Source: Tricholomella constricta
Lineage: Eukaryota; Basidiomycota; Agaricomycetes; Agaricales; Lyophyllaceae
DNA length: 64,000 nt
Reading direction: 5' to 3'
Assembly (NCBI GenBank): GCA_013368375.1
Contig: JAACJP010000043.1
Coordinates: 1-64,000, forward strand
Below, piece by piece: positions 1 through 64,000 of this stretch. The notes beneath the pieces are model-generated. The model saw only the letters and a program-made list of their open reading frames with translations. It ran no database searches and had not been told where the DNA came from. The position numbers were made by a program, and so were the translations under genes. Positions within the stretch are counted from its first letter, which is position 1; each line of letters opens with the position of its first letter.

Positions 1-1599
1 GGGTCAACGAGGCACCCACCCAGATATACACACCTGGACTTCCAACAACCTTGTCAGCGCCTTCATGTGTCTCCCACAAGGCCATGAACCTACAGCTCGC
101 TACAGTAGCGCCGACCCTTCTTCGAGAGCCTCAATTCTCATGATTGCACCCCCCAGAGCCTGCCACAGCTTCCTATCTGGCCTCTGCCCCCGCGCCGGTT
201 CCCCGCCCCCAGTGCTCCCCAATCCTTCGCCCTCGATCTCTAACTTCACCTTCCCTCGGCAATGAAGTCCAGGGCCTCCACATAGCCACACCTCGCCGTC
301 TACGCCGTCTACCTCCCTCTCGCCTGCAGGTATCATGACCAGCACCAGCGGCGGCAGTGACACCGACAGCGGGACGATGTGACCCTGTCTCTCGAGCTGC
401 CCCCATTCTCGCCACCATCCACTACTTTCCTCCACCCATGGTCGAAATTCCGCTGAAGGCACCAAAGCAGTCACGATCTCATTCTTGACCGGCAGAAAGG
501 CACCCCCCCTCTTCATCGACGCAGCTCTCGTCGTACTGTTGGGCCTGTAGGCTGGGCTCCTCCACTTCCACTTGCGCTTCCACCGCGCCCTCGAGACCAC
601 ACGGGAACAGAACAGGTCGTCGCCAAACCTCACAACGCCGAGTTGGAACAACACTGCGCGCGGGAGTCCTCCGAGTGCACAACGGCAAGGTGCTCCGTGA
701 GAAAACAGACGTGTTACTGCATTGGGGAGGCAGGCGGGCAACCCGGAGGGGGAGGAGGTCTTAGGCGGCGCAGACGCTAACATGTATTTCAATGTCGAGG
801 TCCGGGTCTTGAAGGATGGACAGTTGTCGAAGTGATTGGAAGTAGAGGTCTGAGGCATCTCGAGACGGTGTTGGGATGGTAAGCAAGTCATTGAAGCGCA
901 TCTGTCCTTCTTTCATCTTTCTCCCTTCTCTTCTCCCTGCCTCCCTTTCCACTGTGTGTCGAGTGCGTAGTGTATACTGATCTGTGCTTTTCCATTGTTT
1001 TTCTTATCCAGCCGCTTCCCCTCTTCACCCTCGCAGCGTCATCTGCGTGCAAGGCCGCCAAGAGCGTTTTGGCGCCTCGACGCGGATGCGAGTGTCGATC
1101 ATAGAGGCATGTTCATCATATCGGGGTACGCACCGCTTCTCCAGCTACTTTAATTTAGGCTAACCATCTGGCTGACATGTAGTCATCAAACAGCACAGAC
1201 GCACGCGGTACGCAGTAGGTTAGGCTTTAAACGCCCAGGAACACCTATTATCTGTGCATTTAATGGACCGGGTATAGATAATTTGGGGATCACACCTATT
1301 GGTATGTAGACCACAGATCATAACAAAGCTTAGCGCCTTACACGAGTTCAGATTTTTGGTCGCTGAATGGCTCTGTTGACGGACAGCTGCTTTGTACGCA
1401 ACCCGGGGTTCAGAGTAGCTACTCTTACCTTGCATTCGTCTGCGCAGTGATACTGTTCCATTCTGCCGCTCAAGCGACGAAGCCTGGTTCTCAAAGTTTG
1501 GGCAGAAGCCTATATTATAGCTGTAATTAGTGGTCCTTGGTTGATGATTATAACGCGGAGTAAGTAAGGAGTAGCATTAGCTTCGTTCGCCACTTTCTA
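1..1599. other. Stretch without a supportable gene
   Basis: Both strands carry open frames here, including a 263-codon frame on the minus strand at 100-891. Their composition (long basic, Pro/Gly/Glu-rich runs, no recognisable motif) is what GC-rich non-coding DNA gives, and I found no exon chain that reads like a protein. The part from about 1,130 to 1,599 is more AT-rich and holds the downstream flank of the minus-strand kinase gene. An unrecognised gene cut by the window edge cannot be excluded. Confidence 0.4.
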
Positions 1600-3085
1600 T
1601 TATATGGCGAGTGCTTCGTTGAGAGGCTCCATCTCGGATACGACGCCCGCCATCGTGAGCCTGACGGAGGGAGAGAACGACCAGCAGCGGTTCAAAATGC
1701 CTTTGAGGCGGACATGTCCGGACAGCACTAGGCCGCGGGGGCCCGGAGGCTTGATCCCACTTAGCACGTCTTGGATAACGAACGCGTCGCGGGAGCGGTA
1801 GTGGTACGGGATGTTCCCTGTGAGGACCTTTGCATCACATTGCGTTAGACAGTTGGGAACCAGAGCGGGGAGGCTCACCTCGTACGCAGTGCATCCGAAG
1901 CTCCAAACGTCCGTTTCTAGCCCGGGCTGACACGCGTCGTCCACAAGTAGCTCGGGAGCCTGCCACCTTGTGGGCCCAAATACGGGATTGGAGGGCGTAA
2001 AGCCCGTCGGGCCAGCTAGGAGATCCTCGATCACCTGCGAGAGACCAAAATCACTGATAACGGCCCGTCCTTCATCTGTAATGAGGACGTTGTTCTTTAA
2101 ACCATCATATTTTTAGCAGGTGTCGATGCAACATCACGGAGCTCTCACGCCTTTCAGATCCCCGTGTACAATTGGCGGGACAAGGGTATGCAGGTAATGC
2201 AGGCCTTGCGCGATGTCAAAAACCTTTTTAATGGGCTGTCAGTCGATGTTTCGAAAAGGTTCAATAGGCAGGCAGTGTCCACAGACCAAGTATGTTCTGT
2301 CCAATTCTGTGTCACCTCGCTCACGAAGGTAATCCGTGGCACTGCCATTTTGATACCACTGCATCACCATCGAAGGACGTCCAGACATATGATACGACGT
2401 GCCGAACAGTTTGACGATATTCGGATGTTCAAGGCGGTGCCACACATAGACTTCCCGATTCAAGCGCTGTGATGCGGTACATAAGGCCCGACCCGACATT
2501 AGCTCAAGCGGGATAGAAGGGGACACACCTTGCGGGCCTTCGTGACATCTCCCATGGCTAAGATGCGGATGAGTTTGATTGCCACCTGGAATCGACTGGT
2601 TAGCGTCGAAAAAGGAGAGCAGGGAAGATAGATGTATCGTTCACCAGATTCGTATCGCTGCGTGGGGCACGGCCAGGGCGGTCGTTCATCCAGATCCCTC
2701 GATAGATGTCAGAAAATCCTCCTGTAGTAACAGGGGACTCGTTGAGCGTTTTAACGCGATGCGTCAAGTCTACGACCCCCGCAATTGGCGAGGTGGTAGA
2801 TGCTGGGGTGTCCGAGTCTGGAGTAACTGATGTAGAGCGGCTGTGGGGATAGCGGTGTAAAGGAATAGATAACAGAGGGAGCGTGGGATGGGATAAACGG
2901 CGAGGTAGATCATCCTGTCGAGGAGAAATGAACAAAGGCGTTACTACGGGAGCTACATCCGACTCGACGGCAACATGTGAACCATGGTAGGTGACAATCT
3001 GTGACTCGGATGGGCCTCCAAGGTGTGCAGTCGGCTTCCAATCGGAGTCCACAACATTGTCTGGGCGTTGAATAGATAAAGGCAT
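1600..3085 (-). CDS. Protein kinase, tyrosine-kinase-like (TKL) type, about 6 exons
   Basis: Predicted cytosolic Ser/Thr kinase of the TKL-like group expanded in mushroom fungi. Reading the minus strand and joining exons at GT-AG sites gives the kinase landmarks in order: glycine loop TGGFSDIYRG, VAIKL with the ATP-binding lysine, the glutamate helix LNREVYVWHRLEHPNIVKL, the catalytic loop as HGDLKGNN, DFGLSQ, the activation end RWQAPEL, and DVWSFGCTAYE. The C-lobe ends at a TAA at 1600-1602. Introns begin at about 2643, 2528, 2286, 2149 and 1890. I chose the ATG at 3085 because a TATATATA box lies at about 3121-3130; an in-frame ATG at 3121 would sit on top of that box. The catalytic loop has HGD rather than HRD, common in this fungal group and still retaining the Asp. 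The roughly 150-residue N-terminal part is rich in Pro and Ser and has no domain I recognise. No frameshift was seen, so it should be intact. Confidence 0.8.
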
Positions 3086-3117
3086 TGAGCAGTAGAGGAA
3101 GATGCGGGTGTGTTGGA

Positions 3118-3132
3118 CCATTATATATAAGT
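3118..3132 (-). promoter_or_regulatory. TATA box of the kinase gene
   Basis: A TATATATA run lies 35-45 bp upstream of the chosen start codon on the minus strand, a plausible core promoter spacing. It also supports the ATG at 3085 over the one at 3121. Confidence 0.5.
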
Positions 3133-3144
3133 TGAGCGTCAAAT

Positions 3145-3895
3145 ATGTCAACGGTAGGCGTGGCTGTGGTGGGGATGCCAAATGTTGCAACTTTAATACC
3201 AAACCGGTTCAGTTCGAGTTAAATTAGTTCCAACCAAGAACAATTGGCGCCTTTAACAGATTCTTCTCAGCACGGCGAGTTTGAAGTAACTCGGAAAATA
3301 GAATGGTCGAGGAACCCTGAATGCGGCATTATGAGACGAAATGATACGCAATTCAGTAATCCTTACTTACCCAACATGAAATGATATTCCTCCGTTGACT
3401 CCAAGTAGACACCGCGAAGTTGTCTACGTCGAGAATCTCTTAACCCCTTCGAGAGACATCTACACAATGATGCACGAAGAAATCGATCACACTGAAGAAC
3501 ACGCCACTGGTGGGATCTTCAGCTAACCCCAGCCGGACAAGTGTCACTTGCAACGAGAGCAGCAACACATGCACATGGGTCACGAGAACATAGAAGAACT
3601 AGTCTGTAACGACCGACATGGGCGAAGCCTACAGGTCGATAATAATATGGATGCAACAAAAAAAGAAAAAGAAAGAGAAGAAAGAAGAGACTGCGGACCT
3701 GGCGCTTCGGAGCAATATACGCACTTGGAGAGGTTTGGGGCAATGTCGCGCTTCTTCCACTCTGAGCTTTCGTAGAAGGCGCACGGCCCACCCTGCAGGC
3801 AATGTACTGCTCCAGGATTCAGTTATTGACACGTCCAGAGCATTCCATAGGCGCTCGCTTCAGATCAGGAAATGTAATGGGTAATATATGAGGCG
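3145..3895. repeat. Direct duplication, copy 1 (diverged)
   Basis: This stretch and 3940-4700 align along their length in the same orientation. Shared landmarks in order are a GTGGGGATGSCAAA block, CGGCGAGYTTKAAGTAACTCGGAA, TGCGGCATTATGAGACGA, CTCCGTTGACTCC, CACGCCACTKGTGGGAT, ATGCACATGGGTCAC and CGCTTCTTCC. The copies differ by many substitutions and small indels. Neither carries a convincing reading frame. Copy 1 begins next to the kinase TATA box, so the duplication may have taken in part of that gene's upstream region. Confidence 0.7.
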
Positions 3896-3939
3896 TGGGG
3901 AAAGCGCACTCACGTTACGTAGACGGCAGACATGGCAGG

Positions 3940-4700
3940 GGGTGTCAAACACGTAAATGATAGGCATGACTGTAGTGGGGATGGCAAAGGTTGCGACTGA
4001 TACCAAATGCGGAACTGAACCTCTCAAACCGGTCCTGTACGGTTCAGTCACTGTCAAAGAACTTGTTTTGAACCATTGTAAACACTGGACGCCTTCAAAA
4101 GAGTCCTTATCAGCAAACGGCGAGCTTTAAGTAACTCGGAAGATGGAACGTTCAACGAACTTGGATGCGGCATTATGAGACGAGGTGTATTCCTTACTTA
4201 CCCTAGCACGAAAGATATACCTCCGTTGACTCCGGACAGACACCGCGAAGATACATTTGTCATGTTCAAGGACACTATCACTGCGTCAAAGCTCAGTCGA
4301 GGGACATATACGGCGGCGTGACGGACCACAAAGTCGATCATAATGAAAGGCACGCCACTTGTGGGATTGCCTGATGGAAAAGTCTTACTTCAAAAAAAGC
4401 AGTAGAGCATGCACATGGGTCACAAGAACACATAAGAAGAGCCGACGGAAATAGCGCTTCGCAGCGACTCACGCGTTTGGAGAGATTTATGAGCAGTGTG
4501 GCCGCTCCCGCTTCTTCCGCATAAGGACGTGAAGGCGCACATCATTAACGAGCCACTCCTCAGAGCATCGATGGGCGCGATTTCCATGTTTGTATTGGGT
4601 AGCACATGAGATCGCAGGAGGTTCAGTGTGTGATGGAGGCGCTCATCGTGTTTTCCTCAGCAAAGGCAGGGCAATGAGAAAAGCGTGGTGAACAATGTTG
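3940..4700. repeat. Direct duplication, copy 2 (diverged)
   Basis: Second copy of the unit at 3145-3895, with the same landmarks in the same order and orientation. Function unknown. The remaining sequence to about 5,110 shows nothing I can name. Confidence 0.7.
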
Positions 4701-5184
4701 GAGGTACGATGTAGTCGGTCAGCACACAGCCATATCAATCATCCCCCGAGAGAACGTTGGTACGAGGACGTCACGGATGCATGCGACAAATTGAGGGTTC
4801 AGATGTGCAAAAGCTCGGAAATCCCCGCATTTGGCATAGTGGAACGGCGGCGTCCTGAAATGTCGCCAGCGTTCCCATGCCCTCCCTACGTTCGCGGTTG
4901 AGTGGGACACAGTGCACCATTTGTCCCATTACCGATTGATTAGCTGAATTGATATTAGGACACTGCGATGGGAAGGGGCTGATATTGCGCCGCAATGGAT
5001 CAATCTGGATCAATGGATGGATGGATGCAATGTAAGTCCCTTGAGCTGCCTTTACGTAGATCCCCATAGGCCCCTCCTCGCAGCTGCGCTTATTTTTACC
5101 AATGTTTCGTTCTGCATTTGGCTGTAACGCCCCGTCCGTGTTTCCAGAATTCTAGATCTTCACTTTTCCAGAATACACCAGGCT

Positions 5185-5275
5185 GTGCTCCAACCCAGGC
5201 CAAGCGTCCGTCGCCCGACCTCATCGATCTCGACTCACCCGACTCCGCCAGACTCGCATCGGCCACGACGAAAGT
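5185..5275 (+). pseudogene. Fragment of a KRE6/SKN1 exon
   Basis: The translation contains SPDLIDLDSPDSAR, nearly the same as [14 protein letters not shown] at the start of exon 2 of the intact KRE6/SKN1 gene at about 10,979. The match also covers the splice acceptor side: CCCAGGCCAAGCGTCCGTC here against CCTAGGTCAAGCACCCGTC there. Matching stops soon after, so this is an isolated piece of about 90 bp and not a gene. It looks like the remnant of a duplicated or deleted second copy. Confidence 0.6.
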
Positions 5276-6229
5276 CAGAATAGCACAACGTAGCGCTGCG
5301 TTCGTTCGTTTTCATCATGCTCCGGCCTGCTCTATCTTCTCAACCCCGAGCCGCCTGGCCGCGAAAGACAAAACCACCTGAGCTTGGAATCGCACACCTC
5401 GAGCACTCGGGCCTCAGGCTTCAGGCGTCAGGCTATGAAAAAACTGAGGTGTACCCAGTAATGACACAGACGATCAGAACGCCACGCCGCCTCCACCTGC
5501 TCGCTCAAAGATCCCATCAACGACCTCGCGCATTTCTTCCTATGGTTTCGAACCATACAATCCCTGCGCACGTCACGTCCGAAGCATTTACATTTGGTAT
5601 CCACCGCTCCAGCATTCGCATTCGCTTGTGTCTCGTATCTCGGGTCCGTCCTCGCCTAAGCAGATCCTCATTCTCGTTCTCGCCCCTTGTTCCTCATGCT
5701 GACGCAGTTCACAAACACCGCCTCCCCCCGCCCCCGCCCCCCGTGTCATTCCCGTTTTCCCTATCCTTTTTCTCAACTGGCCTGCGCGACGCATCGGCAT
5801 GGTACAGCCTGAGCCTGGACCGTCTCCTTAGCCGCGCCTCTTCAAGCGCCAAGCGCCCGCCGTGTCGCGCGTTCGGATGACGGATGACGTGCGCACGCAG
5901 GCGCAGGCAGCGATACGATAGGACAGGATGGCGGACGCCGTTCGCCATTAGCCATCTGCCGTTAACCGGAACAGTACGGTGGGCAGTCGCGGCACGCACA
6001 CCGGTCAAGTCAAAGCGGTGCATATAGGGGGGGTAGGGGGGTTACGTAGGCGTTGGACCTGCTCTGCCTTTTTGGTGGTTGGTGGTTGGCGGTGGGAGAG
6101 GGGAGAGGGGGCGGTGGGGGTGGGTAAGCCCGGGAGGCTCCTGTGTGCGTGTGCGGGTGTAAGTGTGTGTGGCACTGGGAGGGTAAGGGGAAGGTGGCGC
6201 CACGGTGGTGTTGGTAAGGGGCGGGATGA
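5276..6229. other. GC-rich stretch without a gene
   Basis: A plus-strand open frame at 5317-5880 is rich in Arg, Ser and Pro and has no domain or splice context; I read it as chance. Short C and G runs are frequent. Nothing else is seen. Confidence 0.4.
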
Positions 6230-6861
6230 GTCCATGCACATTGCATGGGTGCTAGTAACACAAAATGATTGGTGCATTGGACGCAAGTGGGGCGGGGGGG
6301 GGGGGGCGAAAGGCGTAAGGCCGGGAGATCCAATCGAATCCACCAATCGGAAGGATCGGAGTCATGGATGGACTGATATACTGTACACAACCCCCGAAGC
6401 GGGCATGATCCTGGATCTGGATCAGGCGTCGATCGATGCCCATCCAGCCCATGGGTGGGGTGGATTCTCGGCACCGTCGGTTGACATGGCAAGTTGGCCC
6501 AGGGCAGGGAGCCGGGGCACGTAGCGAAAGAGGAGTAATAACTGATGCTCGAGTTGGGAACGGCGATTCGAGCAGGGCGCTAGGCGCTGGAGGAGACGGC
6601 AATGTGAGGGGGGGGGGGGGGGGGGGGGGGGGGCGGAAAAAAGACGGTGTATGCTCAAGTTTGAAGCGGCTGCTCGCCTGGAGGTGCGTAGGAGTTACGA
6701 CCATTTGAATGGTTCTTCCCCGTGCCCATGTAATGGTACGGCTGGGCCTGCTCGTGCGCCTTCTTGCCTCGGCTCCAGATACGCCTCTACGACCTCATGC
6801 GTCAGAATTGGCGTTGAACAAAGCAACACTTGAGCCTTGAGCGAGAGATATGTATGTACAC
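6230..6861. repeat. Degenerate tandem unit A
   Basis: First of four related units in a row. It shares with unit B the blocks GTAAGGCCGGGA, CCAATCGAATC, TGGATCAGGCGTCGAT, CCCATGGGGT, GCTAGGCGCT and GAAGCGGCTGCTCG in the same order. It includes two long G runs, one around 6293-6306 and one of 26 G at 6608-6633. No intact protein is encoded. Confidence 0.65.
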
Positions 6862-7619
6862 ACAGTAGTGGACAGTAACGGCAGCAGCCACTCTAGAGAA
6901 TGTCGCACTTGGGGCGGGGATCCGGAGGGGAACGGCGTAAGGCCGGGATACCCAATCGAATCTCCACCAATCGGGAGCATCGGAGTGATGTACTGATATA
7001 CTGCACTGTTACACAACCCCGAAGCGGGCGCGATCCTGGACCTGGATCAGGCGTCGATGCCCGCCCAGCCCATGGGGTTGATGGGATTCCGGGCACCGTT
7101 GACACGGCAAATTGGCCCGGGGAGCCGAGGCTGAGGCATAGAGGGACAGGGAGTGCGGACGTAGTGATGGGTGGAGTAAAAGGAATGATGCTCGAGTGGT
7201 GGATCCAGGGATTCGAGCAGCAGAGCAAGACGCTAGGCGCTAGAGGAGCCGGGGATGTGAGGGGAGCGGAAAAAAGGAACGGGTGTATGGTCAAGCTTGA
7301 AGCGGCTGCTCGTCTGGAGACGCGTAGGAGTTACTTGGGATTTTGGAATGGTCCTCTCCCGTGCCCGTGCCCGTGCCCGTGTACCTCCGCCTGCCCTTTC
7401 TTGCCTCGGTCTCCGAATACGCCTCTAGGACCTCATGCGTCGGATTGGCGTGAATAAAGAAGCACTTGAGCGAGAAAAAATAATAAGTGCCCGTAGCGCG
7501 CAGATGAGGCAGCAAGGATTCGAATAGTCACTTGCCCTGAGACGAAATACCGCGATCGCGTGGGGCAAAAGCCCGCTTGCGTCAGCTCCCGGAGGATTCA
7601 GAGTTCAGAGTTCAGAGCA
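6862..7619. repeat. Degenerate tandem unit B
   Basis: Second unit. It opens with CAGCAGTGGACAGTAACGG, a block that also opens units C and D, and repeats the body of unit A with many substitutions. The short repeat CCGTGC sits at about 7361-7380. Confidence 0.65.
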
Positions 7620-8771
7620 CAGCAGTAGCAGTGGGCAGTAACGACAGCAGCCAATTTGGACAGAGAGAGCGCAGCCAAGCCCAACGTCGACTCGAATCAC
7701 GAACGTTTATGACGCTGCTGTTCACTGACAGACATACACATGGCGTTCATTAAATCTGCGGCTTTTATCATGTCGCGGTGGACGACTCAGAGGAAGGAGC
7801 CCAGACGGAATTGAATTGAATGCGGGGCGTAGGGTGCATGGGCGTGATAAAAAATGCAGGAGATGAAGATGGTGTGGTTCCGCCACCGCAACACCCGCAT
7901 ATATCGCTCTTCACGCCCAGATCCCCTTCCTCCGCTTTCCCCTTCCCCTTTCCCTTTCCCGTCTGTTCCTCGACCTGCACATCCACCCAACCGACAAGGT
8001 CAGCCAAGCTTCCACCCCCCCCCTCCTCCTCCTGCGTGCGCTCTCCTCGTCCACGTCCTCCGATATAAACACACCACAAGCCCCTCAAAGCATGACGCGA
8101 CGACGCAAGACGCGACCTCTCCTTCCGCATTGCGAAGAAGACGCGGTCCGTTGGTTGGTAGCGTCCTTGCTCACGGATGGGATGCAATGTGTCTTCGAGT
8201 AACGTGAAGAGCGACGAGCGAAGCGGATCAGCCTCAGCGCTAGCGCCAGCCTCGCCCGGAACGGGCCCATCCACTTTCTAACAGCTAACTTCTACAGGGA
8301 GGCGGCCACACGTGAAGCGAACCTTACAGTGCAGGCCACAGGTGCGGCAGGTGCTCGTGTGGCGTCATACGCTGCTGCACCCCTGCGGTCTTGGGCGCTG
8401 TATTATTATGTGTTATATGTATGCACAGTCCCCGAAGGCGTGGCAGGCGTCGATGCCCATGGGTGATGATGGAATCTGGGCACCGCCACCGCCGCTCGCG
8501 ATTTTGACACGGGGGCGCAGAGACAGAGGGCGGGCACGGGCACGGGCACGTTGCGATGGGCGGTGCAGGAAAAGGAATGATGAATGAATGACGCTGGAGT
8601 GGAGGGCCCGGGGCTTGAGGAGGGAGCTAGGCTTAGAGGAGACGGGTTGTTCATGAGAAAAGGGGGGGGAGGGAAAGCGCCGGTGCGTGCTCTGAATGAA
8701 GCTTGTGTTTTCTTCGAGGTGCGCGATCGCGGGACTTGCGTCAGCTTCGGAGAGATCCAGAGTTTAGAGCA
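7620..8771. repeat. Degenerate tandem unit C
   Basis: Third and longest unit. It shares TTCATTAAATCTGCGGCTTT, GACTCAGAGGAAGGAG and GACAAGGTCAGCCAA with unit D, and the CAGGCGTCGATGCCC block with A and B. A minus-strand frame at 7768-8274 resembles a frame in unit D, which reflects the shared DNA. I do not call it a gene. Confidence 0.6.
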
Positions 8772-9500
8772 CAGCAGTTACAGCAGTGGACAGTAACGGC
8801 AGAAGCCAGTCCAGATAGAGAGTGTCGCATTGAAGAGCAAGCCCGGCGTCGACGTCGAATCCGCTTATGACGCTGCTGGTGTATTCTGTAGACATACGTA
8901 TCGCGTTCATTAAATCTGCGGCTTTTAGTCGCGTCGTGGTGGATGACTCAGAGGAAGGAGACTAGACGGGTTTAGGGTGCAGAGTGCACGGTGTACGGGC
9001 GCGAAAAATGCCAGGAAATGGTCGGGGTTTCTACCTCCAGCCCACTCCAACCAAGCATCAGACACGTCAGGCGCGCCACCGCGCGTATCTCTTTCCACGC
9101 CAGATCCCCTTCCTCCGCTGTCCCTTTCCCACCTGTTCCTCGACCTGCACATCCGCATCGGATCCACCGAACCGACAAGGTCAGCCAAATTCCTCCCCGG
9201 CCGACATGCGCGCCTTCCTCTGACATGAAAAAACCCCACAAGTCCAACTAAGCCTGAAGCGAAGCTCACCCTCCCCATTGCGAAGAAACAGGGCGATCCG
9301 TTGGTGTCCTTGCTCACGCATGCGATGTGTCCTCGAGTAACGGGAAGAGCGAAGCGGATTAGCGTCAACACCAGCGCCGGCCCCGTTCAGAAGGGGCTCA
9401 TCCAACAGGGAGGCGGCCACACGTGAAGCGAACCTTACGATGCAGGTGTGGCAGGTCTCGTGGCGTGATGCTGCACCCTGCGGCCTGGGCCCTGTAGCGT
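8772..9500. repeat. Degenerate tandem unit D
   Basis: Fourth unit, ending just before the upstream region of the KRE6/SKN1 gene. It has the same opening block and order as unit C but lacks the stretch C shares with A and B, so the units differ by internal deletions. Confidence 0.6.
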
Positions 9501-10087
9501 TTGCTGACCGAGTGCGGTGCGGCGAGTTACGGCTCCCCTTGATTGTAAAACGAAACGGAACCGATATGGGGATCGAAATCGTGACTCGAGACCTGTAGTG
9601 GCTCGAGGGCTCGCAAAGGAGAAATGCGACGATGGGTAGGAGCACGGGAGCTGAGGCTGTCGGGACGGGCAGGCGGGAATAATGAATAAATGGGAAAAAT
9701 AGTGTATGCGGACAGTTTCAAGGGCGAAACGACGTTTGAGGTAGATGTCCGGTGTGGAGATGACGCCGGGGCGAGGACATGGAAGCCGAGCGAGTCGTGG
9801 AAAAAAAGGATATGGATATGCCGAAAGTCGGAGTTGTTTGTTGGTAATCTCCCCAGGATGGCAGTCAGCAGACGCGAAGGTCGCCTTGGCACGATGACTG
9901 CCCACGGTTCAGGTTCTTCGTGGGTGGGCTCTGTTGAGAAGGATGGAGTGAAATTGATTTGCGTTCGCATGCTGTGTATATGTGGGGAAGATTGGCGAAA
10001 ATTGTTGTTGATGCAAGGGGCGTGATGACGGGTTGCGTTACATAATGGAGTCAGTCAACGATTTTCGCATTCAGACCTCGTACTGCG
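9501..10087. other. Upstream region of the KRE6/SKN1 gene
   Basis: Between the last repeat unit and the start codon at 10,088. A 111-codon frame at 9690-10025 begins with a true ATG but has no recognisable motif; it may be a chance frame or lie in the 5' leader. No clear TATA box was seen. Confidence 0.35.
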
Positions 10088-13000
10088 ATGGCGGCTGTGG
10101 TGGCCGACGACTATTCTGACCCGCCGAGTCCTAGCCCACGGTTGAACGAAGAGGCCAGACTGTTGCCATCTTCCTCGATGCCCGGCTCAGCTCGACCCTC
10201 CCGTGCGGTGTCAACAGCGTCCTTCGTGTCGTCACCTTTGAACCCCAGCCCAGCGTCGCCGCCTCCCCACGTCACCAATCCCTTCTCCTCCAGCCGATCA
10301 CGCCCTGGTTCACGGACGTCTCATGTCGAGCTGGCCCATGCCCACCACCGCGACACAACCTACTCCACCCTCGGCCCACCCCCGTCCTCTTTTGGTCTCG
10401 GTTCCCACAGGGGTTCCATGCTCCTCTACCGCCTCGCCTCTGACGACGACAACATACCACCCACTTCCGCCTCTTCCCTCCGCGACTCCCAGCTCCTTCT
10501 CCCGCCCCCAAAGTTTCCCGGTGGCCAAAACCGCGACAGCACCATCTCCTCTTCGGGTTCTTCTTTCATCTCTCTTGACTCAAAATACCCCCTTTCCAAC
10601 CGCGACTCTGCTTTCCCCACCGCACCCCGCGGCCTCGTCCCGTACGAGTACGACCCCGCCCTCGATGAGCTCGAGCCTCCCGACGAGGAGGATCTCCTCC
10701 ACGACCCCGCCGCACGCGGCCACCGCAAGACCCGCTTTCCCTGGCGCGGCCTCCTCAACGTCGCCGTCCTCCTTCTCCTCGTCCTCGGCCTCCTTTGCCT
10801 CTTCGTCTTTTACCCCGTCCTCACCTTCTACCGCAACGAGGCCCGCAATGCCAAGATCGACGGCAACATCCGTATCAACGCTACCGGTGCGTTCCCTCCT
10901 TTTCCCTCCACCTGCCCCCTTTTGTCTCTGATTCTGACACCTCCTCCCACCTAGGTCAAGCACCCGTCCTCTTCCAGATGCCAGACCTCATTGACCTCGA
11001 CACGCCCGATTCCGCCAAGACCCGCACCGGCTACGACGGCTTCCAGTACGATCTCGTCTTCTCTGACGAGTTCAACGCCGAGGGCCGCACCTTTTACCCT
11101 GGCGACGACCCCTACTGGGAGGCCGTCGACCTCTGGTACGGCGCCACTGGCGATATCGAGTGGTACGATCCCAGCCAGGTCACCACGAGGAACGGGAGCT
11201 TGGTGATAACCATGGATTCGGTTGATACCCTAGTGGCCGGGCTGACGCCAGGTGAGTCTGCGCTCATTCCTTTATACCTCCCGTTCCTCCCTGCCTCGAC
11301 CGAGCTAACTGCCCTCCCTGCAGGCTCGACGGCACCCTTCACTGCGGCTGAAAATCATAATCTACAGTACCGCTCTGGCATGCTACAGTCCTGGAACAAG
11401 TTTTGCTTTACTAGCGGTTATATTGAGGTCGCTGTAGTTCTCCCCGGACCCAACGAGGATGCGAGAGGTTATGTGAGTCGTTGCTTCCTTCGTTCTGGTG
11501 TTGGGGCCTCCTATTGGCGAGAGTGTGCGGTTGGAAGGTTGGGCTGGGATGGGCTGAAGGAACAAGACGGGATCCGCTGCGTCTCCGTCGTCCTTTCTCC
11601 ATGTCTTTCGCTCCGTCCCCTCTCCGCCCTCTGCACATCTCGCTGACCGCTCCCTCCCTCCCTCCGTCCACGCAGTGGCCCGGCGCATGGACGATGGGCA
11701 ACCTCGCGCGCCCCGGATACCCCGCTACCACGGACGGAATGTGGCCCTATACGTGCGTCTTCTTCTCCCCCTGCACGCGCGAAACCCTCCGCCCCGTCCT
11801 GACACGTTCACTCGCAGCTACAACGAATGCGACGTCGGCACGTTCCCCAACCAAACGAACAAGGACAAGCTCGGGCCCCCTGCGGCGCTGCACTCGGACG
11901 AGTCAAGGTCACGGTATAATTATGAGCTGAGCTGGCTGAGCGGTCAACGCGCGTCGTGAGTGCCCCCCTCCTCCCTCCTCCCCCCTCCCCCTCCCTTGCA
12001 TGCTAACGTGCCGTGTCTCGCCCCCCCCCCTTTCCCCCCCTTCCCCAACGACCAGCGCCTGCTCCTGCCCAGGCTCGGACCACCCCGGGCCCACCGTCTC
12101 CCGAGGGCGCGGGGCGCCAGAGATCGATATCCTAGAAGCGGAGCGGGACAAGGACGAGCCGAACGGCCACGTGGTGTCGCAGAGCGCACAGTTCGCGCCG
12201 TTCACGCACGATTACCTATACGGGAACGAGTCGGCGGACCAGTGGGCGATCTTTTCGCCGAATGTTACGAGGGCGAACAAGTATCGGGGGAGTGCGGTGT
12301 GAGTTGTTTTTGTTTTTCGTTCCCCGTCTCGGTTTTTGGAGGAGTGGGGGACTGATGGGAGGCAATAAACATATAGGCAACAGGCGGTGTCGGGGATTGT
12401 GAAGCTTCCGTCGGATATGTTTCAGGGTACGGGGCAGCGTTTTGCCAAGCTTGGTGCGTCCGAACCCCTCCTTCCCCTTCTTTCTCCTCTGCTTACTCCC
12501 CCCGGTTCCCCCCCTTCCCCTTCTTTCTCCTCTGCTTACTCCCCCCCTCCCCCCCGCGCAGGCTTCGAATACTGGGCGAACCCGAAGAACGTGCAAGAGG
12601 GGTACATCACGTGGCAAGTGGACGGGGTACAGAGCCACCGGGTGGGCGCGGGGGCGGTGGGCCCGGACCAGGGGGTGGGAGGCAGCGGGGTTGGACAGCG
12701 CCTCATACCGGAGGAGCCGATGAGTGTTATTTTGAATCTGGGCATGTCGCGTGAGTTTTTTTGTATCTTCTTTTCTCTTTCTCTCTCTCTTTTGTCTTTA
12801 TATGTTGGGAAGGAGGCTGACGGTGTGGGCAGCGAACTGGCAGACGATCGACGTGTCGACGCTGATGTTCCCCGCGGAGTTTTTGGTCGATTATGTGAGG
12901 GTTTATCAGCGCAAGGGGGCGATGAATATTGGGTGCAGCCCGAAGGAGTACCCCACTGAGGAGTATATCAATAATCATGAGGATGCTTATCAAAGTACGT

Positions 13001-13211
13001 GCCGCCCGTCAAGTTTTTTGGAGATTGAATGAATGCTGATTGTTGGATGTTTTGGTGTTGGTGTTGTGGGATAGATGTTAACACGACGACGTGGAATTGG
13101 GAGAGGCCCAAGAATCGTCTTGTGCGTCATCCTCTTCCCCCCTCCCCCCCACCTTCATTTTGGACTGAGGGCTGACGGCGGTGTGTGTTCTTGTAGTACG
13201 ACGGCTGTTGA
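10088..13211 (+). CDS. Beta-glucan synthesis-associated protein of the KRE6/SKN1 family (GH16-like), 11 exons
   Basis: Type II membrane glycoprotein of the secretory pathway needed for beta-1,6-glucan in the fungal wall. Exons read 10088-10886, 10955-11251, 11324-11472, 11676-11752, 11818-11955, 12056-12298, 12377-12453, 12562-12750, 12833-12994, 13075-13121 and 13197-13211. All phases fit and give 730 residues. A Ser/Pro-rich cytosolic part of about 215 residues precedes one membrane segment near residues 220-243 ([20 protein letters not shown]). The lumenal GH16-like domain follows, with [20 protein letters not shown], the active-site region [12 protein letters not shown] holding the ExDxxE acidic residues, LNLGMSPNWQ, and VDYVRVYQR. 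The protein ends RLYDGC. Cysteines CSCPG and IGCSP sit where this family has them. KRE6 and SKN1 cannot be told apart here. The gene looks complete and functional, and a stray piece of exon 2 lies at about 5.2 kb. Confidence 0.92.
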
Positions 13212-13326
13212 ACGACTGCGTTCACCAGCTCGTTTTTCGTTACGTTGCCCCCCCCCCCCCCCCCCCGTTCTGCTCTGCATATCCAACGCATCCAATCCAT
13301 CCATCATTCAACCCATCCAACCTTAC

Positions 13327-13361
<35 letters not shown>

Positions 13362-14630
13362 CCGATACCGCCGCACGCCATACTCTGCACGCTGCACGCC
13401 GCTCGCCGCTCGCTGCATGGAGCCCACTCTCCCCTCGCCCCGCCTCCAATCGAACTCGCTTGCTCCCGCCCGCTCGTTCTTCGTCCTTCGCTGCTCGCTC
13501 GCTCGCTCGCTTGTCGTCGTTCTTTCGAGTATCAATACAAGTACAAGTATTCACCGTACATCTCATCTGGGACTTCCACTCTCTTCTCGTTCTCCCTCCC
13601 TTCCCTCCCTCGCCGCTCTCTCCTCCCTCGCCGCTCTCTCCTCCCTCCCTCCCTCCCTCCCTCCCTCCCTCCCTCCCTCCCTCCCTCCCTCCCTCCCTCC
13701 CTCACCCGCTCTCTCCTCCCTCCCTCCCTCCCTCCCTCACCCGCTCTCTCCCTCGCCCGCCCACTCGCCCGCCCACTCGCTCATTCGCTCACTTGCTCGC
13801 TCTCCAGAACCGAACTTTCCAGAACCGAACCCGAACTCTTTTCTCTTTCCCGTTTCTCTTTTTTTTATTACATTACATTACATTACACCTTACATCTTAC
13901 ATCCACCTCACCCATTCCTCACACCTCACACCTCACACCTCACACCTCACTCCCCACACCTCACACCTCACTCCCCACACCTCACACCTCACATCCGACC
14001 TTTCTCCGCCCTGGATCTGGATATGGATGCGTGGTCGGTGCTCGGTGCTCGGTGCTCGGTGTTTGGTTGGTGTTATGGTGTTCCGTGCCTGCTCCATATA
14101 CTTATACGCACCACGCCTCACGCCCCACGCACTCTACGTACGCCCCCGCGTGTGTTTTTGTTTTTTTTCGCTGTTTAGTATATGTTTTATTTGGGTGGGT
14201 GTTATTAGTGGATGGTGCAATGCGAGTGAAGTGGTGAAGCGGCGAAGTAAGGAGCAAAGTAGTGGAGGAGTGGAGTGGAGTACGTGCGCTGCTTGATCTT
14301 AGTCTGTGATTTGTCTGTCACAGCCATCGCGAGTTGGACCAGCTTTCTCTTTTCTTTTCCCTCTCTCTCTTTTTTTTTTTTTTTTGGGTCGCACGATTGA
14401 GATCGAGTTCCTTTTTCAATAGCTGGTTCTCCTATGTGTCAACGAGACGCAGACGCGGTCAAACCCTTGCGTTTGCGCTCTTGCGTGAGGTATGTCTTCG
14501 TTTTCTCGGGGTCGAGCGACCTGAGGTAGTACGAGATAAGACGACTTTTTCGCGCATGGTGTCTGTCAATGCTGTGCTGGTGAGTGTCACTGTCCCAGCA
14601 AGATAAGTATGGCTCAGGCTAGCATGTCAT
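13212..14630. repeat. Low-complexity and microsatellite block
   Basis: Downstream of the glucan synthesis gene. It holds a run of 19 C at 13,248-13,266, CATA/TA repeats at about 13,326-13,361, a CTCC/TCCC tract at about 13,603-13,745, CATTA repeats near 13,870 and CACACCTCA repeats at 13,920-13,990. There is a T run of about 18 near 14,370. Long open frames on the plus strand only translate these repeats. No gene is supported. Confidence 0.8.
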
Positions 14631-14634
14631 AATA

Positions 14635-15300
14635 CGCGTACCACGCGGTGAGCACTTGCTGATCACTTTTTGCGTCTCCCAACAGCGGCTTAATACTCGT
14701 GTATAGCTCCCGGAGCTTGTTGTGAGGTGAACGCATGTCCCAAATGTACGGATCCAGAAACTACAAGAATTTATATATTTGGTCCTCTTTTACCAACACT
14801 TTTATTCCCCTCCCCACAGACACACGCACTCGCATAGCCCCTTGAATAGACCCAATTGACGGAGACTTCCTGTTCAAAGTTCTGACGACCATTCTGATTT
14901 TATCAGAGAGAGATACCACAGCGGTTCGCCCAATAGAGCTATCAGACGAGAAAGTAGGCAAGCGTAAAGCTTCAAGAGCAAAGGGTACGCACCCTTTAAC
15001 GCCTTTTTTTGCGTTTGCGCTTCCGTGACGCCGTAAGATCTTTTATAGTTGTCACCGATACAGAGGACGGCTTCCGTGATCTCACATCCATACACGTCAT
15101 TGACCACAGACGTTGTTGTAATGTCGCGTATATCGTCCCAGACTGGTTCATTCTCGTCCAAGGGTACGGCGTGCCCAAGGAAGACAATTGGGGCACCCCA
15201 TTGCTTTTCGGGGATGGACGCTCTGGGCTCGAAAGCTTCACAATCTCTGGATGTGATCTAACGTTGTGGTTGTAGTGAGAGAGATGAACCACGCACGTTA
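14635..15300 (-). pseudogene. Unidentified gene fragment with apparent splicing
   Basis: The minus strand reads like protein in blocks: GAPIVFLGHAVPLDENEP then VWDDIRDITTTSVVNDVYG, later SSIGRTAVVSLSDKIRMVV, then RFLDPYIWDMRSPHNKLREL ending YAYYDMLA and a stop at about 14,635. The last two blocks join cleanly over an intron from about 14,842 to 14,762. The first and second do not join in frame with the nearest GT-AG sites, so either an intron is misjudged or the gene is broken. I do not recognise the family. It abuts the histidine-kinase fragment without a spacer, which suggests a rearrangement. Confidence 0.4.
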
Positions 15301-15399
15301 GGTGTACAAAAAATTCCCGATAAGTGCAAAAACTCACTCGACAGGACCGTGCCAAAAAGTATCGGGGGGCTGGTGTGCGGGCACTGGGTGGAGTTGTTT

Positions 15400-16398
15400 G
15401 GACTGCTGATTCCGTTTACTGCCTGCTTGAGCTCGAGAATCTCCCCGCGCACGTCCAAATCGATCTTCTTGGTGAGGTCCCCGCCGGCCACGGCTTTGGT
15501 CACATCTGCGATGGAGCGCACCTAGTTAGTCAGGTTACGGCCATGAGGTTCACGCTGTTGGTCAACACCTGTGTGTGAGTGTGTGCGAGGGGCGGAGTCA
15601 GCGTCTGTCATGGTCATGGCAGGAAAAGGAAAAGGAAATGGAGAAGGGAAGGGATGTGGCACATTAAAGAGAGGAGGAGAATAGTAGAAAACCCTACCTT
15701 CCACATGCCCTGCACCTCGGGCACGAACACCTGCCCGCCCAACATCCCCTCTGCCCCCACCTCCGAGCTCACCCTCGTCACTTCGTTAGCGAGCGTGCTC
15801 AACTGCACCACCATCGAGTTAATCGTCATCTTGAGATCCAGCATCTCCCCCTGCACGTCGACGCTCTGGACAGGGACAGTAATCTTCTGGCTGAGGTCGC
15901 CACGGGCGACGGCATTGCAGACACGGGCGACGTCCTGTAGCAGACCTTTGAGTGACTGGAGCTCTTGGACCTGCTCCCGGAGGAGCGTGAGCTCCTGACC
16001 TCTGGAGCGCAGGAATATGACCTCGTCGTGCTCAGAATCGAAGGTGGGGAAAGGCGAAGGCGAGGAGGGAGGGACGGCGGTGCTGGAATGGCCGCAGGTG
16101 GGGCAATGGATGGCAGTCGGATCGAGTATCTGGGGTGCGATGATCTAAAATGAAGGTAGGTGGAAGAAGAAGGACCGATTTGTGTACTTACGCGGAGAGC
16201 CGAGAATGCATTCGCGCTATCTACGTTACAGACCCTTGCGATGAGCGCATCGAGGCTCTTGAGGATTGCCTGTGCCGTCAAATCGTTCCCAGTATCGAAC
16301 TCGTAATCAAGCGCTCGTGCGTCATTGTTGGCTGCGGCGGTGAGAAGACGCAGTAGGTGGACACGAAACAGATCGCGAGTGGCATCGGTTGTACTCAT
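15400..16398 (-). pseudogene. Truncated group III (Nik1/Os-1-like) histidine kinase, HAMP part only
   Basis: Group III hybrid histidine kinases sense osmotic stress and carry several HAMP repeats before the kinase core. Here the minus strand starts at an ATG at 16,398 and reads an N-terminal helical part, then HAMP sequence with NAVARGDLSQKITVPVQS, TLANEVTRVSSEVGAEG and LGGQVFVPEVQGMWK, and after an intron VLTNSVNLMAV and [19 protein letters not shown]. Between the last two blocks one base is missing relative to the expected frame, and an expected CAG (Gln) is TAG at about 15,522-15,524. Homology ends after [10 protein letters not shown]. The HisKA, ATPase and receiver domains are absent, and an unrelated fragment follows. 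It is therefore a dead, truncated copy. Confidence 0.75.
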
Positions 16399-16724
16399 CC
16401 TGGCCGACGTCGAGTAGAGGCACCTTGTCGTCATTGTCCAACAAGTCTGGGGCTGATCCAAATCTGGATCGGATCTCAATTCGGAGAGAAACGATTCCGT
16501 TACTCGCGCCACCTACGGAGGTTTCTCGTCAATTTATGTCCTCGTCATCTCAGTAAGCGGCGGAGTACAGGCTATTCGCTACTCGTTCTGGGAAAGACAG
16601 TAAAGTCAGCAGAATATATTTCTCTAGAAATCTGGAAGCCATGAAGCGATTGAAGTATCATTAGGCAACTTGGGAGATGAAAGTCACGAGGGTAAGGGAC
16701 GTGTATCCGCACCCCGCTGCACTA

Positions 16725-16925
16725 AGCGAATACTTCACCCTGGGTCCTCGCTCGTACATGGGCGAAGTGGTCTTTGAGTAACTGGAGCTCCTGGACCTTG
16801 TAGCGCAGGATAAGTATCTCGTCGTGCATGGAGTAAGGAGCGGCGGGGACGGGGAAAGGGAACCGGTAGGGCTGGAGCGGCCGCAGCTGAGTGGTTTGTG
16901 GTAGCGTTGAGGATGAAGGATGTGA
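16725..16925 (-). pseudogene. Second fragment of the same histidine kinase
   Basis: The minus strand reads HDEILILRYKVQELQLLKDH, which aligns with HDEVIFLRSRGQELTLLREQ and VQELQSLKG of the larger fragment at about 15,930-16,050, preceded by a similar Pro-rich stretch. It lacks HAMP sequence. It lies on the same strand about 0.8 kb away, so it is probably a tandem partial duplicate. Confidence 0.6.
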
Positions 16926-17217
16926 TGAGTCCAACGATGGACGATGGCTGCCTGTTAGAGGGAAGCCACGTCAAAATATTTAACTGTGAGAAGAAGACGC
17001 AAGCAAGAGCGCGGTTGCGGCGGAAACAAGAGGTAGCTTCGTGCCCTAACATCGGAAGATGTCAGAAACCCTTAATTTTGCCAACGGATATGAGAATGGC
17101 ATGGGCCACCAGAGGTAAGCGCCTTAGACGGGTGTAAGATTTTTGGGATAGTTTACCATGATGGATCGAGGCAGGGCCAAACTGACGAGAGTGGAGTACA
17201 GATGAGTCTCGTTGATT

Positions 17218-17437
17218 TCAGTGTGGTCGCCAAGATGAAAATCCATTCACGCCCCAGAGAGAAAACTTTGTGTTGTGATGAGAGTACCTGTGATCGGTGA
17301 GTTGTACGCTGCTGGATCCAAGCTCAAGGTAAGGCTCCACCAGCTTTTTGAACTCGTTTTGGGTCGTGCTAATGTATGTATGGCCACGCATATAATGGGC
17401 AAACGTCTCCGTAGGGAAAGATAAGATGCACCCACTA
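17218..17437 (-). other. Possible protein-coding remnant
   Basis: Just downstream of the F-box gene the minus strand reads FPTETFAHYMRGHTYISTTQ then NEFKKLVEPYLELGSSSVQL, which looks like real protein sequence. There is no start codon of its own and I cannot extend it in either direction. It may be an exon of an unrecognised gene or a relic. Confidence 0.3.
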
Positions 17438-19372
17438 TTAGTAAAGTTCCTCGTCGGAAAACCCGAACATAGTCGTGACATCGTCAAAGTAGTGCTTCAT
17501 CTCCACCTCCAAATCAAGCCTTGGTTCCCGGACTGCGTGTGCTCTCACTCTGTCATCGCCGAGCACACTCGTGCCGTATTCCGCGTCACCAAACAAAGCA
17601 GCAGCCCTTACATCTTCAGCCATGGCCCTCACAACCTCCTGGCCCAGATCGCCAAACGCATACAGCCCCGCCTTCTGCAGTCTCCGGCCCCCGCCACACT
17701 TCGTCCACTCCGCAACAAGCGCCCCAAAATCTTTCCCCACCCCTCGCATATCCTTCCCCTCCGCGTCTTCTGGCAAGAACACAAAGCTAAACTCCCTCAA
17801 GTGTAAAAGCCACCCCATCTCCTTCATCCGCCTCAAAATCACATTCGGCGACGCGCTCCGCACGAACAAGCCGAGTTTCTCCACCCCCGTAAACCGTCCC
17901 AAGATCTCAACGAGCTCTGCCGCCTCCATCTTGACATGACACAGTACGATCTCTTTCAGGCTAAACGCCCTCCCATACGCGGTGCTGCCTGGTTCTGCGA
18001 GGTGGTGCAGCAGCGCATACGCCGGGAACGTGTCATATTCGGAGCTGACCTTGATCGTCTGCAAGTTTGGGAGCCGCAGCAGCTGTAAGACGTTCAAGAT
18101 GCTGGGCGTACCTGGGCGCGTGGCACAGAACAATACTGAAAGGCTCAGGTGCTCGAGGCATGGGAAGGTTTGCGGGACGGAGGGGAGCCTTGGCGGTCGG
18201 GGGGCCGGGTCAGAATGGTCAGCCGCTATGCTGATGCATGCGAAGCGTGCGGAGCGGAGGCGGGGTGCGCATTGAAAGAGGACGTGAGTGAATGCGCTGA
18301 GGGTGATCGCGTTGGCGATTATGAGGTGGGTGAGCTGTGTCCAGGGGAGGCAGAGGCGTGTGAGGTCGGTGAGGAGGCGGGAGGGGACGGAGAGGTAGAG
18401 AGTGTGGAGACGTGGGGCGGCAGCAAAGACCGCTGTAGGGGGAAGCAGGGGGGGAGTGTCACCTGGTTCAACTGCCTCTTCGTTAGTGCCTGCAAGGAGG
18501 CAGAGGGACTCGAGTGCGGGAAGACTGTCGGATGGGAGGCAGAGGAAAGGAGCAAGGGCGTCATAATTCCCGAACTCGAAATTGAGGGAGAGCTTGACGA
18601 AGCGGGGTGAAAAGGCAGCGATGCTTTGCGAGAGGTCAGCCTGGACATCAAAATCCTTGGGTGTGCCTCCGATCCATACGGAGAGCCGTAATGGATGGGA
18701 GCTGCTGGAGTGGCCATACCATGATGCTACACGTTCACTGAAGACACCCGGTGACGCTTTAGTGCTAGGCATAACAAACAACTCCAGTTCATTCCAGAAA
18801 TCAGAGCCAGAAAGCACATTTCGCCAAGTCGAGCAGACGTGCGTCAGGGCGAGAGGTGATTTCGAGCTACGAGACGGGTGGCACACGGTCACTGTGTACT
18901 TGAAAATTTTCATCAGGAGTTCGTGGGGAAGGAGGCGTATAGGAGACAGGATGTATTCGCAACAGCTTATCTCCTTCTTTTCCTGTAACCGTGCTTCTTT
19001 GAGGGCTTTTATGGAGTTCATCAACTCGTTGATCTTTAACTGGATGCTCCAGACGTTGTGGTCGATGGCTTTAATGTTGTCCGACCTCTGCACGATCATC
19101 GCGTTCACGGAGCGGACTTGCGCGCTGTCGCACCTGTGGTTGGTGTGCAGGAGTGTATTCGATATGTTATTGAGTCCATCGTCATCGCCCTGCAGCGGCA
19201 TGACTGCCCGTGTCACAAAAGAAAAGGGCCCACGCACTGTAGACCTGGTCTGTATCGCTACACTTTCCAACTTTTCTTTCAAAGCTTCGGCGACTTCCTC
19301 GGAGAGGGTCGGTACTGAAAATGCCGCGGACTGTAGTAAGACTCCCACAGCCTTGTTAATATGAGAGTGCAT
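17438..19372 (-). CDS. F-box-like protein with leucine-rich C-terminal part, single exon
   Basis: F-box proteins recruit substrates to SCF ubiquitin ligases. One uninterrupted frame of 644 codons runs from the ATG at 19,372 to a stop at 17,438. A helical N-terminal part of about 140 residues ends in a charged coiled-coil-like stretch (LKINELMNSIKALKEARLQE). It is followed by an F-box core ILSPIRLLPHELLMKIFKYT and HVCSTWRNVLSGSDFWNELE, the layout typical of the large Agaricomycete F-box families. The rest has spaced Leu-rich segments such as PRLHTLYLSVPSRLLTDLTR. It is unrelated to the shorter F-box paralogues at 24.9, 32.8 and 48.4 kb. Substrate unknown; intact as read. Confidence 0.8.
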   Translation of the reverse strand: MHSHINKAVGVLLQSAAFSVPTLSEEVAEALKEKLESVAIQTRSTVRGPFSFVTRAVMPLQGDDDGLNNISNTLLHTNHRCDSAQVRSVNAMIVQRSDNIKAIDHNVWSIQLKINELMNSIKALKEARLQEKKEISCCEYILSPIRLLPHELLMKIFKYTVTVCHPSRSSKSPLALTHVCSTWRNVLSGSDFWNELELFVMPSTKASPGVFSERVASWYGHSSSSHPLRLSVWIGGTPKDFDVQADLSQSIAAFSPRFVKLSLNFEFGNYDALAPFLCLPSDSLPALESLCLLAGTNEEAVEPGDTPPLLPPTAVFAAAPRLHTLYLSVPSRLLTDLTRLCLPWTQLTHLIIANAITLSAFTHVLFQCAPRLRSARFACISIAADHSDPAPRPPRLPSVPQTFPCLEHLSLSVLFCATRPGTPSILNVLQLLRLPNLQTIKVSSEYDTFPAYALLHHLAEPGSTAYGRAFSLKEIVLCHVKMEAAELVEILGRFTGVEKLGLFVRSASPNVILRRMKEMGWLLHLREFSFVFLPEDAEGKDMRGVGKDFGALVAEWTKCGGGRRLQKAGLYAFGDLGQEVVRAMAEDVRAAALFGDAEYGTSVLGDDRVRAHAVREPRLDLEVEMKHYFDDVTTMFGFSDEELY

Positions 19373-21193
19373 ATGATGCACACACCGCGACCTTGCAATG
19401 ATACGTCAACACTGCTAACCTCCCTTCTGCAAGTGGATACATACTAATGCATTCATGCTGACTATGGACTTCCCTCCACGCAATTTCGCTCCATGTCTCA
19501 GCTTTTGGCGTTGGACCCTCAACTGAACCCCGAAGCGCACATTTACCGTAAAAAATGATTAAATGGGTCCATTGGCAAGCGTTGAGTCTGACATGTCACT
19601 CTTACCAGTTGGCTCTGATCCTGAGCTATTTGCCATAGGAGCAGTCAACAGTTATTTGACGTGAAGCTCGTCGCAGGAAAAGAGGTTTGGCATGAACGTG
19701 CCAACCACGCAATTCTTTGACACCTGATCCGGTTCGGGATATTCCGCAAAAAATCCTGTTGCACGAGAAGGCCAACTTCGAGTCATTTGCTTGCGCTGCC
19801 ATGGTCGCTCCTACTGGTAGAATGCTTCTCAAAGACTGCTTTCAACTGACGGCTTGATTTGTGTCTAAAATTCTTGTCACTCTCAGGGTCGCAAGGACTT
19901 TGATCGATCCTTCAAAGTCGGATGTGTTGGTCCAAAATTCGAGGCTACTTTCTACCACTGGACAAGGGTACCTCGTTAATCATCTCTACCATCTCCATCA
20001 TTATCATAGATCCTTGGGCCCTTATACCTTTCCTGAGCTTATAGATCTAAAAAATCGAGGAGGCGAACGTCGGATGTTCAGCTAAGTGGGATGCTCGCTA
20101 TTACGATAGCCTATCTATCGCTCAGCCTGTGGATGGGTTCAAGTCAAATGTATGCCCAAGATGCTCAGCGGGCCAAGGCGATACAATAACTAGCATTTCC
20201 ATGTAGAATAAAACCCTGATGGGCTATACGTTTAATTTGCCTCCTTCCTGTCCATCGTTCATCGCCTTCCTTTGCGTCTAGTCCTCATGTCGGTTGCGTG
20301 CATCGGAGCCCGCTCATCTCATACCTCTCCCCTCATCATCGCCATGATCCTATTCTGAAACACAGCTCGTCTTGTTGCATAGAGTCAAACACGTCTTCAA
20401 GGAATCGGAGTTCCTTTCCATACTTTGGCATGAACGTAGCGTTGCCTTCACACCGTCTACCAACAACCGTGTTCCGAATTCCGCCTCTTGGTATTTCTGC
20501 TTGGTTCGTTGGACACTCCTCGCTTTGGTAGACGGGTCTCCAAACATCGGGAGCCCTCATAGTTGCCATTCCTATTCGGACATGCAATGCGCTCCTTTCT
20601 TGCTGCGATGTGCTGACGGTTTGACATCTCCGCGACATGGAATCCACCAACACCATATCTGCCCCTCGCCCTAGCCGTCCCAAATCAACTACAACTTAGC
20701 ACTACCACACGATGCTAGGAACTGTCCACTGAACACTATCTTCAAGCCACAGCAATCAATGTTGCTCGACACTCAGCTTGACTAGTACGGGCAGGCGCTC
20801 TGGTCGACTGCGGGCCTAGACGCATTTCCCTCAAAGTATATTATCTTTCGACGCATTCTCACAATGCTGGTATTCAGTCCTCGTCCTCCGTGACATTTTG
20901 CGAAGGGCATTGCATTCTTCTGAATTGTCATCGGCATTAGACTGCCCGACTGGAAAAGGGCCAGTGCTCTGGCAAGTGGCCATGAACGCAAAGAAGTACA
21001 AAAGGCTCACTCATTGATTTCCTGTTGTTGTATCGCATGAAAATCACATGATGAGACGCCCATTGCGCACGGGCCACATTCTGCGGCGTGCGCAGCTCGC
21101 AGCCTAAGCTCCCCTCATGTGTACAGCGTGTTTTTCGCCTTCCTTCCCTGCTTTTCCTCTTATCAGTTGACGTACAATCGATACCCCAGGACA
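19373..21193. other. Stretch without a confident gene
   Basis: The longest candidate is a minus-strand frame at 20,336-20,656 of about 106 codons from its first true ATG (MVLVDSMSRRCQTVSTSQQE), with no motif, no splice context and no homologue that I recognise. Other frames are shorter. I see no repeats or promoter that can be named. Confidence 0.35.
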
Positions 21194-22278
21194 ATGGCGC
21201 CATATTTCGAGACGGTCAAAGTAAGAGCATTCAACAAGCATGTCGAAGGCTTCACTAACCCCTTAGTTGTATAATGTATAGTCATTTGCAGATGTGTCCT
21301 TGACGGACGATGGTATCGACACCCAGGCCTTCCTTGAAGCGTCAGATGGTCTAGTTCAAATGTTTGGTGAGCAATTTTCTTCTTGATTACGCACACAGCC
21401 CCTCCAGGCAGCGAACACGAACGCAGGAATTAGAACTCACCATTATTCTTTCAAGATCTCCTTGGATCCGGCGTCTTTGGCTTCGTGCAATCAGACCTAC
21501 GGAGCAACATCGCGGTTCGTTCTTCTCATATTTCCACTCCTCAGAGGCTCATGGGGCTCGCGAATCACAGGGGGTGCGCGCTCGCTATGAATCCACTCGC
21601 GATGCATCAGCTACTGTGGAAGGGCTAGTCCGCAGTGAAGTTCCGGAAGCTCACAAACACGGAACACCATGTCTTGTCCGTCTTACGAGGTCCGTGAATA
21701 TCCTACCCCTTTCCATGTCTTCTTTTCATCGCACTCATCTTTTTTTTTCCCCAGAGGCCTCGCGTTTACCTGTCAAGCATTACAGAACATGCAGAGCGAC
21801 ACCTCTTCTGAGCTTCATATTTGTTTCAAGCGATCGTACGATACCGTCCTCCGACACCACCACTCCTTTATAATCCGCTCGGTTGTCCTTGTAAGTCCTG
21901 CCTTCTTCCTTCCGTGCATACTGGCCGTCGAGGTAGTTCTGCTCCGTAAACAGTGGCTGAGGCATGCGTACTTACTATTCCCACCTCATCTCGCCGCTGT
22001 CAAACTTTCGCACATATACCCACTTCCCCATCCTCACATATCCATCTCCTCCCTTCTAACTTCACCACCACCGATCGCTGACCCCCATATCTCTTCTTCA
22101 ACCCTCGCAGGTCGCCATCCGCGCCGTCCCACGGCGGACCGAGTTCTACGCCCGCATCGCGCAGGGGGGATCAATCGAGAAGCTCGACGCAGAGCTTGCG
22201 CGATGGCTCGTCGGTCTCGATGCGCTCGTGAAGCGGATCAGTGCGTTCCTCGCAGATGGTGGCCACGGGCGCGTTTGA
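21194..22278 (+). CDS. Glycolipid transfer protein (GLTP) domain protein, 6 exons
   Basis: Small cytosolic all-helical protein that moves glycosphingolipids between membranes; the fungal relative HET-C2 acts in incompatibility. Exons are 21194-21220, 21282-21366, 21456-21514, 21571-21689, 21755-21890 and 22111-22278, giving 197 residues, the usual family length. Recognisable parts are FETVKSFADV, DTQAFLEASDGLVQMFDLLG, SGVFGFVQSDLRSNIAGVRA, TRGLAFTCQALQNM, SYDTVLRHHHSFIIRSVV and AIRAVPRRTEFYARI. Of the residues that bind the sugar head group in well-studied GLTPs, the Asp and Asn of the DxxxN motif and the late His are present. The position of the Lys reads Gly, and the Trp of the LxWLxRGL motif reads Arg (CLVRLTRGL). 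Both depend on correct splice choice, but the surrounding frame is continuous. It may be a divergent GLTP with altered lipid choice. Confidence 0.85.
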
Positions 22279-23112
22279 GCCTTTCGCGCCGAATTTGGAT
22301 CTGCGGTTGATAGGTGTTCTATGGGGAACTTACAATGAGAGGTGAATGGGAATCACCGCGTTCGCTTTCTTAGTCGCGTGTGGCTGCGAAAGCGTTGGTG
22401 ATACGTTTCTCGTCTCTGCGCCTATCCAAGATCAGGCAGGCTAGAGGCGTTAGCAAAGACGTCGACGGCTGACGTCAACTTCGATGTTATCATCGATTTT
22501 TTCAATCCATTTTCACCGCATGAGATGTGATACTCGTGATATATAATAGGTCGCTCAATGTTGAACATGTCAGCGCTCCAGCTCGAGAAATCTGTCTTCT
22601 CTCTGAAAGTAAAGCAGCCTTTACCGCAAGATAACGCACGACATTTTGGCAGGCAGCCGTCCCAGTTCTGAGCCTTGGCTACTTAATCGGCCAAAGGCTT
22701 TGCGGACACTGACGCTTTGTTGATTAGCAGTCCGGAACAGCAGCGGAGGGTTAAGAAAATGGGCCATCACAAATGTCTCACTCACTCACAAGGACTACGT
22801 CGCCCAACTCTCTCAAGGCGACTCAGTACCCAGTACTCCGTACTCAGTACTCATTCACAAAACACAACTTAAACATCTTACCCATACCCATTCGCATTGT
22901 CCGCAACCACCACGCAGCGTGCGCTACCCCAAAACGCCATCACGGCGGCGCCGTCACTTAATGCCCTTTCTTCCGACATCCCGCGCCCTTATTGTTTCTG
23001 TTCCTTTGAAATGCTGGGCGCGCCGATTGTCGATCTTCTCAGGCACCGAGCATGTTTTGCGTGTATATAACAGTTGTACCGAGAAACTCTCTCCTGCTTG
23101 CGCATTCCTATC
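22279..23112. other. Intergenic region with a TATA box near its right end
   Basis: Contains the 3' flank of the GLTP gene and the upstream region of the next gene. Short repeats of the CAGTACTC type lie at about 22,826-22,850. A TATATAA at about 23,064-23,070 sits 43 bp before the start codon at 23,113. Confidence 0.5.
23064..23070 (+). promoter_or_regulatory. TATA box of the small membrane protein gene
   Basis: TATATAA, 43 bp upstream of the ATG at 23,113, a normal distance for a compact fungal promoter. Confidence 0.5.
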
Positions 23113-24049
23113 ATGTCGTTTCGCGAGACCTTCAGTCCGGTGGTAATTGCAACACTCCTTCTCTCCCTTAGCGCCCAAGGTGAACCTACAAACGCACAAC
23201 AAGTCATTATCGTCCGGCATCGAAACAGGGTAGCACGTACCGTCGCCGGCTGTGTCGTTGGTACGTCTCAAATTTCTCTCCACATTCATCGGTCACGACC
23301 AGGGAATCGACAGTCCCCGCTCCGTTCTCCATCCCATGAACCACATGTTCCTTCGCCCTCCATTTAATCTGCCCTGACCTACGCTCCTCCCTATAGGCAG
23401 CTTCTTCCTGCTCTTCATCGCCTTCTGCATCTTTATGATCCACCGCGACAGCCGCCGGCGTGCGCGCGCCGCCGCCCCGACTACCTCCGAGTCCCGACTC
23501 TCCGCACCACCACCAGCATCAGGCCCACGCGCGGCGCCTACCTTGCGCAGCGTCAGCGTACTTACTGTCGGGCGCCGGCCCCTCTTCAGTCCGTGGCGAG
23601 GCCGCAGGAGGGGCGGCGGGGTCACTATCGTCGTGTCGAATAGTAACAGTGGTGGTGTTGGTGGAGAGCGTGAGTTTGAAAGGGTTGCTGCGTCACTTCC
23701 ATATGACGCAAACGCAGCCCTAGCCGAAATTGAGAAGGTCAGCGATGTTGATCTGGAGAAGCAGGCGCTGCAGCAGTCGGCGGTGATGGGTGAGAATGAA
23801 AAGCAGGTGTGTGCATTACTTATTTTGTGGCGTCTCGGGGTGATGCGTCTCTCTGTTGACTTGAATCCCTTCAGGCGGCCACTTTGGATCCCGTACCGGC
23901 TACAAGTTCGAGCTCGGTACGTGACACTTTATTGATTATCGGATCGAGCAGGTGCCTGACAGTGCTTTCAGCCAATCGAGCCACCGCCGCCGGTGCACCT
24001 ATCTCCACTTTTTGAGACCCCTCCGACTTTACGCTTAAGCAAGATATGA
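23113..24049 (+). CDS. Small membrane protein of unknown function, 4 exons
   Basis: Exons 23113-23260, 23397-23806, 23875-23916 and 23972-24049 join in frame to 225 residues. The start MSFRETFSPVVIATLLLSLS looks like a signal peptide or anchor. A second hydrophobic segment, AGCVVGSFFLLFIAFCIFMI at about residues 45-65, is followed by the basic stretch HRDSRRRARAA, so the tail should be cytosolic. The tail is rich in Ser, Pro and Arg and contains a Glu-rich helix near LAEIEKVSDVDLEKQALQQS. The protein ends in a Pro-rich peptide and SKI. I do not recognise a family. Splice sites are canonical and a TATA box lies just upstream, so I think the gene is real. Confidence 0.65.
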
Positions 24050-24928
24050 CGAGGAAAATGCGTGTCTCGTGAGCGTGGTCAGTTGTGTTTTCGTAAGCAC
24101 ATGGGCCTAAGTACATCCTTGGTAGGCGCTATCTTTTCATTGGTACATACATCTCATGGGTTACCAAATCCCGGTTTAATCGCGTCGTGACTTTCATTTG
24201 CCGCAGCGCCCACCTGTCTATGGGTTTCGATCACATTCCAGAGCAGGATGGAGTATGGCGATCGAACTGAGTGCTTTTGTTGTCTCCCGTATCGTAATGC
24301 GCAGCGTCGCTGCAGAGGTCTTGGTGTCGCGGAGCTCGAGCGAATTCAGGCTTCACATCTGCGGACCCACTCTTCATTGATTTTTCCGCTCACTGCAGTA
24401 TGCACCAAGATTCATCATCCATCTGGATTTCGTCTACCACTGGCAACGGGTCTGTTTGCCGACGAGCTAAAGCAGATATCCAAGCGATGATCTAAATCGG
24501 TCGAGTTACGCAGCAGGGCCATCGCGCCAGACCTTTCAGCCGAGAGATATCACTATGTTAAAGACCAGGCTACCGATGAAGCAGACTCGAGAGGTGTTAG
24601 GATGTCATAGGATCGGAGGCGTGTTGCAGGCTTCGGAGAGTGGGATGACGTCTACAATGTCTCCCAGACATAGGATATGTCTACAGCTGGGAGCCGTGCG
24701 ACGCAAGACCGTGTTCGTCGGAACGCAGCACGGCGTTTTCACGGATGAATTGATATCTAGGCGAAAAGCGAATACGGGCATCATGGAGTCACCGGAACTG
24801 TTAGGGATTGAGGACCATTTGTCCTTGATTGGCAGTCACTCCGGTCCTCAAACGCAATGTCAACCACATCGACGGATTGCGCATGACACTAACGATTGTA
24901 TCACTCAGCCGTCATCTTCAGTATCGAG
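24050..24928. other. Intergenic region with a piece of a dispersed sequence block
   Basis: At about 24,640-24,740 lies GTGGGATGACGTCTACAATG followed by CTCCCAGACATAGGATATGT, related to blocks at about 46,855, 49,310 (reverse) and 53,460 (reverse). At 24,760-24,928 the sequence is the upstream region shared by the F-box paralogues, including GGCGAAAAGCG at about 24,760, which matches the place where the KDZ element entered next to the second paralogue. Confidence 0.55.
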
Positions 24929-26181
24929 ATGTCCTCTTCGACGCTACCACTTGAGCTAATCTATGCCATCATCGACGAGCTTTCTGGTGACAAGCCTGCT
25001 CTATCCGCGTGTTCTTTGACTTCTTCCAGTCTTCGAGGACAAGCACAGAAACACCTTTTTTCCAAGGTTGTGCTCTACCTCGATGCTATAGATCCATGGA
25101 GAGCAGATAACCTGCACGGGATTCTTTACTCTAACCCACAACTGGCATCTCTTGTAGTGTCCCTCGAAGTCCACATCAGTGAACGACCGGGACTGGAGAT
25201 CGTCATCATTCGCCATTTCTCCCTGCTGAATAGATTTCCTCGGGTACGCTCAGTCGCGTTGACATCGTCATACATAGACTTCACCCAATGGCGGGATATG
25301 CAGGATGACCTTAGGATACCATTGCTCATGCTGATCCAACAACCATCAGTGGAGACTCTCACTCTCGTATACCAAGGCTGTTTACCACCTCAAATCCTTA
25401 GCCATTGCTTGCAGCTCAAGCACCTCATCATGGAACGTTGTCGGTTGCAAGACTCGAGATATCAGCCAAGGATGTCCACCGAGATCGGACGACGTTCCCA
25501 TGGTGGCCAGCAGGGGCATCTCGAATCGTTGAGGCTGGATGCCGGTTACAGTCCTCTTTTAGCAACACTGATCCACCCATCATCTCCACTCTCCTTCTCT
25601 CGCCTCCACACGCTGTTCATATCCTCACTCCAAACTACACCCGCCAACATGCTGCAGAACATTCTGGACGCGGCATCCCTTTCGCTGGTACAGTTGTCGC
25701 TGGCATTCGACGGTGTCTTCCTCGATCCCGGTGCGTAGCATGTCATCACTTCCAAACATTCTCAACACGATCTTTATGCGCATACCTTTCTGCAGCCAAC
25801 CTCGCCAGTCGGGTAACATCTCTCCGCGCCCTCACGCACCTCAAGTATCTCCACCTGAGCTTTTCACAAGGTCAGGTGGGGCCCTTCTTAAGAATCATTA
25901 CGAGCCTCCCGCCAGCAGTTTATGGAATCAAAACACGCATCACCATCATGTATCATTTTGAAAGGGAGTGTCTCTCAGCCGCCTATCTTGAGGAGTGGAG
26001 GCTTCTGGACACCACGTTAACGGCATTGCACACTGCGGAGGTTCTGGCCCCGCTACGGTTCGTTGTGTTTTGCGATAGAAGGAACCATGGGCTGGCGGCG
26101 ATGCAGAGATTGCTGCCGGATCTCGATGCACAAGGCTGTTTGTTTGCAGAGGGGCATCCACGCCGCTCTCCCCTGCACTAG
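24929..26181 (+). CDS. F-box protein, paralogue 1 of 3, 2 exons
   Basis: Exon 1 is 24929-25730 and exon 2 is 25796-26181; the frame joins to 395 residues. The N-terminus LPLELIYAIIDELSGDKPAL is the F-box core seen in many Agaricomycete F-box proteins. Leu-rich segments with a loose repeat follow, such as PRVRSVALTSS, SVETLTLVYQG and SRLHTLFISSL, and the end reads AYLEEWRLLDTTLTALHTAE. The likely role is substrate recognition in an SCF ubiquitin ligase. The paralogue at 31,611-32,852 is in opposite orientation with the same exon layout, and a broken copy lies at 47,240-48,457. Homology extends past the stop codon to about 26,318. Confidence 0.75.
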
Positions 26182-26306
26182 ATATTTTCCCTTCCAGGCA
26201 TTACGGGTGATGCTGCTACTCATGGCCATTTGATGGTCCCATCATTTATATCGCATGTCCCGGATTCGCATCGTCATGCTGCTTCTTTCTGGTCGTGCGG
26301 CCGACC

Positions 26307-26540
26307 GGCATCATAGGTAGCAGGATGGGCATGGGGCCGGGGGAGGTGTATAACCCGTATGGTGCGGCGGGAGCGGCGGAGGTTGGGGTGGCGCGTGCAC
26401 GGAGCACGCGGGACCCGGGGGCGTTTGCGCATCGGAGTGGGTCACAGGAAGTGGCGACGCCGTTGCGTTTTCCCGGCCCGGGCACAAGTACCAGCCGTAC
26501 GACAACAACAATAATAATAATAATACCTTCACTGCAGTTG
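26307..26540 (+). pseudogene. Copied fragment of the tail of the membrane protein gene at 27.4-29.2 kb
   Basis: Reads GPGEVYNPYGAAGAAEVGVA, ARARSTRDPGAFA and a following FPGPGT and Thr-rich stretch, matching GPGEVYNPYGAAGAAGVGVA and ARARSTRDPGAFA at about 28,350-28,450. It has no start and soon loses the frame. The match begins right where homology between the two F-box 3' flanks ends, near ATAGGTAGCAGGATGGG, so this junction is a breakpoint. Confidence 0.8.
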
Positions 26541-27448
26541 GTCCACTTCAACAGGAAATGGTTCAACCCCGTAGTATCCGTCCACTTAGCCACTGCATCG
26601 AAAATTCGAAATCGAAGCAGTTTGCGGGAGCTACCGGCAGAGTTGAATTTCCCTCTCCACCATGATACACTGTAGCATGCATATTAAACTTACTCGATAC
26701 CTCACCAAGACTTCCCCACAAGGGCTCGTTGTGCGAACGCTCGTGAGCGGTGCGTCTGTGAATCGGAGAACCTAACATCGCCCAGTTCTTTCCACACGGT
26801 ACGCAACATCGCCTCCTCTGCGCTGGTTGCCACAGCCTATGACTGAGACCGACGAGCAAGCCACCCTCGAACGACGCCTCTCAACTGACAAACCCCAGCC
26901 AATGCCCACGCGTGGCCCCCACCCAACCCATCACGCTGTCCCGACAACTGTGTCTCAGAACACCGTGACAATAACGAGGCATTGCGCCACGCGCGAGCGG
27001 ACATCCATTTCTTGAGGGAGTAATGTTTTCCTTCGCCTCGACGCCTTGCTTTTAAGACGCCTTGCTTTAAAAAAAAAATATATCATTCTATGGGGGAAGT
27101 GAGTCTCTCGTCGCTTGTGATCATCAAGGTACGTACATCTGCTGCTCGCCATGTGACTCGCCTTCGAAAGCAAAAGGTCGGTCGGAGCTTGGCTGTTCTT
27201 TTTTTTCTCCAATTGCCGTCCTTTCGTATACTCAAGACACTAGATAGCCATGAATACAGCATATGGAGTACGCGTTTGGGCTCGAAGTTTTGCTGTGTTA
27301 CAAGGAAATAGAGTCGAGGAGCGTGGGGATGAGCGTCGGCTTCCACGTTTCAGAGTAGCTTACATAATGTAGTGATTTTTTCGCAAGAGCCATCTGGTTG
27401 TACTCTTTCCCGCACTGCGTCTGTGCAGATACACGCTCGTTAGCTATC
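26541..27448. other. Intergenic region
   Basis: Upstream region of the membrane protein gene at 27,449. It has an ACA/ATA triplet run at its left edge and an A run at about 27,068-27,078. No reading frame, repeat or promoter element could be supported. Confidence 0.4.
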
Positions 27449-29246
27449 ATGGCAGACATACCAAGTGAGTAACCCGCTTATCGTATCCCCTGCACCAGCT
27501 CACATCGTCTTCCCAGCCCTTACACTGCCGTACGTATCCGCTTGTTCGCTCCCAGACGACCGATCCTGACCTCTATCTACTCCCAGGACCACGACGTCAT
27601 CGCCGACGTCTACATCGACGACGACCGAGTCGACATCATCGCCTACGTCGCAGCCTCCGACAACGACGACGACGACGACCGATACATCCACCACGACGTC
27701 GGACACAACGACCACCTCGGAGACTTCCACCACCGATACCACCCAATCCACCACAGAAACCACCACATCCACACCACCCACCACCACGCAGCCCCCCATA
27801 ACCCCCACCACAACCGACACCAGCACCACCGGCGGCAACGTCATCACCACCACCTCCATCTTCACCGCAACCCCCACACTGCCCCCAGCAACCGGCACCG
27901 CCGCTCCCTCCAACAACAACAATGGGTGAGTCGTATCCCCTCCCCCTTTACCCTAACTAACACCCTCCAGCTTCTTCGACAACACCGGCGCCGTCGCAGG
28001 CGTCTTCACCGTCGTCGGTCTCGTCGCCCTCGCCCTCCTCGTCGCCTTCATCACCAACATCATCCGGCGCCGCCGCGCCAAGCGCTTCGACCGCGAGATC
28101 GCAGAGGCCGCAGCCGAAGCCGCCGCTGCCCCCGCCCCCATCTTCCTGGACGACGACGGCGCCGACGATGAGGACGATGACGGCAGGCGCTACGGCAGCA
28201 CCAACGGCGGCGGGGGCGGGGGGGTGGGCGCACCGTACTCGGACGTTTCCTCACATGGGACGTACTCCCAGGCGCCGATGAATGCGGGCTCGGGGGCGCA
28301 CGAGTCGTATGGGATGCGTGAGATGGGGATGGGGATGGGGATGGGGCCCGGGCCTGGGGAGGTGTATAACCCGTATGGTGCAGCGGGTGCGGCAGGGGTT
28401 GGGGTGGCGCGTGCACGGAGCACGCGGGACCCGGGGGCGTTTGCGAGTGGGCTGCAGGAAGGGACGACGCCGTACCCTGCGTTTGCCCGGCCCGGGCACG
28501 GGTACCAGCCGTACAACGCCAACCATAATGTCGGGAACAACAACAATAACAATGCTTATGGGGCGGGTGTTGGGTACGACCGAGGCCCGGGCAGCCCCGA
28601 GTTCGATCTCCTCGACGCTGCTGGGATGGGTGCGGGGGCTGGGGCTGGTGCGGGTGTGGGAGCGGGAATGAAACGGGGGATCTCACTTAACCATAACGCC
28701 AACTCCATTCAGAGCGCACCACCGCCGATGTACCCCACATCCACATCCGCGCACGCATACCCGTACCAGCACCCCTCCCAGGCCGAGGTGCTGCGTCAGC
28801 CGTCCCAGGCGCGTTCCGCCGAGTCCACGGCGTACTCTCATGCCCGATCCGGTTCCGGCTCTGGGACTGGGACTGGGACTGGGACGCCCCAGGTGAGAGA
28901 GGGGTATGCGACGCATTATGCTGGCGCGCCTGCACCGCAGCAGCAGCAGGAAGAGGAGGAGGAGGAGGACGCGTATGGTGGGTATGTCGGGGACGTCGGG
29001 GGCGGTGCGGTGCAGGGCCAGGGATATGCGCAGGGGCAGGGACAAGGGCAGGGATACGGACAGGGACAGGGGCAGGGGCGGGGAAGGTACGAGAGCGAGG
29101 ATGAGGAGGAGGAGGAGGAGGCGGTGCCTGCGCCGCGGGTGCTCAAGGTGCGTTTTTTATTTGTTTAATTTTTTTTTTTTTGCTTTTGTGGTCGTGGTAT
29201 TGATGGCCTTTTGTGTTTTGCTTTGGTGCAGGTCGCGAATGAGTGA
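27449..29246 (+). CDS. Ser/Thr-rich single-pass membrane protein, 5 exons
   Basis: Exons 27449-27464, 27517-27529, 27587-27925, 27971-29147 and 29232-29246 join in frame to 519 residues. After MADIPTLTLP comes about 110 residues of almost pure Thr/Ser/Pro, a likely O-mannosylated stalk. One membrane segment (GAVAGVFTVVGLVALALLVA then FITNIIRRRRAKR) follows, and then a long cytosolic tail. The tail has acidic DDDGADDEDDD, Gly/Met repeats, NPYGAAGAAGVGVARARSTR, an N run, Q and E runs, GQGQGQGYGQGQ repeats, and ends EAVPAPRVLKVANE. The layout resembles fungal wall-stress sensors and SKG6/MID2-like proteins, but I see no cysteine-rich head, so the role is inferred. Two first exons of 16 and 13 bases are unusual; they rest on canonical splice sites and a continuous frame. 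A piece of the tail is copied at 26.3 kb. Confidence 0.75.
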
Positions 29247-30780
29247 GTGCCGTTCCAAGCACAAGCACAAGCACAAGCGCATGCCGCGCATGCACATGTA
29301 CATACCCCCGTACGCGTGTGTGGATGGAGTGTGGAGTGGAGTGGAAGGGACGGACATGCGCCGCTGTTCTTTTTCTTCTCCCTCCCCCTGTCTTTACCCT
29401 CCTCCTCCCGTCCCCTCCTCTGCCCGCCACACCCAAACCCACACACCTTCTCTCACTCACTCACCTACACTCACTCTCAAACACCCACTCACTCACTCAT
29501 TCACTCACGCATATAACGCGAATGTTCTCCGTGCCGACCTCCGTCCGTGCCATATGTGCTCCCATCTGACTATTTATCTATTTATTCGCTAATGGTTATC
29601 GGCCTATCTATGCCCCTCCCTCTCCTTTCCCCTTGCCTTGCCTTGCCTTGCCTTCGTTCCTTTTCCTTTTCCTTTACCGCGACGCCTCCGAACTCCGGAC
29701 TCCGGACTCTGGAACCGACAATCCTTCCTTTCCCTTCTTGCCTTGTTGTCTTGTGGCCTTGTTGCTTCTCCCCATCTCCCATCTCCCACCTTCCTTCTCC
29801 CATCACTTACATGTCAGCTGTCATTTGTCATTTGTCATTTGTCATTTCTTATCCCGTTTCACTTGTCCCTTGTCCCTTGTCCCATGACTCCGTATCATTT
29901 ATTCTATAATTCCGTGGACCGTGGACCGTGGACCGTGGTTTCTGTGGTTTCTGTGCTTCTGTGTCTGGCTGGTATCTGTGTTCTGTGTTCCGTGTTCTGT
30001 GTTCTGTGTTCTGTGTTCTGTCGTGTGTAGATCGTGGTTGTGGTCTCTTGCGTTGGGGCTCTCGTGAGGTGGGGAGAGGAGAGGAGAAGGGAAGAGGAGG
30101 GGGCGTCTGAGTGAGTCTGATGTGGTTGGATACATGATAGACCCGCGCATGCAACGAGCAACGAGCAACAAGTACCAAGTACTGAGTGAGTAGGCTTGCG
30201 TATCTCGATAAAGTCGGAGACGCCGCCGACCCATGACGACGGATGAATCGATGACGGATGACGCGTGACGGATGACCACTTTCGTTTTGCTCTTCACTAT
30301 CGTTGGGCTTCTACAATCGCACTTGGGCTTTAGGACGTTGATGGATATAGACTCATGTCGTCTCGCGCCTCGCTGCTCGCGTGCTCGTGCTCTTTCCTGG
30401 GACAATAACTCTTGATAAACCGAAAGGCAAAAACTATGGGTATCGTGGAATTTACATGCGTGCATACGTACGGTACATATCCTGCGCCGCCAGCCATGTG
30501 CATGACGACCGAGTATCAGTGTCAATGCGGAGGTGGAGTTGTACGGCGCAATGCCACGATGCCCAGAGTCGTTAGCAGCCTGACCGTCGGCCTCTGCAAT
30601 GCAAGGGGGGCTGGGCGAGCTCAGGTCAATATTAATACATATGTGTGGTGCGCCCCCCCCCCCCCCCCCCTCCCCCCTCCTTCCTGCGTTGTCCGTTGTG
30701 GTCCTTCTAAATCGGGCTGCGAGGAAAGGAAGATGGAGACGATGAGGACTCAAGTTGGCGGAATGATATAAAAGAAACCA
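29247..30780. repeat. Simple-sequence-rich intergenic block
   Basis: Contains CACTCA repeats (29,450-29,510), CCTTG repeats near 29,635, GTCATTT repeats near 29,825, GTGGACC repeats near 29,915, CTGTGTT repeats (29,980-30,020), and a run of 19-20 C at about 30,651-30,670. Long open frames on both strands only translate these repeats. No gene is supported. Confidence 0.75.
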
Positions 30781-30799
30781 AAGAGAAAGAGAAACCAAA

Positions 30800-30912
30800 G
30801 AAAAAGAGAAGAACAAAGAAAAAGAGAAGAACAAAGAAAAAGAGAAGAACAAAGAAAAAGAGAAGAACAAAGAAAAAGAGAAGAACAAAGAAAAAGAGAA
30901 GAACAAAAAAGA
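30800..30912. repeat. Minisatellite with an 18-bp unit
   Basis: About six head-to-tail copies of an 18-base unit, GAAGAACAAAGAAAAAGA, with almost no variation. It lies in a purine-rich stretch of about 200 bases. Near-identity of units points to recent expansion. Confidence 0.85.
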
Positions 30913-31450
30913 AGAGGGGCGTAAGACATAAAAGAGTGCGTAAAAATGAAGAAGAAAAAATAAAATAAAAAAAGGATGAAAAACAGCCCCCCGGCCGCAT
31001 GTATGCATGTTTGTTCGGTCACGAAGGCGGCGTCGTACGCGTGTAATATCCTCAGCTCTGACGGGGCACGCAAGGGCGTGGGGGTCGAAACACGTACGGG
31101 GCCTCGGCGGACACACACTGGACCATGCCACGGCGTCGTGAAACGCTGATGCTCATGGTCACCGACGGGAACCTGCTGTCCGCTGTCAGCCATTCTGCGG
31201 AAATCATCGAGGGGGGGGGTGCAATAAAGAAAATGTGCAGTGTTGGTCCATTGAAATGTGAGTCGAACAGGAATAGTGTAACACCCATGCTCTTGCTCTC
31301 TGTGTGAGTCGGAGCACCAAGTGGCGGGCGACTCAACGTCTGGGTTGGTAGATTTTCAGCAGGTCTGACGACGTTCCCGGATGATGGAGGGGAGTTTTTT
31401 CAAAGCAGTTAAATACGACTTCTCATGTCGGGAATATTTCCTGGAGAGGT
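30913..31450. other. Intergenic region
   Basis: A-rich to about 30,985, then ordinary composition. No coding frame stands out. Homology with the F-box 3' flank starts at about 31,455. Confidence 0.35.
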
Positions 31451-31454
31451 GATG

Positions 31455-31610
31455 CTGCTGCCTATGATGCCGGTCGGCCGCACGGTCAGAAAGAAGCAGA
31501 ATGACGATGCGATTTCGGAACATGCGACATAAAAGATGGGGATCATCAAATGGCCATGAGTAGCAGCACCACCATTAACGCCTGGAAGGGGGAAACATCC
31601 AGGGCGGGGG
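31455..31610 (-). repeat. 3' flank shared with F-box paralogue 1 (inverted)
   Basis: Read on the minus strand this matches 26,182-26,318, including GCGGCCGACCGGCATCATAG and GGCCATTTGATG. With the genes themselves it forms inverted arms of about 1.4 kb (24.9-26.3 and 31.5-32.9 kb) around a 5-kb middle part. Confidence 0.75.
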
Positions 31611-32852
31611 TTAGGGGCGTGTACGCCTCTCTATATTTAAACAGCCTCGTGCATCGAGATCCGGCAGCATCCTCTGCAACGCCGCCGACACCTGCTTCCT
31701 TCCATCAAGGCTGAGTAAAAAGACCCGTAGCGGGGCTAAAACCTCCGCAGTGTGCATTGCTGTTAACGTGGTGTCCAGAAGCCTCCACTCCTCAGGATAC
31801 GCGGTTGGGAAAGCAACCGCGGGATAAACTGTGAAGGTGATGCGTGTTTTGACCCCGCAAAGTGTTGTCGGGAGGCTCGTGATGATGCTCAAGAAGCGTC
31901 CCGTCAGGCCTGGGTGGTACGACGCTTCAGAGGTCAGGGCGAGGGAGTTCAGGCGCGTGAGGGCACGGAGAGATATTATTGGATTGGCGGGGTCTGCAGA
32001 AAGGTATGCGCAAAGAACGGGTTGGCAATATTCACAAGTAATGGCATATCAATACGCACCGGGACTGGAGGGAATATAGTTGATTCCCAGCGACAACTCT
32101 ACCAGCGTAAGACACGCCGCATTCAGAATGTCCTGCACTGCACGAATGCGTTGCGTTTTGACATCGGATATGTCCAGGGTGTGGAGGCGGGAGAAGGATA
32201 GTGAAGATGACGTCTGGATCAGTACCTCTCGAAGGAAGTCGGAAGCGACATATATCCTTGATGATTCTGAGAGATGCCCCCGCTGCCTGCTTTGGTTTGT
32301 TTGAGCGATCGCGGAAGACGTCCTTGGCTGCTTTTTCGAGCCTTGCAACAAGCAACGTCGCACGGTAAGGTCCTTGAGCTGCCAGCAATAACTGAGGATC
32401 TGAGGTGGGAAGGACCCTTGTCGATCGAGAGTGAGAGTCTCCACGGTTGATTGTTGGATCAGCGTGGACAATGCTATCCTGACGTTAAGCTGCATAGTCC
32501 GCCATTGGGCCTCCTTTGGCCTTGCCGATGTCAACACGACTGACCGTACTCGAGGGAACCGATTCAGTAGAGTAACTTGGCGAGCGATGATGGACTCCCG
32601 TTCGAAAGGTTGACTTATAGGGACTTTGAGGGACACCACGAAAGATGCCAGTTGAAGGTGAGAGTAAAGAATCTCGTGCAGATCATCTGCTCTCGATGAG
32701 TCTCTACCATCGAGGCAGAGCGTAACCTCAGTGTAAAGGTGCTTCTGTGCTTGTTCCCGGAGACTGGAAGAAGCCAAAGAACATGCAGATAGAGCAGGCT
32801 TGTCACCAGCAAGCTCGTCGATGATGGTGTAAATGAGCTCAAGTGGTAGCAT
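31611..32852 (-). CDS. F-box protein, paralogue 2 of 3, 2 exons
   Basis: Exon 1 runs from 32,852 down to 32,060 and exon 2 from 31,993 to 31,611, the same layout as paralogue 1. The F-box core reads LPLELIYTIIDELAGDKPAL, and the end has EEWRLLDTTLTAMHTAEVLA. At the position of paralogue 1's start codon this copy has TTG, and the first ATG is four codons downstream, still before the F-box, so the protein should remain functional. No stop or frameshift was found. Its upstream region is cut at about 32,995 by the KDZ element, only about 130-140 bp from the start, so the element may now lie in its promoter. Confidence 0.72.
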
Positions 32853-32985
32853 CGAGGAGGGCAACGTAGTTGAGTGTTACAATCGTGAGTGCATGCGCAG
32901 TCGATGTGGTTGTCATCTTGTCGGTTCCTGCCAATCAAGAACAGATGGTCACCAATCTGACTCCTTCATTTGCGCATGAGCCTGC

Positions 32986-32994
32986 GCTTCTCGC
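32986..32994. repeat. Target-site duplication, left copy
   Basis: GCTTCTCGC, repeated exactly at 46,555-46,563 on the other side of the KDZ element. The inverted terminal sequences begin at the next base on each side. The paralogous unoccupied site upstream of F-box paralogue 1 reads GGCGAAAAGCG on the opposite strand, differing by one base. Confidence 0.75.
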
Positions 32995-33057
32995 ACCAGA
33001 CCCTGGGGTAATTATGCATCATCTACTGTCATAACAGTCTAAATATGATGCATCGCA
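32995..33057 (+). repeat. Left terminal inverted repeat of the KDZ element
   Basis: Begins ACCAGACCCTGGGGTAATTA and reaches AAATATGATGCATCGCA at 33,041-33,057. That last block of 17 bases recurs exactly, inverted, at 46,491-46,507. The outer 29 bases align without a gap to the other end at about two thirds identity, including TTATGCAT. Confidence 0.7.
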
Positions 33058-34480
33058 CGTTCTAGTGACCGTACACCGGTCATGCAACATGCCACCGTTG
33101 GGGTCATGCAATATGCCACCGTTGCATTACAGTGCACGACGGTACTGTAGGGCCCACAGTATCACTCATGCTCTTTCCTGTGCTGTAATTGATGCATCAC
33201 ATTACCGTAAGCTCTTCCTCCATGAATCGATCATTGCATGCTTCGACTCGATACTGATACTTCTGGCATAAGTCGGTGATGCATCACTCATGCCCTCTCA
33301 CGTTGACGGATAACACTGTCCATGCTGCATCACTGTGAGCCACCTCTTTGATAGCTGCATTGGTGATGCATTACTCACAATTCTCAGCGTTGACGGAGGA
33401 CACCATTGGCGGGTTTTGATAGGTTTACCCTTGACTGCCGTTCGCACGTCCACAATGCATCACTCACGCTCTTGCCTGTGCAATTACAGGCCAGCTCTCC
33501 TTCTAGCAAGGGTCGGTAATGCATCACCCACGCCCTCTCACGTCGACGGACAATAGTGTCCATGCTGCATCGTAGCGGGTTTAGTATTACCTTAGACTAC
33601 AGTTCGCGCGTCCACGATGCATCATTCACGCTCTTTCCTGTGCAATGAATGATGCACCACATTGCCGTAAGTTCTCCCTCCATGGATCGACCACTGAATA
33701 CTGATACAGACCATCTAGCATGGGTTGGTCATGCATCACTCACGCCCTCTCACGTCGACGGACAATAGTGTTCATGCTGCATCGCAGCGGGTTTAGTATT
33801 ACCTTAGACTACAGTTCGCGCGTCCACGATGCATCATTCACGCTCTTTCCTGTGCAATGAATGATGCACCACATTGCCGTAAGTTCTCCCTCCATGGATT
33901 GACCACTAAATACTGATACATACCATCTAGCATGGGTCGGTCATGCATCACTCACGCCCTCTCACGTCGACGGATAACAGTGTCCATGCTGCATCACTGT
34001 GAGCTACCTCTTTGACCGCTGTGCATTGTTGATGCATCACTCACAATTCTCAGCGTTGACGGGGGACACCATTGGCGGGTTATAGGATTACCTGACTGCC
34101 GTTCGCACATCCATCACTCCGATGGATTTTACCGTACGTATGCACGAGCATGCTCAGTGATGCATTACTCCTGCCCCCTCGCGTCGACAGGTATTATACT
34201 ACTACACGAGCATAGTGATGCATTACTCCTGGCTGGCTCCTCGTGTCGATGGATATCACTGTTCGTACACATGAGCATGCATCAGTGATGCATCACTCCT
34301 GGCGCCCTCGCGTCGATGTATATTTACGCACTATATCACTATTTTTGTGATAGCTCCCTCTTGTCGGTGCTGATGTATGATATAACTGTAGGCTACTCCC
34401 CGTTGGTAATGTACTAATCACAGGCCGCACTTTTGTCACTCGATGTACCGATGTTCGTCAGCGATGCATCAATCACTGTA
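33058..34480. repeat. Left subterminal repeat array of the KDZ element
   Basis: About 20 occurrences of the core ATGCATCA or close variants, spaced through 1.4 kb. Part of the array is a larger tandem unit of 211-212 bp; adjacent copies start at about 33,561, 33,773 and 33,984 with CATGCTGCATC and contain ACGCCCTCTCACGTCGACGG. The palindrome TGATGCATCA is the recurring element. Arrays like this are likely transposase binding sites. Confidence 0.8.
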
Positions 34481-34690
34481 TGACTCGAGCAGTTTCTTAC
34501 ATATTAAACGGATTCTATTGTAGAGATACCAAGAAAGCAAATAGTGTTACACAAGATAGGTTAAGATATAATAGATACGGGTATCAAAAATCAACGACGA
34601 TTGAGAATACAAGACGACAAGAAACAGAGACATCAGTACACCACAGATGCACATACAAGATAACGCTACAGATATAAGATACCAGACTCA

Positions 34691-37687
34691 AGATTGCTTA
34701 GCCCTAGAGGCAAGGACGAGTGAGCATAGGTAATTGCGAAAAGGACATCAAAACATACCGCTTGGCTGGCGCAGGGGCATTGTTCTCTGTGCCTGGACGC
34801 TTTCGCTTGTGGACAACAGTCATTACCTCAAGGCACTGGCGCATATCATCGATACAAGCATTCCAGTGCGGCATGGAACTTTCCTGCCAGCGAGAGCCTG
34901 CTGGCAAGTGCTGACCCCACCAGAATATGAGTGTCATGACGCAAATGAAGCCATTCGGACCACCCTTTTGCAAAGGTGCCCAAGCCGACGACTCCGACGA
35001 AGTATAGGTCGCATGCGGCATTAGACCATCAGCCCGACGGAACGGCGGCTGCATATTCTTCCACCAAGCCATCACTGCATACCCGAACTCGAGGGGGTCC
35101 TCAATGGCAGGCGTGACGTCGTATGCGCGAACTCCATTGCGTCCTTTTGAGACCCACTTGCTCCATTCTTCCGGTCGCAATTTTGTTGACGGCAGCGTAC
35201 CCTTGGCTTTCGAAGAGAGGTTCATAGCGTCTTCGAACTGTAACCAGGCCTCGACGCAACGACTCCATTCAGTACCAAGATCGTGGCTCGTGAAATAAAG
35301 TTGCGCAGCGGTCAGCCATCCTGGACGAGATGTAGCGGAACTGGGAGGGACATTTTCCTTGTTTGCTGTAGAGCAGTCGAGCACGACCTTGGCCGTGGTC
35401 CCGATCTTGTTCATGGCATCCGCTCGGGTTGATGGAATGATGTGACGACCAGATCGTGAGCGTGGCTGGAGAGACAAAGCGGTTGGCTCACTGGTTGCCT
35501 CTTTGTCGACGGAAGTTGATGACGATGAATTTTCGATGTTTGGATCCGCAGCTACCTGCATGGCGAGTGCGCCTGATATGGGACATCCCGGAGATCCCGA
35601 AGTGTTACTGGTATCGGGCACATCCAATGGAGCCGAGGCGGCAGCTTGAGTGACGATATTTTCTTCGATAGGGGCTTGCGGAATAGCCAAGCCCTGCAGC
35701 GGGGGAGACACGGGTGGATGAACCACAGCAGGCTGGGACTCGGACAGCGGCGCATAAGCATCCTGTGACGCGGTCATAAGGCCGAAGAAGTCGAATGGTA
35801 CGTCAGCACCAGGGAGTGACGGCATCTGGAAGTCGGACGTCGCAGATACCGAAGGCTCTGGGGGTATAGGGACACCCAATGATGAACACAAATTATCATT
35901 ACGCATCCAATCGAAGTCCGACAGGCCCTGCATCCAATCGTAATTATCCGGCCCCACCATGCCACCTCCACTCGAAGCGTTGCTAGCAGCTGAAAACAGG
36001 TGTGAAAAACTCCCTGCAGCTCCGAAGACATTCAGACTGTCGAAATCCTGCACGGCTGAGTTGAAGTGTTCGATGCCGACGTCAGAGGTTGGGAGAGCTG
36101 GCGATGTCTGGGTTGGAGCCAACGCCGGGACCGCAGATGCTGCAAGAGGACCCAGTGCCGGTATAGGGAGGGTGGTGGCTGGAGTAGAGAGAGCGATAGC
36201 CGGCATGTCCGGTGTGGGGAGAGCAATAGCCGGTTCAGGGGAAGCAGTGGCTGGTGTAGGAATAGTTGCCGATGTAAGGCAAGAAGTGTCCGGGGTAGGG
36301 CGGGTAGTTTCCGTTGTAGGGAGAGTAGTGGCCGGTGTAGGGGGAGTATTTTGCGGTGTAGGGAGAGTAGTGGCAGGCGTAGCCAGGCTCGGCGACGAAT
36401 GTGATGCATCAGAGTCGGTGACCAATGCAGCTGTGCAGCTATCCATTGACAAAGCTGACAGTGATGCATCACTGACGACATGACCTATGGACTGGTGTCA
36501 GCGCGACGGTCAAAACAGTCAAAAGGATTAGAGACGAACTGTTTCCAACTACCTGCATGTCCTCCATGCTCTCGATGAGCTTCATGTCAGTATCATCCTC
36601 CTGGATGTCCGGAGAGGCACCAAGAGCCCGCGAACGACGTATAGCAGGCGCTATAGACAATATTTCAGGTCAAAGCTCTCTGCCGTCAATGACAAAAAAA
36701 ATAACTCACGGTATATGTGGCAGAGAAACTCTGCGTAGGGTTGCATGACCGTCTTCTCGAACGACTGGTTTGCCTGACCAAAGTGCTTGTTGTTCGGAGT
36801 CTCGCCCACATGAAAACTACCAAGAGAGTTAGATTTTTCGTTAGAACGAAGGTAGGTTGAGTACTCACCTCGCAACATTGATCTCGCCTTTTGCAGCGGG
36901 GTCGGGGCCACCCATTATCACTGAAAATGACCATCCAGTCTTCTCTGCCAGAGTGTTGAGGAAACGGCCAAGGACTTTAGGACATTCTTCAATGGCCCTG
37001 GGGAATGAATCGGATGAGTAGGTAGGAATTGCGTTCAGGGCCAGACTCACTGCAGAAACTGTTCGGGTGTGGACGGCGTCGGCTCCGACCTCTTGGCGAT
37101 CAATTCCTTCAACACAGTCTCGACCTCAGCCCTTATCATATCATCCGTCTCCGCCTCCCAGCGTTGCCTTGTTACCTCTGTCGTGATGGTGAGCTTTTCA
37201 CCACGCTTGACTGCACCTCGCCTTCTGACTTCAGCCGTAACATAGGGCTTGATCTTGTCCTCGTAATAAAGCTTAGAATAGATCTCTGGGCGGGTACTCA
37301 AACGGGAGCGTTCGAATAGCGCTCCGGCTGCCTTGCGGATTTTTTCGGTAGAACGGCCCTTGGCCCCACACCGCCACCGATACCAAGTCTGGAGCTGCTG
37401 AATACAATCATTGTGTCAGCGTGGCCCCATTGATACAAATAAGCAAAATGAACCGCTTGACGTGCAGGCCTGGGAAGGTTAGGACTCTTGAATTTTGCGC
37501 CCTCCGAGTCATGTTCTGGTAACTCCGGTAGCGAAAAATTGTCCTCGGGAAAGGCTTTCCCCCACTCAATGTACAGCTGCTCCCAGAAAGGCCCGTAGTC
37601 CCCAGCTTTCTGGGCTTCCATGTACTCAGGAATGCGAATTTTCAAAAAGGCCTGTTGAGCCACCGACGCCCACATAGGTTGCGGCAT
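34691..37687 (-). CDS. KDZ-associated protein with divergent HMG-like N-terminus, about 7 exons
   Basis: Reading from the ATG at 37,687, the first exon gives MWASVAQQAFLKIRIPEYME, then GPFWEQLYIEWGKAFPEDN. This is the Trp-rich helical pattern of the divergent HMG domain reported in basidiomycete KDZ elements. Exons: 37687-37454, 37394-37051, 36997-36869, 36816-36710, 36650-36553, then a long exon from about 36,479 to 34,759, and a short last exon ending at about 34,691. The long exon has Thr/Pro-rich repeats (36,130-36,370) and a conserved C-terminal part with EWSRCVEAWLQFE, EEWSKWVSKGRNGVRAYDVT and ALQKGGPNG-like WAPLQKGGPNGFI. The splice near 36,553/36,479 is not in frame with the obvious canonical sites. 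Either I misjudge it or the gene is broken there. A DNA-binding role in transposition is inferred. Confidence 0.65.
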
Positions 37688-37978
37688 CTAAATGATCGGT
37701 TAAGGCACCCAACGGAGTTAATAAAATTCAATGACACACTTTTCTGTTGGCTTCAAGATTCCAGGAACAAATCTTTGTGACCCCAGACAACTCGACAAGC
37801 CGACATCCGGGATCACCGGATCCAAACCTTAATTTATGAACTAGCTAGTTTGATCAACTTTCCAGCCAATCAACGCTTTCAAAAAAGTGGGGCATATATA
37901 ATCACCAATCAGACCCTGAACGCCACCACCCCGCTTAAACTTTTTACCTCCGCCTCTACCCCCTCTCGGCTCTTTACT
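37688..37978. promoter_or_regulatory. Divergent promoter region inside the KDZ element
   Basis: About 290 bp separate the starts of the minus-strand HMG-like gene and the plus-strand RNase H1-domain gene. A TATATAA at about 37,895-37,901 lies about 80 bp before the plus-strand start. The two genes are likely expressed together. Confidence 0.5.
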
Positions 37979-39011
37979 ATGACTCAGAACCAAAATGTGA
38001 CAGACGACGGAGCTGCACGCGCAGCACCCTCTTCTGCGACACTCGCTGAACTCCTGGCCGCCTTGGCCATTGGAGGCCGTGCGTTTTTTTTTCATTTGTT
38101 ATCCACGCGCATTACTGACAACATCCACTTAGGGATCATCCTGACTGTGGGCGACCCGGTGTCGACCACGACTCTCACCGCCTCCCTGCCTGACCAGGTC
38201 ATTCTCCCCAACGACGTCTCTGGCTCTTTGTCCGTTTCCTTCAGTGCCGGTGGCTCTGGCAGCACCGCCCCTACTGGTAGGTATTCACTTGTAGGTATCG
38301 CAAACTGAACTCAAGTATCTGCAGGCCCCTTGACATCGTCGGCCCAAGCTGCATGTGAGTACATCCCTAATCAGTAACGTCTTGAGCCCTCACGCATTGT
38401 AGCCCCTGGCCCCACCTCAGCATTCCTCAGCAAGGCAGACACCTCTGCCGCTGCTCTTCCTACCATCACCCCTTCTTCTATCATTGCCCCTCCTTCTACT
38501 GCCGCCCTTCCTTCTATCGCTGCCCCTCCTTCTAATGCCGCACCTCCTTCCACCGCCACCCCTACCACTGCCGCGCCTTCTACCGCTGCCGCTCCTTCTA
38601 CCGCTGCCGCTCCTTCTGCCGCTGCTTCTCCTTCTGCCATCCCTGCTGCTGTCCCTGCCCCTGCGAGCAGCGGGAGCATGGTGTATGGTCCGATCGAAGT
38701 CAGCGACGGTGAAGAAGGTATGTTGCTTATGATACAGTCTCGGATGGAGCTAATTACATATGTAGATGATTTCGACCCCACTCTTCGTTGGTACACGATC
38801 ACACGGGGCAGGCGTGTCGGAGTTTTCGCTCACTGGTCAGTCCAGGTCACTAATATTTACGGCCTTAAAATGACTGTTATCTAGGCAAAATGTGGCTCCC
38901 TATGTTGTGTCGGTGTCGGGTGCAGTCTATGCGCGGTTTCGAAGCCGAGCCTTGGCAGAATTGGCGTTTGCTGATGCTGTGCGCACTGGTGTCGTGGCGA
39001 TTGTTCCTTGA
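37979..39011 (+). CDS. Protein with an RNase H1 N-terminal-type (viroplasmin-like) domain, 6 exons, carried by the KDZ element
   Basis: Exons 37979-38078, 38133-38276, 38325-38354, 38403-38717, 38766-38835 and 38885-39011 join to 261 residues. The first half is acidic and Thr/Ser-rich, then comes a stretch of Ala/Pro/Ser repeats (APSTAAAPSTAAAPSAAASP). The C-terminal 60 residues read RWYTITRGRRVGVFAHW, then SVSGAVYARFRSRALAELAF. This is the pattern of the small domain that binds RNA/DNA hybrids or dsRNA at the N-terminus of eukaryotic RNase H1 (xWYxxxxGRxxGVF..W, SGAxYxxFxSxxxAxxAF). There is no RNase H catalytic domain. Nucleic-acid binding is inferred. Its position inside the element boundaries makes it cargo or an accessory of the transposon. 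I know similar stand-alone proteins from Agaricomycetes but not their role. Confidence 0.72.
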
Positions 39012-39964
39012 GGAGTGGTAGTAATTTTTTGGACTTATTCGCAGCCTCGTGTACTGTATACTCCACCTTCTTCTGCTGCCGTCTTTGATTTCTGCTCACC
39101 GTCGTGCTCTTACGCTGTCATTGATATATCTACTGCCACCTGCTAATGTACCTTATCTTGATCATACCCCGTATCTATCATCTTGCTATATTTTGGACTT
39201 TATTTTTTTTACCCCGCAGACCTATCCCGTTCACCACACCCTCTCTTTACCGATATCTTCCCCCTTCCTGAACCCGAAAAAAAAAATAAAAAAAAATTAC
39301 TCCTAAATTCCAATGAGAGAAAGAAACCGTCCAATGAGAAACATGTTGCCGTCAAGTGCTCAGCTACAGTGAGAGGCCTTTCCGCTGGAGTGGGAGCGCG
39401 AAGTGGATAGATCTCATTTCAGATCTGATCAGGCCCAATCCTGTCGATCGAGCTGATCGTTAGGAATATCGGACCGTTCGATCAGCCAATCAGGGGACGT
39501 ATAAATCCCTACTGAGATTGACCTCGACATGTATTCAGCGTCTAGCATAAGGAATATAAGTCAAATGACTTCCAGTAAACCGCCAAATTACAAAAGAAGC
39601 GCGATACTTTCTGTCTGAGCAAGTAGATCAAATATCTAAGGAGGTCATCGAATGAAATAAATGTTGCATCGTAACCAGGTATTCAGTCAAGATTCAACCC
39701 GACCGTTGACCTGCGAATGACTATTGAACTTATGGTTCAACTGTTCTCCTCCTCTCACAGTAATCGGAATTCAAAGTGCATTGAAAGTACACAGGCCACT
39801 AAGAAACATCCGAATTGCCCCGCTTGTCGATACATATACACTGGAAAGAAACACGTAAGGGACGAACCTTTATTTCCTCGATGCGCATTAGTTGAAGTTG
39901 TACCGCATACAATTTGTAGTACATTACAATAAGCATACAATTTGTAGTATATTATAATAACTAA
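39012..39964. other. Intergenic region inside the KDZ element
   Basis: Lies between the 3' ends of two convergent genes. It has an A/T run at about 39,280-39,300 and an AT-rich part near 39,900-39,960. No reading frame is convincing. It shows none of the TGATGCATCA motifs found at the element ends. Confidence 0.4.
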
Positions 39965-40677
39965 CTACGACCAGCGATTTACATAGACTCCGAGAAAGGC
40001 GTCTGATCCCTTAGAAAGTGCTATCAAATCGTCCTTCAAATGACAGACCCTTCGCGCCTCCCAATGCAACATTCCTTGACCCATATCTGCACCGAACCCC
40101 AGAGGTAGATGCTCCATCATGTCGCGTATCTCGGTCCATTGCCTGTAATGAGCCATCATTTCCGCGTGAACCTCTGCTAAAAATTCTTCCAATGCCAATG
40201 ACTCGTAGCGCTGCAGCCGCCGATCTTCACTCTCTCGCAGAAGTCGCATACGATATCCTTGCAGTGCATCGAGCAGTAGATGGGGATGCTCTGGGGAGGG
40301 AGACGCCAGTCGAGACAGATTGTTCCATTCGGCAAGTTGTGAGTCTGCATAGTCGGTGTCCTCGAGTGCGTCACTGCTTCGTAGCGCTTGTTGGAAAATA
40401 CGCGAGTTTGAGAGAGGGTCATCGGCAAGGGCAAAGAGTTCGTCAGAGAGGGTAGGGATACGAAAGCCAGTGAGAATTGCCGATGGTACGCGTGCCTTGT
40501 ATGCTCGATGGTTTTGAGCGGCACGCAATTTCTGACAACTTATGTCACATGTAATTGAAATGTGTGTTCTTTCAAGACTACAGACACTCACTGTGCAGTC
40601 GCAGCGTATTCTCTGTGGCGTGCTCGTGCCCCTGCTTTACGCTCATCGAGGGTCAGATACTTCGCCCGTCGGCCCAT
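39965..40677 (-). CDS. Small basic KDZ-associated protein, 2 exons
   Basis: Exon 1 starts at the ATG at 40,677 and ends at 40,592; exon 2 starts at about 40,538 and ends at 39,965. The acceptor ATAAG gives a continuous frame of about 220 residues. The start MGRRAKYLTLDERKAGARAR then REYAATAHCQKLRAAQNHRA is strongly basic and helical, reminiscent of a basic region plus coiled coil as in bZIP-like proteins, though no leucine heptad is clear. The rest is acidic and helical (LALEEFLAEVHAEMMAHYRQ, HLKDDLIALSKGSDAFLG). It is divergent from the transposase gene with about 190 bp between the starts. It may be a regulator or DNA-binding partner of the transposase; this is inference. Confidence 0.6.
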
Positions 40678-40870
40678 ATTGAAACAGAGAGAAATGCGCT
40701 TGATAATTGACAAGCGTTACTGGTCATCGATGAGTATTTCTTTGAATGGGTTGAAGGGAATGAACTTACATGGCCCAAGATGATCACAATGTGCAGTGTG
40801 TCGGGCAATGCAGGATACAAGCGCAACTGGCAGGTTGTTTACTCATATTTGTAAAGCTTTTCTCTTGAAC

Positions 40871-43800
40871 ATGGGTCGTGGTCGCAGTAAGAAATACGGA
40901 CTAATTTTTCACGATCCACACCCTCGGCGGACCACTGCTCCAACTGAAACTAAGCATCGAAGCACTTGCTATACTGGCACTGGGGGCCATATCCATGTCT
41001 CCACTTCGTTCATCTCAACAGAAACTTCCGCTGCTGATACAACTCATGGTACTGACTCGGAGCTCCCATCTGTACTCGGCGAAGAGGAGGAAATGTTCGA
41101 TGTGGCATATATGGATCACCTTCAAGATATATCTATTGAAACAGGAGGACGGAGGCGTACAGCTGGGGTATGTAAACCTCGTTTTGCTTTCTTTGTTGAC
41201 GCTCAAGATTTATTTAGGATGAGCCAATGAGGGTATGGCTCGCGCACCGTGAAAAGTACTTGGAGGAGATGATTACTCTTGAGGGCCGGGGGGAGGCACC
41301 GACGAACGTCTGCCTTAAGTGTTCAGAAAGTGAGAGGAACCCTGCCGAGTTTGAGTGCCTTGATTGCTCCAACCGCCAACTGCACTGCCAAGGGTGCATC
41401 GTTAGCCAACACGCTATCAGCCCTTTCCATAGGATTCGTGTAAGTCCAATCTGCAGCGTAGCAGCACCATTTGGCTGATTTTTCTGTCATGCAGCGATGG
41501 AATGGTACCTTCTTTGAGAAGACGAGTCTCAAGGCACTTGGCTTGCGTATGCAACTTGGACATGCGCGAGGTATACAGTGCCCCAATCCACAACCTAGCC
41601 CGGGCGACGATTTTACCGTCATCGATATTCGAGCAATTCACAGCGTGGGCCTCGACTTCTGCGGCTGCGGTCATACTAGTCATCTACACACCGTACAACT
41701 GCTTCGCCACCGATTATATCCTGCAACTTGCATCAATCCGAAGACTGCCACCACGTTCCGAGCACTTGAGGCATATGAAATCCTTTCCTATGCTTCAAAA
41801 GTTTCCGCGTTCGAGTATTATCAATCGTTAGCGCGTATGACAGACAATACGGGCACTAGCCCTCCAAAGGTGAAGTCCGTCGCTTTCTGTAGATGCAAAG
41901 AGTGTTCACTTCGCATCAGGATCGCTACCCGAGCTTCCTGCGTGTCATTCGACAATGGCGGTATCTGAAGATGATGAAGCGAGCCGCACGAGGGCATGAC
42001 CCAGATGGCCCTGTATCGAAAACACAAGAGGGTGAATGTGCAGTTCTCTGCCCCGCCTGCCCCCAACCGGGAAAGAATTTACCAGAGGGCTGGGAGGACG
42101 CACCTCTCGACAGACGGTAAGTCTGCGACCCTCCTGCCATTTTTTTGCGAAGGTACTGATCATGTCAAAGATGGTTATATGGATTGTTCCTAGGTATCGA
42201 CGCCAATTTCCGTCTCAAACGGAAGGATGTCTCGAGCGACAAGGCCGACCCCGATTTGGGTCAGGGTTTCGCATATTTCGTCAAGGAGAACGAATACAAA
42301 GCTCACCTCGAGGCTTATAAGGATGAGAAGGAGCCGGTACGTTACTGGCTGCATTGTACATGTATTTCGAACGAATCTGACGCTTCAGGAATAGAAATCA
42401 ACGTGCTCACGTCACGACGCTGTCAATCTCTCAAATTCAAAACCTGGACAAGGCCACGCGGCCACAGGCGTAGGGACAATTGAGTGTGCTCGTCACAATA
42501 TGAAGCGTCCACGGGCTGTTGGAGACTTGCAAATGGGCGAGAGGTAAGTTGTCTCATAGCCCAAGTATCAGGAGCTTACTAAATCTACGGCGACAGGTAC
42601 GTGAACATGGATTACCTCTTTTGGAAAAGCATCGTAGGTTCGCAAATTCTGGCCTTCTTCGTCGCATACGACATCGCCTGCCAATGGTCAGTCAATCTTC
42701 AAGAACGGATGTATCGCCTCGACCATAAGTTTTTCCTGTTCAACGGAAAGGTATATGTAAAGTTCTTGGTACCAAAATTCCACCTTCCTGCGCATGTAGC
42801 CCTTTGTCGCACCAGGTTCTCGCTGAACCTCACGCCGGGTGTTGGGCGTACTGATGGGGAGGCCGCAGAGAGAGGATGGGCAGAGGTGAACCCACTGGCT
42901 ACCAGTACTAAGGAGATGGGGCCGGGATCTCGAAGGGATACACTAGACGCCCACTTTGGTGATTATAACTGGCGAAAGGTAGTAGGAATGGGTATGTTAT
43001 TACACATTCGAGTCTATTATACCATCGGTAATCCACCTTATGACAGGCCCAACATTACTGCGCAAGCTGAAAGCCGCGGCGAGCGATATGGCCGACCATG
43101 TAGTCGCACACGCAGAGCTGACAAGCTCTCTCCCACCAGCGAGCACCGCGGAATGGGCTGCAGAGGTTGAAGCATGGGAGAGAGACCCGCTCCAGCCAAA
43201 TCCATATGAGAGTAGAATTGACTGTATGTCCCTTCCTTTTACTTGCGCTTCATAGTGCTTACACCATTTCAGTGCCCACTCAAGCCGCTGTCCGCCGGCG
43301 TATGGCAGAGGAGGAGGCTCAGGCTATCGCTACTGGCCGCGATATAGCCCTTGACATCAATGTCACCCCCAGTGTCCTGATATCAGCAGGACTTGACATC
43401 GAAGCCGAGCAGTGAGTCGCTGAACGGCAACGCGGGCATCGCTAATGGACATCAACAGACGTTCTATTAAAGTCGAGTCATCCAAGGTATGGGCACATGC
43501 ACAGGACCGGCAGAAAACAAGACTACAACTGCGAACCAATGCCCTGACCCGCAAGATCGCTATATGGACGCAGCGACAACAACTCTACATGCCGTCAGTC
43601 GTCGTATTACGTCGAGCAGATGCCCAAACTAAATCTCTCTCCCCTGCAATACACGAGTACCCCCTGTGGCTGCCTTCCCAGGTGGGACACAGAGTCTCCT
43701 TCGACATCCGGCTTGCAAGAATTGAATGGGAGCTGCGCACCGCTCAGGCTGAAGAAGCGCTCGACAGCATGCGGCGAAATTTACAGATTCGATCCTATCT

Positions 43801-44489
43801 CTACAAATTCAAGGACCGATTTGTGCGTGGACAACATGCAAATACTCGGGCCCGGAATGCCATTGCAACGGTCCAGGCGAGAATCGATATGAGTGCTGAG
43901 GAGTACCGTGCCGCGTATGTGGCTCTGATGCAGCTTGCAAATCTCCTCAAAGTGGTCTGTCCACCGTCTCTGCAGCCACTGGCAGCTGGCGATATACGGG
44001 AGATGTCCGAGGATGATGGTGTTTCTGAAGGGCGACGCACGATATCGTGGATATGGCGAACCGTTGGAGTAGCAGGAACAGATGAGAACGACCCCGCCTT
44101 CCGTGACGGTAAGTAATTATTCATCATAGACCTCTTCGTTGTTGACATTCATATCAGGCCTTCGTATCGAATGGTGCAAGTCACGGGCTAGAGCAATGCG
44201 TTTCAAAGAGGAAGTAGACCTTCTGCAAGAGGAGATGGAGCGTGTTTTGCGGTTCCTAAATTGGCAGGAGCGTTGGTGGCGAACAAAAGCTGAGTCTGGT
44301 CCAGAGAAGGAGGGTACACCGCGCGGAGAGGGTCTACGGGCGTATGCAGAATGCCAGGCTGCTCTACGCCGAACGATGGCCAGTCACTTTGACAACTTGT
44401 GGAAGTCAGTTTCTAGCTACGTTAATGATGCTCGTAGTCGAATCGCTGCCGTCACTGCAACTATCGGTGGCAGCGATGTCATAGAATAG
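40871..44489 (+). CDS. KDZ transposase with CxC2-type cysteine cluster, 11 exons, intact
   Basis: Exons 40871-41167, 41218-41439, 41495-41869, 41920-42116, 42171-42336, 42395-42543, 42597-42991, 43047-43223, 43273-43411, 43459-44108 and 44158-44489 join in frame without a stop to 1,032 residues. The N-terminus is basic (MGRGRSKKYG). A zinc-binding cluster follows at about residues 130-175 (VCLKCSES, CLDCSNRQLHCQGCIVSQH), then DFCGCGHTSH, CRCKE being removed by splicing. The RNase H-fold core shows three acidic sites: LFLGIDANFRLKRK (Asp about 374), FFVAYDIACQW (Asp about 494) and GEAAERGWAEVNP (Glu 557/560). After it comes the family's DAHFGDYNWRK. The C-terminal part is long and helical (QQLYMPSVVVLRR, RGQHANTRARNAI). 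These match the described KDZ family closely. It should cut and paste the element in the nucleus. The reading frame is fully open, so activity is possible. Confidence 0.9.
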
Positions 44490-46490
44490 TCTTATCAACT
44501 TAGTCCGTGTACAGATTGAATTGCCATTAGTATTTGCAGCGACGTGCTCCTGGTGAACTTAGAAACAATTGATTGCTCTATACACGCGTGCGCAGGCTAC
44601 ATACACAAACAGCATGCTGAGGCGCTCCGTCAATAATGCTTTGTCGCGGTAATGTGCTCGACAGTGGCATCATGCATTGCTAGTAAATTGTAATCTCCGT
44701 CAGTGATGCAATAATACATGGAGGGTGAGACCATCATACATGTGAAAGGTGCCCCGTCAGTAACACTTCAGTACGGACATTGCCAATGGTGGCTCGATGC
44801 ATTTCTGGTCAAAGGCAATCTCCATCAGCGATGCATAACATATGTTGAGCCAATACGGTGACCTGTAATATACATGAGAGATGCCCCGTTGGTAATGCTT
44901 CGGTAGGGCTGATGCATCACTATTCAATGGCACTTTCTGTCAGTCATGCATAACCATGAGGGTAAGCAGTCGCACGCACGAGAGATGCCCATCGGTGATA
45001 CTTCGGTAGGGATGTTGCTGACGGTAGCTCGATGCATCTTCGGTCGACGGGGCTCCCGTCAGTGATGCATAACATATAGAGGGTGAAGGGATGTACAGAC
45101 GAGCGGCGCCCCATCAGTATTGCTTCGGTAGTCCCGGACTGTGGCTTGATGCATCATCGGTCGAAGGAGCTCCCCATCAGTAATGTATAATATAGAGCCT
45201 GAGAGCGGAAGCTGATATACGGACGAGCGGCGCCCCGTCAGTATTGCTTCGGTAGTCCCGGGATGTTGCTAACTGTGGCTTGATGCATCATTGGTCGAAG
45301 GAGCTCCCCGTCAGTAATGTATAATATATAGAGCGTGGGCTGATGTACGGACGAGGGGCGCCCCGTCAGTATTGCTTCGGTAGTCCCGGACTGTGGCTTG
45401 ATGCATCATCGGTCGAAGGAACTCCCCGTCAGTAATGTATAATGTATAGAGCATAAGCTGATGTACGGACGAGAGGCCCCGTCAATATTGCTTCGGTAGG
45501 GACGTCGTCAACTGTGGCCTGATGCATCACTGTCGATCGAAGGAGCTCCCCGTCAGAATGCATAACAAGCTGATGTACGGACGAGGGGCGCCCTGCTTCG
45601 GTGGGGATGTTGCTGACGGTAGCTCGATGCATCTTCGGTCGACGGGGCTCCCCGTCAGTGATGCATAACATATAGAGGGTAAAGGGATGTACAGACGAGC
45701 GGCGCCCCATCAGTATTGCTTCGGTAGTCCCGGGATGTTGCTAACTGTGGCTTGATGCGTCATCAGTCGAAGGAGCTCCCCGTCAGTAATGTATAATGTA
45801 TAGAGCATAAACTGATGTACGAACGAGAGGCCCCGTCAATATTGCTTCGGTGACGTTGTCAACTGTGGCTTGATGCATCATCGGTCGAAGGAGCTCCTCG
45901 TCAGTAATGCATAACATATAAAGCGTAAGCTGTACAGATGAGGGCGCCTTGTCAGTATTGCTTCGGTAGGGATATTGCTAACTGTGGCTTCATGCATCAT
46001 CAGTCGAAGGAGCTCCCCGTCAGAATGCATAACAAGCTGATGTACGGTCGAGGGGTGGTCGGTAATGTTTTCGTAGGGACACTGCTGATGGTGGCTTGAT
46101 GCATAACTAGTCAAAGGCAATCTCCATCAGTGATGCATAATAGATGGATATTGAATACGGAAAGCACCCCTTTAGGAATCTTTTGGTAGGGACGTTGCTA
46201 ACGGTGGCTCGATGCATCATCGGTCAAAGGAGCTCCTCGTCAGTGATGTATAACTCATACCAGAGGGTAAGCTGATGCACGTACAAGGGTGCCCCGTCAG
46301 TAATGCTTCAGTAGGGACATTGCTAATGGTGGCTCGATGCATCACTAGTCTATGGCACTTTCGGTCAGTGAAGGAATGCATTGATTGGCGGCCCCGTAAT
46401 TGATACATCAATCTTCACGAGGAAGGACGGCAGGGAATAAGTACTTGGACCCTGACCCACGGTGAGTATCCGTTGACGTCTGTGTCCGCC
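44490..46490. repeat. Right subterminal repeat array of the KDZ element
   Basis: About 14-15 tandem copies of a unit of roughly 107-129 bp. Each carries GCTTCGGTAG, then CTGTGGCTTGATGCATCATC, a GAAGGAGCTCCCCGTCAGTA block and GATGTACGGACGAG. The TTCGGTAG block recurs at about 45,001, 45,126, 45,247, 45,376, 45,490, 45,720 and so on. The unit sequence differs from the left array, but the core palindrome TGATGCATCA is the same. Minus-strand frames here only translate the repeat. Confidence 0.85.
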
Positions 46491-46554
46491 TGCGATGCAT
46501 CATATTTCGACGCTGACTAGCATCGGATAATGCATAAAATCCACAGTATAGGCT
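46491..46554 (-). repeat. Right terminal inverted repeat of the KDZ element
   Basis: Read on the minus strand it begins AGCCTATACTGTGGATTTTA and reaches AAATATGATGCATCGCA at 46,507-46,491, equivalent to the left end with the same spacing give or take one base. Confidence 0.7.
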
Positions 46555-46563
46555 GCTTCTCGC
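46555..46563. repeat. Target-site duplication, right copy
   Basis: GCTTCTCGC, identical to 32,986-32,994. Confidence 0.75.
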
Positions 46564-47239
46564 CGTATTAATATACGGTGAATTGATACCATCGAGCTCA
46601 TTTCCCGTGCTCCTCGCAGCAAATCACATCAAAGCTGTTCGGTGAAATCCATTCAATCATTTACAAGGTCAGAATTAATCTCGAAAGGTAAGCCAGCTTC
46701 TATTGCGAGAACTACCTCGACAATTATGATGGCTCACTGAGTCAAACGCGGCAGTTTGGCAGATGCAGGCTGAACTTTCGATAGTACGGCTTCGCGGGCG
46801 CGACAGTGATATGTCTTCCTGAGGTAATATGATGCGAGAGGATGGGAGTGGACTTGGTAGAGAGTGGGGTGACGTCTACATCTCCCAGACACAAAATACG
46901 TCTAGATCTAGGGGCCGTGGACGCAAGCAAGACATACTTTCGGGAAGCTGGCAGACATATGGAAGAGAAACCGCGTAAGAGCAACAGGGCGCCTAACGAA
47001 TATTGATGTCGCCAGGGAGGCAGCGCGTCGAACCGCTATCATGCAACTGGACTGATACACATTGAGCAGCTATGGGCCAACACCGGCGGCCTGCAATGAT
47101 ATGTTGTTAAACCTAATCCCAGGCAGGGTGGTGTCCGCGATATGAAAGAAGGGATGAAATGGCTATGAGTAGCAGCACCACCAGTAATGCCTGGAAGGGG
47201 AAAGATCTAGGGCAGGGTAGAACGGCTGTGTGGATGCGT
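46564..47239. repeat. Flank of the KDZ insertion with a dispersed sequence block
   Basis: At about 46,840-47,080 lies a block that also occurs at about 24,640-24,740 (same strand), 49,090-49,390 and 53,270-53,560 (opposite strand). In the best copy its translation reads LGAVDARHETFWKLADALKE then NVDVDREAARKNRQYATGLI; here the corresponding frame is broken (GAVDAS, NIDVAREAARR). It may be an exon of a once coding gene or part of a repeat. The end of the region shares the 3' flank of the F-box family. Confidence 0.5.
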
Positions 47240-48457
47240 CTAGTATGCACACAAACAACCTTGTGCATCGAGACCCACCAGCACCCTCTGCAGCGCCGCG
47301 AGCACGTTCGGCCTTCTGTCGTAACCAAGTACAAAGACAAGTAGCGGGGTCAAAACCTCCGCAGTGTATCGCTGTCAACGTGGTGTCCAGGAGCCTCCAC
47401 TCCTCAGGATACGCGGTCGCAATCCTGGGTGTAACTTGGAAGATGATGTGTGTTTCAAGCCCATACACTGCTGTCGGGAGGCTCGTGATGATGTCTAAGA
47501 AGTGCCCCGCCTGGCCTGGGTGGTACCGGGCTGCGGAGCTCAGGACGGGAGACTTCAGGCGCGTGAGGGCGCGAAGAGATATTATCGGATTGGCGGGGTC
47601 GGCTGCAGAAAGGTATGCGCATAAAGACCGGGCTGGCACAACATTCGTCAATAATAGTATGTTACGAACCAGGATTGGGGGGAGTATCTTCGAGTCTCAG
47701 CGATAACTGCATCAGCGAAGAAGATGCCAACATTCTGGATCTTCTGCAGGGCATGAGTATGCTCTGATTTGACGGCGGATATGCCCAAGGTGTGGAGGCG
47801 GGAGAAGGATAGTGAAGATGTTGGGTGTATTAGTGACGTTAGAAGCAAGTCGGAAGCGATATCCAGCTTTAGCGATGCAAGATGCCCCTGCTGCCTACTA
47901 TAGGATCGTCGACCGACCTTGGTGGACATCCTTGCTGATGTCTAGAGCCTTGCAATGAGCAATATTGCATGATGAGGTCCTTGAGCGGCCAGCAAAGGCT
48001 GAGGATCTGGTGTGGGAAAGACTCTTGGCGTTCGAGAGTGAGAGTCTCCACAGTTGGTTGTTGGATCAGCGTGAGCTATGCTTCCCTGAGGTTACGCTTC
48101 ATGTCCCGCCATTGACTGTATTGTTTTGACGTTGTCAACATGACTGAGCGTACCCGAGGAAATCTATTCAGCACGGGCCCGGATATGGCGTCCTAATTGT
48201 TGACTGATGTTGACTTCAAGGGACACTACGAAGGATGCCAGTTGTGGGTTAGATAAAAGAAGATCATGCAGTTTATCTGCTCTCGATGAACCTCTATCAT
48301 CGAGGCGGAGCGCACTGATCTTATGGAAAAGTTGCTTCTGTGCTTGTTTTCAAAGGCTGGAAGAAGTCAAAGAACACGCGGATAGAGTACGCTTGTCATG
48401 ACCAAGCTCGTCGATGATGGTGTAGATTAGCTCGAGTGGTAGCGTCGAAGATGACAT
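47240..48457 (-). pseudogene. F-box protein, paralogue 3 of 3, broken
   Basis: The minus strand begins MSSSTLPLELIYTIIDELGH as in paralogue 1 but reaches TGA at about 48,350-48,352, where the intact copy has CGA (Arg). Further stops and frame changes follow, although stretches such as SSLSFSRLHTLGISAVKSEH, QQGHLASLKLDIASDLLL and EEWRLLDTTLTAIH can still be aligned along the whole gene. The 3' flank shared by all three copies follows. It is a decayed member of the family. Confidence 0.8.
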
Positions 48458-50341
48458 CTCGATACTGAAGACGGTTGAGTGATACAATTAGTCCGTGCGC
48501 AATTGAATTGATGTGGTTGGCATCGCAGTGTCGTTTGAGGCCGGGGTTCCTGCCAATCAAGGACAAATGGTCCCCAATCCCGGCGATTCTATGTCTACGC
48601 TTTTCGCCTTGATTTTCATCTGTAAAAACATCGTCCCAGGTTCGTGAAAGAAACTCAGTCGGAAACAGTATTGAACATTCTCCCCAGCGCCGCCGTACAG
48701 GTCTTGCCTGAAAAAGGTTACCGGGGGATGCAATTTCACTCGGTTCTGAAGTCTCAGAACTTCGGCGGGAAGCCCAGGACTGCACTTGCCACAATATTTC
48801 TACGCTCCCACACCAGGGGCCAGACGACAGGCCACCTCTCATATCGGCTTGGTTGCAGAGCCAGCAGAGCGCCACGCGTGTCGCCCTATCCGCATATAAT
48901 CGGTGTCAGACTACACGAAATCCTCGGTTCGGCCTGGGTGCCGTTGCCACAGATTTTTCCCCTTGGACCTTGACGAGATCTTGGCGCGCCGAGAGCTCCT
49001 TCATGGTCTCTCTTTGTGCACCAGGTGGCTGGATATCGACTGCCCGCGCTCACTCAAATACATATCAGAAATGACGCCACCGTCTGCATGGTATAAGGCT
49101 TACATCTTAATGGAGAGGTTCCGTTGGCCCACCCACAGCTGCACGATGTGTATCAGTCCAGTTGCATATTGGCGATTCTTTCGCGCTGCCTCCCTATCGA
49201 CGTCAACGTTGTGTTTGGTCTTACGCTCTTCTGTTCTAACGCAGTTTTCCTTGAGCGCGTCTGCCAGCTTCCAGAATGTTTCATGCCTTGCGTCCACGGC
49301 TCCCAGTGCAGACGTGTCCTGTGTCTGGGAGAAGTAATCGACACCCCACTCTCCACGGCCTCCAATAGGCACCTCCCGATCACGTCATATCACCCCTGGA
49401 GAAGGCATATATCTGTCGGTGTGATGCTTCGCTTACTCCATGTCAGAATTCTCTGCTCCTGCGTTCCTTGCCAAACAGGTCCAATACCCGTGCCACTTCG
49501 CACTCGCCAGAACCAGCGCGCCAGCTTCTTTTCGCCAATCGCTGGGTCTCTACGACACTATCGTTTCATCTGTAGCCTGGTCTTTGACATGATAATCTTT
49601 CGCCGAAAACGTAAACCTGGCATCTGAGTCGTCAATGTAATTTTCACCCTGTCGCGGTAACTGATCCTGAACTCATTCATCCTGCTGTGCATCTGATTCA
49701 ATACCAGTGCTCTTCATGTGACCACCGTCTCGAGCAGCCGTGCATCACGCTTAATGACCCGCCTCTCCGAGCTCGAATAGGATCTTAACAAGTCGAAACC
49801 ATAATCGTTCCATGAAACACTCTATTGTGACGTTATATCTCAAGATGGAGGTGTTTCAGTCGTTGGTCCGACTCATGGAAAGGTAAGGTAAGCACTCAGA
49901 TAAGAGATTTGATTCCCTTTCACAAATTCGCCTCTACGTACCATGACATCGCACAATGACATTGATATTGAACTGGAGTTCAAGTATGTCACGTTCGATC
50001 CGAAGGCAGGCAAGTAAACGCCGACCTAGTCGGAAGTATTTACTCTTCTCGATTGTCGGTCTGATTGAAGGAGCAACATAGCTTAAATAACAGAGTTAGT
50101 GGAACTGTGGCAGTGATAGCTGATGAGCCCGATCCTGATGGTAAATGAAGGCTAATTTTCTGCTGCATATGCCCTGGCTCGCCTCTTGTACATTGACAGA
50201 AACTGAGTACCGCAAGACGAGGTGAAGTTGGAATCTTGTGCCTCCCCTTTCGCGCAGCTCACGTCCCCAGAACATGTTCCCTGTCATGTCTTCGCCTGGA
50301 TCAAGTTTAACTTAATCAAGCTCCATCACAACAAAGATCAA

Positions 50342-50458
50342 ATGGCAACGCCTGGCCGCCGGGCCCTGTTGCCGAAATTTGTTTGCGCCATCACGTCTTT
50401 CAGTGCTCTCTGTGCCATCTGTCCATTCGCGCGTTTCATCTTCCTTCCTCACTCTTGA
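50342..50458 (+). promoter_or_regulatory. Upstream open reading frame (uORF) or alternative first exon, copy 1
   Basis: A short frame starting ATGGCAACGCCTGGCCGCCG and translating to MATPGRRALLPKF plus a hydrophobic stretch ends 24 bases before the start of the membrane protein gene. The copy-2 counterpart is longer and overlaps the main start. It may be a uORF or a lost signal-peptide exon. Confidence 0.35.
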
Positions 50459-50482
50459 CGCCGCTGAATCCTGCCTGGTGTC

Positions 50483-52132
50483 ATGAGCTCGAGTCGAAAA
50501 GTTGTCATCGACGATACAGACAGTCGGATTCGCTATTCAGGTCAGGGCTGGTTCCAGGATCAGGGCAGCCAAGATAACGGTGGAAATTTTGGGCCAACGT
50601 ACAAGCGCACGTCCCACGGAACGAACGGCAATGACAGCCTATCCTTGACCTTCCAAGGTGCGTCGATTATGGTCCTTTCAGCTTGCGCACCCTACTCACA
50701 CCTTGTCATACTTAGGAACATCGATACGTGTTGTCGGCACGACGAAATTGTCAAGAATCAACGAGACGCACTGGGATCCAAGTTGGGAGTGCTTTGTCGA
50801 CCAGATTAGCATCGGCGCTACAAAACCGTTCGCATTCCCCGAGAACAACTGGAACCTTTGCCAGCAAAGCGTTCTCAACGACGGCCAGCATGAGATCACC
50901 GTTAAAGTCACCTCTGCTGGTACCACATTTTGGCTGGACTATCTCGTCTTCACGCCTTCGCCAGAGGTCTCTTATGATGAGGCTGTTCTCCTTGTCGAAA
51001 ACAGCGACACGGGTATCTTGTATGATTCCAGTTGGGGAGCGCTAGGCGGGACCGCGAATATGACGACGAAGAAGGGATCCCAGGTGAAGTTCGATTTCAC
51101 AGGTCCGTATCAAGCCACCCTCCATTGTGTACCATCATGTGTAATTGATAATCTGGCTTTTTCAATACAGGCAAGAGCGTCACCTGGGTTGGCTTCATCC
51201 CCACTGAACTCTCGCACAACCCGGGGTTTGGCTCTTATTCCATAGATGGAGGCGCGCCAATCACGTTCAAGTTAAATGGGCTATCTCCAAAAGCGACCGT
51301 GACGGTGTATAACCAGGTCTTTTTCACCACGCCTGACCTCACACCCGGTCCTCATTCTCTTGTTGTAACATACAACGGCGCTGATGAAGGCGCAGCCACA
51401 CCTCTTACTCTCGACTACCTCTACGTTACTAACGCATCGTTGCCATCGTCGTCGTCGCCGCCATCTGTAGGATTCACGTCCTCTCTATCTCCAACACCCT
51501 CACCCTCATCCGGAACTATTTCTCAGGAGACACAAGAACAAGACTCTGGGCCGCCCGTCGGTGGCATCGTCGGCGGCGTCCTGGGGGGCCTTGCTCTCAT
51601 CGCCCTTCTCTTATTCCTTTTGTGGTGGCGACGCCGCCAGCAGCACCGTGCCAATCCCGTGGGTTCCTCAGCGCCTGGGCTCCTGAGTTTCGGCACGAAC
51701 CACACACCACAAGAAGTCACACCATTCATGTCGATGCACCCATCGGCCCAGCCGAAAACATACACGTACGCAAACCCTCCACTGCAGCCGCAACGCCCCC
51801 TAGCTTCCACCGCGTCGGCCGGCATCTCACAGTCCGAATTCAACAGTGCGCCTCCACATAGCCAGAGTCTTAACACCAACGACAACTCGCACGCCACGCA
51901 GTCCGCGCCGCGCACGCACACGCAGAATAGGAGCAATGATTCGTCTGATTTCAGCGGCTATGCGCCCGTTACGGTCGCACAGACGCGCGCGATGCGTAAG
52001 GGGCAGGAAGCCGGAGCGCTGCAACCTAGCGTCACGTCGGTGCTCCACCAGGACAGCGGGATACGCCTTCCACAACACCGCATGCAAAATACTGTGGTGG
52101 AAGACATACCCCCACTGTACACTGTGACCTAG
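50483..52132 (+). CDS. Single-pass membrane protein with an extracellular jelly-roll-like part, 3 exons (copy 1)
   Basis: Exons 50483-50657, 50716-51102 and 51171-52132 join to 507 residues. The first 300 residues read as the extracellular module common in Agaricomycete membrane proteins: VVIDDTDSRIRYSGQGWFQD, GTTFWLDYLVFTPSPEVSYD, VTWVGFIPTELSHNPGFGSY, SIDGG and PHSLVVTYNGADEGAATPLT then LDYLYVTN. Two similar sheet-rich halves are present. A Ser/Pro linker, a glycine-rich membrane segment (GGIVGGVLGGLALIALLLFL), the stop-transfer WWRRRQQHR and a cytosolic tail ending in VVEDIPPLYTVT follow. The chosen ATG gives no signal peptide, which is odd for this topology; a short hydrophobic frame lies just upstream. 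Function unknown; surface sensing or wall contact is only a guess. Confidence 0.78.
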
Positions 52133-52664
52133 TTGTGCTCATACTGTCTTTTACTTAGATACCTTGTTGATGTGCTCACCGCCCCACGCATGATCGCAGG
52201 CATTCTTTATTCCTACTTTCATTGTAATATTATTTTTGTATATTCGCCGTAATCTATTCAATCATGATCCTGACGCAGTGCAACAAATTTGAGCGCTTGT
52301 GCTGTTTGGAGATCCCGGGTATCATGAGTGCGCCGAATTCTCGATGTACGATACGCATTATCCGTACGATAGATACTGAAACGTTGCGAAAACAGCGACA
52401 CAAGAAAGGTGTCAAGAAAAGGTCTTCTCAGAATGACACCCACATGCCATGCAATGTTATTAATAACTCCGGGTTTATCTCAGTAAGTTGAACCCTTCAT
52501 GCAGCAATACACATTCAACACATTCGGAGGACGAACGAATAAGATAGATGAACCAATTGCAAGTCGGTGACGATTAAGTACAAGTGTCGACCAACCAGAT
52601 TTGCGTCAAGCTCTCGCGGCAATCACCGAACATCACGTCGTGTTTCGAACGGTGAATAGCATTC
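52133..52664. other. Spacer between the duplicated units
   Basis: The first part (to about 52,500) is the 3' flank of the membrane protein gene, alignable with 56,278-56,615. The remaining 160 bases have no counterpart in the other copy and show no feature. Confidence 0.45.
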
Positions 52665-54499
52665 ACTCATGTCTGCACTTTTCGCCTTGATTTGCATCGT
52701 GGAAACATCATCCTAGGTTCGTGAGAGGGACTCGGGAAACAGTATTGAACATTCTCCCCAGCGCCACAATGCAGATCCTGCATGAAAAAGATTACCGAGG
52801 ATTCTGCGATTCAACCAGGTTCTGAAATCCTAGAACTTTGGTCTTGAAGCACAGGACTACACTTGCGACAATATTCCTGCTCTTCTGCACGATTCGAATA
52901 CAACAAGAAGGACGCTGAGAACGACAAGCGTTTTCATTGCCGTTGCCCGACCTTATCAACCACATCATTCTGCAACTCGGAATCACAATTCCGCCAGCTC
53001 TGGTTATCATAACGAATGCGGTGTGTCGTTATACATAAGTGTTTCAAGGCCGTATGACTCGAGTCCATTCCCATGTCGGCCTGGTTGCAGAGCAGCTGAG
53101 CGCCTATCCGAATATAGTCGGTCAGACACCCGAAATCCTCCGTTCGACCTGGGTGCCGTCGCGACGGATTCTTTTCCCGCACCTCAATGAGGCCTTCTTC
53201 GCGCCACGAATAATACTCCCTCGATGATCTCCCTTATCCTTCGAGCACTGGATTGGCTGCATATCGACTGCCCGCGCACACTCAAATAACACAGCTGCAC
53301 GATATGTGTCGTAATGGTTGGTGCATCACGCCGCCTCCCTATCGACGTCAACGTTGTGCTTAATCTGCTTAATCTCACGCGCCTCTGTTCTTACGCATTT
53401 CCGCTTCAGCATGTCTGTCAGCTTCCCGAAAATCTCATGCCTTACGTCTACGGCTCCTAAACATGTTATGTGTCTGAGAGATGTAAACGACACCCCACTC
53501 TCCACCGCTGCCAATACGCACTTCTCATACTACCACATCGTTTTACCACTCGAGAAGGCATATCTCTGTTGGTATGATGCTGCGCCTCCTGAGCTGTGTC
53601 ATCGAAATTCTCTGCCCCAGTGTTTCTTGAAAAGCACATCCAGCGCTCGTACCACTTCGCTCTCGCCATAATAAGCGCGCCAGCTTCTTTACGTCAATCC
53701 CCGAGTCTCTACTACGCCTATCGCTTCATCTGTAACCTGGTCTATGACATGATAATGTTTCGCCCAAAATATTCAACCTGACATCCGAGGCGTCAATGTA
53801 ATCTTGTCCCTGTCGCGGCGTTTCTGACAAACTGATTCTGAACCCTTTCGTCCTGCTCGTGCATTTTGATCCAATACTGGTTCCTCTTCATGTGACTACA
53901 GTCTCGAGTAGCTCTGCCACCTCTCCGAGCTCGAATATGATCTTAACAAGCCGAAACCATGATCGTTCCCTGAAACACTCTATCGTTACGTCAGGACTCG
54001 ATGCAGGTACAACGGCGGGTGTTTCCGCCGTTGGTCTTTATTCCTCGATAACAAATTCGCCTCTGCGTAGCCCATCGCACCGCACAATGCACCGCACAAT
54101 GACATTGATGTCCATGGCACATTTTGCACAGCAACGGTCTGCAGCGAGTCTGTTCAAGTCGGCAAGAAAAAAAGCACATGCATATCAAAGCAAATCGAAG
54201 GCAGGCAATAAACGCCGAACTAGCCGGAAGTACTCGCTCTTTTCGATTGCCCGTCTGATTGAAGGAGCACAGCGTAAATAACAGAGTTTGTGGAACTGTG
54301 GCAGTGATAGCTGATGAGCCCAATCCCGATGGGCGCTCAAAGGTTATTTTCTCATGCATATGCCCTGGCTCGCCTTTTGTACATTGACAGAAAATAAGTA
54401 TTTGAATGCGAGGTGAAGTGTGACTCAGCTCACGTTCCGAGAACATGGTCCTGCATAAAGTTTAAGTTAATCAAGCCCGGTTACAACAAAGATCATACG

Positions 54500-54652
54500 G
54501 CAACGCCGGGGCGCCGGGCCCTGTTGCCGAAAGTTGCGTCCACCATCCATCTATCCATCATGTCCTTCAATGCTCTCTGTGCCATTGGGGCATTCGCGTG
54601 TTTCATCTTCCTTCCGCACATTCACGCCGCTAAATTCTGCCTAGTGTCATGA
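54500..54652 (+). promoter_or_regulatory. Upstream open reading frame overlapping the main start codon, copy 2
   Basis: A frame starting MATPGRRALLPKV and containing MSFNALCAIGAFACFIFLPH ends with TCATGA. Its stop codon TGA overlaps the ATG of the main frame at 54,649 (ATGA). The hydrophobic stretch would make a good signal peptide if it were in frame, which it is not. Either it is a uORF permitting re-initiation, or a small intron or indel hides a signal-peptide exon. Confidence 0.4.
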
Positions 54653-56277
54653 GCCCACCCCGAAATGTTGTTATCGACGACACAGACAGTCGCATTCGCT
54701 ATTCAGGCCAGGGCTGGTTTCAGGATCAGGGCAACCAAGACAATATTGGAAATTATGGGCCAACGTACAAGCGCACGTCCCACGGAACAAAAGGGAATGA
54801 CATCTTATCCTTGACCTTCCAAGGTGCGTCGATTACTATCCTCTCAGTTTGCGAACCTTATTCACATCTAGTCATACTTAGGAACGTCTATACGTGTTTT
54901 TGGCACGACAAAATTGTCGAGAATCAACGAGACGCACTGGGATCCAAGTTGGGAGTGCTTTGTCGACCAGATTAGCATCGGCGCTACAAAACCGTTCGCG
55001 TACCCGGAGAACAACTGGATCCTTTGCCAGAAAAGTGCTCTCAACGACGGCCAGCACGAGATTACCGTTAAAGTCACCTCTGCTGGTACCACATTTTGGC
55101 TGGACTATCTCGTCTTCACACCTTCGCCACAGGTCTCTTATGATGAGGCTGTTCTCCTTGTCGAAAACGATGACACGAGTGTTATGTATGATTCCAGTTG
55201 GGTAGCGCTGGGCGCGAACGCGAATATGACGACGAAGAAGGGATCGCAGGTGAAGTTCGATTTCATAGGTCCGTATCAAGCCACCCTCCATTGTGTACCA
55301 TCATGTGGAATTGATAATCTGGCTTTTTTAATACAGGCAAGAGCGTCACCTGGGTTGGCTTCATCCCCACTGAACTCTCACACAACCCGGGGTTTGGCTC
55401 TTATTCCGTAGATGGAGGCGCCCCGGTCACGTTCAAGTTGAATGGGCTGCCTCCGATAAAGACCGCGACGGTGTATAACCAGGTCTTTTTTACCACGCCT
55501 GACCTCACACCCGGTCTTCATTCTCTTGTTGTAACGTACAACGGCGCTGATGAAGGCGCAGCCACACCTCTTACTCTCGACTACCTCTACGTTACTAACA
55601 CGTCGTTGCCGTCGTCGTCATCGTCGCCGTCGCCGTCGCAATCGCCATCTGCAGGGTCCGCGTCCACTCTATCTCCAAGACCCTCACCCTCATCCGGAAC
55701 TATTTCTCAGGGGGCACAAGAACAAGGCTCTGGGAGTCCCGTTTCGCTGTCGAACTCGCCATCTGCAGGGCTCACGTCCTCTCTTTCTCCAACACCCCCA
55801 CCCTCATCCGGAACTAATTCTCAGGAGGCACAAGAACAAGACTCTGGGCCTCCCGTTGGTGCCATCGTGGGCGGCGTCGTGGGGGGTCTTGCCCTCATCG
55901 CCCTTCTCTTATTCCTCTTGTGGTGGCGACGTCGCCAGCAGCACCGTGCCAATCCCGTGGGTTCTTCAGCACCTGGACTCCTGAGTTTCGGCACGAATCG
56001 CACACGAGAAGAAGTCACACCATTCATGTCGATGCACCCATCGGCTCAGCCAAAATCATACATGTACGCAGACCCTCTACCGCAGTCGATTCGCGCCCCA
56101 GTCCCCAGCGTGTCGGCGGTCGCACAGACGCACCCGATGCGTAAGGGGCAGGAAGTCGGAGCGCCGCAACCTAGCGTCACGTCGGTGCTCCACCAGAACA
56201 GCGGGATACGCCTCCCACAACGCCGCCCTCAGGATACTGTGGTGGAAGATGTACCCCCGTTGTACACTATAACTTAG
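54649..56277 (+). CDS. Single-pass membrane protein with an extracellular jelly-roll-like part, 3 exons (copy 2)
   Basis: Exons 54649-54823, 54882-55268 and 55337-56277 join to 500 residues, with the same exon borders as copy 1 and about nine tenths identical extracellular sequence (GQGWFQDQGNQDN, ISIGATKPFAYPENNW, TWVGFIPTELSHNPGFGSY). Two changes stand out. The Ser/Pro linker is internally duplicated: SPSAGSASTLSPRPSPSSGT and SPSAGLTSSLSPTPPPSSGT both occur, where copy 1 has one. About 55 residues of the cytosolic tail, between the NPPLQPQ region and VAQTRAMRKG of copy 1, are missing. The membrane segment GAIVGGVVGGLALIALLLFL and the end VVEDVPPLYTIT are kept. It appears functional. Confidence 0.78.
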
Positions 56278-56615
56278 TTTTGCTCATACCGTCTTTTGCT
56301 TAGATACCTTGTTGATGCCCCACGCATGATCGCCGACACTCTTTTTTTCTCATAATATTATTTTTGTATTCGTTGTAATTTATCCGATCACGATTCTGAC
56401 GCAGTGCAACAAGTCTGAGCAATTGTGCCGTTGGAGATCTCGGGCATTATGGGTGCGCTGAATCTTTGGTGTATGATATGCATTCTCCGCACGATACATA
56501 CTCAAACGTTGCGTAAACATTCGGGCGGCGCGGCACAAGAAAGGTTTGAGCAAAGGTCCTATGCCATAGGTTGCTATTAATAACCAAAATAAACCTCAGT
56601 GAGTTGGACGGAGCC

Positions 56616-57989
56616 CTCTGATTTTGCGACTCTTGTAGCGATAGAATTCAAGGGGACAAACGAATGAGGTGAATAAATCATGGGTAAAGCGCAATGGCAT
56701 TACCAGAACCACTGGCAGGAAAGCGATATTGTAGTGCGATTGTCACCGAAGAACTGAGAGCCGCAAAGGTCGCTGAAGACGATGATCCATAAACGCTGAA
56801 CTGAGTAAGATCGACGCCTCCTGAGTGAAAAGGTCGAGCCCTCAGCAGTAGTTGTGCGGACAGTATATCGAGGACCCAACTATAGCTGTCAATAGTACTA
56901 TTATGAAGACAAACCCCTCAAGGAGGTGAATATCTAAGTTTGCCTAGGTGAGAGCATGTGGCGTTGGAGATATTCCTGGCGAAAATTCTTCAATTCAATA
57001 GATGTTTGTGGTTTCAGCCCTGTCGTATAAAAATCTCCTGTGGTCAGCAGCCTGAAATCATGATCAGTCATTCCATCCTTGCCTGAAAGTTTTTGAGGTC
57101 ATTTACCTGGGCTGACCGCACTTGTAAGTATATGCCAAGAGGACTATGAGCTTAGATCACGATCTGATTCGACATCAGCGGTCCCCGCCAAGGGCGGACA
57201 ACAAAGCCGTGTTTGCTTCAAGACGGCCGGTGACCGAGTCTATCATTCGATGTTCTTTTTTTGGATTCATGAAACATGAAAGAGTGTCAAGTTGACCTCG
57301 AGAACTTAGAAGCAACCCGAAACGGGAGCACCAAGGTAAGAGGACGACTTGACTGCGCATGTATGAAATTTCGAAGAATGGAATAGTCAAGCTTGGGGAA
57401 TGATTGTAGGACTCTGTACACGATTTACTTGTTGAAGTGTCAAGTTTCTCAGAAAACGTGGTTTTGTTTAGCGCAGACGTCGACTCCAAACACCGCCTCC
57501 GCCGTAGTCGTTTCCATCACTAAATTGGGAAAGTTTCGGTAATGGGTTGCAAGGTAAACACATGTGGTATAATTTGATACAAGACCCTCGATTTACCAGA
57601 ATATTTTACTGTCTCTTATAAGGTCTAGTATTCGATAATAGGCTAGGGTCTTTTTCCATAATTCGAGGTAGTTTCCTCGTATCCTTATTCCCGGTGGACA
57701 ACTCTTGCAATTATGAGCCATTGCGCAATGCCTTATAGATTTCGTATATCCGTGCTTCATCTGCACAACTGAAGGAATGTATTCTCACAGTTATGCTTCG
57801 TTGTCATGAAGCAAAAGGTTCCATATCATCAATAAGCACCTTAATTCGGAAGGCCAATTACAACGACGTATGATTCAGCTCAAGTACTGGGTAGAATGAT
57901 CATTGCAAGGATAAAAATTTGATATTGACCAGAAAATAAAACTATCTACGCTGAGCGACAATGAAACAAAAGTGTACAAGATAACTCTG
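56616..57989. other. Intergenic region
   Basis: AT-richer than the left half of the window. The longest frame, about 100 codons at 57,175-57,489 on the minus strand, lacks an ATG start and has no motif. One end of the Plavaka element may lie here, but its other end is outside the window, so no terminal repeat can be matched. Confidence 0.35.
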
Positions 57990-59524
57990 TCAAGCCTCGC
58001 GCTGGGCACGTTGCTCGCGGAGTTTGTTCAATGAAGCGCGCGAGCCTGCAATCGCCGCTGCACGAACAGGGAATATTTGCCTGATAGTCGATGATCAGTT
58101 TATGTGCACCCTGAAATGGTCCAACAACTCACTTATTCCACCACTTGCAGAGGCTCTCAATGCGATTCTCGGCCTGCGGTCCACTCGTATCCTCGAAAAA
58201 ATCAACAATGAAGTTGTACATGAGCTCGTAGCTCAAGTTATTGAATGTCGACCTCCAGTGGGGCGCATCCGTCAGCGAGAAGTGCAACTGAAGGTTCGTA
58301 AGCAACGAGCTCGCTCACAAGAAGAGAAGACGTACTAGCACTGCCACATAGGCAATAGAGCGAGGGGTGACCGCACCGAGGTTCAGCTTTTGAGCTACAC
58401 TATATTTGGTGGCCTTGGGCACGGTGGTAGGTGAGGCAGTGTTCTCATCCTCGTTAGCATCGTCGATGACCCGGTTTGCCGATGACGGCGACGTGAAGAT
58501 GAGCGAGTATGCCTAATGTAGTTCATCTGTAAATAATTACACGGAAATAATAAAAAACATACTTTAACGAGCAGGGATCCACGAAGGAATCCTTCCTCTA
58601 CGTTTTGAGCATCACCTTTGCCACCTTTATAAAAGCCGCGGACGAAGTAGCTGCTTGACATGTCAAACCCCTCCTCGCACGCACGAAGCTTCGTGCGAAC
58701 TCTTGAAAAAAAATAGGAAATGAATATTGAGCAATCTAGATAGTAAGATACGCACTCGGTATTGTCCCAGTCAAACTCGATTGGGCACAGGAGTCTACCA
58801 GTTGTATCATGCTGGAGGCCTCTATTGATGCGGTCCTCAGGATTGAGAGGAGGTTGGGTAGATGACCGCTTGTTCAGCCAATTTGCGAGTGCTTTCTTCA
58901 TTGCGCTGACATCATCGCTTCGTGCATCGTTAGCGCCGCGTGTAAGCTGTAAAAGTCAAGTTAACACATTCAAAATTACAGAATAAGACATACCATTGCA
59001 AAATATGAGGCTAGCGCAGCCCCATCAGTGTTGAGCATGTTCCTTTCAAAGGCGGGGACTATGAGAATCAGCTGTTTGTAAGCTTCGAAGGTGCGATCAC
59101 GGCTGACATGCACCAATCAGTTATAATAAAGATGGCCAGAAAAAATTACATACTCGCGTTGTGAATCAGACGTGAGCTCGTTGGAGCCGGTGGACTCCTC
59201 ACTATCATCGTCTTCCTCTTCTGCACGGCGGTCAGCTTCGCTCACTAGAGAAGGTATGTCCTGGAATAGGCTGACAGCCCTGCGGATTCCTCGTCCTAGG
59301 GTGACAGTAGATATTCTAGTAGAAGTCGAAAGTCAGTGTAGAAAGAAATAAGATAAGAAGATAGTCACGTACATTCGTTTGTTGGCTCTGAGAGAGACCG
59401 AGCCATGCAGTTCAGTAATAGTGCGCTTGAGGCGCGCAATTTCAGCCACTTGATCCTCGACAGAAGTTGTTGCAGGGGTAGAAGGGACGATAGAAGTGTT
59501 TGAAGCAGCGTTGAGAGCAGACAT
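57990..59524 (-). CDS. DUF6698-type protein, about 8 exons
   Basis: The ATG at 59,524 opens MSALNAASNTSIVPSTPATT and a helical part, DQVAEIARLKRTITELHGSV. After short introns the frame continues with a Glu/Asp-rich stretch, then FEAYKQLILIVPAFERNM, GANDARSDDVSAMKKALANW, GLQHDTTGRLLCPIEFDWDN, VEEGFLRGSLLVK, AYSLIFTSPSS, TPRSIAYVAVL, LHFSLTDAPHWR and ESLCKWWNKQIFP, ending near RAQREA with a stop at 57,990-57,992. This is the order of blocks I know from the abundant Agaricomycete DUF6698 proteins, whose role is unknown. They are often found beside DNA transposons, as here: the gene is divergent from a Plavaka transposase with about 780 bp between the starts. Confidence 0.72.
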
Positions 59525-60303
59525 AGTTTTTGAAAAAATGTGCAAGGTTAGAATGGTGCTTGACCAGAGACCATTTACGTACTATTTATTCAAGCCATCT
59601 TTCGAGGTACCACACGGAAACATTGAAGTGGCGAATTTAATCTTGAAAAAAATAAAGTGGTACGACCTTGTGAGTTGTCCGTGAACTGAGATCGCCTTGA
59701 GTGTACCTGCGGGCCTGGAAATTTGTAAATATACATGTCCAAGGATAAAAAACGGGGCACAAAAAAGGACTCTAACCATTCTAGTTGGAGGTGAAGTAGA
59801 CGGCAGTCTTGCATATGGTGATATGCACAACAATTTCCAACTAATAAATGAGAGGCACAGAAGAGCAAGCATTTTTGACGGCGGTAGCTGGCCAGACAAT
59901 ATCAAATGCACCAGTCGAAGAGTACAAACGGGGCACAAATAGCAAAGAGAAGAGACTTGGCCTGGAAAGCGAGGTGGAAATGGTGGTTGAACATGAAAAA
60001 TATTCTGAAGATGGGAATATTGCGTGGCGATTATTTGTCGACTGTTTGTGCCCGCTTGAATGCCAAGTGAATTTTGGTCAACGCTTGCAATTTCCACCTG
60101 GTGCACCATGCCCAACCATAGGAGTAGCTCCGTTCTAGGCGATGGAAATCTGCTATACAAGACCAGACCTCATTCAATAAATTGCTTTACCATCTGTTCC
60201 TTGTTTTCACCGGCTGTCTGGCTTTCCATCCACATGCACGATGCACTTGCATCGTCTCACTCTGCTTCTTGGTGCTCTATGCTTCATTGGTCTTTATTCT
60301 ATC
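59525..60303. promoter_or_regulatory. Region between two divergent transposon genes
   Basis: Holds the upstream regions of the DUF6698 gene (minus) and the transposase (plus). The string ACGGGGCAC-type repeat occurs at about 59,750 and 59,928. A minus-strand frame at 59,582-60,160 has no motif and is probably by chance. Confidence 0.4.
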
Positions 60304-63300
60304 ATGAAGCTTCGGTGCGAGGGAAATGGCTGCGAATTTCTATCATCAAACCTTTCTGGTCATAGTAATCATCGCAAAACATGCCATCTTTGGCGCATTT
60401 CACAGGATCAGCAAAGTCTTCGCCGACGTGAGAGAGCAGCAGCACAAAGTATGAAGAAAGGATTGAAGTTGAAGAAAAGGAGGCCAAAGGTGTGTTTAAA
60501 GTTTGGGCAGTCGATATGATTATTCAAGTGTTTTAGGGTCCACCGGTTGAGAACACTGCAGATGTCACAATGGGCGAGCCATCTCATATGCATACACGAT
60601 CACTGTCTCCTACCCTGCCTCCTCCAATATCTCCTTCACCTCCACCTCCACCTGCTCTAACCCAATCAGGACGTCCCCGACGCAACTATGCTTTGCCTGA
60701 ACGGTTTCGAGATGTTCTGCCAGCCCTGCCCGATCCACCACTTATCAACGAGCCCCATCCTTCAGAGCCATCTCCACCACAGCCATCTCTACCACGTGTA
60801 CGACTCATTGTCCGTGATCGTTTTATCTCGGCTTTGAATGTATTTGGCCTCTGGCGCGATTACCCCCACCGCCCATCGTTTGTCCCCGACGGCTCTGTTT
60901 CGGTGGCCGATCTTGCAAACAAAAGTCTCTCGTTTGCAGGTGCTCCTCAAGCATCACTTTTTAGTGTGTTTTCTCGCTCTCCCCCATGGCCTTTCCGCAA
61001 CATGTCCATCTATCGCCTCATGACCTTTTTCAACTCTGGAAGTGTCACGAAATCTGCGGAAGAAGCCAACCGTTTAGTTGAGGATGTACTGCTAGCTCCA
61101 GATTTTACCACGGAGGACCTTCAAGCTTTCAACGCTCATCGAGAGAATCAACGGCTTGATGACGCCATCAGCAATCCTGAAAGCTCTCCCTTCCTTCGCG
61201 AATTCTCGTCACATTCTGTAAACATCGATGTTCCGTCAGGTAGGAAGGACATCCCGCCTTCCAAATTCCTAGTCCCAGGCCTATTGTACCGGAAAATCAC
61301 GTCTGTCATCGAGGCCGCTTTTCGAGATCCTCTGGCCCACCACTATCACTTCTCTCCCTTCAAGCTTTTTCACCGGTCACCGGTCACGGGCAAAGAGGAG
61401 CGTGTTATGGGTGAGGTCTATACATCGGACACCTTTATTGCCGAGCATGACCATGTCCAACTACGATCTCCTGTTTGTCCTGATGATCCGAATTGCAAAC
61501 GAGAGAAAGTCATCGCGGCAATCATGTTTTCATCCGACGGCACCCATCTCACGAATTTTGGCATAGCAAAGGCATGGCCGATCTACTTGATGCTGGGCAA
61601 CCTTTCCAAGTACTTTCGTGGCCTGCCAAACTCGGGGGCAATGCATCACGTAGCCTACATACCTTCGGTAAGATGTCTGTCATCACACATATTTCTTCTT
61701 TACTGATGCTTCAGCTCTCAGTTACCGGATTCGTTTCAAGACTTCGCATCGACAGTCCACGGGAAATGGAAGACACAAAAGAAGAATATCTTGACGCACT
61801 GCCGGAGAGAACTGATGCATGCCGTCTGGGATTTCCTTCTCGATGATGATTTTGTCCATGCCTACAAATATGGCATGGTTATCATGTGTCTCGACGGCAT
61901 CGAGCGTCGAGTTTTTCCTCGACTATTTACATATTCAGCGGATTACCCTGAAAAGTAAGTCAAATATCTCGTGAACGTTGATCGTCTGCTAACCTGAGGT
62001 ATATTTAGGGTGCTGTTAGCCACTATGCGAGACAAAGGACTTTGTCCGTGTCCACGCTGCTTAGTACCTAAATCCTTGTTAGACCGGCTTGGTCTTGCTC
62101 GCGACGGGAATTTTCGTTTGAAATTGCGTGAAATCATTGAGGATAAGGTTGTCCTGGCACGCCATTTTATCTATGAACTCGGGCACTCAATCACGGGTGT
62201 TCGGGTTGAGGAGCTCCTCAAGGAAGTATCGGCCGTCCCAACGATTGTATGTATCCTTCTATTTTACAGTCTAAAAAATAATGACAATGCCCCTTATAGA
62301 ACGCATTCGCGTGCAAACTGAGCACTGACGAGGTGCCTTTCAATCCTTCTAAGATGCTTGTGGTAGACCTGCTTCATGAATTCGAGCTCGGTGTCTGGAA
62401 AACCCTGTTCAAACATCTCATACGCCTGCTATATGCCGCATCACCACAGGGAGACCTCGTTGCTGAGCTTGACTTTCGGTTTGTGCAACTTCAACCTTTC
62501 TTTATCTCTTACTCATCGCATCGCAGATATCGTCAAATACCGACATTTGGACGTGACACCATTCGAAAATTCGCAAACAATGCCTCGGAAATGAAAAAGC
62601 TTGCAGCGCGGGATTTCGAGGACTTACTTCAGGTGCGTGAATTATCAGGCTTTTCGTTGGGTGATATTCGTACTCAAATAATTGCATCAACAGTGCTCCA
62701 TTCCGGCATTCGAGGACCTTCTACCTGAACCGCATAATAAGCGGCTAATGAAGCTTCTTTACCGGACGGCGGAATGGCATGCCCTCGCCAAAGCACGAAT
62801 GCATACGGATTCCACCGTCGACCTTCTCGAGGCCCTGACCACTGAATTTGGCCAACTCATTCGTCAGTTCCGTGACTTGACGTGCTCCGCATACAACACC
62901 GTGGAGCTTCCAGGAGAAGCTGCCGCACGCATGCGGCGAACCACGTTTACCAAAGATGCAAACCCTGGCAATCAAACTGCTGAAGCGACCGTGGCCGATG
63001 GTGTAGGTCCAGACACCACTGCCGCCACTTTGAATGCAGCATCTGCTGCCGTTGTTTCATCACCAGGACTTGCTGCCGCCACTTCGAAGACAGTACCTGC
63101 AGCCGTATCAAATTCTGCTACTCTCGTGACAGCCGCCTCAGAACAATCGCACACGGCCACCATACTAGGACAAGATCAGCGCAGTGGGGCATCCTCACAT
63201 CGTGCGAAAAAACTCAACCTCCATCTCTATAAACTTCACTCGCTGGGTGATTACGCCAGTTCTATCCGCACTTTTGGATCAACAGACTCATATTCAACGC

Positions 63301-64000
63301 AGCTGGTCAGTGTATTTGATTTTTTGGAAGACCTCACGAGCTAACGTGATCACAGGGGGAACTTGCTCACCGCCTGATCAAGACACTTTATGCGCGGACT
63401 AACAAGAAAGACGCATTGAAGCAAATCGCGAAACAAGTGAATCGACGTACAGTTCTTCGCACTGACTCTCCGACTGCAGGTGCTGTGGAATTCGAAGAAC
63501 TCGCCAACGCACCCGTGAACGTTCACCACATTATCTCAACCACCCGTCGAAGCCCCATCAACCTTTACGCCTTTGTCAATGAGCGGCTCGAAGGCCAACT
63601 CGATCCTGCAAAGAAAGTAGGCCGTGATTCGCTCGTTTATTAACCTTAACTGATCAATGTGTCTCAGGGATTTATTCCTAAACTTCAAGATCACCTCTTG
63701 GGTCGTCTTCTTTCGAGAGAATTTGACGGTGATTCTCATGAAGACTTCACCGACGATGACCGTAATGATGTCAGAATCATTGGGAACACACTATACTCTG
63801 TCCACCTTCTCCGCGTCAACTACACTACCTACGACATTCGCCGCGCGTCAGATACCATCAACCCTCGTACCCACAAATTTGTAATGGTCCGTTCACCTGA
63901 AACTGGTCCAAACGCGCACCCGTTCTGGTATGCCCAGGTCATGGGCATTTTCCACGCCGTCGTTCGTCACACAGGTCCGCGTTCACAAAGCCCCTACAAG
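60304..64000 (+). CDS. Plavaka-type transposase (CACTA-like), runs off the window
   Basis: Exons 60304-60489, 60537-61667, 61722-61954, 62009-62246, 62300-62632, 62694-63305, 63356-63616 and 63668 to the edge all join in frame. The N-terminus has a small zinc-finger-like motif (CEGNGCEFLSSNLSGHSNHR then KTCH), followed by a Pro-rich stretch. The body has the blocks typical of basidiomycete Plavaka transposases: GEVYTSDTFIAEHD, FSSDGTHLTNFGIAKAWPIY, LTHCRRELMHAVWDFLLDDD, FTYSADYPEKVLLATMRDKG, CPCPRCLVPKS, and KMLVVDLLHEFELGVWKTLF. The end in the window reads FVMVRSPETGPNAHPFWYAQ. The acidic residues SSDGTH, CLDG and VVDLLHEFELG are plausible catalytic sites. No stop or frameshift was seen, so this may be a live copy. 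I chose the upstream ATG because it brings in the zinc-finger-like motif. Confidence 0.85.

What the first reader, a model, noticed from the sequence alone, without database searches (positions are those of the whole stretch)
32986..46563. A complete KDZ transposon with target-site duplication, inverted ends and four genes
Seen: GCTTCTCGC on both sides; inverted ends starting at the next base and sharing AAATATGATGCATCGCA at nearly the same distance (46 and 47 bases); two subterminal arrays; an unbroken 1,032-residue transposase. Known: KDZ elements are widespread in basidiomycetes and often carry accessory genes. Inference: this is a full element of about 13.6 kb that may still be mobile.
Basis: partly seen in the sequence, partly recalled or inferred. 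Interest (0 to 1): 0.9.

Follow-up and report, generated by a model that had tools for sequence, protein, structure and literature searches.

The report
Mushroom jumping gene with helper genes
This is a complete, recently moved 13.6-kb jumping gene of a mushroom-forming fungus that travels with three conserved companion genes of unknown job; the companions, not the jumping itself, are the new part.

Summary
A second copy on another contig of the same genome differs by 3 substitutions and a 3-base run-length change, ends at the same bases, and sits in a dispersed repeat whose unoccupied copies (14 of 14 read) show the intact target. This sets the borders at 32994-46555 (13,562 bp) and the target-site duplication at 7 bp (CTTCTCG), not 9. 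Five of five family members with both ends read show 7 bp and CA...TG ends, as published for Kyakuja. The transposase (1,032 aa, 11 exons) has CxC2 and KDZ domains. Genes A, B (RNase H1 N-terminal/viroplasmin domain) and C look to be under purifying selection. In this genome C lies by a KDZ transposase at 10 of 10 loci and A at 19 of 22, always upstream and divergent; A accompanies C at 10 loci and a weak TET/JBP match at 7, never both. I read A as a core Kyakuja partner and B/C as an alternative to TET; their functions are inferred. ATGCAT palindromes cluster inside both ends and are probably transposase-binding sites. A new variant of a known kind.

The parts
32994..46555 (+). complete Kyakuja-type KDZ transposon, CACCAG...GGCTG, 13,562 bp
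   Evidence: second copy C38:302364-315928 with the same ends; empty sites
32987..32993 (.). left target-site duplication CTTCTCG (7 bp)
   Evidence: length fixed by the C38 copy and its empty sites
46556..46562 (.). right target-site duplication CTTCTCG (7 bp)
33041..33057 (+). left copy of the shared inverted 17-mer AAATATGATGCATCGCA
46491..46507 (-). right copy of the shared inverted 17-mer
32994..34600 (.). left subterminal array, 17 ATGCAT palindromes
44700..46555 (.). right subterminal array, 118-bp units, 24 ATGCAT palindromes
34688..37687 (-). gene A, 7 exons, 887 aa, conserved TGWSFSV-MGGPDP core, no Pfam domain found in its pieces
37979..39011 (+). gene B, RNase H1 N-terminal / caulimovirus viroplasmin domain (PF01693, E 7.7e-9 on a partly settled gene model)
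39965..40677 (-). gene C, 2 exons (40677-40592, 40538-39965), 219 aa, basic N-terminus, predicted helical
40871..44489 (+). KDZ transposase, 11 exons, 1,032 aa, CxC2 (residues 185-293) and KDZ (368-593) domains

Best explanation
A complete, probably autonomous DNA transposon of the KDZ superfamily, Kyakuja type. Shown: exact ends, 7-bp target duplication, a nearly identical sister insertion with empty sites, a transposase frame without stops after splicing, and three linked genes with dN/dS well below 1. Inferred: the CxC2/KDZ transposase, through its DDE core, binds the repeated ATGCAT palindromes near both ends, cuts at the CA...TG termini and joins them to a target staggered by 7 bp. Also inferred: gene A is a DNA- or transposase-binding cofactor, gene C a small helical basic cofactor, and gene B, through its RNase H1-type domain, binds double-stranded RNA or RNA-DNA hybrids and helps the element escape silencing, the part that TET/JBP is thought to play in sister Kyakuja elements. 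The confidence given is for the element and its type; for the roles of A, B and C I put about 0.3.
For: Sister copy with 3 substitutions and one 3-base run-length change over 13.56 kb, sequences unrelated outside the borders. 14 of 14 empty sites read. 7-bp TSD and CA...TG ends in 5 of 5 elements with both ends read, as in Kyakuja. KDZ E 9e-62, CxC2 E 5e-40; 66% identity over the whole length to a Crassisporium protein. dN/dS against C21: transposase 0.11, A 0.28, C 0.17, conserved parts of B 0.09. Gene C beside KDZ at 10 of 10 loci, gene A at 19 of 22, all upstream and divergent. ATGCAT: 2-24 in the 1.5 kb inside 12 of 12 left ends, 0-1 in the 1.5 kb outside.
Against: No expression, excision or binding data. 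Kyakuja is described as having no TIRs; here the ends share weak inverted similarity. No tree with named Kyakuja references could be made. In 3 of the 5 elements (window, C16, C33) the base before the left duplication is G like the element's last base, so an 8-bp duplication could be written for them; C38 and C21 rule it out. Three gene A loci (C58, C8, C5:974972) have no listed KDZ hit within 15 kb. C21, the main partner for dN/dS, has stops in B (1) and in the transposase segments (2), so it may be decaying. The C38 transposase differs by one residue.
Confidence: 0.87

Rival explanations
1. The three extra genes are passengers caught by chance, as in Helitron or Pack-type capture, and do nothing for the element.
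For: Genes A and C match no Pfam family; C58 keeps A and B but gave no C match and has no listed KDZ hit; B gave no match at C33, C15 and both C22 elements.
Against: Same order and orientation at 10 of 10 gene C loci, with gene C identity down to 45%; dN/dS 0.09-0.28; neighbouring locus tags or equal contig lengths in Hypsizygus, Tricholoma and Lyophyllum.
Confidence: 0.15
2. The element is a KDZ transposon of the Zisupton or Dileera type, not Kyakuja.
For: Only the superfamily domain was matched; an 8-bp duplication could be written for 3 of 5 elements.
Against: C38 with its empty sites and C21 allow only 7 bp; published Zisupton and Dileera duplications are 8 bp, Kyakuja 7 bp with CA..TG ends.
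Confidence: 0.08
3. The two near-identical copies are a segmental duplication or assembly artefact and the borders are not transposon ends.
For: Only two near-identical copies were found.
Against: Similarity stops exactly at the TSDs, the 7-bp duplications differ, and empty sites exist; both copies lie 33 kb or more from contig ends.
Confidence: 0.01

Closest known systems
Kyakuja-1_LB, Kyakuja-2_LB and other TET+ Kyakuja families (Kojima 2025, PMC12730594)
   Same: KDZ transposase, 7-bp TSD, 5'-CA..TG-3' ends, Agaricomycetes.
   Different: Those carry an AG-type TET/JBP gene; this one has no TET match within its borders and carries genes A, B and C. Weak inverted similarity of the ends here, no TIRs there.
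KDZ1, KDZ2, KDZ3 of Cryptococcus neoformans (PMC12810828, passages)
   Same: KDZ transposase with a cysteine cluster, about 9-11 kb, shown to move.
   Different: 139-241 bp TIRs, CxC1 instead of CxC2, 8-bp (KDZ1) or 4-8 bp (KDZ2, KDZ3) TSDs.
Large helpo1.3 copy of Pleurotus ostreatus (PMC4289320, passages and one section)
   Same: About 10.7 kb of extra DNA in one allele, with a PF01693 gene (capE) between capD and an RNase H-fold gene later called a putative transposase (capF), flanking inverted repeats and a satellite.

Membership tests
KDZ superfamily | KDZ transposase domain (PF18758) | tested here: met
   E 9.1e-62, 209 bits against a cut-off of 26.6
KDZ superfamily | associated cysteine cluster | tested here: met
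   CxC2 E 4.7e-40, above its cut-off; CxC1 18 bits, below its cut-off
KDZ superfamily | catalytic DDE triad | tested here: inconclusive
   candidate residues seen by eye in GIDANFRLK, YDIACQW and DGEAAERGW; motif positions recalled, no structure or named reference compared
Kyakuja | 7-bp target-site duplication | tested here: met
   5 of 5 elements with both ends read; fixed exactly by empty sites at C38
Kyakuja | 5'-CA..TG-3' termini | tested here: met
   5 of 5; 12 left ends begin CACCA
Kyakuja | no terminal inverted repeats | tested here: inconclusive
   first 15 bases match at 9 positions by eye; a shared inverted 17-mer lies 47-48 bases in
Kyakuja | transposase grouping with named Kyakuja sequences | not tested
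   no named reference at hand; a rough tree within the genome puts the A-B-C elements apart from TET-linked ones
Zisupton / Dileera | 8-bp target-site duplication | tested here: not met
   excluded at C38 by flanks and empty sites and at C21 by flanks
RNase H1 N-terminal (hybrid-binding) domain, gene B | match to PF01693 | tested here: met
   E 7.7e-9, 36.1 bits against a cut-off of 21; nearest solved structure 1qhk, E 0.039

The most novel reading that the evidence does not exclude
Kyakuja elements are multi-gene systems built on a transposase plus a divergently transcribed core partner (gene A, not described in the papers found here), with an exchangeable anti-silencing cassette between them: TET/JBP in one branch, the RNase H1-domain protein B plus C in the other. 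B/C would protect the element at the RNA or R-loop level where TET acts on methylated DNA. On this reading the 'Helitron-captured viral genes' of Pleurotus helpo1.3 are a nested element of this kind.
Probability: 0.25. Interest if true: 0.65.

Novelty: new variant of a known kind. Interest (0 to 1): 0.5.

Why it matters
KDZ and Plavaka elements can be about half of a mushroom genome's DNA transposons (Marasmius oreades, PMC8290104, passage), yet in the papers found here TET/JBP is the only companion gene discussed. This is a fully bounded Kyakuja element with its ends, target duplication, candidate binding sites and a conserved four-gene layout. In one genome, TET-linked and TET-free lineages appear to share one partner gene and differ in the rest. 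That makes the question of how these elements avoid silencing testable by removing single genes.

Tried and rejected
Looked for an unoccupied copy of the window's own site: the left flank has three related stretches elsewhere (two in the window, one on C28), none reaching the break; the right flank was compared only within the window. The empty-site proof therefore comes from the sister copy.

9-bp TSD rejected: its outer bases are the element's own last G and first C, and the C38 copy shares only 7. 8 bp rejected although it could be written for window, C16 and C33, because C38 and C21 do not allow it.

Rows dropped. Left ends: 12 places were taken as the family because the bases after CACC...CCCTG resemble the window's left end, ATGCAT included; 8 further places with the short motif were set aside, 6 of them checked, with 0-1 ATGCAT in 3 kb. 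Since family members were picked partly for an ATGCAT near the end, one count per end is not independent. Tree: 13 of 23 loci kept, 10 with fewer than 120 aligned residues dropped; rows are tblastn segments, so it is rough, and it holds only 5 of the 10 A-B-C loci. Linkage: 113 KDZ rows typed from the list (157 matches there, not all listed; second pieces of loci already in the list left out); one row for each of 22 gene A loci from the 59 rows; 10 gene C loci from the 16 rows; all 23 TET rows.

Against the TET reading: of the 23 TET/JBP matches 6 pass Pfam's cut-off and none of those 6 is within 15 kb of a listed KDZ hit; the 15 that are near KDZ, including the 7 beside gene A, are below the cut-off (E 2e-6 to 6e-4), as single exons may be.

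Of 12 left ends, right ends were read for 5; 7 were not read. Seven further right-end-like places (C56, C91, C105, C59, C52, C15, C16:517068) were not followed.

Literature: searches (9 in all) showed no paper describing genes A-C with KDZ; most hits were seen as listings only. Iyer et al. 2014 (PMC3918813) is not held and could describe them. PMC12730594: abstract, passages, section 3.2.1 and figure legends seen. PMC12810828, PMC7641404, PMC8290104: passages only. PMC4289320: passages and one section.

A first dN/dS for gene C used an exon start wrong by one base and was replaced. Gene C homologue search: 1 protein; gene A: 6 proteins, with only the 7,996 candidates sharing most words scored.
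Full report
What is there. The window lies in a 44.1-Mb, 118-contig genome of a mushroom-forming fungus, judged from its protein relatives. The 17-base AAATATGATGCATCGCA occurs at six places genome-wide: both ends of this element, both ends of a copy on contig C38, and one end each of relatives on C21 and C58; the reversed control gives none.

Borders. The C38 copy (302364-315928, opposite strand) equals window 32994-46555 except for 3 substitutions and three extra A in a run; outside, the sequences are unrelated. It has CAAGCCG on both sides. Both flanks belong to one dispersed repeat; KDZ hits lie in it at C38:300149-300994. At 18 of 18 places where both flank queries reach the junction, their matches overlap by exactly the 3 bases that a 7-bp duplication predicts, given how the queries were cut. 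Of these 18 I read 14, and all 14 show an uninterrupted sequence with one CAAGCCG. This shows insertion and fixes a 7-bp duplication with the terminal C and G as element bases. Twelve left ends in the genome begin CACCA[GA][AG]CCCTG with differing bases before them. For three more elements the right end was located and read: C21 (150129-169632), C16 (179374-192461) and C33 (144150-159831), with duplications TTTTGAC, CTAAAAG and GACTTCC. So 5 of 5 elements with both ends read have 7 bp; for the other 7 left ends no right end was read. In window, C16 and C33 the preceding base is G, so that 8 bp could be written; C38 and C21 exclude it.

Genes. The transposase model has 11 exons, introns GT-AG and 47-58 bp, 1,032 aa. 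It matches a Crassisporium funariophilum protein at 66% over its full length and Pfam CxC2 and KDZ. Gene A: 887 aa, seven exons. Gene B: PF01693, E 7.7e-9; its middle exons are not settled. Gene C: 219 aa. Against C21 dN/dS is 0.11 for the transposase (999 codons; 2 stops in C21 skipped), 0.28 for A (712), 0.17 for C (218) and 0.09 for the conserved parts of B (90; 1 stop in C21 skipped). Against C58 it is 0.25 for A (728) and 0.10 for B (96). These are plain counting estimates without a significance test. C58 gave no gene C match and no KDZ hit is listed on that contig, so it is probably a partial copy.

The module. In this genome gene C was found at 10 loci, all 10 within 8 kb upstream of and divergent from a KDZ hit. 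Gene A was found at 22 loci, 19 of them upstream and divergent within 12 kb; 7.1% of the genome lies within 15 kb of a listed KDZ hit. All seven loci with a gene B match are gene A loci. Ten A loci carry C, seven have a TET/JBP match within 12 kb, none both, and five neither. The seven TET matches are below Pfam's cut-off (29.0-31.7 bits against 34.9), while the six above it lie far from listed KDZ hits; the TET-KDZ association itself is published. In public proteins, A homologues are in Lyophyllum, Hypsizygus, Tricholoma and, more distantly, Coprinopsis, Boletus and Suillus. That equal length means the same contig is my inference. In a rough transposase tree the A-B-C elements form one group (support 1.0) apart from TET-linked ones (13 of 23 loci kept).

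Subterminal arrays. ATGCAT occurs 17 times in 32994-34600, 24 times in 44700-46555 and 3 times in between. At the 12 left ends there are 2-24 ATGCAT in the first 1.5 kb inside and 0-1 in 1.5 kb outside. Repeated subterminal motifs are what transposases of hAT and CACTA elements bind (recalled); I infer the same here.

How it works. Shown: bounded element, recent spread to a new site, transposase frame without stops after splicing, low dN/dS in all four genes. Inferred: DDE-type transposition with a 7-bp stagger; ATGCAT arrays as binding sites; A and C as cofactors; B as an RNA- or hybrid-binding factor against silencing. The last rests on the domain's known binding in RNase H1 and on the viroplasmin family (recalled).

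What is known. Kojima 2025 (PMC12730594) gives Kyakuja 7-bp TSDs, CA..TG ends, no TIRs, and TET/JBP genes. KDZ1-3 of Cryptococcus are mobile, with 8-bp or 4-8-bp TSDs and 139-241-bp TIRs (PMC12810828, passages). Intact Pleurotus KDZ elements were all preceded by CxC2 (PMC7641404, passages). The Pleurotus helpo1.3 copy with a PF01693 gene, an RNase H-fold gene, inverted repeats and a satellite (PMC4289320) looks to me like a nested relative; that is a lead, not a test.

Verdict. The element is a TET-free Kyakuja-type variant with a conserved companion-gene set.

Noticed in passing
window 60537-61706 (+): Part of a Plavaka transposase (PF18759, E 7e-15): a second DNA-transposon type in the window.
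   Followed up: no
window 24804-26326, 31452-32957, 47137-48579: Three related stretches, 74-75% alike, lie around the element. The insertion sits just beyond one of them and before the next. Pfam found no domain in the ORFs tested there.
   Followed up: partly
G000:C38:300149-302363 and 315929-316452: The sister copy is nested in another KDZ-bearing dispersed repeat with about 20 relatives, so KDZ elements insert into each other here.
   Followed up: yes
own genome: Six TET/JBP matches above Pfam's cut-off lie away from listed KDZ hits, while 15 weaker ones lie within 15 kb of KDZ, so the genome seems to hold two sorts of TET gene.
   Followed up: no
Pleurotus ostreatus PC15 scaffold 1, 3742549-3754728 (PMC4289320): The published 'Helitron-captured' genes capD-capE-capF, with a viroplasmin domain, an RNase H-fold gene, inverted repeats and a satellite, read like a nested KDZ element.
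   Followed up: no
window 10669-11646 (+), 17438-19405 (-): An SKN1/KRE6 beta-glucan synthesis gene exon and an F-box-like protein.
   Followed up: no
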